A program made the translations under genes and the position numbers. Shown one piece after another: positions 1 through 49,600 of a stretch of DNA of 49,600 nucleotides (its first letter is position 1; each line of letters opens with the position of its first letter). The notes beneath the pieces were generated by a model. It had not been told where the DNA came from and searched no databases. It worked only from the letters and a program-made list of their open reading frames with translations. This DNA is from Spartobacteria bacterium (GTDB lineage: Bacteria; Verrucomicrobiota; Verrucomicrobiia; Chthoniobacterales; UBA10450), in NCBI GenBank assembly GCA_003134785.1, contig PLCN01000006.1:1-49600 (forward strand). Reading direction: 5' to 3'.

Positions 1-2289
1 GTAATTGCTGGAGGAATCCTGGAGGTTACCGCCGGAAGCTTGCGAGATGCCCTTGAAGAGCGAACCGGTCAGCGCGAGGGGGGTGTCGAATTGGAGTGTT
101 GAGGGCGCTGTCGCGATCTGAGGCTGCCACGCGCTACTGAAACCAAGGCCCACGTCGTACAGTTCCGCAGTCGCGATAGACCCCCCGTTTAATCCTGCCG
201 CGGCGAGCACCTTGCCGCTGGGCAGTAACGTCGCGGTGTGAAAACCCCGCGCGCCGGCGAGGCTGCCGGTAGTCGTCCAGGTCCCGCTCGCCGGATCGTA
301 CAGTTCCGCGCTCGCGAGACTGCCGTTCGTATTTCCTCCTGCGACAAGCACCTTGCCGTTAGGCAGCAACGTTGCCGTGTGGTTCTGGCGTGCAGTGGCG
401 AGGCTCCCGGTGGCCGTCCAAGTCCCGCCAGCCGGATCGTACAGTTCCGCGCTCGCGACAAAGCCGCTGGTGTTAAATCCTCCGGCGACGAGCACCTTGC
501 CGTTAGGCAGCAACGTCGCCGTGGGATTCTGCCGTGCGGTGGCGAGGCTGCCGGTGGCCGTCCAGGTCCCGCTCGCCGGATCGTACAGTTCCGCGCTGGC
601 GAGATTGCCGTTGTTAAATCCTGCGGTAACAAGCACCCTGCCGTTGGGAAGCAACGTCGCCGTATGGTGAAGACGTGCAGTACCGAGATTCCCGGTCACA
701 ACCCAGGTCCCACTCGCCGGATCGTACAGTTCCGCGATCGCGAGAGTGCCGGTGCTGCCAAATCCTCCTGCGACGAGCACCTTGCCGTTGGGCAGTAACG
801 TCGCCGTGTGGTAATCGCGTCCGGCGCCGAGGCTGCCGGTGGCCGTCCAGGTCCCGCTCGCCGGATCGTACAGCTCCGCGCTCGCTTGATGGATGGTGCC
901 GTTACGACCTCCTGCAACAAGCACTTTGCCGTTGGCCAGCAACGTCGCCGTGTGACCATAGCGGGCGGCGCCGAGGCCGCCGGTCGCCGTCCAAGTCCCG
1001 CTCGCCGGGTTGTAGAGTTCCGCGCTCGCGAGAGCGGTGCCGCCGTTAATGTTGAATCCTCCCGCGACGAGTACCTCGCCGTTGGGCAGCAACGTCGCTG
1101 TGTGACCATCGCGTGCGGTGCCGAGGCTGCCGGTGGCCGTCCAGCTCCCGCTCGCAGGATCGTACAGTTCCGCGCTCGCGAGAAAGCTGCCAGTGCCGCT
1201 AGTAAATCCTCCTACAACGAGCACCGTGCCGCTGGGTAGCAACGTCGCCGTGTGAAGGTCTCTTGTGGCGGCGAGGCTGCCGGTGGCCGTCCAGGTCCCG
1301 CTTACAGGATCGAACAGTTCCGCGCCCGCGAGAGTGGCGCTATTGTCGCGTCCTCCTGCGACGAGCAGCTTGCCGTTGGGCAGCAACGTCGCTGTGTGCT
1401 CGTAGCGGACCGTGCTGAGGCTGGCGGTGGCCGTCCAGCTCCCGCTCGCAGGATTATAGAGTTCCGCGCTCGCGAGAATGCCGCTCGCGCCAATTCCTCC
1501 TGCGACGAGCACCTTGCCGTTGGGCAGCAACGTCGCCGTGTGAATGTCTCGCGCGGTGGCGAGGCTGCCTGTCGCCGTCCAGCTCCCACTCGCCGGATCG
1601 TACAGTTCCGCGCTCGCAATAGTGTTGCCGTCAAATCCCCCCGCGACCAGCACCTTGCCGTTAGGCAACAGAGTCGCCGTGTGATTCTGCCGTGCGGTGG
1701 CGAGGCTGCCAGTGGCCGTCCAGGTCCCGGTCGCAGGATCGTACACTTCCGCGCTTACGAGATAGTTGGTGTTCTTCCCTCCGGCGACGAGCACCTTGCC
1801 GCTGGGCAGCAACGTCGCCGTGTGATCCTCGCGTGCAGTGGCAAGGCTTCCAGTCGCAGTCCAAGTCCCGAGCGCTGGATCGTACAGTTCCGCGCTCGCA
1901 AGGCTGGTGAGGTTGCCAGTAAATCCTCCTGCGACGAGCACCTTGCCGTTGGGCAGCAACGTCGCCGTGTGATTCTGCCGTGCGGCGGCGAGGCTGCCGG
2001 TGGCCGTCCAGGTCCCGCTCGCCGGATCGTACAGTTCCGCGCTGGCGAGACGGCCGGTGTTGCCAGATCCTCCTGCGACGAGGACCTTGCCGTTGGGCAG
2101 CAACGTCGCCGTGTGAAACTCCCGTGCGGTGGCAAGGCTGCCGGTGTTACTAAAAGCAAAGGGAGCGCCCGCGCACGGCGGCACGAGCACCAGCCCCGCG
2201 CCGAGAAAAAGCAGCAAGACCGCGATCCGCCGCATGAGGATCGAGCTAGCAGACACGATAGGCGCGGCCAGGGAAGGCAATATTTTCAT
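1..2289 (-). CDS. Exported kelch-type repeat protein, 3' end cut by window edge
   Basis: The reading frame is open from an ATG at 2289 to the left edge without a stop, about 763 codons. A good Shine-Dalgarno (AGGAA) lies a few bases upstream. The N-terminus has a signal-like stretch (residues about 18-42, hydrophobic, ending near PPCAGA). It is followed by 14 tandem units, each containing [16 protein letters not shown] and then [13 protein letters not shown]. The HTAT motifs start at 2115, 1971, 1824, 1683, 1542, 1398, 1254, 1104, 954, 810, 666, 525, 381 and 240, always in one frame, with spacing of 141-150 bp (47-50 aa). That fits kelch/galactose-oxidase-like beta-propeller blades. After the last unit the sequence changes to a non-repeat segment ([15 protein letters not shown]). 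The role is unknown: probably a secreted or surface beta-propeller; 14 blades could make two 7-bladed propellers. The long open frames on the opposite strand are by-products of the repeats. Confidence 0.9.
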
Positions 2290-2570
2290 AGTTCTTTCCT
2301 AAAGGTTCAAACAGAGCGTTACAGATCGCGTAACGCGGTGTCTCAGCGTAGGTCCAGCCCCACGGGCTTTTGCTTCAGCCCGGCCGAAGATTCGTTGAAA
2401 CGTCGGGTGACGTCATCGAGCTCGTACTTATGCGGCGCCCGTGATCGTGTCGAGAATAATGTTGTTCCGGTGGGACACGAAAATTCGCCAGCGGATCTAC
2501 GGCCCGAAAACTAATATGACACATAAAAGCCGCTGCAGGCCGCTTCTCGTTAGCGACGGACATGATGCCG

Positions 2571-3701
2571 TTACTCCGCCTCGGCAGCACGGGCTGGACT
2601 AGAACGAAGGGGAAGAGTGAAGTGAAACGTGCTGCCCTCTCCGAGCTTCGACTCGACCCATATCCTTCCCGGATGTTCTTCGACCATCATTCTGGCAATG
2701 TAGAGTCCAAGTCCTATCCCGCGACGATCCTGGTTATTTATCTGCGAGAAACGCTCGAAGATGGTTTTAAGTTTCTCCGGCGCGATTCCCTCACCGGTAT
2801 CGCTGATCGAAACTTGCACTTCTTTGCCTTCAGCACCGGCTCTCTGGCAGCTTACACAAATGCGGCCTCTAGCCGGTGTAAACTTAATCGCGTTGCCAAT
2901 CAGATTTGACAATACCTGCCTAACACGGCTTCGGTCGCAGACAACGTAGCCACACACGTCTTGAGGCTCTGCCTCCAGGGTTATCCCCTTGGCCGAGGCG
3001 GCTCCCTGGAGCTGCTCTACGGCTTGTTTGATTATTTCGCTAACGTCATGCTCTTCGTAGTGCAGGGTTAGCTTACCCACGGCCATTCTTTCTACGTCCA
3101 GCAAATCCTCAATCAAACGAAGCATTTCTCCAGCACTCCTGCGTATTGATGAGGCGATCTCTCTGAGATCCTTCGGCTCTTCTAACAGAACTTGCGCTGC
3201 GATTGATATGTGATTGAGAGGATTCCTTAAGTCATGGCTGACGATGGCCAGAAATTCTTCCCTGGTCGTAAGAGCTGCCCTGGTTTTTTGGTGCCTCTCT
3301 TGTTCCTGGGATAGCAATTCAGCGGAAGACTTGGCGGATGCCTGATTATGGCTCCGTCCCTTTTCTGTCGCAGCATCAGTTCGGAATCGTTCGGCTTCGA
3401 TGGCCACGTCCGTTACTGCTCGTTCGACGCGGAGTCTTTCATCTCCTTCAGCCTGGCGTTGTTCGCCGCTTCTTCCCCGATCCGCTCTTCCCAGGTCACG
3501 AGAAGCGTCGGAATCGCTGCGACTTCGCAATTTGGCTTTGTCTGCTTCTACTCTCTCGGCATCCCGGTCTACGTCCGCCTGGTGCTCAGAAACTGAGTCT
3601 GAGTCGGGTAGTGGCTCGTCGGTTTTAACGCGTCCTGCCTTACGGCTTGTGTCCGTTCTTTCGCGCTCGCCTTGCCTTGGAAGATCTCTCTCGGATGCCA
3701 T
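2571..3701 (-). CDS. Soluble sensor histidine kinase with long charged N-terminal coiled coil
   Basis: A 376-aa protein. Residues 1 to about 145 are extremely charged (Arg/Glu/Asp/Lys-rich), probably helical coiled coil, with no membrane segment and no recognisable PAS or GAF domain. The kinase core follows. The H-box is IVSHDLRNPLNHI with the phospho-acceptor His at about 156. The N-box is VLSNLIGNAIKFTP (about 263-275), G1 is DTGEGIAPE (from about 301), then the F-box IFERFSQ and G2 GIGLGLYIA. All residues needed for ATP binding and autophosphorylation appear present. The family phosphorylates a response regulator, but none is encoded nearby, so this is an orphan kinase. It lies 280 bp upstream of the kelch gene on the same strand; co-transcription is possible but not shown. 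The sensing input is unknown. Confidence 0.88.
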   Translation of the reverse strand: MASERDLPRQGERERTDTSRKAGRVKTDEPLPDSDSVSEHQADVDRDAERVEADKAKLRSRSDSDASRDLGRADRGRSGEQRQAEGDERLRVERAVTDVAIEAERFRTDAATEKGRSHNQASAKSSAELLSQEQERHQKTRAALTTREEFLAIVSHDLRNPLNHISIAAQVLLEEPKDLREIASSIRRSAGEMLRLIEDLLDVERMAVGKLTLHYEEHDVSEIIKQAVEQLQGAASAKGITLEAEPQDVCGYVVCDRSRVRQVLSNLIGNAIKFTPARGRICVSCQRAGAEGKEVQVSISDTGEGIAPEKLKTIFERFSQINNQDRRGIGLGLYIARMMVEEHPGRIWVESKLGEGSTFHFTLPLRSSPARAAEAE

Positions 3702-3888
3702 TTCCTTTGCCTATGTTCGTCGGAAGGAAGGAATTATAGCAAGAAATGGTCGACTTATCCAGCAGATTAGGCGGCGACAATTGCGGGCGCGTTCGATGGG
3801 AAATCGCAAGGATGGAAAAAGCTCTGGCAAAAAGTGCGTGTGAATTCTCGTTGGCCAGCTCTTCGTTCTCTGACATACTGCGATCCTT

Positions 3889-4386
3889 ATGATTAAGAAA
3901 TCTTCGCTTACGCTCCTTCTTCTCCTGTCGGTCGGCTTCACGGCCTCGCTTCGGGCGGAAACAGTCTCGTTTCCCAAGGACAAGCCGGCCTTCACCATTG
4001 ATCTGCCGGATGGCTGGAAAGCCGACTGGATTGACGCCGGCGCCATGCCCGGAGGAGCCAGGCTGCAACTAATGACCGAGGGAGGCGCGGCCGATCTTTC
4101 CATCAAGCAATTGCCCGAAGGCGCCGAGATCACGGACGAGGCGACGGCGAAAGCTTCCCTGACCAAGGTCGCGATGCAGGACATGAAGGAGATGGAAGCC
4201 AGCAAGTGCGGCGACACGGAGGAGGTAACCGTGGCCGGACACAAGGCCTACAAGACGAAGGTCACCACCGGTATCGGCCTCATGGAATACACCATCTTCA
4301 CGCCAGACGGAAAAACGTATTTCGCGATGTTTTCCATGAACGGCGGCGCGGCGCCTGTGATAGCTGCGATCAAAGCCGCAGGGTAA
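3889..4386 (+). CDS. Small exported protein of unknown function
   Basis: A 165-aa protein with a clear signal peptide: MIKKSS, then a Leu-rich core, then SLRAE, with likely cleavage around residue 23. The mature part is a compact alpha/beta-looking domain without Cys: FPKDKPAFTIDLPDGWKADW, then VAGHKAYKTKV and YFAMFSMNGG. The pattern 'FTIDLPDGW...' near the mature N-terminus followed by a late 'Y.. F.. G' strand resembles PsbP/DUF1795-like periplasmic domains, but I cannot confirm the family. It is divergent from the histidine kinase (187-bp gap, which should hold both promoters) and 124 bp upstream of the TIR-OmpH gene. No function is assigned. Confidence 0.75.
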   Translation: MIKKSSLTLLLLLSVGFTASLRAETVSFPKDKPAFTIDLPDGWKADWIDAGAMPGGARLQLMTEGGAADLSIKQLPEGAEITDEATAKASLTKVAMQDMKEMEASKCGDTEEVTVAGHKAYKTKVTTGIGLMEYTIFTPDGKTYFAMFSMNGGAAPVIAAIKAAG

Positions 4387-4510
4387 CCTTTCGTCCCCTT
4401 CGGGGCAAACTCCCCCCAGCACCCGCAGGCATTTGGCCTTATCGGCCTTAAGGCCCAGGCGAAGACCATTGCCAGCCCACGGGCCAACCGGTAAAAGAGA
4501 TCTAAGTCCC

Positions 4511-6802
4511 ATGGCGCACGATGTTTTTGTCTCGCATTCCACGAGAAATAAATCAGTAGCCGATGCGGTGTGCGCCGCGCTGGAACACGGCGGCATTCGG
4601 TGCTGGGTCGCGCCGCGCGATGTGCTGCCGGGGCGTTCGTTTGCCGGCGAGATCACGCGCGCGATCAACCAAAGCAAGGCGATGGTGCTGATCTTCTCAG
4701 CCGAATCGAATAACTCCGAACAGATTCTGCGGGAAGTGCAGTTGGCTACGAATGCGCACTTGCACATCATCCAATTCCGGATCGAGGACGTGACGCTGAA
4801 CGACGATCTGCAATACTACCTTAGCACTCCGCATTGGCTGGATGCCATGACTCCTCCGCTGGAAAGCCATCTCGAACGGCTGGAAGCGTCACTGAAGATA
4901 TTGCTCGGGCCTGGCGCGGACAAGACACCTACAAGCGCGCCCGAGATCCCCTCGCCCGTTGTTCTCCCGGCGATAGGAAGAGCGGTAAAAGATAACCAGG
5001 ACTCGTCGGCCGTGGCGGCGGCTGCTTCCGGCATTATTCCTGAAACCCCAGCCAGACTGACCTTGCCCGTCCTGACATCGACTGCGAAAACGAGTGACAA
5101 GGCAGTCGACGATAAGGCCCGCCCACTGACTGATACGCCTCCGAGTAGCGCCACCGTTCCGCCAAGGTCATTGGCGGATGAAGAGCCAGGGCCCGTGGCG
5201 ATTGTAGCCAGGCGCCGCCGCCGGGTTGTCCTTATCGGCGTTGCTGGAGTCGTTGTATTCTTGATCGGTGCGTGGGCCTTCCTGATGTTAGGGACTGGGA
5301 CTCGACCTAAGAGCGCTTCCGCACCGCAACCAATCCAAGAGTTATCGCCTTCGCCGCCTTCCAAGGCACCTCCAATAGAAACCGCGCAAAGCGTAGCACC
5401 GCTTCCATCCGTTCAAGGCACACCCGCGACGAGAGCCCAGTATTCCGGAAAGGATCCAGGTATCTCGTTCGTAAACATGAACCGCATCTTCAAGGAGTAC
5501 TCGAAGACAAAAGACGCCGAGAAAAAGATCAACGAGGACAGGGACGTTGCCAAGAAGGAATACGACGATCGGGCGAACCTATACAAGAAGGACCTCGCCG
5601 AGATCAGTCGGCTGGATCAGACCCTCGCGGACGATCGCCTGAGTGCCGCGGCCAGACAGCGCACGAGTCGCGAGCGCGAGGGAAGGATTGCTGCGCTGCA
5701 CAAGATGGAGAAGGAGATCAACGAGTTTCGCGCCGCCCGCGAAAAGCAGCTCCAGGAACAGGCAGGAAAAATTCGCGCGAGCCTGGTGGACGAAATGATG
5801 GCAGCCATCCGCCAATTGACCGGTGCCGGCGACTCAGCGGTGTTCGATAACAGTGGCATGAGTGCGAACGGGGTACCGCTAATACTCTTTTCGCCGACCG
5901 ATGCGGATAGGAGCGATCACGTAGTGGCAAAGCTCAACCAAGATCGCGTTTCGCCTTTTTTGTCCAGCCACGCCCTTCGCTTCGCCACCGTTGATATGAA
6001 TCTCATTTTTAAATCCTACTCGAAGACGAAAGAGGCCGAAGCCAGAATCAATGAGGCCAGGGCCGCTGCTAAGAAGGAGTATGACGATCGCGCGGAGACC
6101 TACAAGAAGGCCTTGGAGGAGATCAATCTCTTGAACAAGGCGCTCGAGAGTAACAATCTGAGCACCGAGAGTAAGGCACAGAAGGCGCGCGGCCGGGATG
6201 CGAAGATACGCGCCATCAAGCTCATGGAGCGCGAGATTACTGAGTTTCGCACCACCAGAGAGAAACAGCTGCAGGAGCAGTCACTAAGAATGCGAACCGA
6301 CATCGTAAGCGAGATTAACAGGGCTATTGCCGCCAAGCTTCCCTCCAAGGATTCCTCTGTCATCATCGACAAGAGTGGCATGACTGCCGACGGCCTCCCG
6401 ATCTTGGTCTACTCCGGAGCCCTCCCGGACTTATCCCAAATGATCATAGATACCCTGAATCAGAGCACCTCGACTCGCGGAGCTCGGGGGAACGAGCCTT
6501 TGTTTTCCAGCTCAGGCCAAACACGCTTTGCCTGGGTCGACCTGGATCGTGTCTTCAAGGCACTGCCCGAAGCCACCGCGAAATCCGCGACGGAAAATAA
6601 GACGGACGCCAAGGAGGCTGCGCTGCGGAAACGGGAGGCCGTGTTAGCAAGAGTTCAAAAATACTTGAATTCGTCCGCGGAGCGAAACGGCATCGGTGTT
6701 ATCTTTAACGCGAGCGGGAACAGTACCAATGGCATCCCTATCCTCGTCCTGGCCAGGGAGTTGCCGGATCTCACCGATGATGTGATCGCGCAGGTGCGCT
6801 AG
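4511..6802 (+). CDS. TIR domain - transmembrane helix - three OmpH/Skp-like repeats
   Basis: I take the ATG at 4511 (763 aa) because the TIR domain starts at once with MAHDVFVSHS; a TTG at 4433 would only add an odd Arg/Pro-rich leader. Residues 2-133 are a TIR_2-type domain. It has FVSHSTRN, RCWVAPRDVLPG, and SNNSEQILREVQLA, whose Glu75 sits where the NAD-cleaving Glu lies in active TIR domains. Residues 134-235 are a Pro/Ser/Ala-rich linker. RRRR then a hydrophobic helix (about 239-260) anchors it with the TIR side in the cytoplasm. Outside are three OmpH/Skp-like units: about 317-470 and 488-650, each with a long charged coiled coil (EYSKTKDAEKKINE; SYSKTKEAEARINE) and a small sheet part ending GVPLILFS or GLPILVYSG, and about 670-763, where most of the coiled arm is lost. 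I infer an envelope-to-cytoplasm signalling or defence effector. Each domain call is strong; the role is not known. Confidence 0.88.
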   Translation: MAHDVFVSHSTRNKSVADAVCAALEHGGIRCWVAPRDVLPGRSFAGEITRAINQSKAMVLIFSAESNNSEQILREVQLATNAHLHIIQFRIEDVTLNDDLQYYLSTPHWLDAMTPPLESHLERLEASLKILLGPGADKTPTSAPEIPSPVVLPAIGRAVKDNQDSSAVAAAASGIIPETPARLTLPVLTSTAKTSDKAVDDKARPLTDTPPSSATVPPRSLADEEPGPVAIVARRRRRVVLIGVAGVVVFLIGAWAFLMLGTGTRPKSASAPQPIQELSPSPPSKAPPIETAQSVAPLPSVQGTPATRAQYSGKDPGISFVNMNRIFKEYSKTKDAEKKINEDRDVAKKEYDDRANLYKKDLAEISRLDQTLADDRLSAAARQRTSREREGRIAALHKMEKEINEFRAAREKQLQEQAGKIRASLVDEMMAAIRQLTGAGDSAVFDNSGMSANGVPLILFSPTDADRSDHVVAKLNQDRVSPFLSSHALRFATVDMNLIFKSYSKTKEAEARINEARAAAKKEYDDRAETYKKALEEINLLNKALESNNLSTESKAQKARGRDAKIRAIKLMEREITEFRTTREKQLQEQSLRMRTDIVSEINRAIAAKLPSKDSSVIIDKSGMTADGLPILVYSGALPDLSQMIIDTLNQSTSTRGARGNEPLFSSSGQTRFAWVDLDRVFKALPEATAKSATENKTDAKEAALRKREAVLARVQKYLNSSAERNGIGVIFNASGNSTNGIPILVLARELPDLTDDVIAQVR

Positions 6803-6878
6803 GCGCTCCCGACGCCGCGCGAACGGAAGGGTTGACGAAAACCGATTGCTCGGGAGATTGACCAACTACAACCACATT

Positions 6879-8090
6879 ATGCAAAAGAATCTTTTCCGTC
6901 TCTCGCTCATCGCCACGGTCGCGCTCGCCGTGGGTCCCCTCCTCGCTCCGCGGGCTCGAGCCCTCACTGGCAATCTTTGGGAGACGAACACCAAACAGAT
7001 TCTGATATTCGGACCAACGACCGCCACGAGTCCAGGCACCTTTTTCTCAAACCTGTCCAATCCAAAGGGCATCGTCTTTGATGGTCTCGGACATGTCTTT
7101 GTGGCCGATGCCGGCCAGAACGCTATTCTCAAGTTCAATACTTTCGACGCGGCGGAGACGATCTTTGCTTCCGCACTTAGTTCTCCGATCGGCCTGGCCT
7201 TCGATCAAGCAGGAAACTTATATGAAGGAGACGCCGGCACCGGCACTATCTTCAAGTTCTCACCCGATGGGACGACGAAGACTAGCTTCGCGACAGGTCT
7301 CGGCGCGCCGTCGGGCCTGGCCTTTGATAGCAACGGCAATCTCTTTGCCGCGGACTTCAATGGCGGCTCAATCACCAAGATTGCGCCTGATGGGACGAAA
7401 ACCACTTTCGCGACCGGGCTTGGTTTTCCGGCCAGCCTCGCCTTTGATAGCTCTGGTAATCTCTTTGAGTCGGACTCCAACACTGGGACTATCTTCAAGT
7501 TTGCTCCTGATGGAACAAAGAGTACTTTCGCGACTGGCCTAAGCCGCCCCTACGGGATAGCTACCGACGACGCGGATAATCTCTATGTCGGAGACAATAA
7601 CAGCGGCCAGACTTTGAAGTACACGCCGGCCGGAGTCCAGAGCACCATTTTTGCCAACAACTTTAACAATCCCCAATTCCTCGCCATCCAGCCCTCGGCG
7701 CATCAGGTTCTTAACATTAGCACCCGGGGCTTTGTTGGCACTGGGCAGCATGTCCTGATCGGCGGTTTCATTATAGGTGGGAACGGACCGGTGGGAACTA
7801 CGGTTGTCATTCGAGCGATCGGTCCTTCGCTCTCCGCTTTTGGAATTACCGATGCGCTGGCGGATCCAATCCTCGAAGTGCATGACGCGAGCGGCGCGAT
7901 CGTTGCGACCAACGACAACTGGGGAGACGCTCCGGCGCCTACCAACGTAACGAACGTCAGCCTTCAGCCCACTGACCCCCATGAAGCGGCTCTTCAACTG
8001 GTGCTGCATGGAGGCGCATATACCGCCATTGTTAGCGGCTCCGGTGGAACGTCCGGCACGGCCGTGGTCGAGGTTTATAACCTGCCTTAG
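6879..8090 (+). CDS. Exported NHL-type beta-propeller protein
   Basis: The start is taken at the ATG at 6879 (403 aa), which gives a clean signal peptide (MQKNLFRLSLIATVALAVG, cleavage after about ARALT); a TTG 33 bp upstream is less likely. Residues from about 50 to 285 hold NHL/SMP-30-like units of about 40 aa with the pattern GLAFDSNGNLF.AD...G.I.KIAPDGTKTTFATGL, repeated about five to six times. The last 130 residues (from LNISTRGFVGTG) form the C-terminal sheet domain with VVIRAIGPSL and NDNWGD that is common at the end of verrucomicrobial secreted repeat proteins. The likely place is periplasm or cell exterior. The ligand is unknown. It converges with the membrane protein gene on the other strand. 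Confidence 0.85.
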   Translation: MQKNLFRLSLIATVALAVGPLLAPRARALTGNLWETNTKQILIFGPTTATSPGTFFSNLSNPKGIVFDGLGHVFVADAGQNAILKFNTFDAAETIFASALSSPIGLAFDQAGNLYEGDAGTGTIFKFSPDGTTKTSFATGLGAPSGLAFDSNGNLFAADFNGGSITKIAPDGTKTTFATGLGFPASLAFDSSGNLFESDSNTGTIFKFAPDGTKSTFATGLSRPYGIATDDADNLYVGDNNSGQTLKYTPAGVQSTIFANNFNNPQFLAIQPSAHQVLNISTRGFVGTGQHVLIGGFIIGGNGPVGTTVVIRAIGPSLSAFGITDALADPILEVHDASGAIVATNDNWGDAPAPTNVTNVSLQPTDPHEAALQLVLHGGAYTAIVSGSGGTSGTAVVEVYNLP

Positions 8091-8110
8091 GCGTAGGTCT
8101 GCTTCCGGGA

Positions 8111-8135
8111 AGTGGCGGTTTTCGAGACCGCGACT
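8111..8135. terminator. Hairpin between convergent genes, possible bidirectional terminator
   Basis: Arms AGTGGCGGT (8111-8119) and ACCGCGACT (8127-8135) pair around the loop TTTCGAG with one mismatch. The hairpin sits exactly between the stop of the NHL gene (8090) and the stop of the opposite-strand gene (8135). There is no strong U-run, so terminator function is only plausible. Confidence 0.4.
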
Positions 8136-9736
8136 TAGGGGTGGACCACCTGATTGAAGTCGCGAGTCCGTCGCAGGATGCGGAAGTCATTGTCGCTTAT
8201 CCGATAGGTATATCCCATGTTGGACAGCGTGAGTCCGGGTGTCGCTTGCATTCGGGCTGCCACTTCATACTTTGCGGCCGTTTCTGGAAACCGCCGCATC
8301 AGGTCGCCGAACTCGTTAGGTCGAAGGACGGCATAGGTGGGCTGCAAGGCGTCGACGAGGCCAGCTACTCTCGGTGGTCGCAGATTCTTCATTGCGCGCA
8401 CTGCCACCTTTGAGCCAAGGCCAGGGTAATCGTAGACAGTCTTATTGAAGGCGGCCCATCCGATGAATCCAAGGGGTTCAAGCACGACGGTGTCGCCGGG
8501 ACTGTTCATCATCGCGGCGAGACTGTATCCGGTTCGGGCGCGGACCTCGACCTCGATCGCTTGCTGGACCTTTTTGTCGAGCGGCATCGAGAAGGGAAAG
8601 TGAAGGGCATAGGAAACGGCCAGAACTAGTCCGAGCGCGATGGCTGGGCGCGGTCCCTTTGCCACCAGCTCGGACAAGCCATACCCAGCCACGATGAAGA
8701 GCAAGGCGGTGAAAGGCGCCAGGTACCACATGTAGTAGGAGTTCATGATGGTTGAGTTGCGATAAGCCACGAAACCTATCACGGCCGCGCCGGCTATGAG
8801 CAGCGCGGACTTGCGTCTCACTGCCACCACTAACCCGCCAAGGAAGAGCAAGAGAACGATAGCTACGATTGCCTTCAGGACGATATCCGGCAGTGGAGCT
8901 GCGTTGGCAAAGCAGAACTCCTTGAAGGGAGCGTAATCGCGCCACGATTGCGCGGTGAAAGCCCACATATCTTTCCATGAGGCGGAGAACATTCCGATTT
9001 GATAGGACCACGACTTAGCCACGATGGTATTTGGCACGGGCGAGCCGTAGTAAAGAGTGGCAAACCCATACCAGGGCAATGCCAGCGCCAAGGCAGGAAT
9101 AGCAACACTGAGAATGGCGCGCCGGTGAAAGAGCAAGAGCGCAATCCCGACCGAAGGCAGCAGAAACATGATAAACTCCGGTCGGGAGATGGCCGCGAAG
9201 CCACAGGCGAATCCGAGCGACCACCAACTGTGGCTCAGGTAGAAGTATAAGACTGCTACCGCGATGGCGGTGACGACTTGCGTCTCCATGCCGCCCATCC
9301 CGAAGAAAACCTGAAGCTGGTCGCAGGACAGATAGGTCAGCACCAGAACCTGCGCAACCCAGTGAAAGGCGAGGATAACACCGATGCGATAGGCAAAGTA
9401 GATCGTGGCAACGGAAGCGGCCAGACTGGAAAGCCGCAGCAGAAGAAGCCCTCGGTGAAACAGTTCGCCTAAGATGGGAATGAGTACGCTGACCGGAGAG
9501 GTGAAGCTCTGGACATAAGGCTCGCTAGAGTGATGGGTGAGCCCGAAACCTTCCCACACATTTCGCGCGGCGGTGATGGTAATGAGGGCGTCTTCCCAAA
9601 CGCGCCCCGTGTAGAACCAGAAGGTAACTCTCGCGGCGAGAGCCAGGGCAATGAAAATAGCGAGCAGCGGGTTGTCACGGAGCGTCCTGACTATCGACCT
9701 GGGTCCTGTCCTGAACAAGCTCGCCACGAAATTCAT
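8135..9736 (-). CDS. Multi-spanning membrane protein, GT-C glycosyltransferase-like
   Basis: A 533-aa protein with about ten to twelve predicted membrane helices. After the first helix (about 28-43) comes an acidic loop: GRVWEDALITITAARNVWEGFGL. The Asp in 'EDALIT...ARN...G.GL' matches the catalytic-loop pattern of GT-C glycosyltransferases that use polyprenyl-phosphate sugars (mannosyl/arabinofuranosyl-transferase type). The C-terminal about 130 residues (from AIEVEVRARTGYSLAAMM) are soluble and probably periplasmic. The acceptor is unknown. It starts 46 bp after the start of nadK's neighbouring region on the same strand and could be co-transcribed with tlyA-nadK. Family call moderately sure; substrate not assignable. 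Confidence 0.7.
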   Translation of the reverse strand: MNFVASLFRTGPRSIVRTLRDNPLLAIFIALALAARVTFWFYTGRVWEDALITITAARNVWEGFGLTHHSSEPYVQSFTSPVSVLIPILGELFHRGLLLLRLSSLAASVATIYFAYRIGVILAFHWVAQVLVLTYLSCDQLQVFFGMGGMETQVVTAIAVAVLYFYLSHSWWSLGFACGFAAISRPEFIMFLLPSVGIALLLFHRRAILSVAIPALALALPWYGFATLYYGSPVPNTIVAKSWSYQIGMFSASWKDMWAFTAQSWRDYAPFKEFCFANAAPLPDIVLKAIVAIVLLLFLGGLVVAVRRKSALLIAGAAVIGFVAYRNSTIMNSYYMWYLAPFTALLFIVAGYGLSELVAKGPRPAIALGLVLAVSYALHFPFSMPLDKKVQQAIEVEVRARTGYSLAAMMNSPGDTVVLEPLGFIGWAAFNKTVYDYPGLGSKVAVRAMKNLRPPRVAGLVDALQPTYAVLRPNEFGDLMRRFPETAAKYEVAARMQATPGLTLSNMGYTYRISDNDFRILRRTRDFNQVVHP

Positions 9737-9782
9737 TTGCCTTCGAAAAGCAGGGCAAAGGCCGCGATCCGATCTTGTCCGC

Positions 9783-10649
9783 TCAAATGTTGCTGCCGCT
9801 CCACTTCAGCTTTTGGCGAACCACCCCAAAGAAGGACACGCCCGGCAGCGAAGCCAAAGGCAATACTCGATCCGATTTCCTGATCTCGACGATGGCTCCG
9901 GCTTCAACGTGCAATGGCTCTCTTCCATCCACGGTAAGGAACACAGGATACTCGCGCTCGGTTACTTCTATCTCTATGGTCGCGCTTTCGCCTACAATGA
10001 TCGAGCGGTTAGTTAACACGTGCGGACAGATAGGGGTGATCACAAAGGCACCGGACTCCGGAGCCAGGATCGGTCCGCCGGCGGAGAGCGAGTAGGCGGT
10101 CGAGCCAGTAGGTGTCGCTACGATCAATCCGTCGGCATTGAACTCGGTGAGCGATTCGCCGTTAACTCGAGTCTTAAGGCGGATGAGCCGCGAGACCTCG
10201 CCGCGGCTCAGCACGGCATCGTTCAGTCCAGTCATAACGATAGGGTCCCTGCCATCGGCTCTGACCGTGACTTCCAGCAAGGTGCGATCGCTAAAGGTCA
10301 TCTTGCCAGTGGCGATGCATTCCACGGCTTCGGAATAAGTGGATGAATTCGCGCAGGTCAGAAAGCCAAGCGAACCGACATTGATACCGAAGACCGGCTT
10401 GATCACATCGGTGAGTTGCTCCACCACATGAAGAATAGTTCCATCGCCGCCGAGCACGACGAGGAGATCGGCTTGCCGGCCCAGATCAGCCACGGTGCAC
10501 TGCGAACTCATTCCAGCCAGCGCGGCGGTTTTCGCCTCGAGCAAGACCGGAAGCTGGAAACGTTCGAACTCCTGGCAAAGGGATCGAGTTAACTCAGCCA
10601 CGCCCGGCTTAGCCGTGTGCGCGATCAGGCCGATTTTCTTCGGACGCAT
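9783..10649 (-). CDS. nadK: NAD kinase
   Basis: A 288-aa protein, normal length for bacterial NAD kinase, which phosphorylates NAD+ to NADP+ in the cytoplasm. The diagnostic GGDGT lies at residues 67-71 (catalytic Asp69). The second conserved block is FNADGLIVATPTGSTAYS, followed by SAGGPI and the typical ITPICPHVLTNR strand-turn. VFGINVGSLGFLT matches the family's ATP/NAD site. It overlaps the 3' end of tlyA by 25 bp (10625-10649), which suggests translational coupling; this nadK-tlyA pairing is common in bacteria. Confidence 0.95.
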   Translation of the reverse strand: MRPKKIGLIAHTAKPGVAELTRSLCQEFERFQLPVLLEAKTAALAGMSSQCTVADLGRQADLLVVLGGDGTILHVVEQLTDVIKPVFGINVGSLGFLTCANSSTYSEAVECIATGKMTFSDRTLLEVTVRADGRDPIVMTGLNDAVLSRGEVSRLIRLKTRVNGESLTEFNADGLIVATPTGSTAYSLSAGGPILAPESGAFVITPICPHVLTNRSIIVGESATIEIEVTEREYPVFLTVDGREPLHVEAGAIVEIRKSDRVLPLASLPGVSFFGVVRQKLKWSGSNI

Positions 10650-11371
10650 ATAAAAAATTCCTGGTTTCCATCAGCGCCGGTGATGCCCGACGGAACGAGG
10701 CCGCTTACATTATGGCCTGCGTTCAGAACGAAGTCGCGAATCTTATTCTGCGCTTTCTCGTGCAGCGCCGGGTCTCGAACGATTCCGCCATGCGCCACGT
10801 CGCTGGCCTGAAGCTCAAACTGCGGTTTGATCAGGGCGAGGATCACACCGTTGGGAGTTACCAAGTCGAAGGCGTTCGGCAAGATCAAAGTCAATGAGAT
10901 GAAGGAAACGTCGATCACGCAGAGGTCGATTGGTTCCGGCACGTCATCGCGAGTTAAGTATCGGGCGTTTAGCTTCTCTCGCACGACCACGCGCGGATCG
11001 TTGCGGATTTTCCAGGCAAGCTGGCCATGGCCCACATCGATCGCGTAAACCTTAGCCGCGCCCCGTTGCAACAGGCAATCGGTGAATCCGCCGGTAGAAG
11101 CACCCACGTCGAGTGCAGTCAGTCCTTGCACCGAGATCTGGAAATGATCGAGCGCGCCTTCGAGTTTCGTACCGCCACGGCCGACATAGGGAGAACGCGC
11201 CTGAAGCGAGACAGCCGCTCCCGGTTCAACCATGACGGAAGATTTGCTGATAACTTGATCGCCTATTCTCACCTCGCCCGCCATGACGGCGCGTTGCGCT
11301 TGCTCACGGCTAGTGCAAAGCCCCTGCTCCACCAGAAAGACATCCAGGCGCGATCTCTTTGGCTTAACCAT
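10625..11371 (-). CDS. tlyA: TlyA-family rRNA 2'-O-methyltransferase (S4 + FtsJ-like domain)
   Basis: I choose the ATG at 11371 (248 aa), with GAAAGAG about ten bases upstream, because MVKPKRSRLDVFLVEQGL begins directly with the S4 RNA-binding domain; a GTG at 11410 would add 13 residues. Residues 1 to about 65 form the S4 domain (SREQAQRAVMAGEV, VSLQARSPYVGRGG). The rest is a Rossmann methyltransferase. TALDVGASTGGFTDCLLQRGA is the SAM-binding motif, and VIDVSFISL and LALIKPQFE carry the Asp and Lys of the FtsJ-type K-D-K-E set. The family methylates ribose of rRNA cytidines (known for the mycobacterial enzyme) or acts as a hemolysin-like annotation. It is coupled to nadK by overlap. Confidence 0.92.
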   Translation of the reverse strand: MVKPKRSRLDVFLVEQGLCTSREQAQRAVMAGEVRIGDQVISKSSVMVEPGAAVSLQARSPYVGRGGTKLEGALDHFQISVQGLTALDVGASTGGFTDCLLQRGAAKVYAIDVGHGQLAWKIRNDPRVVVREKLNARYLTRDDVPEPIDLCVIDVSFISLTLILPNAFDLVTPNGVILALIKPQFELQASDVAHGGIVRDPALHEKAQNKIRDFVLNAGHNVSGLVPSGITGADGNQEFFICVRRKSA

Positions 11372-11548
11372 CTCAGGCAGACTCTTTCCCCCCAGAAACC
11401 GCAGTCTCACCCTCGCTGGAGCGTTCGGAGAAACCCCAGAATCTTTGTTCGGTGAATAGAGTAATTGTTAGCGGATGCATTTGATAATCAGAGGTTTCTC
11501 GATAGGAATCATGGCTTCTTGATCGCGACGAGGTCCTCGGTGTTCCAA

Positions 11549-11809
11549 TCATTCATCCGCGGCGTACTGGCCCAGGAGTTTTTCGATCGAATCGACATCT
11601 TCAGCCGAGGCGCGACGCCGCTGATATTTCCGGAAGACCACGTCCTTCAAGGTCAGCAGATCGTCGAGCAGCGGCCGCTTATAATAAGTCCACTCGGTTT
11701 CGTCGGCACGTTTTGCCTGGAAACGCCAGACACCGCCGAATTTCGTGACCCGGACTTCACGCTTTCGGCCTTCCGCGTCCTTCTCCTTCCATATGTGTTG
11801 ACTCCGCAT
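11549..11809 (-). CDS. Small conserved-looking protein of unknown function
   Basis: An 86-aa soluble, very charged protein: KEKDAEGRKREVRVTKFGG, then WRFQAKR and WTYYKRPLLDDL, with a C-terminal helix KLLGQYAADE. It has good codon usage for this genome and no overlap with another gene. It is divergent from the CPBP protease gene. The evenly spread aromatic residues and alternating charge suggest a real folded protein, but no family is recognised and no strong ribosome binding site is visible. Confidence 0.55.
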   Translation of the reverse strand: MRSQHIWKEKDAEGRKREVRVTKFGGVWRFQAKRADETEWTYYKRPLLDDLLTLKDVVFRKYQRRRASAEDVDSIEKLLGQYAADE

Positions 11810-11834
11810 CCGGCGGGAATCTTACATTAGCCTC

Positions 11835-12716
11835 TTGAAGGACGCAGCCAGATTGCTCGGCTATTTCGCGGCCACGATTCTTTTCGGCGCCGTGGCCGCT
11901 CCCATTCTCTTCTGGGCCGCGCAATCGCTCGCAGCGCACGGAATTTTTCCCGCGCTCGCCGCGTTTGATTTCGAGGCATTCTTCCATCGCGCCCTCATGC
12001 TCGGAGCGCTCTTGTTCCTCAGGCCTTTTCTGCGGGCGCTTCGAATCAAGAGTCCGCGCGATCTCGGGCTCGCTCCTAACCGGCGTTGGGCCCGCGACCT
12101 CGTCATCGGCTTTCTGATCTCGGTCCTGCCTGTTCTTTGCTGCGAAGTTTTTCTCGTCCGACAAGGGATCTACAGCATGCGCGAAGGCTTGGAGTGGACG
12201 GGCGTCGGCGCAGTAGCGTTGAGCGCGGCGATCGTTCCTTTGATTGAGGAAGCGCTTTTCCGTGGATTGTTTCTCGGCGTCTTGCTTCGCGGAACCTGGC
12301 CGGTGCCCGCGACTCTGTTCAGCGCCGGAATTTTCTCGATCGTGCATTTTCTCAAGGCGCCGGACGCGACGCCGGCCTCAGTCAGCTGGGCTTCGGGATT
12401 TATTTCGCTCGCGCATTCCTTCGACCAATTCGCCGAGCCGATGCTCGTGCTCGCAGGCTTCACGACTCTATTTCTCATTGGCGTTATTCTGGCGCACGCC
12501 CGGCTGCGCACGCGGTCGCTTTGGCTGCCCATCGGCCTGCACGCCGGGTTGATTCTAGCGAGCGGTGCTTTTAACAAATTGGCGCGGCGTGAAATTCTGG
12601 CGTTACCGTGGCTGGGGAAAAATTTGCTGATTGGCGTGGTGCCTTTGTGCGTGTGTCTCCTCAGCTGGGTCCTGCTTAGAGCGTGGTTGAAATATGCCGA
12701 CACTCGCGAAAATTAA
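11835..12716 (+). CDS. CPBP (Abi/CAAX-like) intramembrane endopeptidase
   Basis: A 293-aa membrane protein with about eight helices, using a TTG start at 11835 (no better ATG near the first helix). The three motifs of the family are visible. EEALFR lies at residues 138-143 (catalytic Glu pair plus Arg), FSIVHF has His171, and a late helix has GLHAGLILASG with the third-motif His. Such proteases cleave within or next to the membrane; some process prenylated proteins or peptides, while the substrate is unknown here. Its 3' end overlaps comF by 23 bp, so it is the first gene of the comF-accD-folC operon. Confidence 0.88.
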   Translation: MKDAARLLGYFAATILFGAVAAPILFWAAQSLAAHGIFPALAAFDFEAFFHRALMLGALLFLRPFLRALRIKSPRDLGLAPNRRWARDLVIGFLISVLPVLCCEVFLVRQGIYSMREGLEWTGVGAVALSAAIVPLIEEALFRGLFLGVLLRGTWPVPATLFSAGIFSIVHFLKAPDATPASVSWASGFISLAHSFDQFAEPMLVLAGFTTLFLIGVILAHARLRTRSLWLPIGLHAGLILASGAFNKLARREILALPWLGKNLLIGVVPLCVCLLSWVLLRAWLKYADTREN

Positions 12717-13422
12717 TCCGTTCACCGCGCTCAGCTCGCTCTTCTACCCTGCGGTCTGCGCGGTCTGCTCGGGAGCGATCGAGCGGCCGGATTACCTCTG
12801 CGAGAATTGCCGGGCCCGCGCGCCGCGGATCAACGCGCCGTTCTGCGCGAAATGTTCCGAGCCGTTTTTCGGCGCGATCACCCAAACCTTCAGTTGCGCG
12901 AATTGCGAGCATCGCATCCTGCATTTCGATTCGGCCGTTGCCGCCTACCGCAGCCGCGGACTCGTGCGCAAACTTGTTCACGAATTCAAGTACGGGCATC
13001 ACCGCCATCTCCGCCATCCGCTCGCTGCATGGCTCGGCGAAACCATGAGCGATCCGCGGCTGCGCGGCCGGCGATTCGACATGATCGTGCCAGTTCCGTT
13101 GCACCCCGCGCGGGAACGCGAGCGCGGTTTTAATCAGGCCTCGCTCCTGGCCGAATTGCTCGCGCGCCAGATCGCCGTGCCGATGCGTGCAGTTCTCGAG
13201 CGGATCCGCTATACCAAGACGCAGACCGCCTACGATCGCGCCGAACGCATGGAAAATTTGCGCGATGCGTTTCATTTACGAAAAAACATGAACGTGCGAG
13301 AGTTGCATCTGCTTGTGATCGACGATGTATTAACTACCGGCTCGACGTTGAGCGAATGCGCGCGTGTCTTGAAAGAGGCCGGCGCCCTTTCCGTTCATGC
13401 GGCAACGGCGGCGCGGGCATAA
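12694..13422 (+). CDS. comF: ComF family phosphoribosyltransferase-like protein
   Basis: A 242-aa protein. The N-terminus carries zinc-ribbon cysteines in pairs (Cys22/25, Cys36/39, Cys51/54, Cys68/71). The C-terminal half is a PRTase fold: VPLHPARERERGFNQ in the middle and the PRPP loop VIDDVLTTGST at residues 208-218. ComF proteins take part in natural competence and DNA uptake, with an amidophosphoribosyltransferase-like domain of uncertain reaction. It is embedded in an operon: overlap with the CPBP gene upstream and a 4-bp gap to accD. Length and motifs are normal. Confidence 0.93.
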   Translation: MPTLAKINPFTALSSLFYPAVCAVCSGAIERPDYLCENCRARAPRINAPFCAKCSEPFFGAITQTFSCANCEHRILHFDSAVAAYRSRGLVRKLVHEFKYGHHRHLRHPLAAWLGETMSDPRLRGRRFDMIVPVPLHPARERERGFNQASLLAELLARQIAVPMRAVLERIRYTKTQTAYDRAERMENLRDAFHLRKNMNVRELHLLVIDDVLTTGSTLSECARVLKEAGALSVHAATAARA

Positions 13423-13426
13423 AATC

Positions 13427-14272
13427 ATGGCCATCTTCAAACGACCGGCGCTAAAGGCGCAAAGCCGGAAGAAACGCGAGATGCCGCAAGGCCTCTGGCA
13501 AAAATGTCCCGGTTGTTCGGAAGTCGTGCACGAAATCGAGCTGGCGCAGAATCAGCGGGTCTGTCCGCGGTGCGATTACCACTTCTCGCAATCGGCCAAG
13601 GAACGTGTCGAAAATCTGCTCGACCCGGAAAGCTTCGTCGAGCGCGACTCGGATTTGCGCTCCGTCGATACGCTTCAGTTTCAGGGCATGGCTTCCTACA
13701 AAGATCGCCTGAAGAAGTATCAGGACGCCACCGGGCTGACCGATGCGGTCCTGAGCGGCCACGGAATGATCGAAGGCTACAAGGTCGCGATCGCGGTGAT
13801 GGATTTCAGTTTTCTGGCGGCGACGATGGGTTCGGTCGTCGGCGAGCGCATCACACGCACGATCGAGTACGGGACCGCGAACCGGTGCGCAGTCGTCATC
13901 GTCTCGGCCTCCGGCGGCGCGCGAATGTATGAAGGAATGTTGAGCTTGATGCAAATGGCGAAGACGAGCGGCGCGCTTGCGAAACATGCTTGCGAGCGTC
14001 TGCCTTACATCTCCGTCCTGACCAATCCCACCACCGCCGGAGTCATGGCGAGCTTCGCCTCGTTAGGCGACGTCATCCTGGCCGAGCCGAAGAGCATGAT
14101 CGGTTTTGCGGGACCGCGAGTGATCAAGGAAACGACGCACCAGGATCTGCCGGAACGTTTCCAGACGGCTGAGTTCCTGGAAGAACACGGGCTGATCGAC
14201 AAGATCGTGCACCGCAAAAGATTGCGCGGCCAAATCAGCCAGTTTCTGAGTTACTTCTCCACGACGCAGTGA
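13427..14272 (+). CDS. accD: Acetyl-CoA carboxylase carboxyltransferase subunit beta
   Basis: The start at the ATG at 13427 gives 281 aa beginning MAIFKRP, as expected for AccD; an upstream in-frame ATG would lie inside comF. A zinc finger is formed by Cys27, Cys30, Cys46 and Cys49 (KCPGC...VCPRC). The crotonase-like carboxyltransferase domain follows: SGHGMIEGYKVAIAVMDFSF, GSVVGERITR, SASGGARMYEG and TAGVMASFASLGDVI. Together with AccA it transfers the carboxyl group from biotin to acetyl-CoA, making malonyl-CoA for fatty acid synthesis. The last codons overlap folC; accD-folC is a well-known gene order. Confidence 0.97.
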   Translation: MAIFKRPALKAQSRKKREMPQGLWQKCPGCSEVVHEIELAQNQRVCPRCDYHFSQSAKERVENLLDPESFVERDSDLRSVDTLQFQGMASYKDRLKKYQDATGLTDAVLSGHGMIEGYKVAIAVMDFSFLAATMGSVVGERITRTIEYGTANRCAVVIVSASGGARMYEGMLSLMQMAKTSGALAKHACERLPYISVLTNPTTAGVMASFASLGDVILAEPKSMIGFAGPRVIKETTHQDLPERFQTAEFLEEHGLIDKIVHRKRLRGQISQFLSYFSTTQ

Positions 14273-15525
14273 ATGTGGGAGGGGCCTTAGTGCCGCGACC
14301 TTCTCCAACCTACCGAGAGGCGCTCGCCTGGCTCTACGGCACTCAGCGTTTCGGAATCAAGCTGGGGCTCGATAATATCCGACGCCTCCTGCACGAGTTG
14401 AACGTTCCAGGAAAACATCAGCGCTTCGTGCATGTCGCCGGCACGAATGGCAAGGGCTCCGTCTGTGCGATGATCGATGCGATTTGTCGCGCGCAAGGTT
14501 ATCGCACCGGCTTGTTCACCTCCCCTCACCTCGTCACTTATCGGGAGCGCATTCAGGTCGAGGGCGAAATGATCCCGGAAGAAAAAGTCGCGGAAGGTTT
14601 GAATGCCATCCGCATTCGGATCAGCGACTGGAACCCGCACCCGACATTTTTTGAAATCACTACCGCCCTGGCGCTCATCCATTTCAAAGAGCGCGATTGC
14701 GAAGTGATCGCGCTCGAGACCGGGCTCGGCGGACGGCTGGATGCGACCAACGCCGTCGAGCCAGTCGTGTCCGTGATCACGCCGATCGGTTACGATCATC
14801 AATCCTGGTTAGGCAACAGCCTGGAAGAGATCGCGGGGGAAAAGGCCGGCATTATCAAAACCCGAATCCCGGTCGTATCGGCCGCACAAGATCCCGCCGC
14901 CGAAAAAGTGTTGCGCGCGCGTGCCGCGGAATGCGACGCGCAGATTGAAATTGTGAGCGAGCCCTACGTGAGAACTCCGCTCGCGCTTGCCGGAGCGCAC
15001 CAAAAACAAAACGCGTCGCTCGCGATCGCCGCTTTGCGATCTGGCGGAATCGTGGTCGAGGAGCCAGCGATCGCCCGAGGTTTGGCGGCGGTGCATTGGC
15101 CGGCGCGTTTTCAACGCTGGGACGAACACACCGTCATCGACGGTGCGCATAATCCGGCTGGCGCGGATGTCCTGGCGAAAACCTGGCGGGAACAATTCGG
15201 CGACGATCGCGCCACGATTATTCTCGCCGTCCTGGCGGACAAAGACGTTGCCGGAATTTGGCGGAGCTTTGCATCGATCGCGTGGCAAATGATTCTTCCG
15301 CCCGCCCACAACGAGCGCGCTCTCCCGCCGCACGAATTGGCGAAGATCGGCTCGGGAATTTCCCCCGATCTGCCGATCTCGGTTGTGTCCTCGCTCGGTG
15401 AGGCATTCCACCAGGCGGGAAGCAAACCGGAGCGCGTGCTCGTGACCGGCTCTCTTCATTTCGCCGGCGAAGCGCTCGCCATGCTCGGAGGAGATGCGGC
15501 CGCCTTTGAAGAGTGCGCGCAGTAA
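14269..15525 (+). CDS. folC: Folylpolyglutamate synthase / dihydrofolate synthase
   Basis: A 418-aa Mur-ligase-type enzyme that adds glutamate to folates (and to dihydropteroate if bifunctional). It starts with GTG at 14269, overlapping the accD stop (GTGA). The ATP loop is GTNGKGS at residues 58-64. TSPHLVTYRERI, ETGLGGRLDATN and GEKAGIIK follow in the normal order, and the C-terminal domain has VIDGAHNPAGA. All family motifs are intact. It is the last gene of the CPBP-comF-accD-folC operon and converges with the TMEM175 gene. Confidence 0.95.
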   Translation: MNVGGALVPRPSPTYREALAWLYGTQRFGIKLGLDNIRRLLHELNVPGKHQRFVHVAGTNGKGSVCAMIDAICRAQGYRTGLFTSPHLVTYRERIQVEGEMIPEEKVAEGLNAIRIRISDWNPHPTFFEITTALALIHFKERDCEVIALETGLGGRLDATNAVEPVVSVITPIGYDHQSWLGNSLEEIAGEKAGIIKTRIPVVSAAQDPAAEKVLRARAAECDAQIEIVSEPYVRTPLALAGAHQKQNASLAIAALRSGGIVVEEPAIARGLAAVHWPARFQRWDEHTVIDGAHNPAGADVLAKTWREQFGDDRATIILAVLADKDVAGIWRSFASIAWQMILPPAHNERALPPHELAKIGSGISPDLPISVVSSLGEAFHQAGSKPERVLVTGSLHFAGEALAMLGGDAAAFEECAQ

Positions 15526-15535
15526 CTTGAAACGT

Positions 15536-16290
15536 CTACGTTCCGGCTCCGCCCAAGCGCGCTTTCAATTCTCTCCGCCTCCGTCCAAGCATCGCGCCGT
15601 GGATCCACATAATAACAAAGAGCGAAAAATAAACGAAGCCGGCCAGGTCCGCGTATCTGGCTGTTAAGGCCACCAGCGCCGAGGCCACGCCCACACTGGC
15701 CATGCAAGCATCCCGTAGACTTCCCACCGGGTATCGAGCAGTTCGATTTCATTCAGTTCCAGTTCCGCACGCCTGCGATACGCGTGCAGATAGAGCGCGG
15801 CCAGGGCGAGATAAATGGCCGCAAAACCCATGCCGTAAATTACAAACAAGGTCGATCCCTGGGCGTGGGTTAGCTGGCCTTTCGCACCGCCCAGGATCAT
15901 CCCGTTGATGAAAAGATTAAAAAGAAACTTCAGCGGGTAGACATAGAGAAGAACGATGAAAAGCATGATGCAGGTCAGGAACCGCACGAAACCGTCGTCG
16001 AGGCCGAAGCGACGGCTGTAGACATAATGATCGTTCCAGATCATCGCCAGGATCGCGAAGCAGATCCCGAACGCGAGAAATCCGCGCATCGTTTCCATCA
16101 GCTCCGCGAAGCTTTTCGGGACCTCGAGCGAAACTACGAGCAGCGTGACCGCGAAAGCGAAAACGGCGTCGCTGAATGATTCGAGTCGCGTGACCTCGCG
16201 TCCGCGCAGGCGAAGCCGCCGGGTTCTTGCGCAGCCGCGCCGCGCATTCGCGCTTCCCGAATCATGCGACCGTTCTAAGGACGCCGGCAA
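15536..16290 (-). pseudogene. TMEM175 (DUF1211)-family potassium channel, frameshifted near the 3' end
   Basis: The 5' frame (start TTG at 16290) gives the family signature RLESFSDAVFAFAVTLLVVS and the following helices to residue about 186, then stops at 15664 after a tail of nonsense Trp/Pro residues. The expected last helices (SVGVASALVALTAR and FVYFSLFVIMWIHGAML, ending RRRELKARLGGAGT) are found in the next frame down to 15536. One missing base around 15725-15735 explains it; no slippery heptamer is seen. TMEM175 proteins are cation (K+) channels with two six-helix halves or as tetramers of six-helix units; this is the short bacterial type. It is either a recent pseudogene or a sequencing/assembly error. 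Confidence 0.8.
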
Positions 16291-16318
16291 TATTCGACAA
16301 GGCTCGATTTGTTAGGGT

Positions 16319-16456
16319 TGTCATCCCGAGTCGCGTAGACGGGATCGCGACCACGGGAGGAGCGTTGACCTCGCACATGCAATTTGGGCGCCTTAGATCA
16401 AGAAGGCTTGATCAAAGTTGGGAGGTCCCTCGCCGTCTGCGCGGCTCGGGATGACA
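16319..16456. repeat. MITE/REP-like element with terminal inverted repeats
   Basis: TGTCATCCCGAG begins at 16319 and its exact complement CTCGGGATGACA ends at 16456. The pairing continues inwards (CGCGTAGACGG against the complement of CCGTCTGCGCG) to about 24 bp with two mismatches. The 138-bp element has no coding capacity and sits between two genes. Short non-coding palindromic elements of this kind are mobilised in trans or by RayT-type transposases; none is present in the window. Confidence 0.75.
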
Positions 16457-16475
16457 TGCAATTTTTCGGCGTTTT

Positions 16476-17597
16476 TTACGCTCGCTTCCTAGCATACAGA
16501 TACAAGAGCCACGCAAAAATAACGAGCGCGATCGCATCCAGCCATGTCGTGTAATTCAGCCTGATCATCGCGTGTGCCACGATACTCTCCGGCCGCGGTC
16601 CGGTCGGAATAAGTCCGGCGCCGGCAAAAAGCAGATCGACCACGATGCCGGCGAGCACCATCGAAAGATAAAGCACGAGGGTGATATAAGCGGCCGCGCG
16701 CGCACCGTAATATTTGGCATAGATCAGGATCAGCGGAATGACGATGAGATCCGCGTAGATGAACGAAATCACGCCGCCGAAGCTGATGCCGTTCGACCAA
16801 AGCAGACTGGCGAGCGGGATATTGCCCACCGAGCAAACGAACGACGCGATCGCAATCAGCGGCCCGACCACCGCGTTCTCCACGATCCGCCAAGGCGCGG
16901 CCACGTCGCGGAGGAACAAGGCCTGCCACCAATTCGCCGGCACCACCGCCATCAAAAATCCTGCGATAAGAAATCCGCCGAGAATTTCCTTCCAAAGCAT
17001 CCGCCAATCCATGATGAATGCGTCCGCCAGCCTCTCGACTTTCCCCCCTCCTTCGCTCTCATGCTCGCCTGCCAAGCCGTAGCCTTGCGAAGGCTGGCGC
17101 GCATGATCGGTTACCCCTCCATGACAAGAATCCTCTCCCTTGGTTAGTGCGTTCGTTTTCGCCCTCGCCTCCTCTTCAACTCCTTTTGGGAAGATCAATT
17201 TTACCAGCAACCACATCACCCCGATGAGCACGAACGATCCCACCACTTCCGCCAGGACAAACCGCCACCCCATTAATAACCAAAGAACCGCCCCGAGTTC
17301 GACGACCAGATTGGTCGACGCGAACATGAACGCGAGCATCGGAACTAACGCCGCGCCTTTCTGAAACGCACTTCTTCCCGCCGCGGCGGCCGCATACGAA
17401 CAAGATGAACTCGCTGCGCCCAATCCCGTCGCCAGCGCCACCTCACGCAAACCGGTTCGCCCGAACGCACGCGTCATCTGCTCCTTGCTCACAAAAACCT
17501 GCAGCGCCGCGGAGAACCCAAATCCCAGCACCAACGCCCAAAAGGTCTCCCACAGCATTGTGAATGCGTGAGCAAAACTCATCCAAAGCCAGTGCAT
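16476..17597 (-). CDS. ArsP/UPF0718-family permease
   Basis: A 373-aa membrane protein with two homologous halves of four to five helices. The first half carries LGAASSSCSYAAAAAGRSAF, a conserved substrate-site segment of the family, and the second carries CSVGNIPLASLLW. Between them is a soluble loop of about 60 residues (from KGVEEEARAKTNAL to GGGKVERLADAF). Family members export organoarsenicals (ArsP) or are predicted metal permeases. Gene context (a periplasmic protein, a TPMT-type methyltransferase and Cus efflux on the same strand) supports metal or metalloid efflux, but the substrate is inferred. Confidence 0.82.
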   Translation of the reverse strand: MHWLWMSFAHAFTMLWETFWALVLGFGFSAALQVFVSKEQMTRAFGRTGLREVALATGLGAASSSCSYAAAAAGRSAFQKGAALVPMLAFMFASTNLVVELGAVLWLLMGWRFVLAEVVGSFVLIGVMWLLVKLIFPKGVEEEARAKTNALTKGEDSCHGGVTDHARQPSQGYGLAGEHESEGGGKVERLADAFIMDWRMLWKEILGGFLIAGFLMAVVPANWWQALFLRDVAAPWRIVENAVVGPLIAIASFVCSVGNIPLASLLWSNGISFGGVISFIYADLIVIPLILIYAKYYGARAAAYITLVLYLSMVLAGIVVDLLFAGAGLIPTGPRPESIVAHAMIRLNYTTWLDAIALVIFAWLLYLYARKRA

Positions 17598-17686
17598 CGA
17601 TTTAGCCTCCCACGCCGTGTGTTTGCCGCATCTGTAATGGGCGGAAAATACGAAGCCGACTTTTTCTGGAAGCGGTAGTCCTAAGC

Positions 17687-18073
17687 CTATTTCTGGATGA
17701 CCGCGTTCTCGATCATGTAGATGCCATCACGCGAAACGACTTTGCCTTCGACGGTGATTTTCTTCGCGGCGTATTGCGCAAGCTCGTCATTCAGCGGCTT
17801 GTGCTCGCCGATTAGCAGATAGGTCTTGCCGTCGTCGGCCTTTAGACCAACCGGCAAACCACTGGTAATGCATCTCTTCGCGCAGTCAGTGTGTTTCTCG
17901 CCGGTCGCGTTATGATCGACATAGCAGGCCATGTCTACGACTTCGCCGCTGATTTTCTTTATCACGCCTGCGGCGAGATCCTCTTTATCGTCGTGCCCTT
18001 CGTGGGCGACGAGCGGTGATGCCGCAAAAAGCGCTGCGGCTGCGATCGCTAGTACTGATTTCATTTTGTCCAT
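17687..18073 (-). CDS. Small periplasmic protein, possibly metal-related
   Basis: The start is set at the ATG at 18073 (128 aa) or 9 bp further at 18064; upstream codons up to 18178 lack signal character. A signal peptide (MKSVLAIAAAALFAASPLVA) is followed by HEGHDDKED, a His/Asp cluster typical of metal-handling proteins. The mature domain has MACYVDHNATGEKHTDCAKR, which places two Cys and two His close together, then a CITSG turn and a small beta domain (KKITVEGKVVSRDGIYMIE), reminiscent of an OB-like fold. The family is unnamed to me. It lies between the ArsP-like permease and the methyltransferase, so a periplasmic metal-binding role is a reasonable inference. Confidence 0.75.
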   Translation of the reverse strand: MDKMKSVLAIAAAALFAASPLVAHEGHDDKEDLAAGVIKKISGEVVDMACYVDHNATGEKHTDCAKRCITSGLPVGLKADDGKTYLLIGEHKPLNDELAQYAAKKITVEGKVVSRDGIYMIENAVIQK

Positions 18074-18159
18074 GTTGTTTGTGGTTTGCACCGAGCCATG
18101 CTCGGTATGTGGTTTAGTTCTAACTTCCCGTGGGCGTGCACTAAGTTGCGATAGTTGGG

Positions 18160-18273
18160 TCAGGCGTAACAGCACCATTCACCTCGAACGGTTGCGCGAC
18201 CTTCCTTGATCAAGAAAGAAATCAACGCGAGCGCAGCGACGCTGTCCAGCCACCACCAGTCAGGAAATTTCAT
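18160..18273 (-). pseudogene. 3' remnant of a cation efflux (CDF-type) membrane protein
   Basis: A 37-codon frame gives KFPDWWWLDSVAALALISFL then IKEGRATVRGEWCCYA and a stop. This closely resembles the last helix and tail of bacterial cation transporters of the CDF type (pattern 'WWWADP.AAL...FLI.EG.EA.RGE.CC'). Nothing of the rest of such a gene is present; the frame overlaps the end of the methyltransferase gene by about 13 bp. It is best explained as the stump left when the methyltransferase gene was joined here by deletion or insertion. Confidence 0.6.
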
Positions 18274-18910
18274 TGCCGCCAGGTTTTTCGCCGCAGATTT
18301 GGGTCTGCTGCCACTCCTGCCACCGTTCCTGGCCGCGGAATATTGCAATTGAATCCGTTACAGGATCATCCCGCCGCAGGCGGAACGCTTTTCCGAACAA
18401 CTCGGTCGCACGTTCGTGCGTGAGCGGGAATGGCGGTGGCTCCAGCTCGTGACCGTAGAAGAAAATTCCTACCAGCGACCCGTTAGGCCGGAGCAGGTTC
18501 GCAACGCGCGCACCATACTCTCCCCAGCGAGAGGGATTCAGGGCGCAGAGAAACGTCCGATCGAACACGAAGTCGAAGCGCGTGCTTCCAAAATCCTGCT
18601 GAAAGAAATCTCCGAGGATCAATCTATCGCCTAACGACCCAAGCGCTGTTTTCGCCTGGTTGAGGGCAACTGGCGAGAAGTCGATCGCGCTCACAACGAA
18701 CCCGGCCGCATCAAATGCGCGAATGACTTCATAATTGTTACCGCAGCCGGGGATGAGAACCAGGCCAGGCGTGGCTCTGCGCAGAAAGTCGTCGAGAGCG
18801 CCAGGGATTTGATGCATGACCCACGGCGTTTCGCCGGTGGCGTACCGTTCATTCCAGAATTCCGGCACGTCACTGTCTTTGCTCGGAAGCGACATTTCCG
18901 ATTCTTTCAT
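18260..18910 (-). CDS. TPMT-family SAM-dependent methyltransferase
   Basis: A 216-aa soluble protein. FWNERYATGETPWV at the N-terminus is the thiopurine S-methyltransferase family signature; LVLIPGCGNNYEVIRAFD is the SAM-binding loop; FDFVFDRTFLCAL and GIFFYGHELEPPPFPLTHE complete the family pattern. Bacterial members methylate thio-, seleno- or telluro-compounds. The surrounding metal-efflux genes fit a metalloid detoxification job. The last codons abut the remnant of a cation efflux gene, so the 3' end may have been altered when that junction formed. Confidence 0.85.
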   Translation of the reverse strand: MKESEMSLPSKDSDVPEFWNERYATGETPWVMHQIPGALDDFLRRATPGLVLIPGCGNNYEVIRAFDAAGFVVSAIDFSPVALNQAKTALGSLGDRLILGDFFQQDFGSTRFDFVFDRTFLCALNPSRWGEYGARVANLLRPNGSLVGIFFYGHELEPPPFPLTHERATELFGKAFRLRRDDPVTDSIAIFRGQERWQEWQQTQICGEKPGGNEIS

Positions 18911-18975
18911 TCACTCGACGCCGCCGCGCACATACAAAAGCAATCTTTTTACGTCGGCGTGACGCGAGCAAGAGC

Positions 18976-20047
18976 TCATTGATGTTCCGACGTTTGATTC
19001 GCCACTCGAATTATTTCGTCCTGGAAACGCTTCGGCTCTTCTAATTGCGGCCAATGGCCTGAGTTTTCAAACCAGATCAGATGTTTGCCTTTCGGCGCGT
19101 CGAGACTGTCGAAATAGCGTTCCGCCAATGCCGCTGACGCAGTCACAGTAAGATCGTGCCGGCCGAGAAAAAAATAAACGGGCACATCCAGCCTCGGCGT
19201 TTGTTTGAACAAGTCCGTCCGGTAGAAGGCTTCCTGCCAAAGATTCGAAAAAGAAAAGCGCATCCCGAAGACCAGCCGCAACAAATCACCCCAGGAGTAG
19301 GCAGGCGAAGCGAAAGCCAGTCGAGCGAACTTCCACGGGCTTATTGGCGAATAGGATACATCCCTGAAATGATAGACCCAGTCCCTCATCGTCCGGTAAT
19401 CCGCGAACCTCTTATAAGGTTGGCAGGCCGATGCGATGAAGCTCCTTCACCGCTTTCTCGTCTCCTTGCGCTGTCGCAGTCTCGAGTGCGAAGCGATACA
19501 TCATTCTCTCCGATTCCGGCGGGTCAACGGCTTGGCTGATACCGACATAACCGTAAAACAATTCAGGGTAATTCAACACCGTCAGGGCCCCGACGATTGA
19601 TCCCCAGGAATGCGCCACAAGATAAAGCTTCGGACGCCCAAATCGTCTCAACAATAACTGCGCGAGCTCATGCGTATCGGCGACGAATTGCTCGATCGTC
19701 ATTGAGCTTTCCGGAATCAAAGGAGAGTAAGATTTTCCCGAGCCGCGTTGATCCCACTGCACGACCACAAAATCTTTCTCGAGCGGCGCATTCACATGGG
19801 AAAAAGGCATCTCGGGAAAACCTGGACCGCTGTGCAGAAAGAGCAGGATTGGTTTCGTGCGATCGTTCCCGCGGATTTGAATCCATTGCTCGACACCGCC
19901 GAGGCGGATTTTTTCGAGCGAAGCGATCCCGGCGGACGAAATCTTGATGCGGCCGGCGGTCGTGCGCTGAAGACAAAAACGCCAGACAACGACTCCCAGA
20001 ACACACGCGGCCAGTCCTCCTCCGATCCGCAGCAGTGACGATTTCAT
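18976..20047 (-). pseudogene. Alpha/beta hydrolase (proline iminopeptidase-like), frameshifted
   Basis: The gene starts at the ATG at 20047 (overlapping the cusA stop as ATGA). It encodes an N-terminal membrane anchor (LLRIGGGLAACVLGVVVW), then FLHSGPGFPEMPF with the oxyanion HGGPG-like turn, QWDQRGSGKS, and the nucleophile elbow VAHSWGSIVG. This frame stops at 19412 just after HRIGLPT. The protein continues in the next frame as PYKRFADYRTMRDWVYHF, through FFLGRHDLTV (catalytic Asp) to SGHWPQLEEP (catalytic His), ending at 18976. One extra base near 19413-19420 explains the break. If it is a real mutation the product lacks Asp and His and is dead; if a sequence error, the enzyme is intact. 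Confidence 0.8.
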
Positions 20048-23000
20048 GACTCCTGCCTGAGCGATCGCTCCTTCCAGAGAGCAAAAATCACCGGATAGAG
20101 CAACAGCTCCAGCAAGGCGGAAGTGATTACGCCACCGATCATTGGCGCGGCGATTCGTTTCATCAGGTCCGCTCCGGCTTGGGTAACTGGCGACCACATG
20201 ATGGGCAACAGCCCGAACAAAATCGCACAGACCGTCATAATCTTTGGACGAATACGTTGCGCCGCGCCTTCGCGAATTGCGGCTCGAAGATCATCGGTCG
20301 AATTCATCCGGCCCTCGTTGCGAAATTTTTCGTAGGCATGATCCAGATAAAGAAGCATCACGACTCCTGTCTCGGCGTCGATACCCGCGAGCGCGATCAG
20401 ACCCACCCAGACGGCGACGCTCATGTGATAACCGAGCAGCGCGAGCAGCCAGAACGCGCCAATCAGCGAAAAAGGCACCGCGAGTAGCACGATGAAGGTC
20501 TTAGTCACCGAGCGCGTATTCATATAGAGCAGCACAAAAATGATCGCCAGCGTGAGCGGCACGACGAATTTCAAACGTTCTTCGGCCTGCTTCAGATACT
20601 GGGACTGTCCGCTCCACTGCATCGTGTAACCCGGCGGCAAATGAACGCTCGCGGCGATGCGTTGCGAAGCAGCGCTGACGTATCCGTCAATGTTGCTCGC
20701 CGTGATATCTACGAAGACAAAACCGACGAGCTGGCCGTTCTCGCTGCGAATGCTGGGCGGTCCGGTCTTGTAACCGATGTCGGCCAGAAGTTCGATTGGC
20801 ACCTGCGCGCCGGTCGGCGTCGGAACAAGCACGCGCTTGAGCGCTCCCAGGTCTTGCCGGAAATCTCGCGCGTATCGCGCATTCACGGGGTAGCGCTCAC
20901 GGCGCTCGAATGTGGTCGTGATAGTCTTGCCGCCGATAGCGGTTTCAACGACGTCGTTCACATCCTGCACCGTGAGGCCGTATCGGGCCGCCGCTTCGCG
21001 ATTGACCGTGAAGTCCAGAAAGTATCCGCCCGTCGTGCGCTCGGCGAAGACCGAGCGGGTATCGTGAAATCCCGTCAGCGCGTGTTCGATTTGCACGGCG
21101 GCGTCCTGGATTCCGTCCAGATCCGGCCCAAAAACTTTGATCCCAAGATTGCTGCGCATGCCAGTCGTCAGCATTTCGGTGCGCGTCTGGATCGGCATCC
21201 AAAAGATGTTGCTCATGCCAGGTGTGCGAATCGTGGCATTCATTTCCGCCAGCAATTTTTCCCACGTCATTCCCACCCGCCATTCTGACAAGGGCTTGAA
21301 TGACACGATCGTTTCAAACATCGAAAGCGGCGCGGGATCGGTCGCGGTTTCCGCTTGTCCGGCTTTGCCGAAAACCGTTTGGACTTCCGGGAACTTCTTC
21401 AGTTGACGGTCCTGGATTTGCAGGATCCTCGTTGCCTCACTGATCGCCATGCCCGGGACAGAAGCCGGCATGTAAAGCAGCGTGCCTTCGTTGAGCGGCG
21501 GCATGAATTCCTTCCCGAGCTTCAGAAACGGAAGGATGGTGAGCGCAAGAAGAAGCACCGCGCAGCCCAGCACGAGCCGGCGATGCCGCAAAACGAAGCT
21601 GACCGATGGTTCGTAGAGGGCAATGAGGAATCGATTCACCGGGTTGCGCGATTCTAGTGCGATCTTTCCGCGAATCAGAAGAGTCATCAGTGCCGGCACA
21701 AGCGTGATGGCGAGCAAAGAGGCGAAGAACATCGAAAACGTTTTAGTAAACGCGAGCGGTTTGAAGAGCCTGCCTTCCTGCGCGGTCAGAGTGAAGACGG
21801 GCAGAAAGCTCACCGTGATGACGAGCAGCGAGAAAAAAAGCGGACGGCCGACGCTCTTGGCCGCGGCGATAATGACCGCGATCCGTTCTGCATTGTTTGG
21901 CTCCCGGCTGTGTTCCTCGCGGAAATGTTCGAGAGACTTATGCGCGTTCTCGACCATGATGATCGCGGCATCGACCATCGCACCGATGGCAATCGCGATT
22001 CCACCTAACGACATGATGTTGCTGGTGAGATGCAGGTAAACCATCGGCACGAACGAAAGAAGAATCGCGATCGGCAGCGTGATGATCGCGACGAAGGCGG
22101 AGCGGACGTGCCAGAGGAAAACGATGCAGACGAGCGCAACTACAATGCATTCCTCGATCAGCTTTTCGCGCAGAGTGGAAATCGCTCGCCGGATCAGATC
22201 GCTACGGTCGTAGGTCGGCACGATGCGCACGCCCGCCGGCAACGATGATTTGATTTCCTCGAGCTTGCTTTTCACGCCGTCGATCACGCGCAACGCATTT
22301 TCGCCGAAGCGCATCACGATGATCCCGCCGACCACTTCGCCTTTGCCATCCAGTTCCGCCACACCACGACGAAAGGCCGGGCCGAGATGCACCGTGCCGA
22401 CATTCTTCACATAAACCGGTGTGCCGTTGTCCACCTTCAGCACCACGTTCTCGATGTCGGCGACGGTCTTGATGTAACCGCGCCCCCGCACGTAATACTC
22501 CGTGCTCCCGACTTCAAACGTCTTCCCCCCGACATCGCTATTGCTCGCCCGGATGCGGCTCACCACTTCGCTGAGCGGAATGCGATGAGCGGCGAGCGCG
22601 TTCGGATCGAGGTCGACCTGATATTCCTTTACGAACCCGCCGACCGGCGCGACTTCCGCGACGCCTTTCACCGATTCGAGCGCGTAGCGCAGGTTCCAAT
22701 CTTGAAGGGAACGCAGCTCAGCGAGATCATGTTTGCCGCTGTCGTCCACCAGCGCGTATTCAAAAACCCAGCCGACGCCGGTCGCATCTGGGCCCAGCAT
22801 AGGGTTCACGCCTTCGGGCAGTGAGCCACGAATCGAGTTGAGGTATTCCAGAACGCGTGAGCGGGCCCAGTAGATATCGGTGCCATCCTCGAAAATGACG
22901 TAAACGAACGACTTGCCGAACATCGATTCACCGCGGACGAACTTTACTTTGGGCGCAGCGATAAAGAGCGAAGAGATGGGATAAGTGACCTGATCCTCCA

Positions 23001-23181
23001 TCAGGTCGGGCGACCGGCCTTCCCAATCGGTGTAAACGATCACCTGCACATCGCTCAGGTCGGGAATCGCATCGAGCGGCGTGCGGTAAATCCCGAAGAT
23101 GCCAAGCGCGATGGCGAGCGCACTGAGCAGGAAAACAAAAAATTTGTTCCGCGCGCTCCAGTCGATCAGACGCTCGATCAT
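20044..23181 (-). CDS. cusA: CusA-type heavy-metal efflux RND pump
   Basis: A 1045-aa inner-membrane RND transporter, normal length. The N-terminus MIERLIDWSARNKFFV and the segment TPLDAIPDLSDVQVIV are typical of the CusA/CzcA branch. The proton relay region VDAAIIMVENAH is in helix 4. Met578, Met621 and Met670 (in PGMAISE, LSMFETI and TEMLTTG) fall where E. coli CusA has Met573, Met623 and Met672, so Cu(I)/Ag(I) is the most likely substrate. It is the third gene of a tolC-cusB-cusA order, 12 bp after cusB, and is followed by the hydrolase by an ATGA overlap. It pumps metal from periplasm or cytoplasm out through the TolC-like channel. Confidence 0.95.
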   Translation of the reverse strand: MIERLIDWSARNKFFVFLLSALAIALGIFGIYRTPLDAIPDLSDVQVIVYTDWEGRSPDLMEDQVTYPISSLFIAAPKVKFVRGESMFGKSFVYVIFEDGTDIYWARSRVLEYLNSIRGSLPEGVNPMLGPDATGVGWVFEYALVDDSGKHDLAELRSLQDWNLRYALESVKGVAEVAPVGGFVKEYQVDLDPNALAAHRIPLSEVVSRIRASNSDVGGKTFEVGSTEYYVRGRGYIKTVADIENVVLKVDNGTPVYVKNVGTVHLGPAFRRGVAELDGKGEVVGGIIVMRFGENALRVIDGVKSKLEEIKSSLPAGVRIVPTYDRSDLIRRAISTLREKLIEECIVVALVCIVFLWHVRSAFVAIITLPIAILLSFVPMVYLHLTSNIMSLGGIAIAIGAMVDAAIIMVENAHKSLEHFREEHSREPNNAERIAVIIAAAKSVGRPLFFSLLVITVSFLPVFTLTAQEGRLFKPLAFTKTFSMFFASLLAITLVPALMTLLIRGKIALESRNPVNRFLIALYEPSVSFVLRHRRLVLGCAVLLLALTILPFLKLGKEFMPPLNEGTLLYMPASVPGMAISEATRILQIQDRQLKKFPEVQTVFGKAGQAETATDPAPLSMFETIVSFKPLSEWRVGMTWEKLLAEMNATIRTPGMSNIFWMPIQTRTEMLTTGMRSNLGIKVFGPDLDGIQDAAVQIEHALTGFHDTRSVFAERTTGGYFLDFTVNREAAARYGLTVQDVNDVVETAIGGKTITTTFERRERYPVNARYARDFRQDLGALKRVLVPTPTGAQVPIELLADIGYKTGPPSIRSENGQLVGFVFVDITASNIDGYVSAASQRIAASVHLPPGYTMQWSGQSQYLKQAEERLKFVVPLTLAIIFVLLYMNTRSVTKTFIVLLAVPFSLIGAFWLLALLGYHMSVAVWVGLIALAGIDAETGVVMLLYLDHAYEKFRNEGRMNSTDDLRAAIREGAAQRIRPKIMTVCAILFGLLPIMWSPVTQAGADLMKRIAAPMIGGVITSALLELLLYPVIFALWKERSLRQES

Positions 23182-23193
23182 CTCCGGTTCCGG

Positions 23194-24432
23194 TTAGTGC
23201 TGGTGAAAATCAGCCAGCGCGCCTTGAACTTTTGCTTCCGAGTCGATGAGAAAATTCGCGCTGGCGATGACCCGTTCGCCTTCACTCAGACCCGACTCGA
23301 CCGCGTACAAGTCGCCGAATTGCCCGGCCAGTTTCAGATCGCGCGGCTCGATCCTGCCGTTGCCTTTATCGACAAAGGCAATGTTGCGCTCACCGGTTGG
23401 CATCACCGCGCTCACCGGAATCGCCAATCGCTCGCCAGCATCCAAGCTCAGCGCGACATCCGCATACATGCCGGGCCGCAGTTTGAACTCCGGATTTGGA
23501 ATATCGATCCGCACCCGTGACGTGCGTTTGGTTTGATCGACGAATGGATTGACGACCGCGACTGTTCCTTCGAAGGCGGCGTCCGGAAATGATTTGCTCG
23601 TTACGGAAACTCTCTGGCCGCTTTGAAGGCCTGCGAGTTCGCTCTCGTAATACTCCGCCCAGACCCAGACGGTCGAGAGATCGGCGACATCCACGAGATG
23701 ATCTCCAATCTTCACCGCGACGCCTTGATGCGCGGGCAACTCCTGAACCACCCCGCGGAACGGCGACCGCAAAGTGATCACTTCCGTGGGGGTCCGGCTC
23801 TTCTCCAGCTCCGCGATTTGGTCGGGCGTGATGTTCCATTGCTGCAAACGTGCCTCGGCGGCGGTGATCAATCTTTGCGGTGTTTCACGAGACGCCGGCG
23901 TCCTCGCGTCGTCACGCATCTTTAACAGCATCACCAATTCACGTGTCGTGGTCGCTAGATCGGGGCTGTAGATGGAAAGCAGTGGCTCGTCCTTCTCCAC
24001 GATCTGTCCCGCCGATGCGACGATCAGCTCTTGCACGTATCCGTCCGCGCGCGCGACAAACGCCCAATGCTTTTGCAGATCAGGCTCGACCGTTCCGACG
24101 GCGCGAATCTCTTTCCGCAGCGGGCGGCGTTCGATTTTCGCGTAGGTGACTCCGATTTGTTGCTGCCGTTCGACTGGAACCACGAACTCGCGATGCGCTG
24201 ACGTTTTCGTTTCGCTCGGGGACGCAGACGGCGGTGCGCCCTCGCTCTTCCTTACCGGCACAAGTTCCATCCCGCACACCGGACATTTCCCCGGTGCGTC
24301 GGCATGCACAAAGGGATGCATGGTGCAGGTGTAATAGTCCACGTCCACAGGTTTTAGCGGCGGGGACGGTTTCGAACACGCGGCAACAAGCGCCAAAGTG
24401 AGGACTGCGAGTAACTGGATTGTTGTTTTCAT
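23194..24432 (-). CDS. cusB: CusB-type periplasmic adaptor with heavy-metal-binding domain
   Basis: A 412-aa lipoprotein: signal MKTTIQLLAVLTLALVAAC with the lipid-bearing Cys19. Residues about 33-60 form a heavy-metal-binding (YHS-like) domain, YYTCTMHPFVHADAPGKCPV then CGMELVPV, with Cys, Met and His ligands. The membrane-fusion core follows: barrel-sandwich segment (RADGYVQELIVASAG), alpha-hairpin (LLKMRDDARTPASRE region), and beta-barrel with GLQSGQRVSV and RPGMYADVAL. It links the RND pump to the outer-membrane channel and may deliver Cu(I). It lies 5 bp after the TolC gene. Confidence 0.94.
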   Translation of the reverse strand: MKTTIQLLAVLTLALVAACSKPSPPLKPVDVDYYTCTMHPFVHADAPGKCPVCGMELVPVRKSEGAPPSASPSETKTSAHREFVVPVERQQQIGVTYAKIERRPLRKEIRAVGTVEPDLQKHWAFVARADGYVQELIVASAGQIVEKDEPLLSIYSPDLATTTRELVMLLKMRDDARTPASRETPQRLITAAEARLQQWNITPDQIAELEKSRTPTEVITLRSPFRGVVQELPAHQGVAVKIGDHLVDVADLSTVWVWAEYYESELAGLQSGQRVSVTSKSFPDAAFEGTVAVVNPFVDQTKRTSRVRIDIPNPEFKLRPGMYADVALSLDAGERLAIPVSAVMPTGERNIAFVDKGNGRIEPRDLKLAGQFGDLYAVESGLSEGERVIASANFLIDSEAKVQGALADFHQH

Positions 24433-24437
24433 TTTGT

Positions 24438-25736
24438 TTACGACGGGTTGCCCGATGGAAAGAGGTTGAGATCGGCGCCGACAACGGACTCGAGTTCGGC
24501 CAGCGCGGTTTGATAATCAGTCAGGTGCATGCGCGCTTCGGCTTCCATGTCGCGGAGATTGCGCTGCACTGCGATCCACTCGGCAAAGGATGCCTTGCCG
24601 GATTCATAGGAGAGTTGCGTGGCCTGGAACGCCTGGCGCATTTGCGGCACCAGTTTGTCGCCGAAAAGCTCGACGTGATGATGCGCGGTCGCGACCTTTT
24701 GCAACGCGTCGCGCAAAGAACCGATCGCCTCGGTTTCGGCCCGCTCCAGGGCAGCCCGGGCGGCATCCAGATTCGCTCGCGCCTCAGTTACGCCCGCGGA
24801 GTACTTCCGCGGATTGCCCCAAGGAACACTGAATGAAACACCGGCATCGAATTCGCTCAGCGATTGTCCGGTATCGTTGTAGCGCTGGCCTTCGACCTTA
24901 ACCGACGGGTCGGGTATCCAGGCGCGTTGCGCGAGGCGAACGCCGGCCTCACCCGAGGCGATTCTGGCGCGCGCCACGCGAATCTCGGGGCGATTCGATA
25001 GCGTCGAGGAGCGCAGACTCGTGATCGAAAATTCTCTGTGCCGGACCGCAACGTCCTCGCTTACTGCGAGCGGCGCGAACGCATCGCGATTCATGAGCAC
25101 GTTCAGCTGCGATTGTTCGGTCGCGACGTTTCGCTCCAGATCGCGCCGCACTTCGAGAAGCTTGGCCGCTTCGGTTTCCGCCATAAGTACGTCCGCCGCG
25201 GTCTGCGTTCCCACTTCATACCGAGAGCGGCCGATCTCCGCGATCTGCGCGAGCGACTGATAATTCTTCCGGTTCAGTTCAATTTGCGCGGAGGCATTCG
25301 CGAGCCGGAAATAAGCCGAGCGCGCTTTGGTCAGCACATCGAGTTGTTGCCGTCGGACCTGCTCGAAAGCAGTGATTGCATCCGCGGCCGCGACCTGCGC
25401 GCGCACGCGATTCTTCCCGGAAATCGGAATCGCCTGTTCGACGGACACCATCTGGTCGGTGAACGCGTTTGGCGGAACGTCGACATAACGGCGGACTCTT
25501 GAAGTGCCGGAAAGCCTCAAGTCATCCCACGCGCCTTCCTGAATGACGCGCTGCTTCGCCGCCTCCCACCTACGCAGCGCTTCCCTGATCGCTGGGTTAC
25601 GCTCGGAGACCGCGCGTGTGACCTCGCCAAGTGAGAGTGCATGCGAAGCCGCTTCCGGCTCGCCGTTCTTTCCGGCGGACTCAGCTCGAAGCGATAAAGT
25701 TGTAACTAATAAGAATAAGAGTGTGTTTGTTTTCAT
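24438..25736 (-). CDS. TolC-family outer-membrane channel (CusC-like)
   Basis: A 432-aa exported protein with signal peptide MKTNTLLFLLVTTLSLRAES. Two repeats of the outer-membrane efflux family are visible. The first has LGEVTRAVSERNPAIREALR, then RYVDVPPNAFTDQMVSVEQA and the long helices to LNVLMNRDAFAPL. The second has NRPEIRVARARIASGEAGVR, FDAGVSFSVPWGNPRKYSAG and QLSYESGKASFAEWI. It lacks the lipobox of CusC. It should form the trimeric exit duct for CusBA. The gap of 71 bp to the Cys-rich gene upstream fits one transcript. Confidence 0.92.
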   Translation of the reverse strand: MKTNTLLFLLVTTLSLRAESAGKNGEPEAASHALSLGEVTRAVSERNPAIREALRRWEAAKQRVIQEGAWDDLRLSGTSRVRRYVDVPPNAFTDQMVSVEQAIPISGKNRVRAQVAAADAITAFEQVRRQQLDVLTKARSAYFRLANASAQIELNRKNYQSLAQIAEIGRSRYEVGTQTAADVLMAETEAAKLLEVRRDLERNVATEQSQLNVLMNRDAFAPLAVSEDVAVRHREFSITSLRSSTLSNRPEIRVARARIASGEAGVRLAQRAWIPDPSVKVEGQRYNDTGQSLSEFDAGVSFSVPWGNPRKYSAGVTEARANLDAARAALERAETEAIGSLRDALQKVATAHHHVELFGDKLVPQMRQAFQATQLSYESGKASFAEWIAVQRNLRDMEAEARMHLTDYQTALAELESVVGADLNLFPSGNPS

Positions 25737-25807
25737 TGATCCAAGACAGCGGTTGAAACGCGGGCGTGCCGATGAAAGGGCACACCTCGGGTGTCAGCGT
25801 CTTGGGA

Positions 25808-26161
25808 TCAGATGAGACGAATGCAGTTCGCCGCGAGAGGAGGCGGCGAATGCGCGCGGACCGGGGCGCTCGCGCAAACAATTGGCTCGGCTGCGAAGAG
25901 CTGAATGTGCGAACCGATGGCTGGAGCTGCGAAGAGTCCGACTACCTGCTGTTTGGCCAGACCACCCTGCATGAGCGGCTGGGACACAGGTCCCGTATTT
26001 TTGTGCGAGACAGCACAACAGGCCATGTTTGCGCAACAGTTACTTTGGCAAGCCTCCTGGCTCGGCGCATTTGAGAGAATGCACGATGCCGCCGGGAGCC
26101 GCAGCGGCGCGATCAACATCGCCAGCACGACGGTAAACAGAATCGCGGCTGTGCTTCGCAT
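25808..26161 (-). CDS. Short exported Cys-rich protein next to the Cus operon
   Basis: The start is set at the ATG at 26161 (117 aa), which begins a signal peptide MRSTAAILFTVVLAMLIAPL; codons upstream up to 26368 look non-coding. Right after the signal are Cys27, Cys38, Cys42, Cys43, Cys48 and Cys49 (ACQSNCCANMACC). The remainder is a low-complexity Ala/Pro-rich tail. The CC pairs look like a copper or mercury buffer outside the membrane. The position between the MerC-like gene (70 bp) and the TolC gene (71 bp), on the same strand, supports a role in metal capture for the efflux pump. No family known to me. Confidence 0.65.
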   Translation of the reverse strand: MRSTAAILFTVVLAMLIAPLRLPAASCILSNAPSQEACQSNCCANMACCAVSHKNTGPVSQPLMQGGLAKQQVVGLFAAPAIGSHIQLFAAEPIVCASAPVRAHSPPPLAANCIRLI

Positions 26162-26231
26162 TAGCTGATGAGTAGCACAAAGGAGACCGCGCGTCGAACG
26201 GGGTTTCCGTTCGATAGTGGGTGAGTTTGAT

Positions 26232-26840
26232 TTAGGTACAACATGATTCGCCTGTCTGAACTGGCGGACAAGGAACTGAGCCGTAGCTGCAAAATACGCA
26301 GCAATCTCCCGATAGCGGCTTGAGCCGCGCGTTGCACCCAAGGCAGTCGTAGAAAAACACGCAAGCATTCGTCGGCATCGTTTCCTCGGATTTGTGGCCG
26401 CACTGCGGACAAGTGATGGTCGATTGCAGAAGCGGCTGTTTACCTCGTCTTGTGCTCAAATAATTCCAGATCGAAGCCGCGATCAACCCCAGGAGACCGC
26501 CGTAAAGCGAGGAAAGAGAAGACTCCAAATAGAAATGATTCGCGAGATTCGCGCAGCCAAGCGCGCCGACGATCAGTGGCGCGGGATCGCGATGCTGTCG
26601 ATACGACAACGCCAGTCCTACCAAAGTTAGCACCGCAAACCCTTGGAAGATGTAGAGAATGATACTTTCGTACTGTCCAAGCGCACTCAATCCTGCCGCC
26701 GCGCCAATGGCAGCGAAGAGCGGGAAACAACACGGCGCTGCGATAGCCGCGATGAGGGCGCCAACTGAGCCAATGCGGTCGAGAAAACCGAGACCACGTT
26801 TCACGAGCAACCATACTCGCAAACGGACGGCGAGCACCAA
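26232..26840 (-). CDS. MerC-like membrane protein with Cys-rich C-terminal domain
   Basis: 202 aa from a TTG at 26840; a GTG at 26804 (KRGLGFLDRIGSV onwards) is an equally good start. The N-terminal 110 residues are four helices. The first has APCCFPLFAAIGAAAG, with the paired Cys37/38 in the membrane as in MerC-family mercury carriers. The tail holds CPQCGHKSEETM, then FFYDCLGC, a rubredoxin-like double CxxC/CxxxC knuckle, and ends in GDCCVFCSYGSVPCPPVQ, a block I have seen as a separate small protein linked to metal resistance. So an importer-like domain and two thiol-rich domains are joined. It is the likely first gene of the Cys-rich-TolC-CusB-CusA operon. Confidence 0.75.
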   Translation of the reverse strand: MVLAVRLRVWLLVKRGLGFLDRIGSVGALIAAIAAPCCFPLFAAIGAAAGLSALGQYESIILYIFQGFAVLTLVGLALSYRQHRDPAPLIVGALGCANLANHFYLESSLSSLYGGLLGLIAASIWNYLSTRRGKQPLLQSTITCPQCGHKSEETMPTNACVFFYDCLGCNARLKPLSGDCCVFCSYGSVPCPPVQTGESCCT

Positions 26841-26959
26841 TCGGCGTAGCGCAGGAAGCCGCGTAGATAGTTTTCGAGCGCTTTGAGGTTCTTCCTCCTA
26901 TGCGGATGGCCATGGAAACGGTGGGAAAAGAAAAATAAAAATAAAGCTTGCAAGCGAGA

Positions 26960-26985
26960 TAGTGTTGTAGTCAACTATATCACTA
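26960..26985. promoter_or_regulatory. 26-bp palindromic operator upstream of the GntR/YtrA regulator
   Basis: Left half TAGTGTTGTAGTC and right half AACTATATCACTA match as inverted repeats at 10 of 13 positions, with core TAGT..ACTA and outer TAGTG..CACTA. It lies 65 bp upstream of the gntR ATG, in an A/T-rich island that stands out from its surroundings. YtrA-subfamily GntR regulators normally repress their own ABC operon from such a site. A nearby TTGCAA (26948) may be the -35 box, but the spacing is not ideal. Confidence 0.65.
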
Positions 26986-27050
26986 TATGAAACGCAGCAG
27001 TCAATCGGAGCGAACCCTCGCACGTCCCTCGTAGGGGTATCGGAGACAGA

Positions 27051-27443
27051 ATGAATCATGAGTGGCACAACAGTCAGCCAATCTATCGCCAGCTGCGCGA
27101 TCGTGTCGTCGCCATGATTCTCGATGGCGTGCTCAAGGAGGGCGATCCGCTGCCGTCGGTGCGCAATGTCGCGGCGGAATATCGGGTCAACCCGCTCACG
27201 GTTCTGAAGGCCTATCAAGGGCTGGTCACCGAGCAGCTGGTCGAGACAAAGCGAGGCCTCGGCATGTTCGTCAATGACGGCGCGCGCAATCTGTTGCTGA
27301 AGGGTGAACGCCAGAAATTTCTCACGGAACAATGGCCCAGGGTAGCCGCGACCATTCAGCGGTTGGGCCTGACGCCGGATGAGCTGCTGAAAGCTGCCGC
27401 AAAACACCGGTCGTCGTCGAACACTGCGAAGAAGGAGCACTGA
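27051..27443 (+). CDS. GntR-family transcriptional regulator, YtrA subfamily
   Basis: A 130-aa protein with a GGAGA ribosome binding site. The winged helix-turn-helix is PIYRQLRDRVVAMILDGVLK, then EGDPLPSVRNVAAEYRVNPL with the recognition helix NPLTVLKAYQGL and the wing ETKRGLGMFV. After it only a short helical tail (about 50 residues) for dimerisation is present, as in the YtrA subfamily; there is no effector domain. It is 4 bp upstream of an ABC ATPase and almost surely its repressor, acting on the palindrome at 26960-26985. Confidence 0.92.
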   Translation: MNHEWHNSQPIYRQLRDRVVAMILDGVLKEGDPLPSVRNVAAEYRVNPLTVLKAYQGLVTEQLVETKRGLGMFVNDGARNLLLKGERQKFLTEQWPRVAATIQRLGLTPDELLKAAAKHRSSSNTAKKEH

Positions 27444-27447
27444 AGCC

Positions 27448-28362
27448 ATGGCATGTATAGAAGCACGCGGTCTCCGCAAGACCTACGGCACAACGATCGC
27501 GCTGGACGGCGTCGATTTGCGGGTCGAAGAAGGCCGCATCCTGGGACTCATCGGTCCCAACGGCGCAGGCAAAACGACCGCGCTCGATGCGATTCTCGGC
27601 CTCACCGCCTATGAGGGAGAACTGAAGGTGCTCGGACGCGACCCCTGGGCCGAGCGCGACCAGCTCATGTGCGATGTCTGTTTCATTGCCGATGTCGCGG
27701 TGCTCCCGCGCTGGATGCGTGTTTCGCAGGCGCTCGACTACGTCGCCGGGGTGCATCCGCGATTCGATCGCGCGAAGGCGGAAGGTTTTCTGGCGAAGAC
27801 GGAAATCAAGCGCACGAGCAAGATCAGACAATTGTCGAAGGGCATGGTAGCCCAACTCCATCTCGCGCTGGTCATGGCGATTGACGCGAAATTGCTGGTG
27901 CTGGATGAGCCGACCCTTGGCCTCGACATCCTGTATCGGAAACAGTTTTACGATTCCCTGCTGAACGACTACTTCGATCGCAGCCGCACCATCGTGGTGA
28001 CGACCCATCAGGTGGAAGAGATCCAGGATGTCCTGACCGATCTCATGTTCATCAACCGCGGCCGCATCGTGCTGGAATGCAGCATGGACGAATTCGAGTC
28101 ACGTTATGTGGAAGTGATGGTGCATCCCGACCATGTCGACGGCGCACGAGCCCTCCAGCCGATGAATGAACGCCAGGCCTTTGGTCGCAGCATCATGCTG
28201 TTCGATCACGTCGATCGCCAGCAACTCGCAGCCATCGGCGACGTGCGCACACCCAGCATCGCCGACTTGTTCGTCGCTGTGATGGGCAACAAGGCCGGCG
28301 AAGCTCAGCCGCCTTCGTCCCGCGACGGTGGGACTGTGGCGAGTCAGGGAGGAACAGCCTAA
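27448..28362 (+). CDS. ABC transporter ATP-binding protein
   Basis: A 304-aa protein with SD AAGGAGC. Walker A GPNGAGKTT, Q-loop region, signature QLSKGMVAQL (a variant of LSGGQ), Walker B LLVLDEPTLGLD and switch TTHQVEE are present. The about 70 residues after the switch (from DQHEGARALQ-like segment to ADLFVAVM) form a C-terminal regulatory part. The protein ends in a Gly/Ser tail. With the permease just downstream (overlap TAATG) it makes an exporter of the YtrB type, in families that answer to cell-wall antibiotics or solvents. Substrate unknown. Confidence 0.93.
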   Translation: MACIEARGLRKTYGTTIALDGVDLRVEEGRILGLIGPNGAGKTTALDAILGLTAYEGELKVLGRDPWAERDQLMCDVCFIADVAVLPRWMRVSQALDYVAGVHPRFDRAKAEGFLAKTEIKRTSKIRQLSKGMVAQLHLALVMAIDAKLLVLDEPTLGLDILYRKQFYDSLLNDYFDRSRTIVVTTHQVEEIQDVLTDLMFINRGRIVLECSMDEFESRYVEVMVHPDHVDGARALQPMNERQAFGRSIMLFDHVDRQQLAAIGDVRTPSIADLFVAVMGNKAGEAQPPSSRDGGTVASQGGTA

Positions 28363-29306
28363 TGAATACTCCATCGAACACCGGGCCCGAAGTACCTAAC
28401 GAGTCCAAGCTAACAATGCCAGCGGCCAAATCACCGATTCGGCCGCTCTACTGGTCGGTGCGGCGCGAGTTATGGGAGAACCGTTCGATTTATATCGCGC
28501 CGTTGATCGCCGCCGGGGTCGTTCTCTTCGGTTTCGCCATCACCGCGGGCGGCTTTCCTCAACGCAGGCGCAACGCGTTGTTGCTCGATCCCGCGCACCA
28601 GCGAGCCGCAATCGAGACGCCGTATGACGTCGTGGCCATGATGATCATGCTGACCGCGTTTCTCGTAGGGGTGTTCTATTGTCTCGACGCGCTGCATGGC
28701 GAACGCCGCGATCGCAGCATCCTGTTCTGGAAGTCGCTTCCCGTCTCGGATCTCACCGCCGTGCTCGCGAAGGCGATCATTCCCCTGGTGATTCTGCCGC
28801 TGCTCACCTTCGTCATCATTGAGGCCACGCAGTTTACCATGCTGCTGATCAGCACCGTAGCGCTGCTACCGAGCGGTCTGAGTGGCACGACATGGACACT
28901 GCTGCCTTACGGTCAGCTGTCGGTCATTCTGCTCTACGGTTTGGTCACGATGGTGCTCTGGCAGGCACCACTCTTCGGGTGGCTGTTGCTGGTCTCCGGT
29001 TGGGCGCGTCGTGCGACATTTCTTTGGGCTGTGTTGCCGTGGCTGGCGGTCGCCGCGGTCGAGAAGATCGCATTCAACACTTCGCATTTTGCCGCCCTGC
29101 TAAGCCAGCGCATGACGGGCAGCTTCGACGAGGCGTTCGTTGTCGTTAGCTACCCGCATGACGCCCACGTCCCTGTGGTCGATCGACTCACGCAACTCGA
29201 TCCGCTGAAGTTCCTGAGCAGCCCAGGTCTTTGGATCGGGCTGGTAATCGCCGCGACCTTCTTCGCGGCCGCTGTCCGGCTGCGCCGTTATCGCGGGGCG
29301 CTCTGA
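28362..29306 (+). CDS. ABC transporter permease (ABC-2 type)
   Basis: A 314-aa protein whose ATG overlaps the stop of the ATPase gene. It has six hydrophobic segments (first about IYIAPLIAAGVVLFGFAITA, later MIMLTAFLVGVFYCLD, LVILPLLTFVIIEA, and WLAVAAV...). A soluble stretch ERRDRSILFWKSLPVSD near 125-140 is typical of ABC-2 permeases, where it contacts the ATPase. Together with the previous gene and the YtrA-type regulator this is one operon. The cargo cannot be told from sequence. Confidence 0.88.
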   Translation: MNTPSNTGPEVPNESKLTMPAAKSPIRPLYWSVRRELWENRSIYIAPLIAAGVVLFGFAITAGGFPQRRRNALLLDPAHQRAAIETPYDVVAMMIMLTAFLVGVFYCLDALHGERRDRSILFWKSLPVSDLTAVLAKAIIPLVILPLLTFVIIEATQFTMLLISTVALLPSGLSGTTWTLLPYGQLSVILLYGLVTMVLWQAPLFGWLLLVSGWARRATFLWAVLPWLAVAAVEKIAFNTSHFAALLSQRMTGSFDEAFVVVSYPHDAHVPVVDRLTQLDPLKFLSSPGLWIGLVIAATFFAAAVRLRRYRGAL

Positions 29307-29354
29307 TCCAACTGCCGCGCTTAGCTCAATCACATAAGGACAACTTCTCAGAGT

Positions 29355-30079
29355 ATGAATATCAATCATCCGCTAGCGATCATCGCCGTCCTAAGTCTCG
29401 GATCCGTTTCTACCGTTCTCGCGCAGCAGAACCAGGACGAGCTTAAGCAGTGCGTTCTAGCACAGGCGCAAAGTGTCAGCCCGGATGCTTTCGCCTTTAC
29501 GCGGACAGTCCGCAACGAGCAAACATCCAACGGGAAAACCGAGAAGCACGTTAATATCGAAAAGTTCGATCCAACGAAACCGGCTGACGCACGATGGACG
29601 CTCGTCTCGGTCGACGGCGCGCCTCCTTCGGCTGACGCGTTGAAGACTTTTCGGACCGACTCTGCGAAACGCCGCGTCCCCGGTTACTATCGCCTGGCAG
29701 GCTATTTTGGAACGCCTGCGACAGCATCGAGCGACTCGCGTGGCCGAACGGTATTTCATTTTGCTGCTTTGCCGAAAGACACCGCGAAAGTGATGGACAC
29801 TGATGTATCGCAGAACGCCACCGCGGACGCGACGGTGGCCGAGGCAAACGGAGTGCCGTTTGTGGAGCAGTGGGCATCACCGTTAAGCCGATGCGAATAA
29901 AGCTGCTTATGAAGCTCGAACGCTACGAATCCACCGCCCGCTATCGCATCGGACCTGAAGGGAAGCCGCTCCTGGTAGAGCAAACTGCCGACATGACTGG
30001 ATCAGGAATGGGTCAGGAAGGACGGGGACACACCGTAATTACCTACAGTGACTATCGGGCTGTTGGCAACCAACGATAA
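29355..30079 (+). pseudogene. Exported protein of unknown function, frameshifted
   Basis: A signal peptide (MNINHPLAIIAVLSLGSVST, cleavage after VLAQ) is followed by an alpha/beta domain with an AAGGA ribosome binding site 48 bp after the permease gene. The first frame stops at 29900 in a tail (QWASPLSRCE) that does not fit. The sequence continues smoothly in another frame: GITVKPMRIKLLMKLERYES, then GPEGKPLLVEQT, DMTGSGMGQEGRGHTVITYS and DYRAVGNQR to 30079. One missing base at about 29865-29875 explains it. The whole protein would be about 241 aa. It may work with the ABC exporter upstream or the ADOP permease downstream, but this is only by position. Confidence 0.75.
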
Positions 30080-30138
30080 CTAAATCGATGACGCGCGCCA
30101 AATACCTAACGAAGAAAACAGACAGTTACTAATCGCTT

Positions 30139-32565
30139 ATGTTTTTATCCAGTCTTCGCTTCGCCATTCGCTCGCTCGCGCGCAGCCCCGGGTTCACCCT
30201 CCTCGCCATCATCACGCTCGGGCTCGGCATCGGTGCTAATACCGCCATGTTCAGCATCCTCAACTCGATCCTGCTCAAACCGCTGCCCTATCCCGCAAGC
30301 GAGCAACTCGAGCGGATCGACCGCGCGACCGCGCAGAATCCCCAGGGAAGGATTTCGCCGGCCGACTTTCTCGACCTCCGGCGCGAGATGCGAACATATG
30401 GTGAGATTGGCGCCTATACGCTCGGCGACACCAGCCTGTTCGAACCTGGTCAACCGGCCGAGATGGTTCGCGCTCTGCGCATCACGTCGAATTTGCTTTC
30501 AGTGCTCCGCGTCCAACCGCAGCTCGGCCGCAATTTCCTGTCGCAGGAAGACCTCCCGGGAAACGACCGCGTTGTTATTATCAGTCAGCGTTGCTGGCAG
30601 CAGCGTTTCGGCGGCAGATACGATGTTGTTGGCCGCATTATCCGCGTCGATGGCGAACCTCATGAGATTGTGGGCGTCCTGCCCGCGTGGTTCAACGACT
30701 GGCGGCACTTGGGCCCGTTCGATTTCTTCCGCCCGCTAACATTCGACCAACAAAAATCCGCCGACCGCCGCAGCACCATCGTACGGCCCATCGGTCGCCG
30801 CGGCGACAAGCTCTCGCAGGCTGAAGCGGCCGGCTTTATTGCCAACTTCGGTGCGCGCCTCGCCGCCGATTTCCCTGAGGTCAATGCCGGGAGTACCTGG
30901 CGTGCAATCCCGCTCAACGGCACAGCCCTGCCGAGCAGGGCCCTCATCATGATGGCGATGCTAATCGGCCTTTCCGGTTTTGTGCTGCTGATCGCTTGCT
31001 CCAATCTCGCGAACCTTCTCCTCGCCCGCACCATGGCGCGCGCGCGGGAATTCGCCGTCCGTTCCGCCCTTGGCGCTTCGCGCGCGCAATTGTTGCGCCC
31101 GTTAATGGCCGAGTCGCTCTTGCTGGCCATTGCCGGTGGGGCCTGCGCGGTGCTTGTCGCACGGTGGGCCGCCGATTGGCTCTCCGTTCGAACCATCGGA
31201 GAGAACGGCGAACGCTTAGTGTTCGCCTTTGACTGGCACGTATTCGGCTGGGCGTTTGTCGCCTCGCTTGTCACGGCCATCGCGTTCGGCCTGGCACCGG
31301 CGCTCTTCGCGCTACGGCTGAATGTAAACGACACACTGAAGAGCGGCGCGCGTGGCATGAGTGGGGGTCGCGGTCATCAACGTTTTCGCCACGGTCTCAT
31401 CGTCGGCCAGTTTACGCTCGCGATGGTGTTGCTGACTGGGGCCGCGCTTTTTGCCCGCGGTCTCGATGAGTTGAATAACACTCACGCCGGCTGGCAATCC
31501 GAACATGTTGTCACCGGAACAGTGGTGCTCCCGGCCGCCGGCTACCCCGATGCCGACAGAATTAACGCCTTCCACCGGGTCACGCTCGAGCGGCTGCAAG
31601 CCATCCCCGGCGTGGCATCGGCCAGCGTTTGTTCCTTCGCGCCTTTCTTTAACTGGGGAGATGTCCGCAAGTATCTCATCGAAGGCCGCGAGCGTCCCCA
31701 ACCCGGTCGCGAACCCGCTGCCGTCGTTAACAGTATTACTCCACGTTATTTCGACACCTTCGGCACCCGTCTGCTCGCCGGACGCTTCTTCAACGAAAGT
31801 GACAGCCAAACTTCGCCTAAGGTTTTCATCATCAGCCAGTCGATGGCGGTGGCGCTATTTGGGAGCGAAAATCCGATCGGTCACCGTCTCGCTCAAACCG
31901 GTATCGGAAATAATTCGCAATGGGGCGAAATCGTTGGTGTGGCGGCCGATGTAAAATCGATTCTCCCAGATCCAGGGCCGGTGACCTTTCAACTTTACCA
32001 GCCCATGACTCAGGACCCGCAGCCTTACAGCCAGATCGCCGTCCGCACCAGCGGTGTCGCGCCTTCCACCCTCCTGCAAAGTATCCGTAGCGTTATGACC
32101 GAACTGGATGCCGATTTGCCGGTCCGCCAGCTCGAACCCGGCGACACGACGATCGAACGCGCCAACACGCAAACCGCCATCATGCGCGACATGCTTACCG
32201 CGTTCGCCCTCCTCGGCCTCGGCCTTGCCACGTTAGGTATTTATGGCGTTATCGCTCGCACGATGGCTCAACGCACCGGCGAGTTTGCGATTCGCTTCGC
32301 GCTGGGAGCCAGCGTCAGGGACATCACTCGCATCGTTCTGACTTCTGGCGTGAAGCTGGCGCTGCTCGGCTCGGCTCTCGGTTTACTCGGTGGAGTAGGT
32401 CTTTCCCGACTGCTCGCTGTCGCTTTTCCCGGCATGCGCCTCAACGATCCCTTGATATGGATCGGCGCTACCTTCCTGCTCATCGCCGTGGCCTTGGTCG
32501 CATCCTGGCTCCCCGCTCGCCGCGCCGCGCGCATCAACCCGATCGAGGCGCTCCGTGCGGAGTAA
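30139..32565 (+). CDS. Orphan duplicated FtsX/MacB-type permease (ADOP family)
   Basis: An 808-aa protein. The N-terminus FLSSLRFAIRSLARSPGFT, then LGLGIGANTAMFSILNSILL and KPLPYP is the signature of the acidobacterial duplicated orphan permeases. There are two MacB-like periplasmic domains and two FtsX modules of four helices (first near residues 270-420, second near 680-805, ending ARRAARINPIEALRAE). No ATPase is fused or next to it; the nearest is the unrelated YtrB-type one. Such proteins are thought to move lipids, peptides or antibiotics, or to transmit tension in the envelope. The role here is unknown. Start fits SD-less ATG after a short gap. Confidence 0.9.
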   Translation: MFLSSLRFAIRSLARSPGFTLLAIITLGLGIGANTAMFSILNSILLKPLPYPASEQLERIDRATAQNPQGRISPADFLDLRREMRTYGEIGAYTLGDTSLFEPGQPAEMVRALRITSNLLSVLRVQPQLGRNFLSQEDLPGNDRVVIISQRCWQQRFGGRYDVVGRIIRVDGEPHEIVGVLPAWFNDWRHLGPFDFFRPLTFDQQKSADRRSTIVRPIGRRGDKLSQAEAAGFIANFGARLAADFPEVNAGSTWRAIPLNGTALPSRALIMMAMLIGLSGFVLLIACSNLANLLLARTMARAREFAVRSALGASRAQLLRPLMAESLLLAIAGGACAVLVARWAADWLSVRTIGENGERLVFAFDWHVFGWAFVASLVTAIAFGLAPALFALRLNVNDTLKSGARGMSGGRGHQRFRHGLIVGQFTLAMVLLTGAALFARGLDELNNTHAGWQSEHVVTGTVVLPAAGYPDADRINAFHRVTLERLQAIPGVASASVCSFAPFFNWGDVRKYLIEGRERPQPGREPAAVVNSITPRYFDTFGTRLLAGRFFNESDSQTSPKVFIISQSMAVALFGSENPIGHRLAQTGIGNNSQWGEIVGVAADVKSILPDPGPVTFQLYQPMTQDPQPYSQIAVRTSGVAPSTLLQSIRSVMTELDADLPVRQLEPGDTTIERANTQTAIMRDMLTAFALLGLGLATLGIYGVIARTMAQRTGEFAIRFALGASVRDITRIVLTSGVKLALLGSALGLLGGVGLSRLLAVAFPGMRLNDPLIWIGATFLLIAVALVASWLPARRAARINPIEALRAE

Positions 32566-32611
32566 TGTTGAACCCTGCGACTCCCTAACGAGGAGGCCTC
32601 CAGCTATAACT

Positions 32612-33304
32612 ATGCAGACTTACGCAAGAATTGCCGGAGTGTTATTCCTGTTCTCTTTTATCGCGGGCGGCTTCGGAGAGGCCTACGTTCCGTCCCAGCT
32701 CATCGTGGCCGGTGACGCTGCGGCCACGGCGGGAAACATCAAAGCCTTTGGTTCATTGTTCCGCTGGGGCTTTGCCGGTTACCTCGTAGAGGCCGTCTGT
32801 GATATTGGGCTGTCGTTGACCTTTTACATGTTGCTCAGACCTGTCCGCAAAGATATCGCGCTTCTCGCCGCCTTCTTCGGGCTGGTCGGCACGGCCGTCT
32901 TTGCCGCCGCCGAGCTCTTTTACCTTGCCCCTTCACTCATCCTGCGAGGCGACAGCTATTTGAAGACCTTCTCGACTGATCAACTCAACACTCTCGCGCT
33001 GCTGTCCCTCAAGTTGTTTGCCTATGGTGGTGCGATGTTCACAGTGCTCTACGGCGTGGCCTGGGTCCTACGCGGTTACTTAATCTTTCGATCGGGCTAT
33101 CTTCCCAAATTTCTCGGCGTTCTTATGACGTTCGGTGGTCTCGGATTTATCATGAGGAATTTTCTGCTCGTCCTTGCGCCGGCCTACGCATCCGACGGCC
33201 TTCTCTTGTTGATGGTGCCAGGGGGACTGTCACTGGCCGCGTGGCTGCTCGTGAAGGGCGTGAACGAACAACGATGGAATCGGCAAGCCTCGTTAGGCAC
33301 ATGA
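32612..33304 (+). CDS. DUF4386 membrane protein, copy 1
   Basis: The start at 32612 (230 aa) begins MQTYARIAGVLFLFSFIAGG, as typical of DUF4386. Hydrophobic helices lie near residues 6-26, 50-75, 90-120, 135-160 and 175-220, and the C-terminus ends LLVKGVNEQRW then QASLGT. The conserved YVPSQLIVAGDAAATAGNI loop after the first helix is present. DUF4386 has no known function. It ends in an ATGA overlap with the first anchored oxidoreductase, so the two are surely co-translated; the same pair is repeated at 35596-37436 and is fused at 37466-39718. Confidence 0.85.
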   Translation: MQTYARIAGVLFLFSFIAGGFGEAYVPSQLIVAGDAAATAGNIKAFGSLFRWGFAGYLVEAVCDIGLSLTFYMLLRPVRKDIALLAAFFGLVGTAVFAAAELFYLAPSLILRGDSYLKTFSTDQLNTLALLSLKLFAYGGAMFTVLYGVAWVLRGYLIFRSGYLPKFLGVLMTFGGLGFIMRNFLLVLAPAYASDGLLLLMVPGGLSLAAWLLVKGVNEQRWNRQASLGT

Positions 33305-33345
33305 AAATAAAACGAATAATAAAGTGGACTGCACGCGCACTGTTG
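33241..33345 (+). repeat. Long direct repeat at DUF4386/oxidoreductase junction, copy A
   Basis: This stretch of about 105 bp covers the last codons of DUF4386 copy 1 and the first codons of oxidoreductase 1. It matches 36261-36365 at roughly 90 percent of positions by eye (GTGAAGGGCGTGAACGAAC, ACGATGGAA, CAAGCCTCGTTAGGCA, ATGAAAATAAAACG, TAAAGTGGACTG). The rest of the two gene pairs is much more diverged, which points to block duplication with later local conservation or gene conversion. Confidence 0.85.
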
Positions 33346-34416
33346 TTCGCCTTAATATTGGCGTTTCTGTGCGGGTTCATCGCCTACTGGACTTCGACTA
33401 ACGACTGCGGACGCACCATTCCTGCCGGAGCTGAGCGGATGAAAGCGATCAAGTATTGCGAATACGGCTCGCCGGATGACGTTCTGAAGCTGGAACAAGT
33501 CGAAAAGCCGGTTCCGAACGACGACCAGGTCCTTGTCCGCGTTCGCGCCGTTTCCCTCAGGTTTTATGACGGTGGCATGCTGGAAGGCGGTATCGGTAGA
33601 CTAATCTTTGGACTTCGGAAGCCAAAAAATACCATCCCGGGATCTGATTTCGCCGGAACCGTTGAAGCGGTCGGCCGGAACGTGACTGAATTCAAGCCAG
33701 GCGATGAAGTCTTCGGAGTAAGAGCAGGTGCTCTGGCCGAATACATCTGCGTTAGGCAGGCTGGAGCAATCGCTCTGAAGCCGGCTAACACTAACTTCGA
33801 GCAAGCCGCCTCGATCCCTACCGCGCTGGTATCTTTGCAGGGTCTGCGCGATACGGGGCGACTGCAAAAAGGCCAGAAGGTCCTGATCAATGGTGCCTCG
33901 GGTGGTGTCGGGACATTTGCCGTCCAGATCGCCAAGGCTTTCGGCGCGGAAGTGACCGGCGTTTGCAGCACCAAAAACCTGGACCTGGTCCGATCGCTCG
34001 GTGCCGATCACGTGATTGATTACACTAAAGAGGACTTCACCAAGGGCGAAGCGCGTTACGACGTAATCTACGATCTGGTCAATAATCGGTCCTTTGCGGA
34101 ACGGCGCCGCATTCTCAAGCCTGGCGGCATCTGTGTCCTGGCCGGTATCGGCGGCTCAGGAATGCACAAGGACACCTTATCGAATCTGGCAGGCGAGCTT
34201 ACTGCTTCGTTGCGCTCAAAATTCGGGAACGAGAAATTTGTTCTCTTCGGCGTCGACATTAACAAGAAAGACCTCGGCGTTCTCCGCGACTTGACTGAGA
34301 GCGGGAAAGTGTTGCCCGCTCTGACCAAGACTTACCCGCTCACTGAAACCGCCGCGGCCTACAACTACCTTGAGACCGGCCATGTCCAGGGGAAGATCGC
34401 GATTACAATCGAATGA
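33301..34416 (+). CDS. Membrane-anchored MDR oxidoreductase (quinone-oxidoreductase-like), copy 1
   Basis: The ATG at 33301 overlaps the upstream stop (ATGA). 371 aa. The N-terminus MKIKRIIKWTAR is basic, then comes a helix (ALLFALILAFLCGFIAYW) and TSTNDCG; by the positive-inside rule the enzyme would be outside the cytoplasm. The MDR domain begins at MKAIKYCEYGSPDDVLKLE, with GSDFAGTVEAVG and FKPGDEVFGV. The NAD(P) fold is VLINGASGGVGTFAVQIAK, then GAEVTGVCST and LGADHVIDYTKEDF. There is no catalytic-zinc GHE motif, so it is of the zinc-free quinone reductase type. Two Cys (in TNDC and KYCEYG) are shared by copies 1-3. The substrate is not known. Confidence 0.87.
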   Translation: MKIKRIIKWTARALLFALILAFLCGFIAYWTSTNDCGRTIPAGAERMKAIKYCEYGSPDDVLKLEQVEKPVPNDDQVLVRVRAVSLRFYDGGMLEGGIGRLIFGLRKPKNTIPGSDFAGTVEAVGRNVTEFKPGDEVFGVRAGALAEYICVRQAGAIALKPANTNFEQAASIPTALVSLQGLRDTGRLQKGQKVLINGASGGVGTFAVQIAKAFGAEVTGVCSTKNLDLVRSLGADHVIDYTKEDFTKGEARYDVIYDLVNNRSFAERRRILKPGGICVLAGIGGSGMHKDTLSNLAGELTASLRSKFGNEKFVLFGVDINKKDLGVLRDLTESGKVLPALTKTYPLTETAAAYNYLETGHVQGKIAITIE

Positions 34417-35537
34417 CGCTCCTTAAGCGGATTCTTAAATGGATAGGTATCGTCATGTTAGCCGTGGTGTTGGCAGGCGGGATCTATCTCTTTGTCTCTT
34501 ACTGGACTTCTACAAATGATTGCGACTCAAGAACCGGCCCACCCACTAATCCTATGAAAGCTATTCGTAAGTGCGAATACGGTTCCCTGACGCTGCGGGC
34601 CGTGGAGAAGCCAATCCCCACCGACGATCAGGTCCTGATCAAAGTTCGCGCCGCGTCTCTCAATGCCGCCGACGGGCACCTACTCCGCGGCTCCTTCGTA
34701 ATGCGTCCCATCACCGGAATGCGGAAGCCAAAGGATTCACGCTTCGGGATCGATTGCGCGGGGACGGTGGAGGCGGTGGGGAAGAATGTCACCCAATTCA
34801 AACCAGGTGATGAAGTTTTCGGCGCGGCTAATGGAACGATCGCCGAGTATGTCTGTGCTCCGGCACGAACATTGGTGACGAAGCCAGATAACGTCACGTT
34901 CGAGCAGGCGGGCTCCGTCGCAGTGGCCGGACTTACGGCGCTGCAAGGTCTTCGCAACCAGGGAAACATTCAGCCCGGACAAAAGGTTCTCGTCAATGGC
35001 GCCTCCGGAGGAGTAGGTACGTTCGCGGTGCAGATCGCGAAGGCATTTGGTGCAGAGGTAACCGCCGTCTGTAGCCCTAGGAACCTGGAACAGGCCCGAT
35101 CAATCGGCGCCGACCACGTCATCGACTACACGAAAGAGGACTTCACCGTAGGCAATCAGCGTTACGATACGATTTTCGACAACGTTGGGAACCATACCAT
35201 TGCCGAGCGCCGGCGCGTCCTGGCTCCGAACGGCATCTGTGTCCTGGCTGGAATGGGCAGCGCCGGAAAGCACGAAGGCCAGTGGTCGCGCCTGGCTGGC
35301 AATCTAAAATCCTTTTTCGTGTCGCCGTTTATCTCCCAGAAGTTCAAGTTCTTCATCGGCAAGGTCCTCCAGGCAGACCTGGCCGTGCTGCGCGACCTGA
35401 TGCAGGAGGGCAAGCTGAAGCCCGTTATCGACCGCGAGTATCCGATGAGCAAGACCGCGGAAGCTCTCGATTACCTGGAAGAAGGCCACGCCCGCGGCAA
35501 AGTAGTGATTACTGTGGAACAGGACAACAAACTCTAA
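34413..35537 (+). CDS. Membrane-anchored MDR oxidoreductase, copy 2
   Basis: 374 aa, starting with ATG at 34413 in an ATGA overlap with copy 1. It has the same build: basic MTLLKRILKWIG, one helix (IVMLAVVLAGGIYLFVSYW), STNDCDSRTGPPTNP, then MKAIRKCEYGS. The core has CAGTVEAVGKNVTQFKPGDE, VLVNGASGGVGTFAVQIAKA and IGADHVIDYTKEDF. The N-terminal strand of the catalytic domain is shortened (EYGSLTLRAVEKPIP compared with EYGSPDDVLKLEQVEKPVP). It ends 58 bp before DUF4386 copy 2. It is a tandem paralogue not followed directly by its own DUF4386, perhaps formed by a separate duplication. Confidence 0.87.
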   Translation: MTLLKRILKWIGIVMLAVVLAGGIYLFVSYWTSTNDCDSRTGPPTNPMKAIRKCEYGSLTLRAVEKPIPTDDQVLIKVRAASLNAADGHLLRGSFVMRPITGMRKPKDSRFGIDCAGTVEAVGKNVTQFKPGDEVFGAANGTIAEYVCAPARTLVTKPDNVTFEQAGSVAVAGLTALQGLRNQGNIQPGQKVLVNGASGGVGTFAVQIAKAFGAEVTAVCSPRNLEQARSIGADHVIDYTKEDFTVGNQRYDTIFDNVGNHTIAERRRVLAPNGICVLAGMGSAGKHEGQWSRLAGNLKSFFVSPFISQKFKFFIGKVLQADLAVLRDLMQEGKLKPVIDREYPMSKTAEALDYLEEGHARGKVVITVEQDNKL

Positions 35538-35595
35538 CAATGCGCGAGATGAACCGAACGGGCTTATTTGAATCACTCCCGCAAGGAAAACAAGT

Positions 35596-36324
35596 GTGAG
35601 CACAGTTATCATGACGAGACGGATTGCAGAAGCGTCGCCGCGTTTCAAGGCCAGAATGGCTGGCCTCTCCTATTTGCTTGGAGCCTTGACCTCAGTTCTT
35701 GGTCAAATGGTTATTCTTGGCATGCTCGTTGTGCCCGGCAATGCGACCGCGACGGCGGCCAGCATCCTTTCGCACGAGTCTCTGTTTCGGCTGGGATTCG
35801 TGGCTTCCCTGATGACTGTGCCGTTCCATCTCCTTTGGGCGGCTCTTTTCTATGGCCTCTTTAAGCCGGTCAATAGGAGCGTCTCGTTACTCGCTGGGTT
35901 TATCATGCTCCTGGGATGCGCGATGTGGGCCCTCAGCAGTCTTTTTCAACTCGCCCCCTTGCTTGTCCTGCAAGGCAAGAGCTCCTTGAGCGCATTTGCA
36001 CCCGAACAGTTGCAGGCTCTGGCGCTCATGCTTCTCAAATTGAATGCGCAAGCCTACGACATCGGCCTGGTGTTCTTCGGATTATGGTGTGTCCTGGTCG
36101 GCTACCTCATTTTCAGGTCAACCTTTATGCCTCGAATTATTGGCGTGCTGGAGGTTTTTGCCGGCCTGGGTTACCTGACTCTTCTGTGGCGGCCGCTCGC
36201 ACACTATTTGTCTCCATATAACCTTGCGCTGGCCGGCCCCGGGGAAATATCGCTGATGCTGTGGCTCCTCGTGAAGGGCGTGAACGAACAACGATGGAAA
36301 GAGCAAGCCTCGTTAGGCATATGA
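35596..36324 (+). CDS. DUF4386 membrane protein, copy 2
   Basis: 242 aa from GTG at 35596 (AAGGAAAA about ten bases upstream); ATG at 35611 or 35656 are alternatives. It shows the family's first helix (MAGLSYLLGALTSVLGQM), the VVPGNATATAASIL loop and a C-terminal LLVKGVNEQRWKEQASLGI almost identical to copy 1. The stop overlaps the start of oxidoreductase copy 3 as ATGA-like spacing. It forms the second DUF4386-MDR unit. The function is unknown. Confidence 0.85.
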   Translation: MSTVIMTRRIAEASPRFKARMAGLSYLLGALTSVLGQMVILGMLVVPGNATATAASILSHESLFRLGFVASLMTVPFHLLWAALFYGLFKPVNRSVSLLAGFIMLLGCAMWALSSLFQLAPLLVLQGKSSLSAFAPEQLQALALMLLKLNAQAYDIGLVFFGLWCVLVGYLIFRSTFMPRIIGVLEVFAGLGYLTLLWRPLAHYLSPYNLALAGPGEISLMLWLLVKGVNEQRWKEQASLGI

Positions 36325-36365
36325 AAATAAAACGAATATTAAAGTGGACTGGACGCGCGCTTTTG
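36261..36365 (+). repeat. Long direct repeat at DUF4386/oxidoreductase junction, copy B
   Basis: The partner of 33241-33345; it covers the same part of the second DUF4386-MDR pair, including the identical block CAAGCCTCGTTAGGCA before the ATG. Confidence 0.85.
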
Positions 36366-37436
36366 GTCGTCTTGATATTGGCGTTCCTGTGGGGGTTCGT
36401 CGCTTATTGGATGTCGAGTAATGACTGTGACCGCGAAACCGGTGCTCCGGTCAATCCTATGAAAGCCATCGTTCATTGTGAGTATGGTGGACCCGAAGTT
36501 CTGAGGTTGGCAGACGTTGAGAAGCCGGTGCCGACAGACAACCAGGTCCTCGTGAAGGTTCACGCGGCTTCCTTGAATCCGCTGGACCTGACAATTCGCG
36601 GGCCGTTATTAATCCGCCCGATCCTGGGGATGCGTAAACCGAAAGATACTCGGCTAGGCGTCGACTATGCAGGCACAGTTGAAGTCGTCGGCAAGAATGT
36701 GACCCAGTTCAAGCCTGGCGACGAAGTGTTCGGTGGAAAGAACGGAGCCATGTCCGAGTATGTATGCGTCCTGCCCGACCGCGCGGTCACGCTTAAACCC
36801 GCTAACGTGACGTTTGAGCAGGCGGCTTCTGTCCCGGTAGCAGCAATCACCGCGCTCCAGGGCCTTCGCGACAAGGGAAAAATCAAGGCCGGACAGAAGG
36901 TCCTCGTCAATGGCGCATCGGGAGGCGTGGGCACCTTTGCCGTGCAGATAGCGAAATCGTTCGGTACGGAAGTCACTGCCGTCTGCAGCACGCGGAATGT
37001 CGACATGGTTCGATCGATCGGCGCAGACCATGTGATCGACTACACGAAGGAAGACTTCACGCAAACCGATCAGCGGTATGACTTGATCTTTGACCTGGTC
37101 GGGAACCATTCGTTCTCCGAGCGCCGGCGGATTCTGACTCCGAATGGCATCTGTGTCATGGCCGGGCTTGGGGGAGCAGGGTGGCACGATGGTATGGCGG
37201 GGCGCCTCCTTGGTGAGCTCAATGCCTACCTGGGATCCTGGTTCGTGAACCAGAAGTTCATCGCCTATATCGCCGAATTCAACAAGGCGGACATGGCTAT
37301 CCTTGCTGACCTGATGCAGAATGGTAAGATCACTCCCGTCATCGATAAGACCTACAAGTGGAACGATGTCCCGGCCGCTCTCAGCTACCTGGAAACAGGC
37401 CACGCCCGGGGAAAAATAGTGATTACTGTGAACTAG
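36321..37436 (+). CDS. Membrane-anchored MDR oxidoreductase, copy 3
   Basis: 371 aa from ATG at 36321. Its first 14 codons are nearly identical to copy 1 (MKIKRILKWTGRALL). Helix VVLILAFLWGFVAYW, then MSSNDCDRETGAPVNP and MKAIVHCEYGGPEVLRL. The MDR core is complete: LGVDYAGTVEVVGKNVTQF, VLVNGASGGVGTFAVQIAKS, CSTRNVDMVRSIGADHVIDY and a C-terminal YLETGHARGKIVITVN. No zinc ligand set. Its Cys pair (NDC and HCEYG) matches copies 1 and 2. It is followed after 29 bp by the fused copy. Confidence 0.87.
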   Translation: MKIKRILKWTGRALLVVLILAFLWGFVAYWMSSNDCDRETGAPVNPMKAIVHCEYGGPEVLRLADVEKPVPTDNQVLVKVHAASLNPLDLTIRGPLLIRPILGMRKPKDTRLGVDYAGTVEVVGKNVTQFKPGDEVFGGKNGAMSEYVCVLPDRAVTLKPANVTFEQAASVPVAAITALQGLRDKGKIKAGQKVLVNGASGGVGTFAVQIAKSFGTEVTAVCSTRNVDMVRSIGADHVIDYTKEDFTQTDQRYDLIFDLVGNHSFSERRRILTPNGICVMAGLGGAGWHDGMAGRLLGELNAYLGSWFVNQKFIAYIAEFNKADMAILADLMQNGKITPVIDKTYKWNDVPAALSYLETGHARGKIVITVN

Positions 37437-37465
37437 GTCAAACCCGACTGCCGAAACGGAGACAC

Positions 37466-39718
37466 ATGGACTCAGTCAAGAAACAAGCGCGGTTCGCGGG
37501 GCTCCTCTACCTGTTGGCCTGCCTTCCCGCTCCCTTTGCCCTGCTTTATGTTCCCGGTAAGCTAATTGTGCCGGGAGATCCAACCGCTACGGCTGCTCAT
37601 CTCCGAGCTTCTGAGACCCTTCTTCGCCTCGGCATGGCGGGCGAATTGATCAATGCGGTCGCCTTTATCTTCGTGGTTTTCGCGCTCTACCGGTTGCTCA
37701 AGGATGTGAACAAGCACCAGGCCGCCGTCATGGTGACCTTGTTTGTAGTTTCCGTTCCTATTTCATTTTTCAATGTCCTCAACGACGTGGCCGCGTTGCT
37801 CGTGGCTAATGGGACCGGTTACCTGTCCGCATTCGAACAGAGCCAGCTGGACGCGCTGGCTTACCTGTTCCTGCGTTTGCATAGCCATGGTTTTCTCGTT
37901 GCTCAAATCTTCTGGGGCCTTTGGCTGTTCCCGTTCGGACTCCTTGTTATTCGGTCCGGTTTCATCCCCCGCGTCCTGGGGTTCCTGCTGATCATAGCCT
38001 GCTTCGGCTACCTCGCGGCCAGTTTCACGTCCCTGCTTCTCCCTCGGTATGGACATCTTGTCTCCAGCGTCGCGATGATTGCTGAGGGCCTGGGAGAATT
38101 ATCCACCGTGCTCTGGTTGCTCATCTGGGGGGCGAAAGCGCCGCCAGTAACAGGCAATCCGTTATTGCCAGCGCTGCCTGAGTTTCAGATCATTATTCCA
38201 ATCGTCGCTCTTATGAAAACACACCTGCAAATCCTTGCCATCACCTCCTGCTTTCTGTTTACTAAGGCAGGATGGGCTCAGACACCAAATCCAAGTCCTA
38301 CTCCAGCCCCACGGATGAAAGCCATTGTCTATAGCGACTTTGGTTCACCCGACGTCCTGCGGCTTGAAGAAATCGAAAAGCCTGTTCCTTTGGACAATCA
38401 ACTCCTGATCAGAGTGCGTGGAGCTTCGGTCAATCCACTCGACTGGCATTACATGGAAGGCACGCCCTACCTCGGTCGCCTGGTAGAGTTTGGGCTCCTC
38501 AAACCAAAGGTCACGCGATTAGGCGTTGACTACGCGGGGACGGTTGAAGCGGTGGGCAAGAACGTAACGCAGTTCAAACCGGGCGATGAGGTCTACGGAA
38601 ATCGTTTTGGCGCTTTTGCCGAGTATGTAGTTGCTTCGGAAAAGGCATTGGCCTTGAAACCGGCTAACCTGACTTTCGAGCAGGCGGCTTCAGTGCCTGT
38701 GGCGGCAGTCACCGCATTGCAGGCTCTTCGCGACAAGGGACACGTGCAGCCGGGGCAGAAGGTCTTGATTAACGGAGCCTCGGGAGGCGTGGGTACCTTC
38801 GCGGTGCAGATCGCCAAGTCGTTCGGCGCGGAGGTGACCGGTGTCTGTAGTGGCAGGAATGCGGAGATGGTTCGTTCAATCGGCGCGGATCACGTCATTG
38901 ATTACACGAAAGAGGATTTCACAAAAAGCGACCAGCGTTACGACCTGATTATCGATAACGTTGGGAATCGCTCGTTGTTGGAATGCCACCGCGTCTTAAA
39001 TCCAAGGGGGATAGAAGTCATAATTGGAGGCGGAGGAGTAAACGACGGACGCTGGACCGGTCCGCTGGTTGGTGTGCTAAAAATGCTGGGGCTGAAACCG
39101 TTCGTGACCCAGGAGATGAGCATGATGCTCGCGGAAATGAACAACAAGGACCTCACCATCCTGGCCGATCTCATCCAGACCGGAAAGGTGAAACCGGTTA
39201 TCGACAGGACCTATCCGTTCAGTCAGCTCCCCGAGGCTCTCCGATACCTGGAAGAAGGGCACGCCCGGGGAAAAGTAGTAATAACTGTCGGAGATAACAA
39301 CGAAGCCTTGTCCGTTAGTCCCAAAGTCGCCGCGACCTCAGCTAGCTCTCCCCCACCTGCTTTCGTTGCTTCTGTGCTCATCGGCGTCCCCCTTGCCGTG
39401 TTAATCCTGCCGATTGTAGTCGCATTCGTTCTCAATCGTCGTTTCCGGCAGCGTAATCCAGACAAGCGGGGCTACAGGTGGGGCTACTACTTTAGCATTA
39501 TGTCGTTCATCCACGGCCTTGGTCTCGGCGCCTTCCTTGAATCCGGCGCCACGGCCGTGATCGTCTGCGGCCTCATTTACGCGGTCCTCGCCTGGTTCTT
39601 CGCCCAGCGTTGCCACTGGGCTTGGATCGCGCTGACAATCTTGAGCTTCAACCCTATCGCGTGGATCATCAATGCTATCTACCTTCGGAAGCGCTGGGCG
39701 GAAGGCTCCGTCTCATAA
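37466..39718 (+). CDS. DUF4386 - signal-like segment - MDR oxidoreductase - membrane tail fusion
   Basis: 750 aa from ATG at 37466. Residues 1 to about 225 are a third DUF4386 domain (MDSVKKQARFAGLLYLL, YVPGKLIVPGDPTATAAHLR). Then at residue 250 begins MKTHLQILAITSCFLFTKAG and WAQTPNPSPTPAPR, which on its own would be a perfect signal peptide. The MDR domain follows from 284 (MKAIVYSDFGSPDVLRLEEI) to about 609 with VLINGASGGVGTFAVQIAKS. A further four-helix tail (from FVASVLIGVPLAVLILPIVV) ends the protein. No stop separates the parts. It is either a true fusion made by losing a stop, or two cistrons with internal start at 38213, where no ribosome binding site is seen. The Cys pair of copies 1-3 is absent in this one (YSDFG). 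Confidence 0.83.
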   Translation: MDSVKKQARFAGLLYLLACLPAPFALLYVPGKLIVPGDPTATAAHLRASETLLRLGMAGELINAVAFIFVVFALYRLLKDVNKHQAAVMVTLFVVSVPISFFNVLNDVAALLVANGTGYLSAFEQSQLDALAYLFLRLHSHGFLVAQIFWGLWLFPFGLLVIRSGFIPRVLGFLLIIACFGYLAASFTSLLLPRYGHLVSSVAMIAEGLGELSTVLWLLIWGAKAPPVTGNPLLPALPEFQIIIPIVALMKTHLQILAITSCFLFTKAGWAQTPNPSPTPAPRMKAIVYSDFGSPDVLRLEEIEKPVPLDNQLLIRVRGASVNPLDWHYMEGTPYLGRLVEFGLLKPKVTRLGVDYAGTVEAVGKNVTQFKPGDEVYGNRFGAFAEYVVASEKALALKPANLTFEQAASVPVAAVTALQALRDKGHVQPGQKVLINGASGGVGTFAVQIAKSFGAEVTGVCSGRNAEMVRSIGADHVIDYTKEDFTKSDQRYDLIIDNVGNRSLLECHRVLNPRGIEVIIGGGGVNDGRWTGPLVGVLKMLGLKPFVTQEMSMMLAEMNNKDLTILADLIQTGKVKPVIDRTYPFSQLPEALRYLEEGHARGKVVITVGDNNEALSVSPKVAATSASSPPPAFVASVLIGVPLAVLILPIVVAFVLNRRFRQRNPDKRGYRWGYYFSIMSFIHGLGLGAFLESGATAVIVCGLIYAVLAWFFAQRCHWAWIALTILSFNPIAWIINAIYLRKRWAEGSVS

Positions 39719-39736
39719 TGATATCCCACGCTGTAG

Positions 39737-39824
39737 TCACGGCGCTCTGTCGCCGTGATTTTGTAGGGCGTCTGTGTCAGACGCCGGATTTGATTAGCCC
39801 GCCGTCTCACAGAGACGGCCTACA
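39737..39824. repeat. REP-like cluster of three hairpins
   Basis: Three perfect small palindromes follow each other: TCACGGCG/CGCCGTGA (39737-39758), GGCGTCTG/CAGACGCC (39767-39785) and GCCGTCTC/GAGACGGC (39801-39819). The last two also form one larger inverted repeat bounded by TGTAGG (39762) and CCTACA (to 39824). It lies between the fusion gene and the rhomboid gene, and may also act as a terminator. Such hairpin clusters are commonly dispersed repeats in Verrucomicrobiota. Confidence 0.7.
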
Positions 39825-40643
39825 ATGTTTGGATTGATGAAAAAAGAGGCACACTTGCCCTCACCACCCGTGTCTGATCTTGTTCGCGTTAGGTATCCAT
39901 TACACTCAAGCCCTATGCGCACCTATCTCGGATCGGTAGCCATCTTCTGCGTTATGAGCACGACGTTCCTCCTGGAACTTGCGAGAAATGCGGCCGGAAA
40001 TGATGCGCGTCTCCTTGGCCTCGGCGCTCTACCCGATAGCGGTCAGATTCATTACGAATACTGGCGTCTGCTCACGGCCGGGTTCTTACATTACGATCTC
40101 ACACATTTCGCGCTCAATACTCTTCTCTTGCTCTTGGTCGGACCCGTTGTCGAACTCCGCGCTGGGACCACGTCGCTCCTCCTTATCTTTCTGGGCGGTT
40201 CGGTGGCGAGCTGCGCAGGGATCCTCATGAAACATCTTTTCTGGCCTTCGCAGGGCGTCTCGCTCGGCGCGTCGGGCGGACTATTTGCCCTCCTGGGGGC
40301 CGGGCTCGTGTTGGTCTTCAGGCTTTCCTCACAAAGTCGCTTGGTTCGACTCCGTCTCCTGGTCCCGCTCTTCTTGGGACTAACCTACTCAGTGTTACCA
40401 CGCGTTACCATGATCGGGCATGTCGTAGGCTTGGTTGTCGGGACCGCAGTTGCACTCGCGCTCCCTTTGAATGCAGCCTCGCCGGTGCTCGCCGGTGCTC
40501 GCCGGTGCTCGTGCCTCGAGTTCCAGATGAACGGCATCCTTACATCTCTGCGCCAGCGCGCCGTCAACGTGAAGCCGGACGAGCTGCGCGCGCTCGGCCT
40601 CGCCTTCGTTTTCAACTTCGTCGTCCTCGGGAGTTATTCATGA
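39825..40643 (+). CDS. Rhomboid-family intramembrane serine protease with foreign C-terminal tail
   Basis: 272 aa if started at ATG 39825, which directly follows the REP element; ATG at 39837 or 39915 (MRTYLGSVAIF) may be the true start. Six helices. The active site GASGGLFALLG has Ser150 and the late helix GHVVGLVVG has His199; FLHYDLTHFALN is the family's HxxxN-type helix-2 motif. It cleaves membrane proteins; substrate unknown. The domain ends near residue 215. The last 50 residues come from a 10-bp triple repeat and the beginning of an MFS gene (MNGILTSLRQRAVNVKPDEL), so the natural stop appears lost. Its stop overlaps the next gene as ATGA. Confidence 0.8.
   Translation: MFGLMKKEAHLPSPPVSDLVRVRYPLHSSPMRTYLGSVAIFCVMSTTFLLELARNAAGNDARLLGLGALPDSGQIHYEYWRLLTAGFLHYDLTHFALNTLLLLLVGPVVELRAGTTSLLLIFLGGSVASCAGILMKHLFWPSQGVSLGASGGLFALLGAGLVLVFRLSSQSRLVRLRLLVPLFLGLTYSVLPRVTMIGHVVGLVVGTAVALALPLNAASPVLAGARRCSCLEFQMNGILTSLRQRAVNVKPDELRALGLAFVFNFVVLGSYS
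40481..40510 (+). repeat. Three tandem copies of a 10-bp unit
   Basis: GCCGGTGCTC is repeated three times without gaps. Because 10 is not a multiple of 3, each gain or loss of a unit shifts the reading frame of the rhomboid tail. Confidence 0.95.
40528..40643 (+). pseudogene. 5' stump of a second Npt/MFS-type carrier gene
   Basis: From the ATG at 40528 the frame reads MNGILTSLRQRAVNVKPDEL then RALGLAFVFNFVVLGSYS. This matches the start of the intact carrier that follows (VVAIEPREMRSIAWSWLYFF). It is cut where 'YFVLRPIRD' would be expected and joined to the start of the intact gene. It is now read as the tail of the rhomboid frame. I infer a deletion inside a tandem pair of carrier genes. Confidence 0.65.
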
Positions 40644-42079
40644 GCGTGAACGACGACGATGCGGACGAAGCGCAGACCGGAGCGTTTATGCGCGCACTGC
40701 AGCGCGTCGTGGCCATCGAACCGCGGGAGATGCGCTCAATCGCGTGGTCGTGGCTTTATTTCTTCAGCCTGCTCGCGAGCACGTTCGTGCTGCGACCGCT
40801 GCGCGACTCGATGGGGTTGAACGGCGGCGCCGATAAATACCCGTGGCTTTTCACAGGGACGCTCGTCGCCATGGTGGTCGTCAGTCCGCCCTTCGCGCTG
40901 CTCGTGACGAAACTGCCACGCAAGCGGTTCATCCCAATCGTCTACCGAGTTTCGATCGCGTGTCTGCTCGCGTTCTGGCTGGCGCTCAAGTTCCTGCCGG
41001 AGAGCAGCAAGCTCGCGGCAGCCTACACGTTCTTCATTTGGTTCAGCGTGTTCAACCTTTTCGTCGTGTCCGTGTTCCGCGGGTTCATGGCCGACATTTG
41101 GCGCCTCGACCAAGCCAAGCGGCTCTTCGGTTTCATCGGCGTCGGCGGAACGCTCGGCGCGCTGGCCGGCTCGAAGATCGCCAGCTTGCTCGCGAAGCCG
41201 ATCGGCAGTGTGAATCTGCTTTTTCTCTCGATCGTCCTGCTCGAGGTCGCGGTCTTCAGTGTGCGCCGTCTCGTCGTCATCCATCGCATCGATGCGGCGC
41301 CAACTGGACAAAACGCCCCGCCGCCGGCGGCCATCTCGACGTCGGACATGTGGCGCGGCTTGAAGCTCATCGTCAGCCAAAGTTATCTGCGCTGGATCGC
41401 AAGCTACACCTTCATGTACGGGCTGGTCGGAACGTTCCTCTATTACCAACAGGGCAAGCTCGTCGATCTCACCATTCACGATCGCGACCTGCGCACTCAG
41501 TACTTCGCCAACATCGAGTTCTGGGTGCAGCTCGGCACGGTGCTCATCCAACTCCTGCTGACGGCCCGCCTGATCCGTTGGTTCGGCATTACCTTCGCGC
41601 TGATCTCGCAGCCGGCGATCGCGGTGCTCGGATGGATCGCACTGTCGCTGGCGATGATCTACGGGCCCTGGCTCGGGGCGCGCGGTATCACCGTGGGCCA
41701 GCTCGCGCCGGAGTTGGCCGTCCTCGCGGGCGTGCAAATCCTGCTCCGCATCAGTAACTTTGCCACCGCGCAACCGGCGCGCGAAGCTCTCTACACCGTC
41801 GTCGAGCGCGAGGTGAAGTATAAGTCGAAGAGCTTCGTCGACACCTTCATTTATCGCCTCGGCGATTGCCTCGGGGCCTGGGCGTTCATGGGCATCCAAG
41901 CCGTCGGTGCGACCCTCACGGCGATCGCGTTCCTGACCATTCCGATCGCGGGCGTGTGGGTCTTCGTGGGACGCACGCTCGGCCGCAAGCAGCGCGAGCT
42001 CACGGATGGAGCGCGAGCGAGTGCGAGCAACGTTGAGGTCGCTCTCGATCCGGCGGAGACGGAAGCGTCAACGCCGTAG
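40640..42079 (+). CDS. MFS carrier resembling Npt1/Npt2 nucleotide transporters
   Basis: 479 aa from ATG at 40640, overlapping the previous stop. Twelve hydrophobic helices are expected. AIEPREMRSIAWSWLYFFSL, then FVLRPLRDSMGLNGGADKYP and RISNFATAQPAREALYTVVE, then REVKYKSKSFVDTFIYR are hallmarks of the ATP/ADP-translocase-like MFS group found in free-living Verrucomicrobiota. The exact cargo is unclear; in intracellular bacteria relatives exchange ATP/ADP, while in soil bacteria function is untested. Remnants of two more copies are seen at 40528 and 48295. Confidence 0.8.
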   Translation: MSVNDDDADEAQTGAFMRALQRVVAIEPREMRSIAWSWLYFFSLLASTFVLRPLRDSMGLNGGADKYPWLFTGTLVAMVVVSPPFALLVTKLPRKRFIPIVYRVSIACLLAFWLALKFLPESSKLAAAYTFFIWFSVFNLFVVSVFRGFMADIWRLDQAKRLFGFIGVGGTLGALAGSKIASLLAKPIGSVNLLFLSIVLLEVAVFSVRRLVVIHRIDAAPTGQNAPPPAAISTSDMWRGLKLIVSQSYLRWIASYTFMYGLVGTFLYYQQGKLVDLTIHDRDLRTQYFANIEFWVQLGTVLIQLLLTARLIRWFGITFALISQPAIAVLGWIALSLAMIYGPWLGARGITVGQLAPELAVLAGVQILLRISNFATAQPAREALYTVVEREVKYKSKSFVDTFIYRLGDCLGAWAFMGIQAVGATLTAIAFLTIPIAGVWVFVGRTLGRKQRELTDGARASASNVEVALDPAETEASTP

Positions 42080-42353
42080 CCGTGAGAGCGCCAGCATCGC
42101 GGCACACGCGATCAGCCTCGTACGCGCAATCAGGTTTATGATTTGCGGCAGCTTCTGACGCGGGGGGCTTCGCGAACTCGAACGACCTATCCGTCAACAT
42201 CACCTTGAGCCACACCGATCTTATGCCATCGCAATAAATGATGATGCTGGAAGAGGGCCGTTCCGCCAGCGCCGTAAGATTTCTCAATTCTTTTTGTCTT
42301 GCTCGCGCGAACGATGGTCGTTAGACCGGATGGAAACGGCCGTCGTTTCTACC

Positions 42354-44312
42354 ATGAAAACAAAAAACAACATCAGCGTCGCAGCGTTATTATTTCTGCT
42401 TTGCGCATTCACGCGCGCCGAAGCGCAATTGAGTTACAGCGTTACCGACTTAGGAACTCTCGGTGGCACGACGAGCATAGCCAACGGCGCCGCCGGTCCG
42501 GGGCCCAACGCGGCCGGAATGATTGTCGGATCCTCGACCTTAAGTGACAACACCGAGCACGCATTCCTTTACGTCGGCGGCCAGATGTACGATCTCAACA
42601 CGTTGTGCGATCTTTCTCTGAGCGACTTCACGGTCCTGACGGTGGCGAAGACGATCAGCGACTCATGCCTCATTATTGGCGAGGGCGTTACGAATGCGGG
42701 TGAGAAACACGCCTTTTTGCTGACGCCCACGCCGATCGATGGCGGGCAATGGTCGTATGTTTGCTGTCAATGGGTTTGGATCCAGGAAGGTGGCGGCTGG
42801 TGGTGGGAAACGAGTTGCCATTGTTACAAGTGGCATGGCCCTCCCGGGAATCACCCGCCCTGTCCCCCCCAGCCCCCCCATTGCTGGTGGTGGCCCCTTC
42901 CCTGTCCGCCGGACTGCGGTTGCCCGCCGCCTCCTCCTCCGCCTAACTATTGCTGGTGCTGTATCAAAGGACACATCCTCCTGATCCCGCAGGAGGAATG
43001 CAAGGCCAAGGGTGGCCAATGTTACGCTTCCAAAGAAGAGGCGATCAAGAATTGCAAGCCCTGCTGGTGCTGCCTTGGCGAACGCGTGGTCCAGACCACG
43101 TGGGCCGACTGCCAGGCGAAGGGTGGTCAATGTTATGATTCGCCGGAACAAGCGAAGAAGAATTGTGGGAAGCTTTGCTGGATCTGCCTGGACGGAAAAG
43201 TCGTGCAGGTGACCGAGGCGCAGGCCCTGGAGAAACACGTCAAATGCTACCCGTCGCAGGACGAAGCGCGGCAGAATTGTGGGAACCTTTGCTGGGTTTG
43301 CCTCGACGGACAGGTCGTCCAGATTCCCGAGGCTGAGGCCAAGGCGAAAGGCCTTCGCTGTTACGCTTCCAAGGAAGAGGCGCAGAGGAACTGCGAACAG
43401 AAACTTTGCTGGGTTTGCATCGACCGACAGGCCGTTCAAATCCCCGAGGCTGAGGCCAAGGCGAAAGGCCTTCGCTGTTACGCTTCGAAGGAAGAGGCGC
43501 AGAGGAACTGTGAACAGAAACTTTGCTGGGTTTGCCTTGACGGAGAGTCCGTTCAGATCCCCGAGGCTGAGGCCAAGGCGAAAGGCCTTCGCTGTTACGC
43601 TTCCAGGGAAGAGGCGCAGAAGAACTGTGAACAGAAACTTTGCTGGGTCTGCCTTGACGGAAAAGTCGTTCAACTCACCGAGGCGCAAGCCAAGGAGAGA
43701 GGCGTTCAATGTTATGCCTCACAAAAAGAAGCGCAGAGGAATTGTATAAACAAACTTTGCTGGGTCTGCCTGGATGGAAAAGTCGCTCAGCTCACTGAGG
43801 CGCAGGCCAAGGCGAGAGGTCTTCCCTGTTATGCTTCCAAAGAAGAAGCGCAGAGGAATTGTGGAGGAAACACAGACACATCTTGCTGGGTCTGCATTAG
43901 CGGAAAAGTCATTCAGCTCACCGCGGCGCAGGCCCGGGCCAGAGGCGCTAAATGCTATGCTTCACAAGAAGAAGCGCAGCAGAATTGTAAACAGAAGACC
44001 GTTTGCTGGACCTGCGTTAGAGGAAAAGTCGTTCAGCTCACCGAGGCACGGGCCAGAGCCAGCGGGGCTCAATGCTATTCTTCCAGAGAAGAAGCGCAGC
44101 AGAATTGTAAACAGACTACAGACAAAACTTGCTGGACCTGCGTTAGCGGAAGAGTCGTTCAGCTCACCGCGGCGCAGGCCCGGGCCAGAGGCGTCCAATG
44201 TTATTCTTCCAGAGAAGAAGCGCAGCAGAATTGTCGTAGCGAAAAGCCGACGCCGCGGCCGCGAAGCACACCACCTCGGACCAATCGCCAACTACCGCCG
44301 GGACCTAGGTAA
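42354..44312 (+). CDS. Exported protein with HAF repeat and eleven CWxC cysteine repeats
   Basis: The start is set at ATG 42354 (652 aa), which begins a signal peptide (MKTKNNISVAALLFLLCAFT, cut after AEAQ); the frame is open 60 bp further upstream. Residues 31-110 hold HAF-type repeat sequence (TDLGTLGGTTSIANGAAGPG, GMIVGSS, EHAFLYVGG). Residues about 125-199 are Trp-, Cys- and Pro-rich (QEGGGWWWETSCHCYKWHG, HCWWWPLPCPPDCGCPPPPP). Then eleven tandem units of 35-42 aa follow from residue 200 to about 627. Each has CW-x-C, then VVQLTEAQA, then CY-x-S-x-EEAQ-x-NC, four Cys per unit. Units 4-6 are nearly identical in DNA, which shows recent amplification. The end is a Pro/Arg-rich tail. No family known to me. 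Confidence 0.85.
   Translation: MKTKNNISVAALLFLLCAFTRAEAQLSYSVTDLGTLGGTTSIANGAAGPGPNAAGMIVGSSTLSDNTEHAFLYVGGQMYDLNTLCDLSLSDFTVLTVAKTISDSCLIIGEGVTNAGEKHAFLLTPTPIDGGQWSYVCCQWVWIQEGGGWWWETSCHCYKWHGPPGNHPPCPPQPPHCWWWPLPCPPDCGCPPPPPPPNYCWCCIKGHILLIPQEECKAKGGQCYASKEEAIKNCKPCWCCLGERVVQTTWADCQAKGGQCYDSPEQAKKNCGKLCWICLDGKVVQVTEAQALEKHVKCYPSQDEARQNCGNLCWVCLDGQVVQIPEAEAKAKGLRCYASKEEAQRNCEQKLCWVCIDRQAVQIPEAEAKAKGLRCYASKEEAQRNCEQKLCWVCLDGESVQIPEAEAKAKGLRCYASREEAQKNCEQKLCWVCLDGKVVQLTEAQAKERGVQCYASQKEAQRNCINKLCWVCLDGKVAQLTEAQAKARGLPCYASKEEAQRNCGGNTDTSCWVCISGKVIQLTAAQARARGAKCYASQEEAQQNCKQKTVCWTCVRGKVVQLTEARARASGAQCYSSREEAQQNCKQTTDKTCWTCVSGRVVQLTAAQARARGVQCYSSREEAQQNCRSEKPTPRPRSTPPRTNRQLPPGPR
42951..44233 (+). 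repeat. Eleven coding tandem repeats of about 117 bp
   Basis: Unit starts (TGCTGG codons for Cys-Trp) recur from 42951 to about 44130; unit length is 111-126 bp. Units 4, 5 and 6 share long exact blocks such as GAGGCCAAGGCGAAAGGCCT. Length variation is in whole codons only and lies in the linkers between units (CGKL, CEQKL, CGGNTDTS, CKQTTDKT), while the Cys spacing within a unit is kept. Confidence 0.9.
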
Positions 44313-44452
44313 TGGGTTCGGCACAATCACCGTTCGTCCGCCATCTGCTTGCGCATGACAATGTGACTTCCAGATTGGCGCGACTTCGCAAATCCGTGTT
44401 CCGGAAGTATCTCGCAGACTTATTGGGCTGAAAGGACGCGTAGCTTAGGCAT
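44303..44452 (-). pseudogene. Degraded hicA toxin gene
   Basis: Reading from an ATG at 44452 (overlapping the hicB stop) gives MPKLRVLSAQ, then a TAA, then VCEILPEHGFAKSRQSGSHI and VMRKQMAD. Here one base has been lost, because TVIVP, expected next in HicA, lies in the neighbouring frame. Afterwards homology breaks up toward 44303, where the CWxC gene ends on the other strand. HicA is an mRNA interferase with a GSHxxx double-stranded-RNA-like fold; here the early stop, the frameshift and the missing 3' third make it non-functional. Confidence 0.75.
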
Positions 44453-44672
44453 GCGCCGGTTCGAGCGAAGTGACCTTTACGCCTCGATTCAAGCGGCGCT
44501 CGATCTCTTTTTCGTCCGCGTCTTCCAGCAGGAGATCGACCGCTTCTTTGATCATCTTCTCCGCTTCTTCAATGGTCCGCCCCTGACTGGCCACGCCGAG
44601 CTCAGGGCAACTAGCTACGAACCAGTCGTCCTCGCGTTCGATTACCGCCGTGAGTTTGGGAAGCTTCATCAA
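44445..44672 (-). CDS. hicB: HicB-family antitoxin, without a working toxin
   Basis: 75 aa. KLTAVIEREDDWFVASCPEL then GVASQGRTIEEAEKMIKEAV is the HicB partial RNase-H-like fold. The tail ends RRLNRGVKVTSLEPAHA with no clear DNA-binding extension. HicB normally masks HicA and represses its own operon. The frame is intact although the hicA that overlaps its end is destroyed, which suggests either recent loss or a new use for HicB. Confidence 0.88.
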   Translation of the reverse strand: MMKLPKLTAVIEREDDWFVASCPELGVASQGRTIEEAEKMIKEAVDLLLEDADEKEIERRLNRGVKVTSLEPAHA

Positions 44673-44824
44673 GGGAATACTACCGCATGAGTACTCGTCC
44701 GACCAGCGCGGAATGGCGCGCTAACGCGCAGCTCCTGCTCCTGCTCATGATCCTTTCGGGTCGAGCAGCAGTACATGACTGCAAATCATAACACCGCGGT
44801 GGTCGCGACGTTCTCCTCCACTCG

Positions 44825-45766
44825 TTATGGCGTTGCGTCCACTCGCTTCAATCCCGGCATCGTGAAGGAGATCGCTTTGAGTTCCGCGGCCAGCGTCTTT
44901 GCCTGTTCTGCAGTGAGTTCGACCAGCGGCGGCCGCACCTTCGCCCACGCCGGATCGTTCGCGTAGATCGCGATACCTTGCTTCAGCGCGCTTATCATCC
45001 GGTATTTTTTGCCGAACGCGTCGCGTATGAGACTTAACTTTGCCTGCTGGTCGTCGGCATCTGCATTCTTCCAGTCCCTGTAGAGCTTGTGAATTGCGGC
45101 CGGGTTAACGTTGGCGGTCGCGGATATAGTACCGGCGCCGCCATTCCGCATGTTGGCGAGGAGGAACGATTCGCTGCCGACAAACACGTCAAAACCGGAC
45201 TGGGCGAACGCGTCGAGGAAAATCCTGGTGTTGTTCCAATCGCCCGAGCTGTCTTTCATCCCGGCGATTGCGTTGGGATAGGAATTAAGCAGGCGCTCGA
45301 CCAGGCCCGCGGTAATGCCGACCATCGCAACCGGCGGGATATGGTACAGATAAATTCTCAGCCGTGGATCGGCGACGCGCTGCACGACTTCGCTGAAATA
45401 TCGGTAGAGACCTTCTTCGCTGACACCTTTGTAATAGAAAGGCGGCAGCATTAAGACACCCGCGCAACCATGCTTTACCGCCTGCGATGTGAGCCTGACG
45501 GTATCCGTGATAGAACAGCAACCGGTGCCCGGCATCATGCGCGACGTGTCGACTCCGGTCGCGACCAACTCATCGAGTAGGGTCGCGCGCTCTTCGGCCG
45601 CCAGCGAGTTCGCCTCGCTGGTGGTACCGAACACGGCGAGCCCGCAGTTTTGCGATAGCAGCCATTGGCAATGCGCGATGAAACGTTCTTTATCAGGCGA
45701 GAAATCGGCTCCGAACGGAGTGACAACAGGCGATAGGACGCCGCGTATACGCGCGCTTTGAATCAT
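44825..45766 (-). CDS. DapA-family (dihydrodipicolinate synthase/NAL superfamily) aldolase
   Basis: 313 aa with a perfect SD (AGAGGAG) before ATG 45766. TIM-barrel motifs: SPVVTPFGADFSPD, GTTSEANSLAAEER (pyruvate-binding, about 48-61), LPPFYYKGVSEEGL, Tyr141 in IYLYHIPP and Schiff-base Lys171 in AGMKDSSGDW. Relatives condense pyruvate with an aldehyde or cleave a keto-acid. The context (no lys genes) and divergence from true DapA suggest a catabolic aldolase rather than lysine biosynthesis. The substrate is not assignable. Confidence 0.88.
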   Translation of the reverse strand: MIQSARIRGVLSPVVTPFGADFSPDKERFIAHCQWLLSQNCGLAVFGTTSEANSLAAEERATLLDELVATGVDTSRMMPGTGCCSITDTVRLTSQAVKHGCAGVLMLPPFYYKGVSEEGLYRYFSEVVQRVADPRLRIYLYHIPPVAMVGITAGLVERLLNSYPNAIAGMKDSSGDWNNTRIFLDAFAQSGFDVFVGSESFLLANMRNGGAGTISATANVNPAAIHKLYRDWKNADADDQQAKLSLIRDAFGKKYRMISALKQGIAIYANDPAWAKVRPPLVELTAEQAKTLAAELKAISFTMPGLKRVDATP

Positions 45767-45942
45767 GGTTTCTCCTCTAAAGGTTAGATGCTAACGCCGT
45801 AATTCATAACTCGGAAGAGGAGTCGCCGGACGGGCGACCCCGAAGGCTTTCTGGGTTGGGTCATGATTTTCTTCGAAAGCGATGGATGCGGGGCTACGGG
45901 CCAATTAATATACCAGTATGAGACGTCAACTTCTTCTTTCCA

Positions 45943-46539
45943 ATGAGATCTGACATTATTCCAGGGGCTATCTTTCCCGACTATGAGCTTTCCGACCACA
46001 CCGCGAAACGCCGGAAGCTCTCCGAACTGCAAGGACAAGATCCCATGATCCTCATCCTTGGCCGCGGAGGTTACTGCCCGAAGGACCGCCGGCAACATGA
46101 AGGATTGGTTCAACTCCATCGCGAACTCGAGGTGGCCTATTGCCGGCTGGTCACGATTAGCACCGATAATATCACTGAGACGAATGAATTTCGCACCGGA
46201 GTCGATGCCCACTGGCCTTTTCTTTCCGATCCGCGACGCATCGTGCAAAAGGATCTCGACATCGCGGAGTACACGGATCCCGAGCACAATCCCATGATCC
46301 CGCACGTGATCGTCCTCGAGCCTGGCCTTGTCGTATATAGGATCTACATGGGTTACTGGTTCTTCGGGCGGCCGACGATAGAAGAGCTCCGCCAGGACCT
46401 GCGTGCCGTTATGAAGAAATGCCGGCCCGACTGGGACATCACAACGCCCGAGCTCAAAGCGGCGTGGCAGCAAGGCCGCAAAGAACTCTTCTATCCCTAC
46501 GGCAAGACGTACGCCCAAACTATTAGCGAGCAGGACTAG
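45943..46539 (+). CDS. Redoxin (AhpC/TSA-like) domain protein
   Basis: 198 aa, start ATG 45943, without an evident SD. The thioredoxin-fold pattern is GAIFPDYELSDHTAKRRKLS, then LILGRGGYCPKDRRQHEGLV and VTISTDN, and later VIVLEPGLVVYRIYMGYWFF. Cys45 (GGYCPKD) lies at the peroxidatic position, but the PxxxTxxC motif of true peroxiredoxins is replaced. A single base separates it from the nitronate monooxygenase gene, so both are co-transcribed. It may be a peroxidase or redox partner of the flavoenzyme. Confidence 0.82.
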   Translation: MRSDIIPGAIFPDYELSDHTAKRRKLSELQGQDPMILILGRGGYCPKDRRQHEGLVQLHRELEVAYCRLVTISTDNITETNEFRTGVDAHWPFLSDPRRIVQKDLDIAEYTDPEHNPMIPHVIVLEPGLVVYRIYMGYWFFGRPTIEELRQDLRAVMKKCRPDWDITTPELKAAWQQGRKELFYPYGKTYAQTISEQD

Positions 46540-46540
46540 C

Positions 46541-47614
46541 ATGGGCGATCCGCGTAATCGCGCAGCAGCGTTTTGCGACCGGTTTGGTCTGCGCTTGCCG
46601 ATTCTTCTCGCGCCCATGGCCGGCGCTTGTCCGCCGCTATCATCCATCGCGGTGATGCGTGCCGGCGGATTCGGCGCATGCGGTGCGCTCCTGATGCCGC
46701 CGAAGGAAATCGAAGACTGGGCCGCCGAAGTGCGCGCGAATATGGACGGGCCGTTTCAGATTAATCTTTGGATTCCCGATCCACCGCCGGTGCGCGATCT
46801 TTCGCACGAAGCGCGCGTCCGCGAATTTCTATCGCGCTGGGGCCCGCCAGTTTCGGAAGACGCTGGTGATATAACGCTGCCGAATTTCGATGAGCAATGC
46901 CAGGCATTACTCCGAATCGCGCCGGCCGCGGTCTCTTCGATCATGGGATTGTATCCGCCGAGTTTTGTCGCCGAATTGAAGTCTCGTCGGATTTCCTGGT
47001 TCGCGACGGCTACAACGTTAGCTGAAGCAAAGGAAGCAGAAGGTGCCGGCGCCGATGTGATCATTGCACAAGGCATGGAAGCTGGCGGACATCGCGGTGC
47101 CTTCGACGCGACGAAAGCGGAGCAGCAGCTGGTCGGATTGTTTGCGCTGGTGCCCGCAATCGTTGACGCCGTGCGCATTCCCGTCGTCGCGGCGGGTGGA
47201 ATTGCCGATGGTCGTGGTGTGGCCGCCGCGCTGACCTTAGGCGCGAGCGCAGTCGTGATCGGCACGGCGTTTCTGCGCTGCCCGGAAACAAATGTGTCTT
47301 CGGCATGGGCCGACGCGCTCGCGGAGACCGCACCCGAGCAAACGATTTTGAGCCGCGCCTTCAGCGGCAGGCCAGGCCGAAGCATTGCGACCGATTACGT
47401 GCGTGCTGCACTCGCAGCCGACGCACCAGCTCCGGCGCCGTATCCGGTGCAGCGCGGCCTAACGACACCAATGCGTTCGGATGCGGAAAAGAGTGGCGAC
47501 GTTCAACGCATGCAAGCCTGGGCTGGCCAGTCCGCCGCGCTTGCCCGCGCCGAGTCTGCTTCGGTTGTCACCGAGCGGGTATGGAGCGAGGCGCAGGCGC
47601 TCTTACCCGGATAG
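46541..47614 (+). CDS. Nitronate monooxygenase-family flavoprotein
   Basis: 357 aa. A TIM-barrel FMN enzyme: RLPILLAPMAGACPPLSSIA at the start, then MRAGGFGACGALLMPP, then AQGMEAGGHRG with catalytic His184, IPVVAAGGIADGRGVAAAL, and LGASAVVIGTAFLRCPE for phosphate binding of FMN. The family oxidises alkyl nitronates and related compounds using O2, thereby protecting against propionate-3-nitronate-like toxins. It is the second gene of a two-gene operon with the redoxin. Confidence 0.92.
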   Translation: MGDPRNRAAAFCDRFGLRLPILLAPMAGACPPLSSIAVMRAGGFGACGALLMPPKEIEDWAAEVRANMDGPFQINLWIPDPPPVRDLSHEARVREFLSRWGPPVSEDAGDITLPNFDEQCQALLRIAPAAVSSIMGLYPPSFVAELKSRRISWFATATTLAEAKEAEGAGADVIIAQGMEAGGHRGAFDATKAEQQLVGLFALVPAIVDAVRIPVVAAGGIADGRGVAAALTLGASAVVIGTAFLRCPETNVSSAWADALAETAPEQTILSRAFSGRPGRSIATDYVRAALAADAPAPAPYPVQRGLTTPMRSDAEKSGDVQRMQAWAGQSAALARAESASVVTERVWSEAQALLPG

Positions 47615-47633
47615 CGCAAGGTTGGAGCTATCG

Positions 47634-47858
47634 TCAGCGATAGACCTCACGGCAGTGGCGCACCCGTTCGCGTAAAGCGCCATTTTTCTTCAGGAGGCGC
47701 TTCACCTCCGCCAGGGGGATTGTCGGCTCATTTTTTCGAAGCGCGATCATTGCCAGATCATCGAGGTCTTGCAGCAATTCCTCATATTCGCCAATCGGAA
47801 GTATGACCGCCGTCCGCTTGCCGTTTTTCACGACGTACTCTGTCGTTGTCGCTTTCAT
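47634..47858 (-). CDS. Phd/YefM-family antitoxin, orphan
   Basis: 74 aa from the ATG at 47858; a TTG at 47873 is an alternative. MKATTTEYVVKNGKRTAVIL then PIGEYEELLQDLDDLAMIAL and RKNEPTIPLAEVKRLLKK is the standard Phd_YefM fold. The expected RelE/ParE-type toxin gene just after it is absent; instead the nitronate monooxygenase gene comes from the other side 20 bp away. It may bind a toxin encoded elsewhere, or it is a leftover. Confidence 0.8.
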   Translation of the reverse strand: MKATTTEYVVKNGKRTAVILPIGEYEELLQDLDDLAMIALRKNEPTIPLAEVKRLLKKNGALRERVRHCREVYR

Positions 47859-47873
47859 CAGGCTCGCGCTCAA

Positions 47874-48290
47874 AGATTACCGCATCGGCGCTCATTCGAC
47901 CAGCGCGGAATCGGCAGCCGCCTCTGGCTTCGGTCGACCAATGCCGAACTGAGCAGGAAAAATCTAAAGGACGCGGCGATTTTCATACAAACCGATCTAT
48001 CCGTCTCCTCGCCCTATTCGCCATCCTCAATCTTCTATTCTCCATTCTCGCTTTGCTGCGTTTCTCCGGTTTCATTGGGAAGCCTTCAGTTCAGTCTTTC
48101 ACCCTCTGGTCTCCGATCGGTGTGCGCTCAGTCCCTGGCTGGGAAAGCGGCAGACCGCCCTGGCCAAATAACGAAAACCGGAAGCGCTGTAAAGGATGCG
48201 CGTGTAACTCCGGAGTCGTACTACAACGAGTCAGTCAAGATTATGTTGACTGACCCCCATCCGCCCCCCTGTCACGCTGGATAATTCCCG
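47874..48290. other. Gene-free stretch
   Basis: No convincing gene is seen in about 420 bp. It contains a pyrimidine-rich tract (about 48000-48060) and the perfect hairpin at 48230-48254. Open frames here lack coding character. Confidence 0.6.
48230..48254. other. Perfect 9-bp-stem hairpin
   Basis: GTCAGTCAA and TTGACTGAC pair without mismatch around the loop GATTATG. No U-run follows (CCCCC instead), so it is not a usual intrinsic terminator; an operator or recombination remnant is possible. Confidence 0.7.
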
Positions 48291-48294
48291 CCCT

Positions 48295-48390
48295 TTTCAG
48301 GCGTTGCGCCGCGCCATGAATTACGCGCTCTCGCGACCTGCGCGGGAAGTGCTCTTCACCGTCTTGCGGCGCGAAGATCTGGCGGCGGCC
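48295..48390 (+). pseudogene. Internal fragment of an Npt/MFS carrier gene
   Basis: The frame gives FQALRRAMNYALSRPAREVL then FTVLRRED. It matches the intact carrier at 40640-42079 in RISNFATAQPAREALYTVVE, and has neither start nor the following helices. The similarity ends after RRED, just before the copied segment at 48392. It is a small relic, not a gene. Confidence 0.7.
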
Positions 48391-48391
48391 A

Positions 48392-48421
48392 AGCCGATAA
48401 GGGCTTAGAATATTTGCGCGG
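48392..48421. repeat. 30-bp inverted copy of a segment of the neighbouring gene
   Basis: AGCCGATAAGGGCTT, one differing base, then GAATATTTGCGCGG. The reverse complement occurs at 49262-49291 inside the HEPN-like gene (codons for ADKGLEYLRG). The match has one mismatch in 30. Confidence 0.85.
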
Positions 48422-48423
48422 AA

Positions 48424-49600
48424 TCATCGCGAGGATTTCCTTTCCTTCGTTTTTTTGGGCTTCGACGCCTGACGCATTGCTCGTTTGACAATCGCGGGCG
48501 AAACCGGTTTTTGGCCCAAACTGATCCAATAAATCTTTTCTAACTGGTAGCAAAGTTCATTGAGGGAGATATGCGCTTGGAATATTCGCAAGCAAAGTCG
48601 CGCAAACTCCAAGAGCGTCATCGCTTCTTCTTTTCCAACCCCAAGTGTGCCTTTCGGGTAGTACGTGATCACCTGACTCGCAACATCGTATTCGTATGAC
48701 GAATGACCGATTGCGTTGCGGATGCCCGCCGCAAAACACTCACGTATAATCCAATCAAAGTCTTCTCCGTCGTCAAAAAACTGAATCCGATTCCCTTTAG
48801 AAAGTTTTGAGAAATCGTTCAAGGTTGCAACATCCCTTCTGATAGGCCGCATGGCGTTAGAATCTCCGCGATGTTTCAAATTGTTGAGAGCGGCAAGCGG
48901 CAAAAGCATTTCGGCGCCATCTTCATAGCAGTCGATGTAAAACTGCTTCAACTCGTCGAAGGTAGCTGTAGTCATCCCTTTAGATTCTGCGTTGCTTCTC
49001 TCGTTGCCATTGTAAAACCTCAATCCAAAGACTGGAATCAAATGGCGAAAATGGGTAACAATGCGCTCCATCACATTGAGAAACCGACGAGAATAGTCCT
49101 TTAGAATTCCATTTTCACTGTACGTGCGTGCCAATGAAATCATCTCGGATTTGTGGTTACTCACCAGCGAACGGAACTCCGACCAGAGGAACTCCGTAAC
49201 CGCTTCAAATTGATCTGAATCATGAATCGGAATCGTGAATAAAAGATTCAGTTGGTGAATCCCGCGCAAATATTCCAAGCCCTTATCGGCTGGAAAGACT
49301 TTATTGTTCAGGAGCGGTCGCAATTCTTCGCGCAAGTAATCATACTGTCCCCCTAACCACAGTTGGTTCGCCCGCGAAACAGTTGGCCACTCGTCGGTAC
49401 ATGCCGACAAGAATTGTATCGCTCGTCGCTTGAAATTGAGAAAGTTCTCAATTCCCATCGCCCACTGCGATGTGAAAAATGGAGGGATAAGGTCTGCACC
49501 CGGCTTTAGCGATGCGCGCAATTGCAGTTTATCCGTCAGCAACTCACCTGAACATTCAAGATAGAAGTCGGACGACTCTGGCCTGACCCCAATTGCTGGA
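48424..49600 (-). CDS. Unknown soluble protein with RNxxxH (HEPN-like) motif, 5' end outside window
   Basis: The frame is open to the right edge. An internal TTG at 49542 could start a 372-aa product, but codons further upstream (PESSDFYLECSGE) read like real protein, so I treat it as truncated. The protein is mostly helical, with many aromatic and charged residues. GIRNAIGHSSYEYDVASQVI (motif R275-H280 counted from that TTG) fits the Rx4-6H motif of HEPN ribonucleases; LKHRG earlier may contribute a basic site. The tail is Lys-rich (KPKKTKERKSSR). The gene is distinctly more A/T-rich than the rest of the window, which suggests transfer. HEPN proteins are often toxins or phage-defence RNases. 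The family call is a hypothesis based on one motif. Confidence 0.7.
   Translation of the reverse strand, partial: PAIGVRPESSDFYLECSGELLTDKLQLRASLKPGADLIPPFFTSQWAMGIENFLNFKRRAIQFLSACTDEWPTVSRANQLWLGGQYDYLREELRPLLNNKVFPADKGLEYLRGIHQLNLLFTIPIHDSDQFEAVTEFLWSEFRSLVSNHKSEMISLARTYSENGILKDYSRRFLNVMERIVTHFRHLIPVFGLRFYNGNERSNAESKGMTTATFDELKQFYIDCYEDGAEMLLPLAALNNLKHRGDSNAMRPIRRDVATLNDFSKLSKGNRIQFFDDGEDFDWIIRECFAAGIRNAIGHSSYEYDVASQVITYYPKGTLGVGKEEAMTLLEFARLCLRIFQAHISLNELCYQLEKIYWISLGQKPVSPAIVKRAMRQASKPKKTKERKSSR
49262..49291. repeat. Source copy of the 30-bp inverted repeat
   Basis: Inside the HEPN-like gene; encodes ADKGLEYLRG on the minus strand. The partner lies at 48392-48421 in opposite orientation, directly after the gene's stop. 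Confidence 0.85.

Follow-up and report, generated by a model that had tools for sequence, protein, structure and literature searches.

NADPH is a cytoplasmic cofactor, so the NADP-dependent Rossmann enzymes are taken as cytoplasmic. The MDR enzyme class normally works within the cell, and the question here is whether four MDR enzymes encoded together in a Spartobacteria bacterium from soil are exported across the membrane, as predicted from their N-termini. Their genes lie in the window, meaning the whole analysed stretch of 49,600 nucleotides of contig PLCN01000006.1. They are numbered here copies 1–4.

The first-pass annotation proposed that these enzymes work outside the cytoplasm. Judged from sequence, an extracytoplasmic location is likely. 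In its favour are the two kinds of N-terminal export device, the charge bias of the N-flank, a basic loop in the C-domain of copy 4, the all-or-none pairing of two cysteines and the DsbA-like/VKOR gene pairs that the genome encodes. Against it run the domain composition, the retention of other cysteines and the want of a consistent Tat motif.

On balance, we find it probable that the four copies belong to an export-type MDR clade, membrane-tethered on the outside, with a C36–C53 disulfide in copies 1–3 and with NADP(H) used outside.

Gene layout

The genes all lie on one strand (Table 1). The start codons of copies 1–3 (33301, 34413 and 36321) all share an ATGA with the stop codon before them, so the basic N-tails are well-placed N-termini.

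Table 1. Features of the MDR locus, in window positions, and disulfide-machinery genes found elsewhere in the genome
Feature	Position	Strand	Remarks
DUF4386 membrane protein	32612..33304	+	Pfam PF14329, E 1.2e-46; 4-base overlap with copy 1 start
MDR copy 1, 371 aa	33301..34416	+	Anchor helix about residues 11–30, then MDR domain
Copy 1 cysteines	Cys36 33406–33408; Cys53 33457–33459	+	
MDR copy 2, 374 aa	34413..35537	+	Anchor helix; ATGA overlap, start on copy 1 stop
Copy 2 cysteines	Cys37 34521–34523; Cys54 34572–34574	+	
DUF4386 membrane protein	35596..36324	+	Pfam PF14329, E 3.3e-46; 4-base overlap with copy 3 start
MDR copy 3, 371 aa	36321..37436	+	Anchor helix; ATGA overlap, start on DUF4386 stop
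Copy 3 cysteines	Cys36 36426–36428; Cys53 36477–36479	+	
DUF4386 membrane protein	37466..38212	+	Pfam PF14329, E 2.9e-51; no stop before copy 4, same frame
MDR copy 4, 501 aa from ATG 38213	38213..39718	+	Signal-like N-terminus, MDR domain 38315–39290, C-terminal membrane domain; no Cys pair
Copy 4 Sec-like signal peptide	38213..38278	+	Judged by eye; model pLDDT below 50 there
Copy 4 C-terminal membrane domain	39356..39700	+	Predicted helices 382–414, 423–441, 446–466, 469–477, 481–496
Adjacent VKOR/Thioredoxin_4 genes	C25:111707–112755 and C24:32157–33130		

A DUF4386–copy 4 fusion was considered, as the two are in frame in the window, and was rejected. Stops separate the corresponding pair in L122, which makes the fusion doubtful, and in L123 the upstream gene is of a different kind. 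We take the open frame to be a local peculiarity. Our literature search found no paper on DUF4386.

One clade of export-type enzymes

We collected 224 homologues, and 172 rows including the window copies entered the tree. The 52 left out are 51 soluble rows below 290 bits and the fragment L134, in which Cys53 is present and the N-terminus is missing. The tree was built without the N-termini, the first 10 domain residues and the second Cys. It sets 87 export-type MDR rows on one side of a branch with an SH-aLRT of 99. A second exported lineage consists of two rows, L005 and L188.

Members of the clade come from one family of Verrucomicrobia-type genomes and from some Acidobacteria. Matches occur in 52 of the family's 83 genomes, up to four in each. 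The anchor and both cysteines extend to Acidobacteria genomes and a Deltaproteobacteria-labelled MAG, the rows concerned being L200, L201, L202 and L209 (phylum of an Acidobacteria MAG) and L026/L189. One of the two patterns of the contig scan was YW[TM]S[TS]NDC, so the rows from that scan are biased towards this motif, while those from the genome search are free of the bias.

An anchored MDR in Actinobacteria was rejected. The match H3 on a Nonomuraea plasmid at first looked as if it covered residue 8 onwards, but a stop stands in frame before its domain. Among the relatives with a name is a MAG of Candidatus Udaeobacter, which has been described as a dominant soil group (PMC7343977).

Two export devices

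Usually an MDR enzyme resides in the cytoplasm or an organelle matrix and has no export signal, but all four copies have an anchor helix or a signal-like N-terminus. Copies 1–3 had been annotated as a basic stretch, one helix and the enzyme, and this is borne out by the ATGA-placed starts, the hydrophobicity and the Pfam matches. Each has a single hydrophobic segment (best 17-residue Kyte-Doolittle mean 2.61, 2.55 and 2.62), and the order is basic tail, hydrophobic helix, YW[TM]S[TS]NDC and MDR domain.

The signal-like segment annotated from 38213, before the enzyme of copy 4, also holds up. It looks Sec-like by eye, which is how such signals were judged, and its hydrophobic stretch reaches 1.88, just below our limit of 1.9 on the Kyte-Doolittle scale. 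Such an N-terminus is common to the copy-4-type relatives L092, L109, L121, L122, L123 and L170.

In the clade, 78 of 87 rows carry an N-terminal segment above the limit. The other nine are L092, L109, L170, window copy 4, L131 twice, L157, L121 and L156. Five of them, with a signal or a helix, fall just short of the limit; two have signals that score lower, and in two the N-terminus is damaged or truncated. Rows below the limit stayed in the exported group on one of two grounds. The motif kept five Cys rows, namely L131 twice, L157, and L121 and L156, whose N-terminus is cut or damaged; inspection by eye kept five signal rows, namely L092, L109, L170, L188 and copy 4 of the window.

The flanks of the helix differ in charge, with a K/R mean of 4.31 on the N-side versus 1.49 after it, and the N-side is greater in 67 of the 72 scored rows. 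This bias suggests an N-in helix. The copy-4-type rows give no support in this test, being greater on the N-side in 1/7 and smaller in 4/7; 4/7 of their signals are below the hydrophobicity limit.

For copy 4, further evidence lies at the other end. The gene runs on past 39290, where its annotation had stopped, to 39718, and ends in an overlooked C-terminal membrane domain, helical and about 115 residues long. No Pfam family is over the cut-off in this domain, and its pLDDT in the structure model is mostly 45–78. After its first helix comes a basic loop, NRRFRQRNPDKRGYRWG, and the relatives shown in the alignment have a similar one.

It is unlikely that the enzymes are instead cytoplasmic, with the helix (N-out or in-membrane) tethering them to the inner face and the cysteines free or binding something else. 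The flank charges disagree with this, and so do the copy-4-type rows that join a signal-like N-terminus to a basic loop past the first C-terminal helix.

The export route does not appear to be Tat as a rule. The 57 scorable N-tails have RR in 15, KR in 36 and neither in 6, with the loose RRx-hydrophobic pattern in 8 and S/T-RRx-hydrophobic in 0. Of the seven copy-4-type signals, only that of L109 has RR. We reject the Tat rule for lack of a consistent motif, though a TatC gene is present in the genome. Hence the cofactor-loaded export in the style of glucose-fructose oxidoreductase (GFOR) is not indicated.

The cysteine pair

Copies 1–3 were described at first as having two cysteines that copy 4 lacks, and the translations agree. 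One is in NDC (residues 36, 37 and 36) and the other in CEYG (53, 54 and 53), while copy 4 has only a separate Cys inside its signal. The paired presence and absence claimed for the four copies extends to the whole clade, where 74 rows have both, 13 have neither and 0 have one only. The two states are concordant in all 172 tree rows, window copies included, so the pairing is not a matter of chance.

Only a motif Cys following the anchor counted as the first Cys, and thus the soluble rows lack it by definition. A Cys at position 53 occurs in 0 of 83 soluble relatives in the tree and 0 of 51 outside it. Copy 4 of the window, L122 and L005 each have a single Cys within the signal peptide, which was left out of the count.

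All 74 Cys rows keep the S and the N of the motif Y-W-x-S-x-N-x-C. These rows were chosen by a looser form of the motif, which no Cys53 row with an intact N-terminus failed. L139 reads YWTSTNDY...YRDYG, retaining the motif with both cysteines gone. Parsimony requires five changes per Cys, and the starred tree branches force only one of the five, so few independent events are certain.

All-or-none pairing is what a putative disulfide predicts, and it is at odds with the cytoplasmic reading. The genome encodes disulfide machinery, namely three VKOR and three Thioredoxin_4 (DsbA-like) matches that include two adjacent pairs.

Could the pair, although outside, be a redox-active dithiol or metal site passing electrons to or from the enzyme? 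Its all-or-none occurrence, its nearness in sequence (14–18 residues apart, 17 in 52/74), the acidic residue after C53 in 79 of 87 exported rows (E in 51, D in 28) and the DsbA-like/VKOR genes would all suit such a site. However, the spacing is variable and makes no CxxC, the pairless forms keep the same domain, and a search confined to Cys columns found no further one that strictly tracks the pair. We regard this role as very improbable and retain the disulfide as the preferred reading.

C278 is enriched in the clade, at 50/87 versus 8/83 in the soluble rows. A second disulfide, C149–C278, was rejected as not strictly paired: among the 74 Cys rows, 44 have both, 21 C149 only, 3 C278 only and 6 neither.

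The enzyme domain and its NADP site

All four copies are over the cut-offs of Pfam PF08240 (ADH_N), PF00107 (ADH_zinc_N) and PF13602 (ADH_zinc_N_2). The Pfam families found are MDR ones only, and Gfo/Idh/MocA domains are absent. The AlphaFold2 model of copy 3 has a mean pLDDT of 93.7, and its best PDB matches are 5a3j (Z 40.1), 3tqh (39.4) and 2vn8 (38.4). Among the matches listed, Z is 34–40 across about 295–319 residues.

The copies are related to the PIG3 subfamily without being members, scoring 161–187 bits against a curated cut-off of 296.8 for TIGR02824. By their nearest relatives, they would sit in the non-zinc quinone/enone oxidoreductase branch.

The NADP motif is intact. G201-G202-V203-G204-T205-F206 is invariant in 87/87 exported rows, S223 is in 86/87 and R or K at 225 in 80/87. 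All four copies are under purifying selection, with dN/dS of 0.08–0.24: 0.12–0.13 for copy 1 and 0.19–0.20 for copy 2 against their L126 counterparts, 0.08–0.15 for copy 3 against those of L125 and L122, and 0.21–0.24 for copy 4 against that of L122.

These values bear on a quite unlikely alternative, in which the exported copies have ceased to be NADP enzymes and the MDR fold is reused outside for binding or structure. It would fit that we know of no periplasmic NADPH source and that no consistent Tat motif would carry a bound cofactor out. Yet the conserved glycine motif, S223 and R/K225 and the low dN/dS oppose it, and we keep to an exported enzyme that would bind NADP(H).

Composition and other cysteines

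The same full conservation of the NADP motif, with NADPH being a cytoplasmic cofactor, agrees with the cytoplasmic reading, and so does the domain composition, which is not exported-like. Part of the genome served to train a composition classifier, whose cross-validated AUC is 0.80–0.93 and whose training medians are +1.44 for exported and −1.53 for cytoplasmic proteins. The medians are −0.79 for the Cys rows and −0.76 for the soluble rows (exported versus soluble, Mann-Whitney p 0.83), in a comparison whose controls include no exported Rossmann enzyme. The second exported lineage, L005/L188, has a higher median of 0.39.

The other cysteines likewise favour the inside. Those other than C53 are not depleted, numbering 3.14 per domain in the Cys rows versus 3.12 in the soluble rows, and C222, beside the NADP site, is retained in 86/87 exported rows. 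In a sample of the genome, the Cys content is 0.59% in signal-peptide proteins versus 1.00% in cytoplasmic ones. Among 87 proteins with a predicted signal peptide, even Cys numbers are not in excess (even in 19, odd in 26, no Cys in 42), a count from crude gene calls and heuristic signals with lipoprotein Cys included.

Comparison with known systems

The window MDR enzymes share their fold over residues 41/47–371 with RTN4IP1/OPA10 (2vn8), 5a3j, 3tqh and 4ida at Z 37–40. Arabidopsis chloroplastic gamma-ketol reductase (5a3j) and the proteins of Coxiella (3tqh) and strawberry (4ida) are non-zinc MDR quinone/enone oxidoreductases. RTN4IP1 and the window enzymes have a VLxxGASGGVG stretch in common, and the part of RTN4IP1 corresponding to G201–F206 is an NAD(P)H binding motif in a protein that passes electrons from NADPH to DCPIP (PMC10830421). 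They differ in location: human RTN4IP1 works in the matrix of mitochondria and 5a3j in chloroplasts, and the anchor or Cys53 is in 0 of the 83 soluble rows compared.

Oxidoreductases of the GFOR type bind NADP tightly and recycle it in place. GFOR of Zymomonas is a periplasmic NADP-type oxidoreductase, and both it and the aldose-aldose oxidoreductase of Caulobacter (AAOR) belong to the Gfo/Idh/MocA family with Tat signals (PMC4628093). Export of GFOR requires both cofactor binding and the twin-arginine motif, according to a title cited in PMC6708511. The window enzymes resemble both as NADP-type oxidoreductases carrying export signals. What sets them apart from these periplasmic exceptions is the MDR fold, the lack of a consistent Tat motif and, in most cases, an anchor that would stay uncleaved.

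Rieske proteins such as Bacillus QcrA resemble copies 1–3 in having a single N-terminal anchor helix; they differ in being iron-sulphur domains exported by Tat, without nicotinamide. In QcrA, an exported redox domain, a disulfide matters for stability (PMC6708511). Mycofactocin-linked nicotinoproteins are dehydrogenases whose NAD is non-exchangeable and which rely on a further electron carrier; they offer a model for working without free NADPH, but the parts consulted of their source do not describe them as exported (PMC3023750). In titles and abstract openings among the matches listed, no exported MDR or quinone oxidoreductase (signal peptide, periplasm) appears.

Proposed mechanism and implications

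In our model, the four genes would form part of a clade of exported, membrane-tethered MDR enzymes of the quinone-oxidoreductase/RTN4IP1 kind. In copies 1–3, the uncleaved N-in helix would hold the enzyme at the outer side of the inner membrane, and the putative disulfide from C36, just past the helix, to C53, just past the first strand, would fix the domain to its anchor. Copy 4 would be served instead by a cleavable Sec-type signal and the C-terminal membrane domain, with no such bond. From these features we infer an enzyme that would bind NADP(H) outside and reduce or oxidise quinone-like or enone-like compounds near the membrane. Its cofactor may be permanently held, or NADP(H) may be present in the periplasm.

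A broader and fairly improbable extension is that the outer face of the inner membrane carries a nicotinamide redox system of its own. It would have several NADP-bound MDR enzymes per genome, in units translationally coupled to DUF4386, which would pass electrons or cofactor across. The clade makes it a testable question whether a Rossmann enzyme that leaves the cytoplasm with no Tat signal can obtain and use NADP outside, and what would supply its electrons.

The MDR island and its genes

The four MDR oxidoreductase genes (copies 1-4) share an island with three DUF4386 genes, on contig C6 of a 4.39-Mb genome (G000) whose nearest named relatives in a genome-contig scan are Spartobacteria, Verrucomicrobia and Candidatus Udaeobacter MAGs. 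Copies 1, 2 and 3 each start in an ATGA overlap with the preceding stop codon, which suggests translational coupling within the units and gives good grounds for the N-termini assigned to these copies. As the first-pass annotation had described, copies 1-3 run from a basic stretch through one helix into the enzyme and carry two Cys, both missing from the copy 4 domain, which follows a signal-like segment (Sec-like by eye).

Positions of the MDR island, neighboring features and related loci (window coordinates unless a contig or locus is named)
Feature	Position	Strand	Remark
MDR island	32612-39718	+	3 DUF4386 and 4 MDR genes (Pfam)
Copy 1	33301-34416	+	basic tail, one helix, YW[TM]S[TS]NDC, domain opening MKAI..CEYG
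Copy 2	34413-35537	+	same order
Copy 3	36321-37436	+	same order
Copy 4	38213-39718	+	Sec-like signal from 38213, Pro-rich linker, domain without either Cys, C-terminal membrane domain
Copy 4 C-terminal membrane domain	39290-39718	+	no Pfam family over cut-off; shared by those copy-4-type relatives that were displayed
DUF4386 gene before copy 4	37466-38212	+	in frame with copy 4, no stop between; relative L122 has stops there
DUF4386-end/MDR-start junctions	33241-33336 and 36261-36356		copy 1 and copy 3 units; 89/96 bases identical
Rhomboid-family protein	39825-40643		immediately 3' of the island; PF01694, E 9.6e-22
Cys-rich repeat protein	42294-44312	+	signal-peptide-like N-terminus, then ~12 repeats (C-W-V-C-L-D-G ... 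C-Y-A-S-x-E-E-A-Q-x-N-C); probably secreted and disulfide-rich, from its sequence
Degenerate tandem repeats	238-798 and 1252-2514		make up long frames; predicted frames only
L005 (distant MDR)	L005:1246-2322	-	own genome
L046 (Acidobacteria relative of L026)	L046:3001-3804		degenerate anchor, neither Cys, in-frame TAG within domain
VKOR/Thioredoxin_4 adjacent pairs	C25:111707-112755 and C24:32157-33130		own genome

The near-identical junctions make the copy 1 and copy 3 units look as if the unit had recently been duplicated or converted. Home-made gene calls on the window and 40 relatives' loci gave the gene next upstream of 83 MDR genes as DUF4386 (30), another MDR (27), something else (17), an opposite-strand gene (3) or a permease like that at 30139-32565 (2), with a locus edge in 4. 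That DUF4386 is a partner of the MDR enzymes is a guess. In the relatives L121, L125, L127, L130, L132, L136, L138, L159, L167 and L169, the MDR/DUF4386 units have genes nearby that resemble a GntR-type regulator, an ABC ATPase or both.

Enzyme identity and fold

All four copies contain ADH_N, ADH_zinc_N and ADH_zinc_N_2 (Pfam), and none reaches the PIG3 subfamily cut-off. Among solved structures, human RTN4IP1 (2vn8) is the best sequence match to copy 3. The AlphaFold2 model of copy 3 (pLDDT 93.7, pTM 0.90, 69-row alignment) matches 5a3j, a chloroplastic gamma-ketol reductase, with Z 40.1, followed by 3tqh, a quinone oxidoreductase from Coxiella (39.4), and RTN4IP1 itself (2vn8, 38.4). The model predicts a helix at 2-31, a short helix at 35-38 containing C36, and a first strand at 46-51 with C53 right after. 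The four copies have dN/dS of 0.08-0.24 against close counterparts.

The export-type clade

Homologue searches matched 26 of 58 genomes among the window's relatives (E <= 1e-60, own genome counted), 52 of 83 in the window's family and 11 of 337 in its phylum (1e-50; 3 of the 11 belong to the family). They also matched 37 of 347 genomes (1e-80) in the phylum of an Acidobacteria MAG and 30 of 195 in that of a Deltaproteobacteria-labelled MAG, and a genome-contig scan gave 79 loci. In the 8 non-family genomes of the window's phylum, the matches start at residues 43-47 or 42. We collected 224 distinct domains and used 172 in a tree, built on the MDR domain minus the N-terminus and the first ten domain residues.

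One branch (SH-aLRT 99) sets apart 87 export-type rows of the kind of copies 1-4, with inner forks partly open. They comprise 74 rows with a helix and both Cys, 7 with a signal and C-domain, 5 with a helix then Y-A-W-[AV]-T-G-A-R-Q-E without Cys, and L139. G201, G202, V203, G204, T205 and F206 are each present in 87/87; in RTN4IP1 the equivalent residues form the NAD(P)H binding motif (PMC10830421).

Beyond the family, the Acidobacteria-phylum search gave the anchor with both Cys in 4 of 26 displayed N-termini (L200, L201, L202 and L209; 30 loci listed), and the search in the phylum of the Deltaproteobacteria-labelled MAG gave it in no locus other than L026/L189 itself. Most of these non-family carriers are MAG contigs, so L026 may be misbinned. 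A second, distant exported-looking MDR lineage (L005, on contig C16 of the window's genome, and L188) has signal-like N-termini without the Cys pair. A further MDR copy, L006, lies on C16 ~2 kb from the L005 gene, and its match contains a stop codon.

The cysteine pair

The paired presence and absence first noticed in the four copies holds for the whole 87-row clade: 74 rows have both Cys, 13 neither and none a single one. Position 53 is Cys in 0 of 83 soluble tree rows (T, D, H, R, P, E and others stand there), and likewise in none of 51 soluble rows left out of the tree. The C36-C53 spacing is 14-18 (17 in 52/74), and the S and N close to the first Cys are present in 74/74.

Parsimony gives five changes for each Cys; starred branches force only one, and the five should not be read as established events. 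L139 is the most clear-cut: it keeps YWTSTND and the fold, with the first Cys replaced by Y and the second by R.

Topology

In the Cys rows, K/R average 4.31 in the tail before the helix vs 1.49 in the 15 residues after it; by row (n=72), the tail is higher in 67, equal in 3 and lower in 2. The YAWATG-type rows have 7.0 vs 1.0, the tail being higher in 5/5. The same test gives no support in the 7 copy-4-type rows (higher 1, equal 2, lower 4), whose short signal-like N-termini end, by eye, in small residues before Q.

The copy-4-type relatives displayed have a strongly basic loop right after the first C-domain helix, which by the positive-inside rule would place their MDR domain outside. In the copy 4 model, pLDDT is < 50 over most of the signal, and the C-domain helices (382-414, 423-441, 446-466, 469-477 and 481-496) are predicted at modest confidence.

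The cytoplasmic alternative and evidence against export

Four results speak against the outside location: composition, the other Cys kept, Cys parity and the lack of a consistent Tat motif in the exported MDR N-termini. We built a classifier on amino-acid composition, leaving Cys out, from 73 signal-peptide and 367 cytoplasmic proteins called in the window and 0.8 Mb of its genome (AUC 0.80-0.93). It did not separate exported from soluble MDR domains (medians -0.79 for Cys rows vs -0.76, p 0.83; signal-peptide form -1.21).

Cys makes up 0.59% of the genome's signal-peptide proteins vs 1.00% of its cytoplasmic ones, which counts against export, as the exported MDRs keep their other Cys. Besides C53, exported Cys rows have 3.14 per domain vs 3.12 in soluble rows; the forms without the pair have fewer (YAWATG 2.8, signal form 1.86, L139 1.0). 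C222, beside the NADP site, is kept in 86/87 exported rows. No excess of even Cys numbers was found among 87 predicted exported proteins of the genome.

The main rival is an enzyme that is anchored but cytoplasmic. The clade-wide Cys pairing and the N-flank charge argue the other way, and we consider this rival unlikely. The first-pass proposal of an outside enzyme with a disulfide is favoured, with the four contrary results weighing on it.

Proposed disulfide, export route and cofactor

VKOR and Thioredoxin_4 (DsbA-like) each have three matches in the genome, where TatC is also present. In mycobacteria, DsbA and VKOR put disulfides into exported proteins (PMC12421883). GFOR and AAOR carry Tat signals (PMC4628093), whereas the exported MDR clade differs in its lack of a consistent motif. 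A title cited in PMC6708511 has cofactor binding as a requirement for GFOR export.

By the Sec route, the MDRs would have to obtain NADP outside. MDR enzymes located outside the cytoplasm with a disulfide are probably the best explanation, and their activity there as NADP enzymes is putative.
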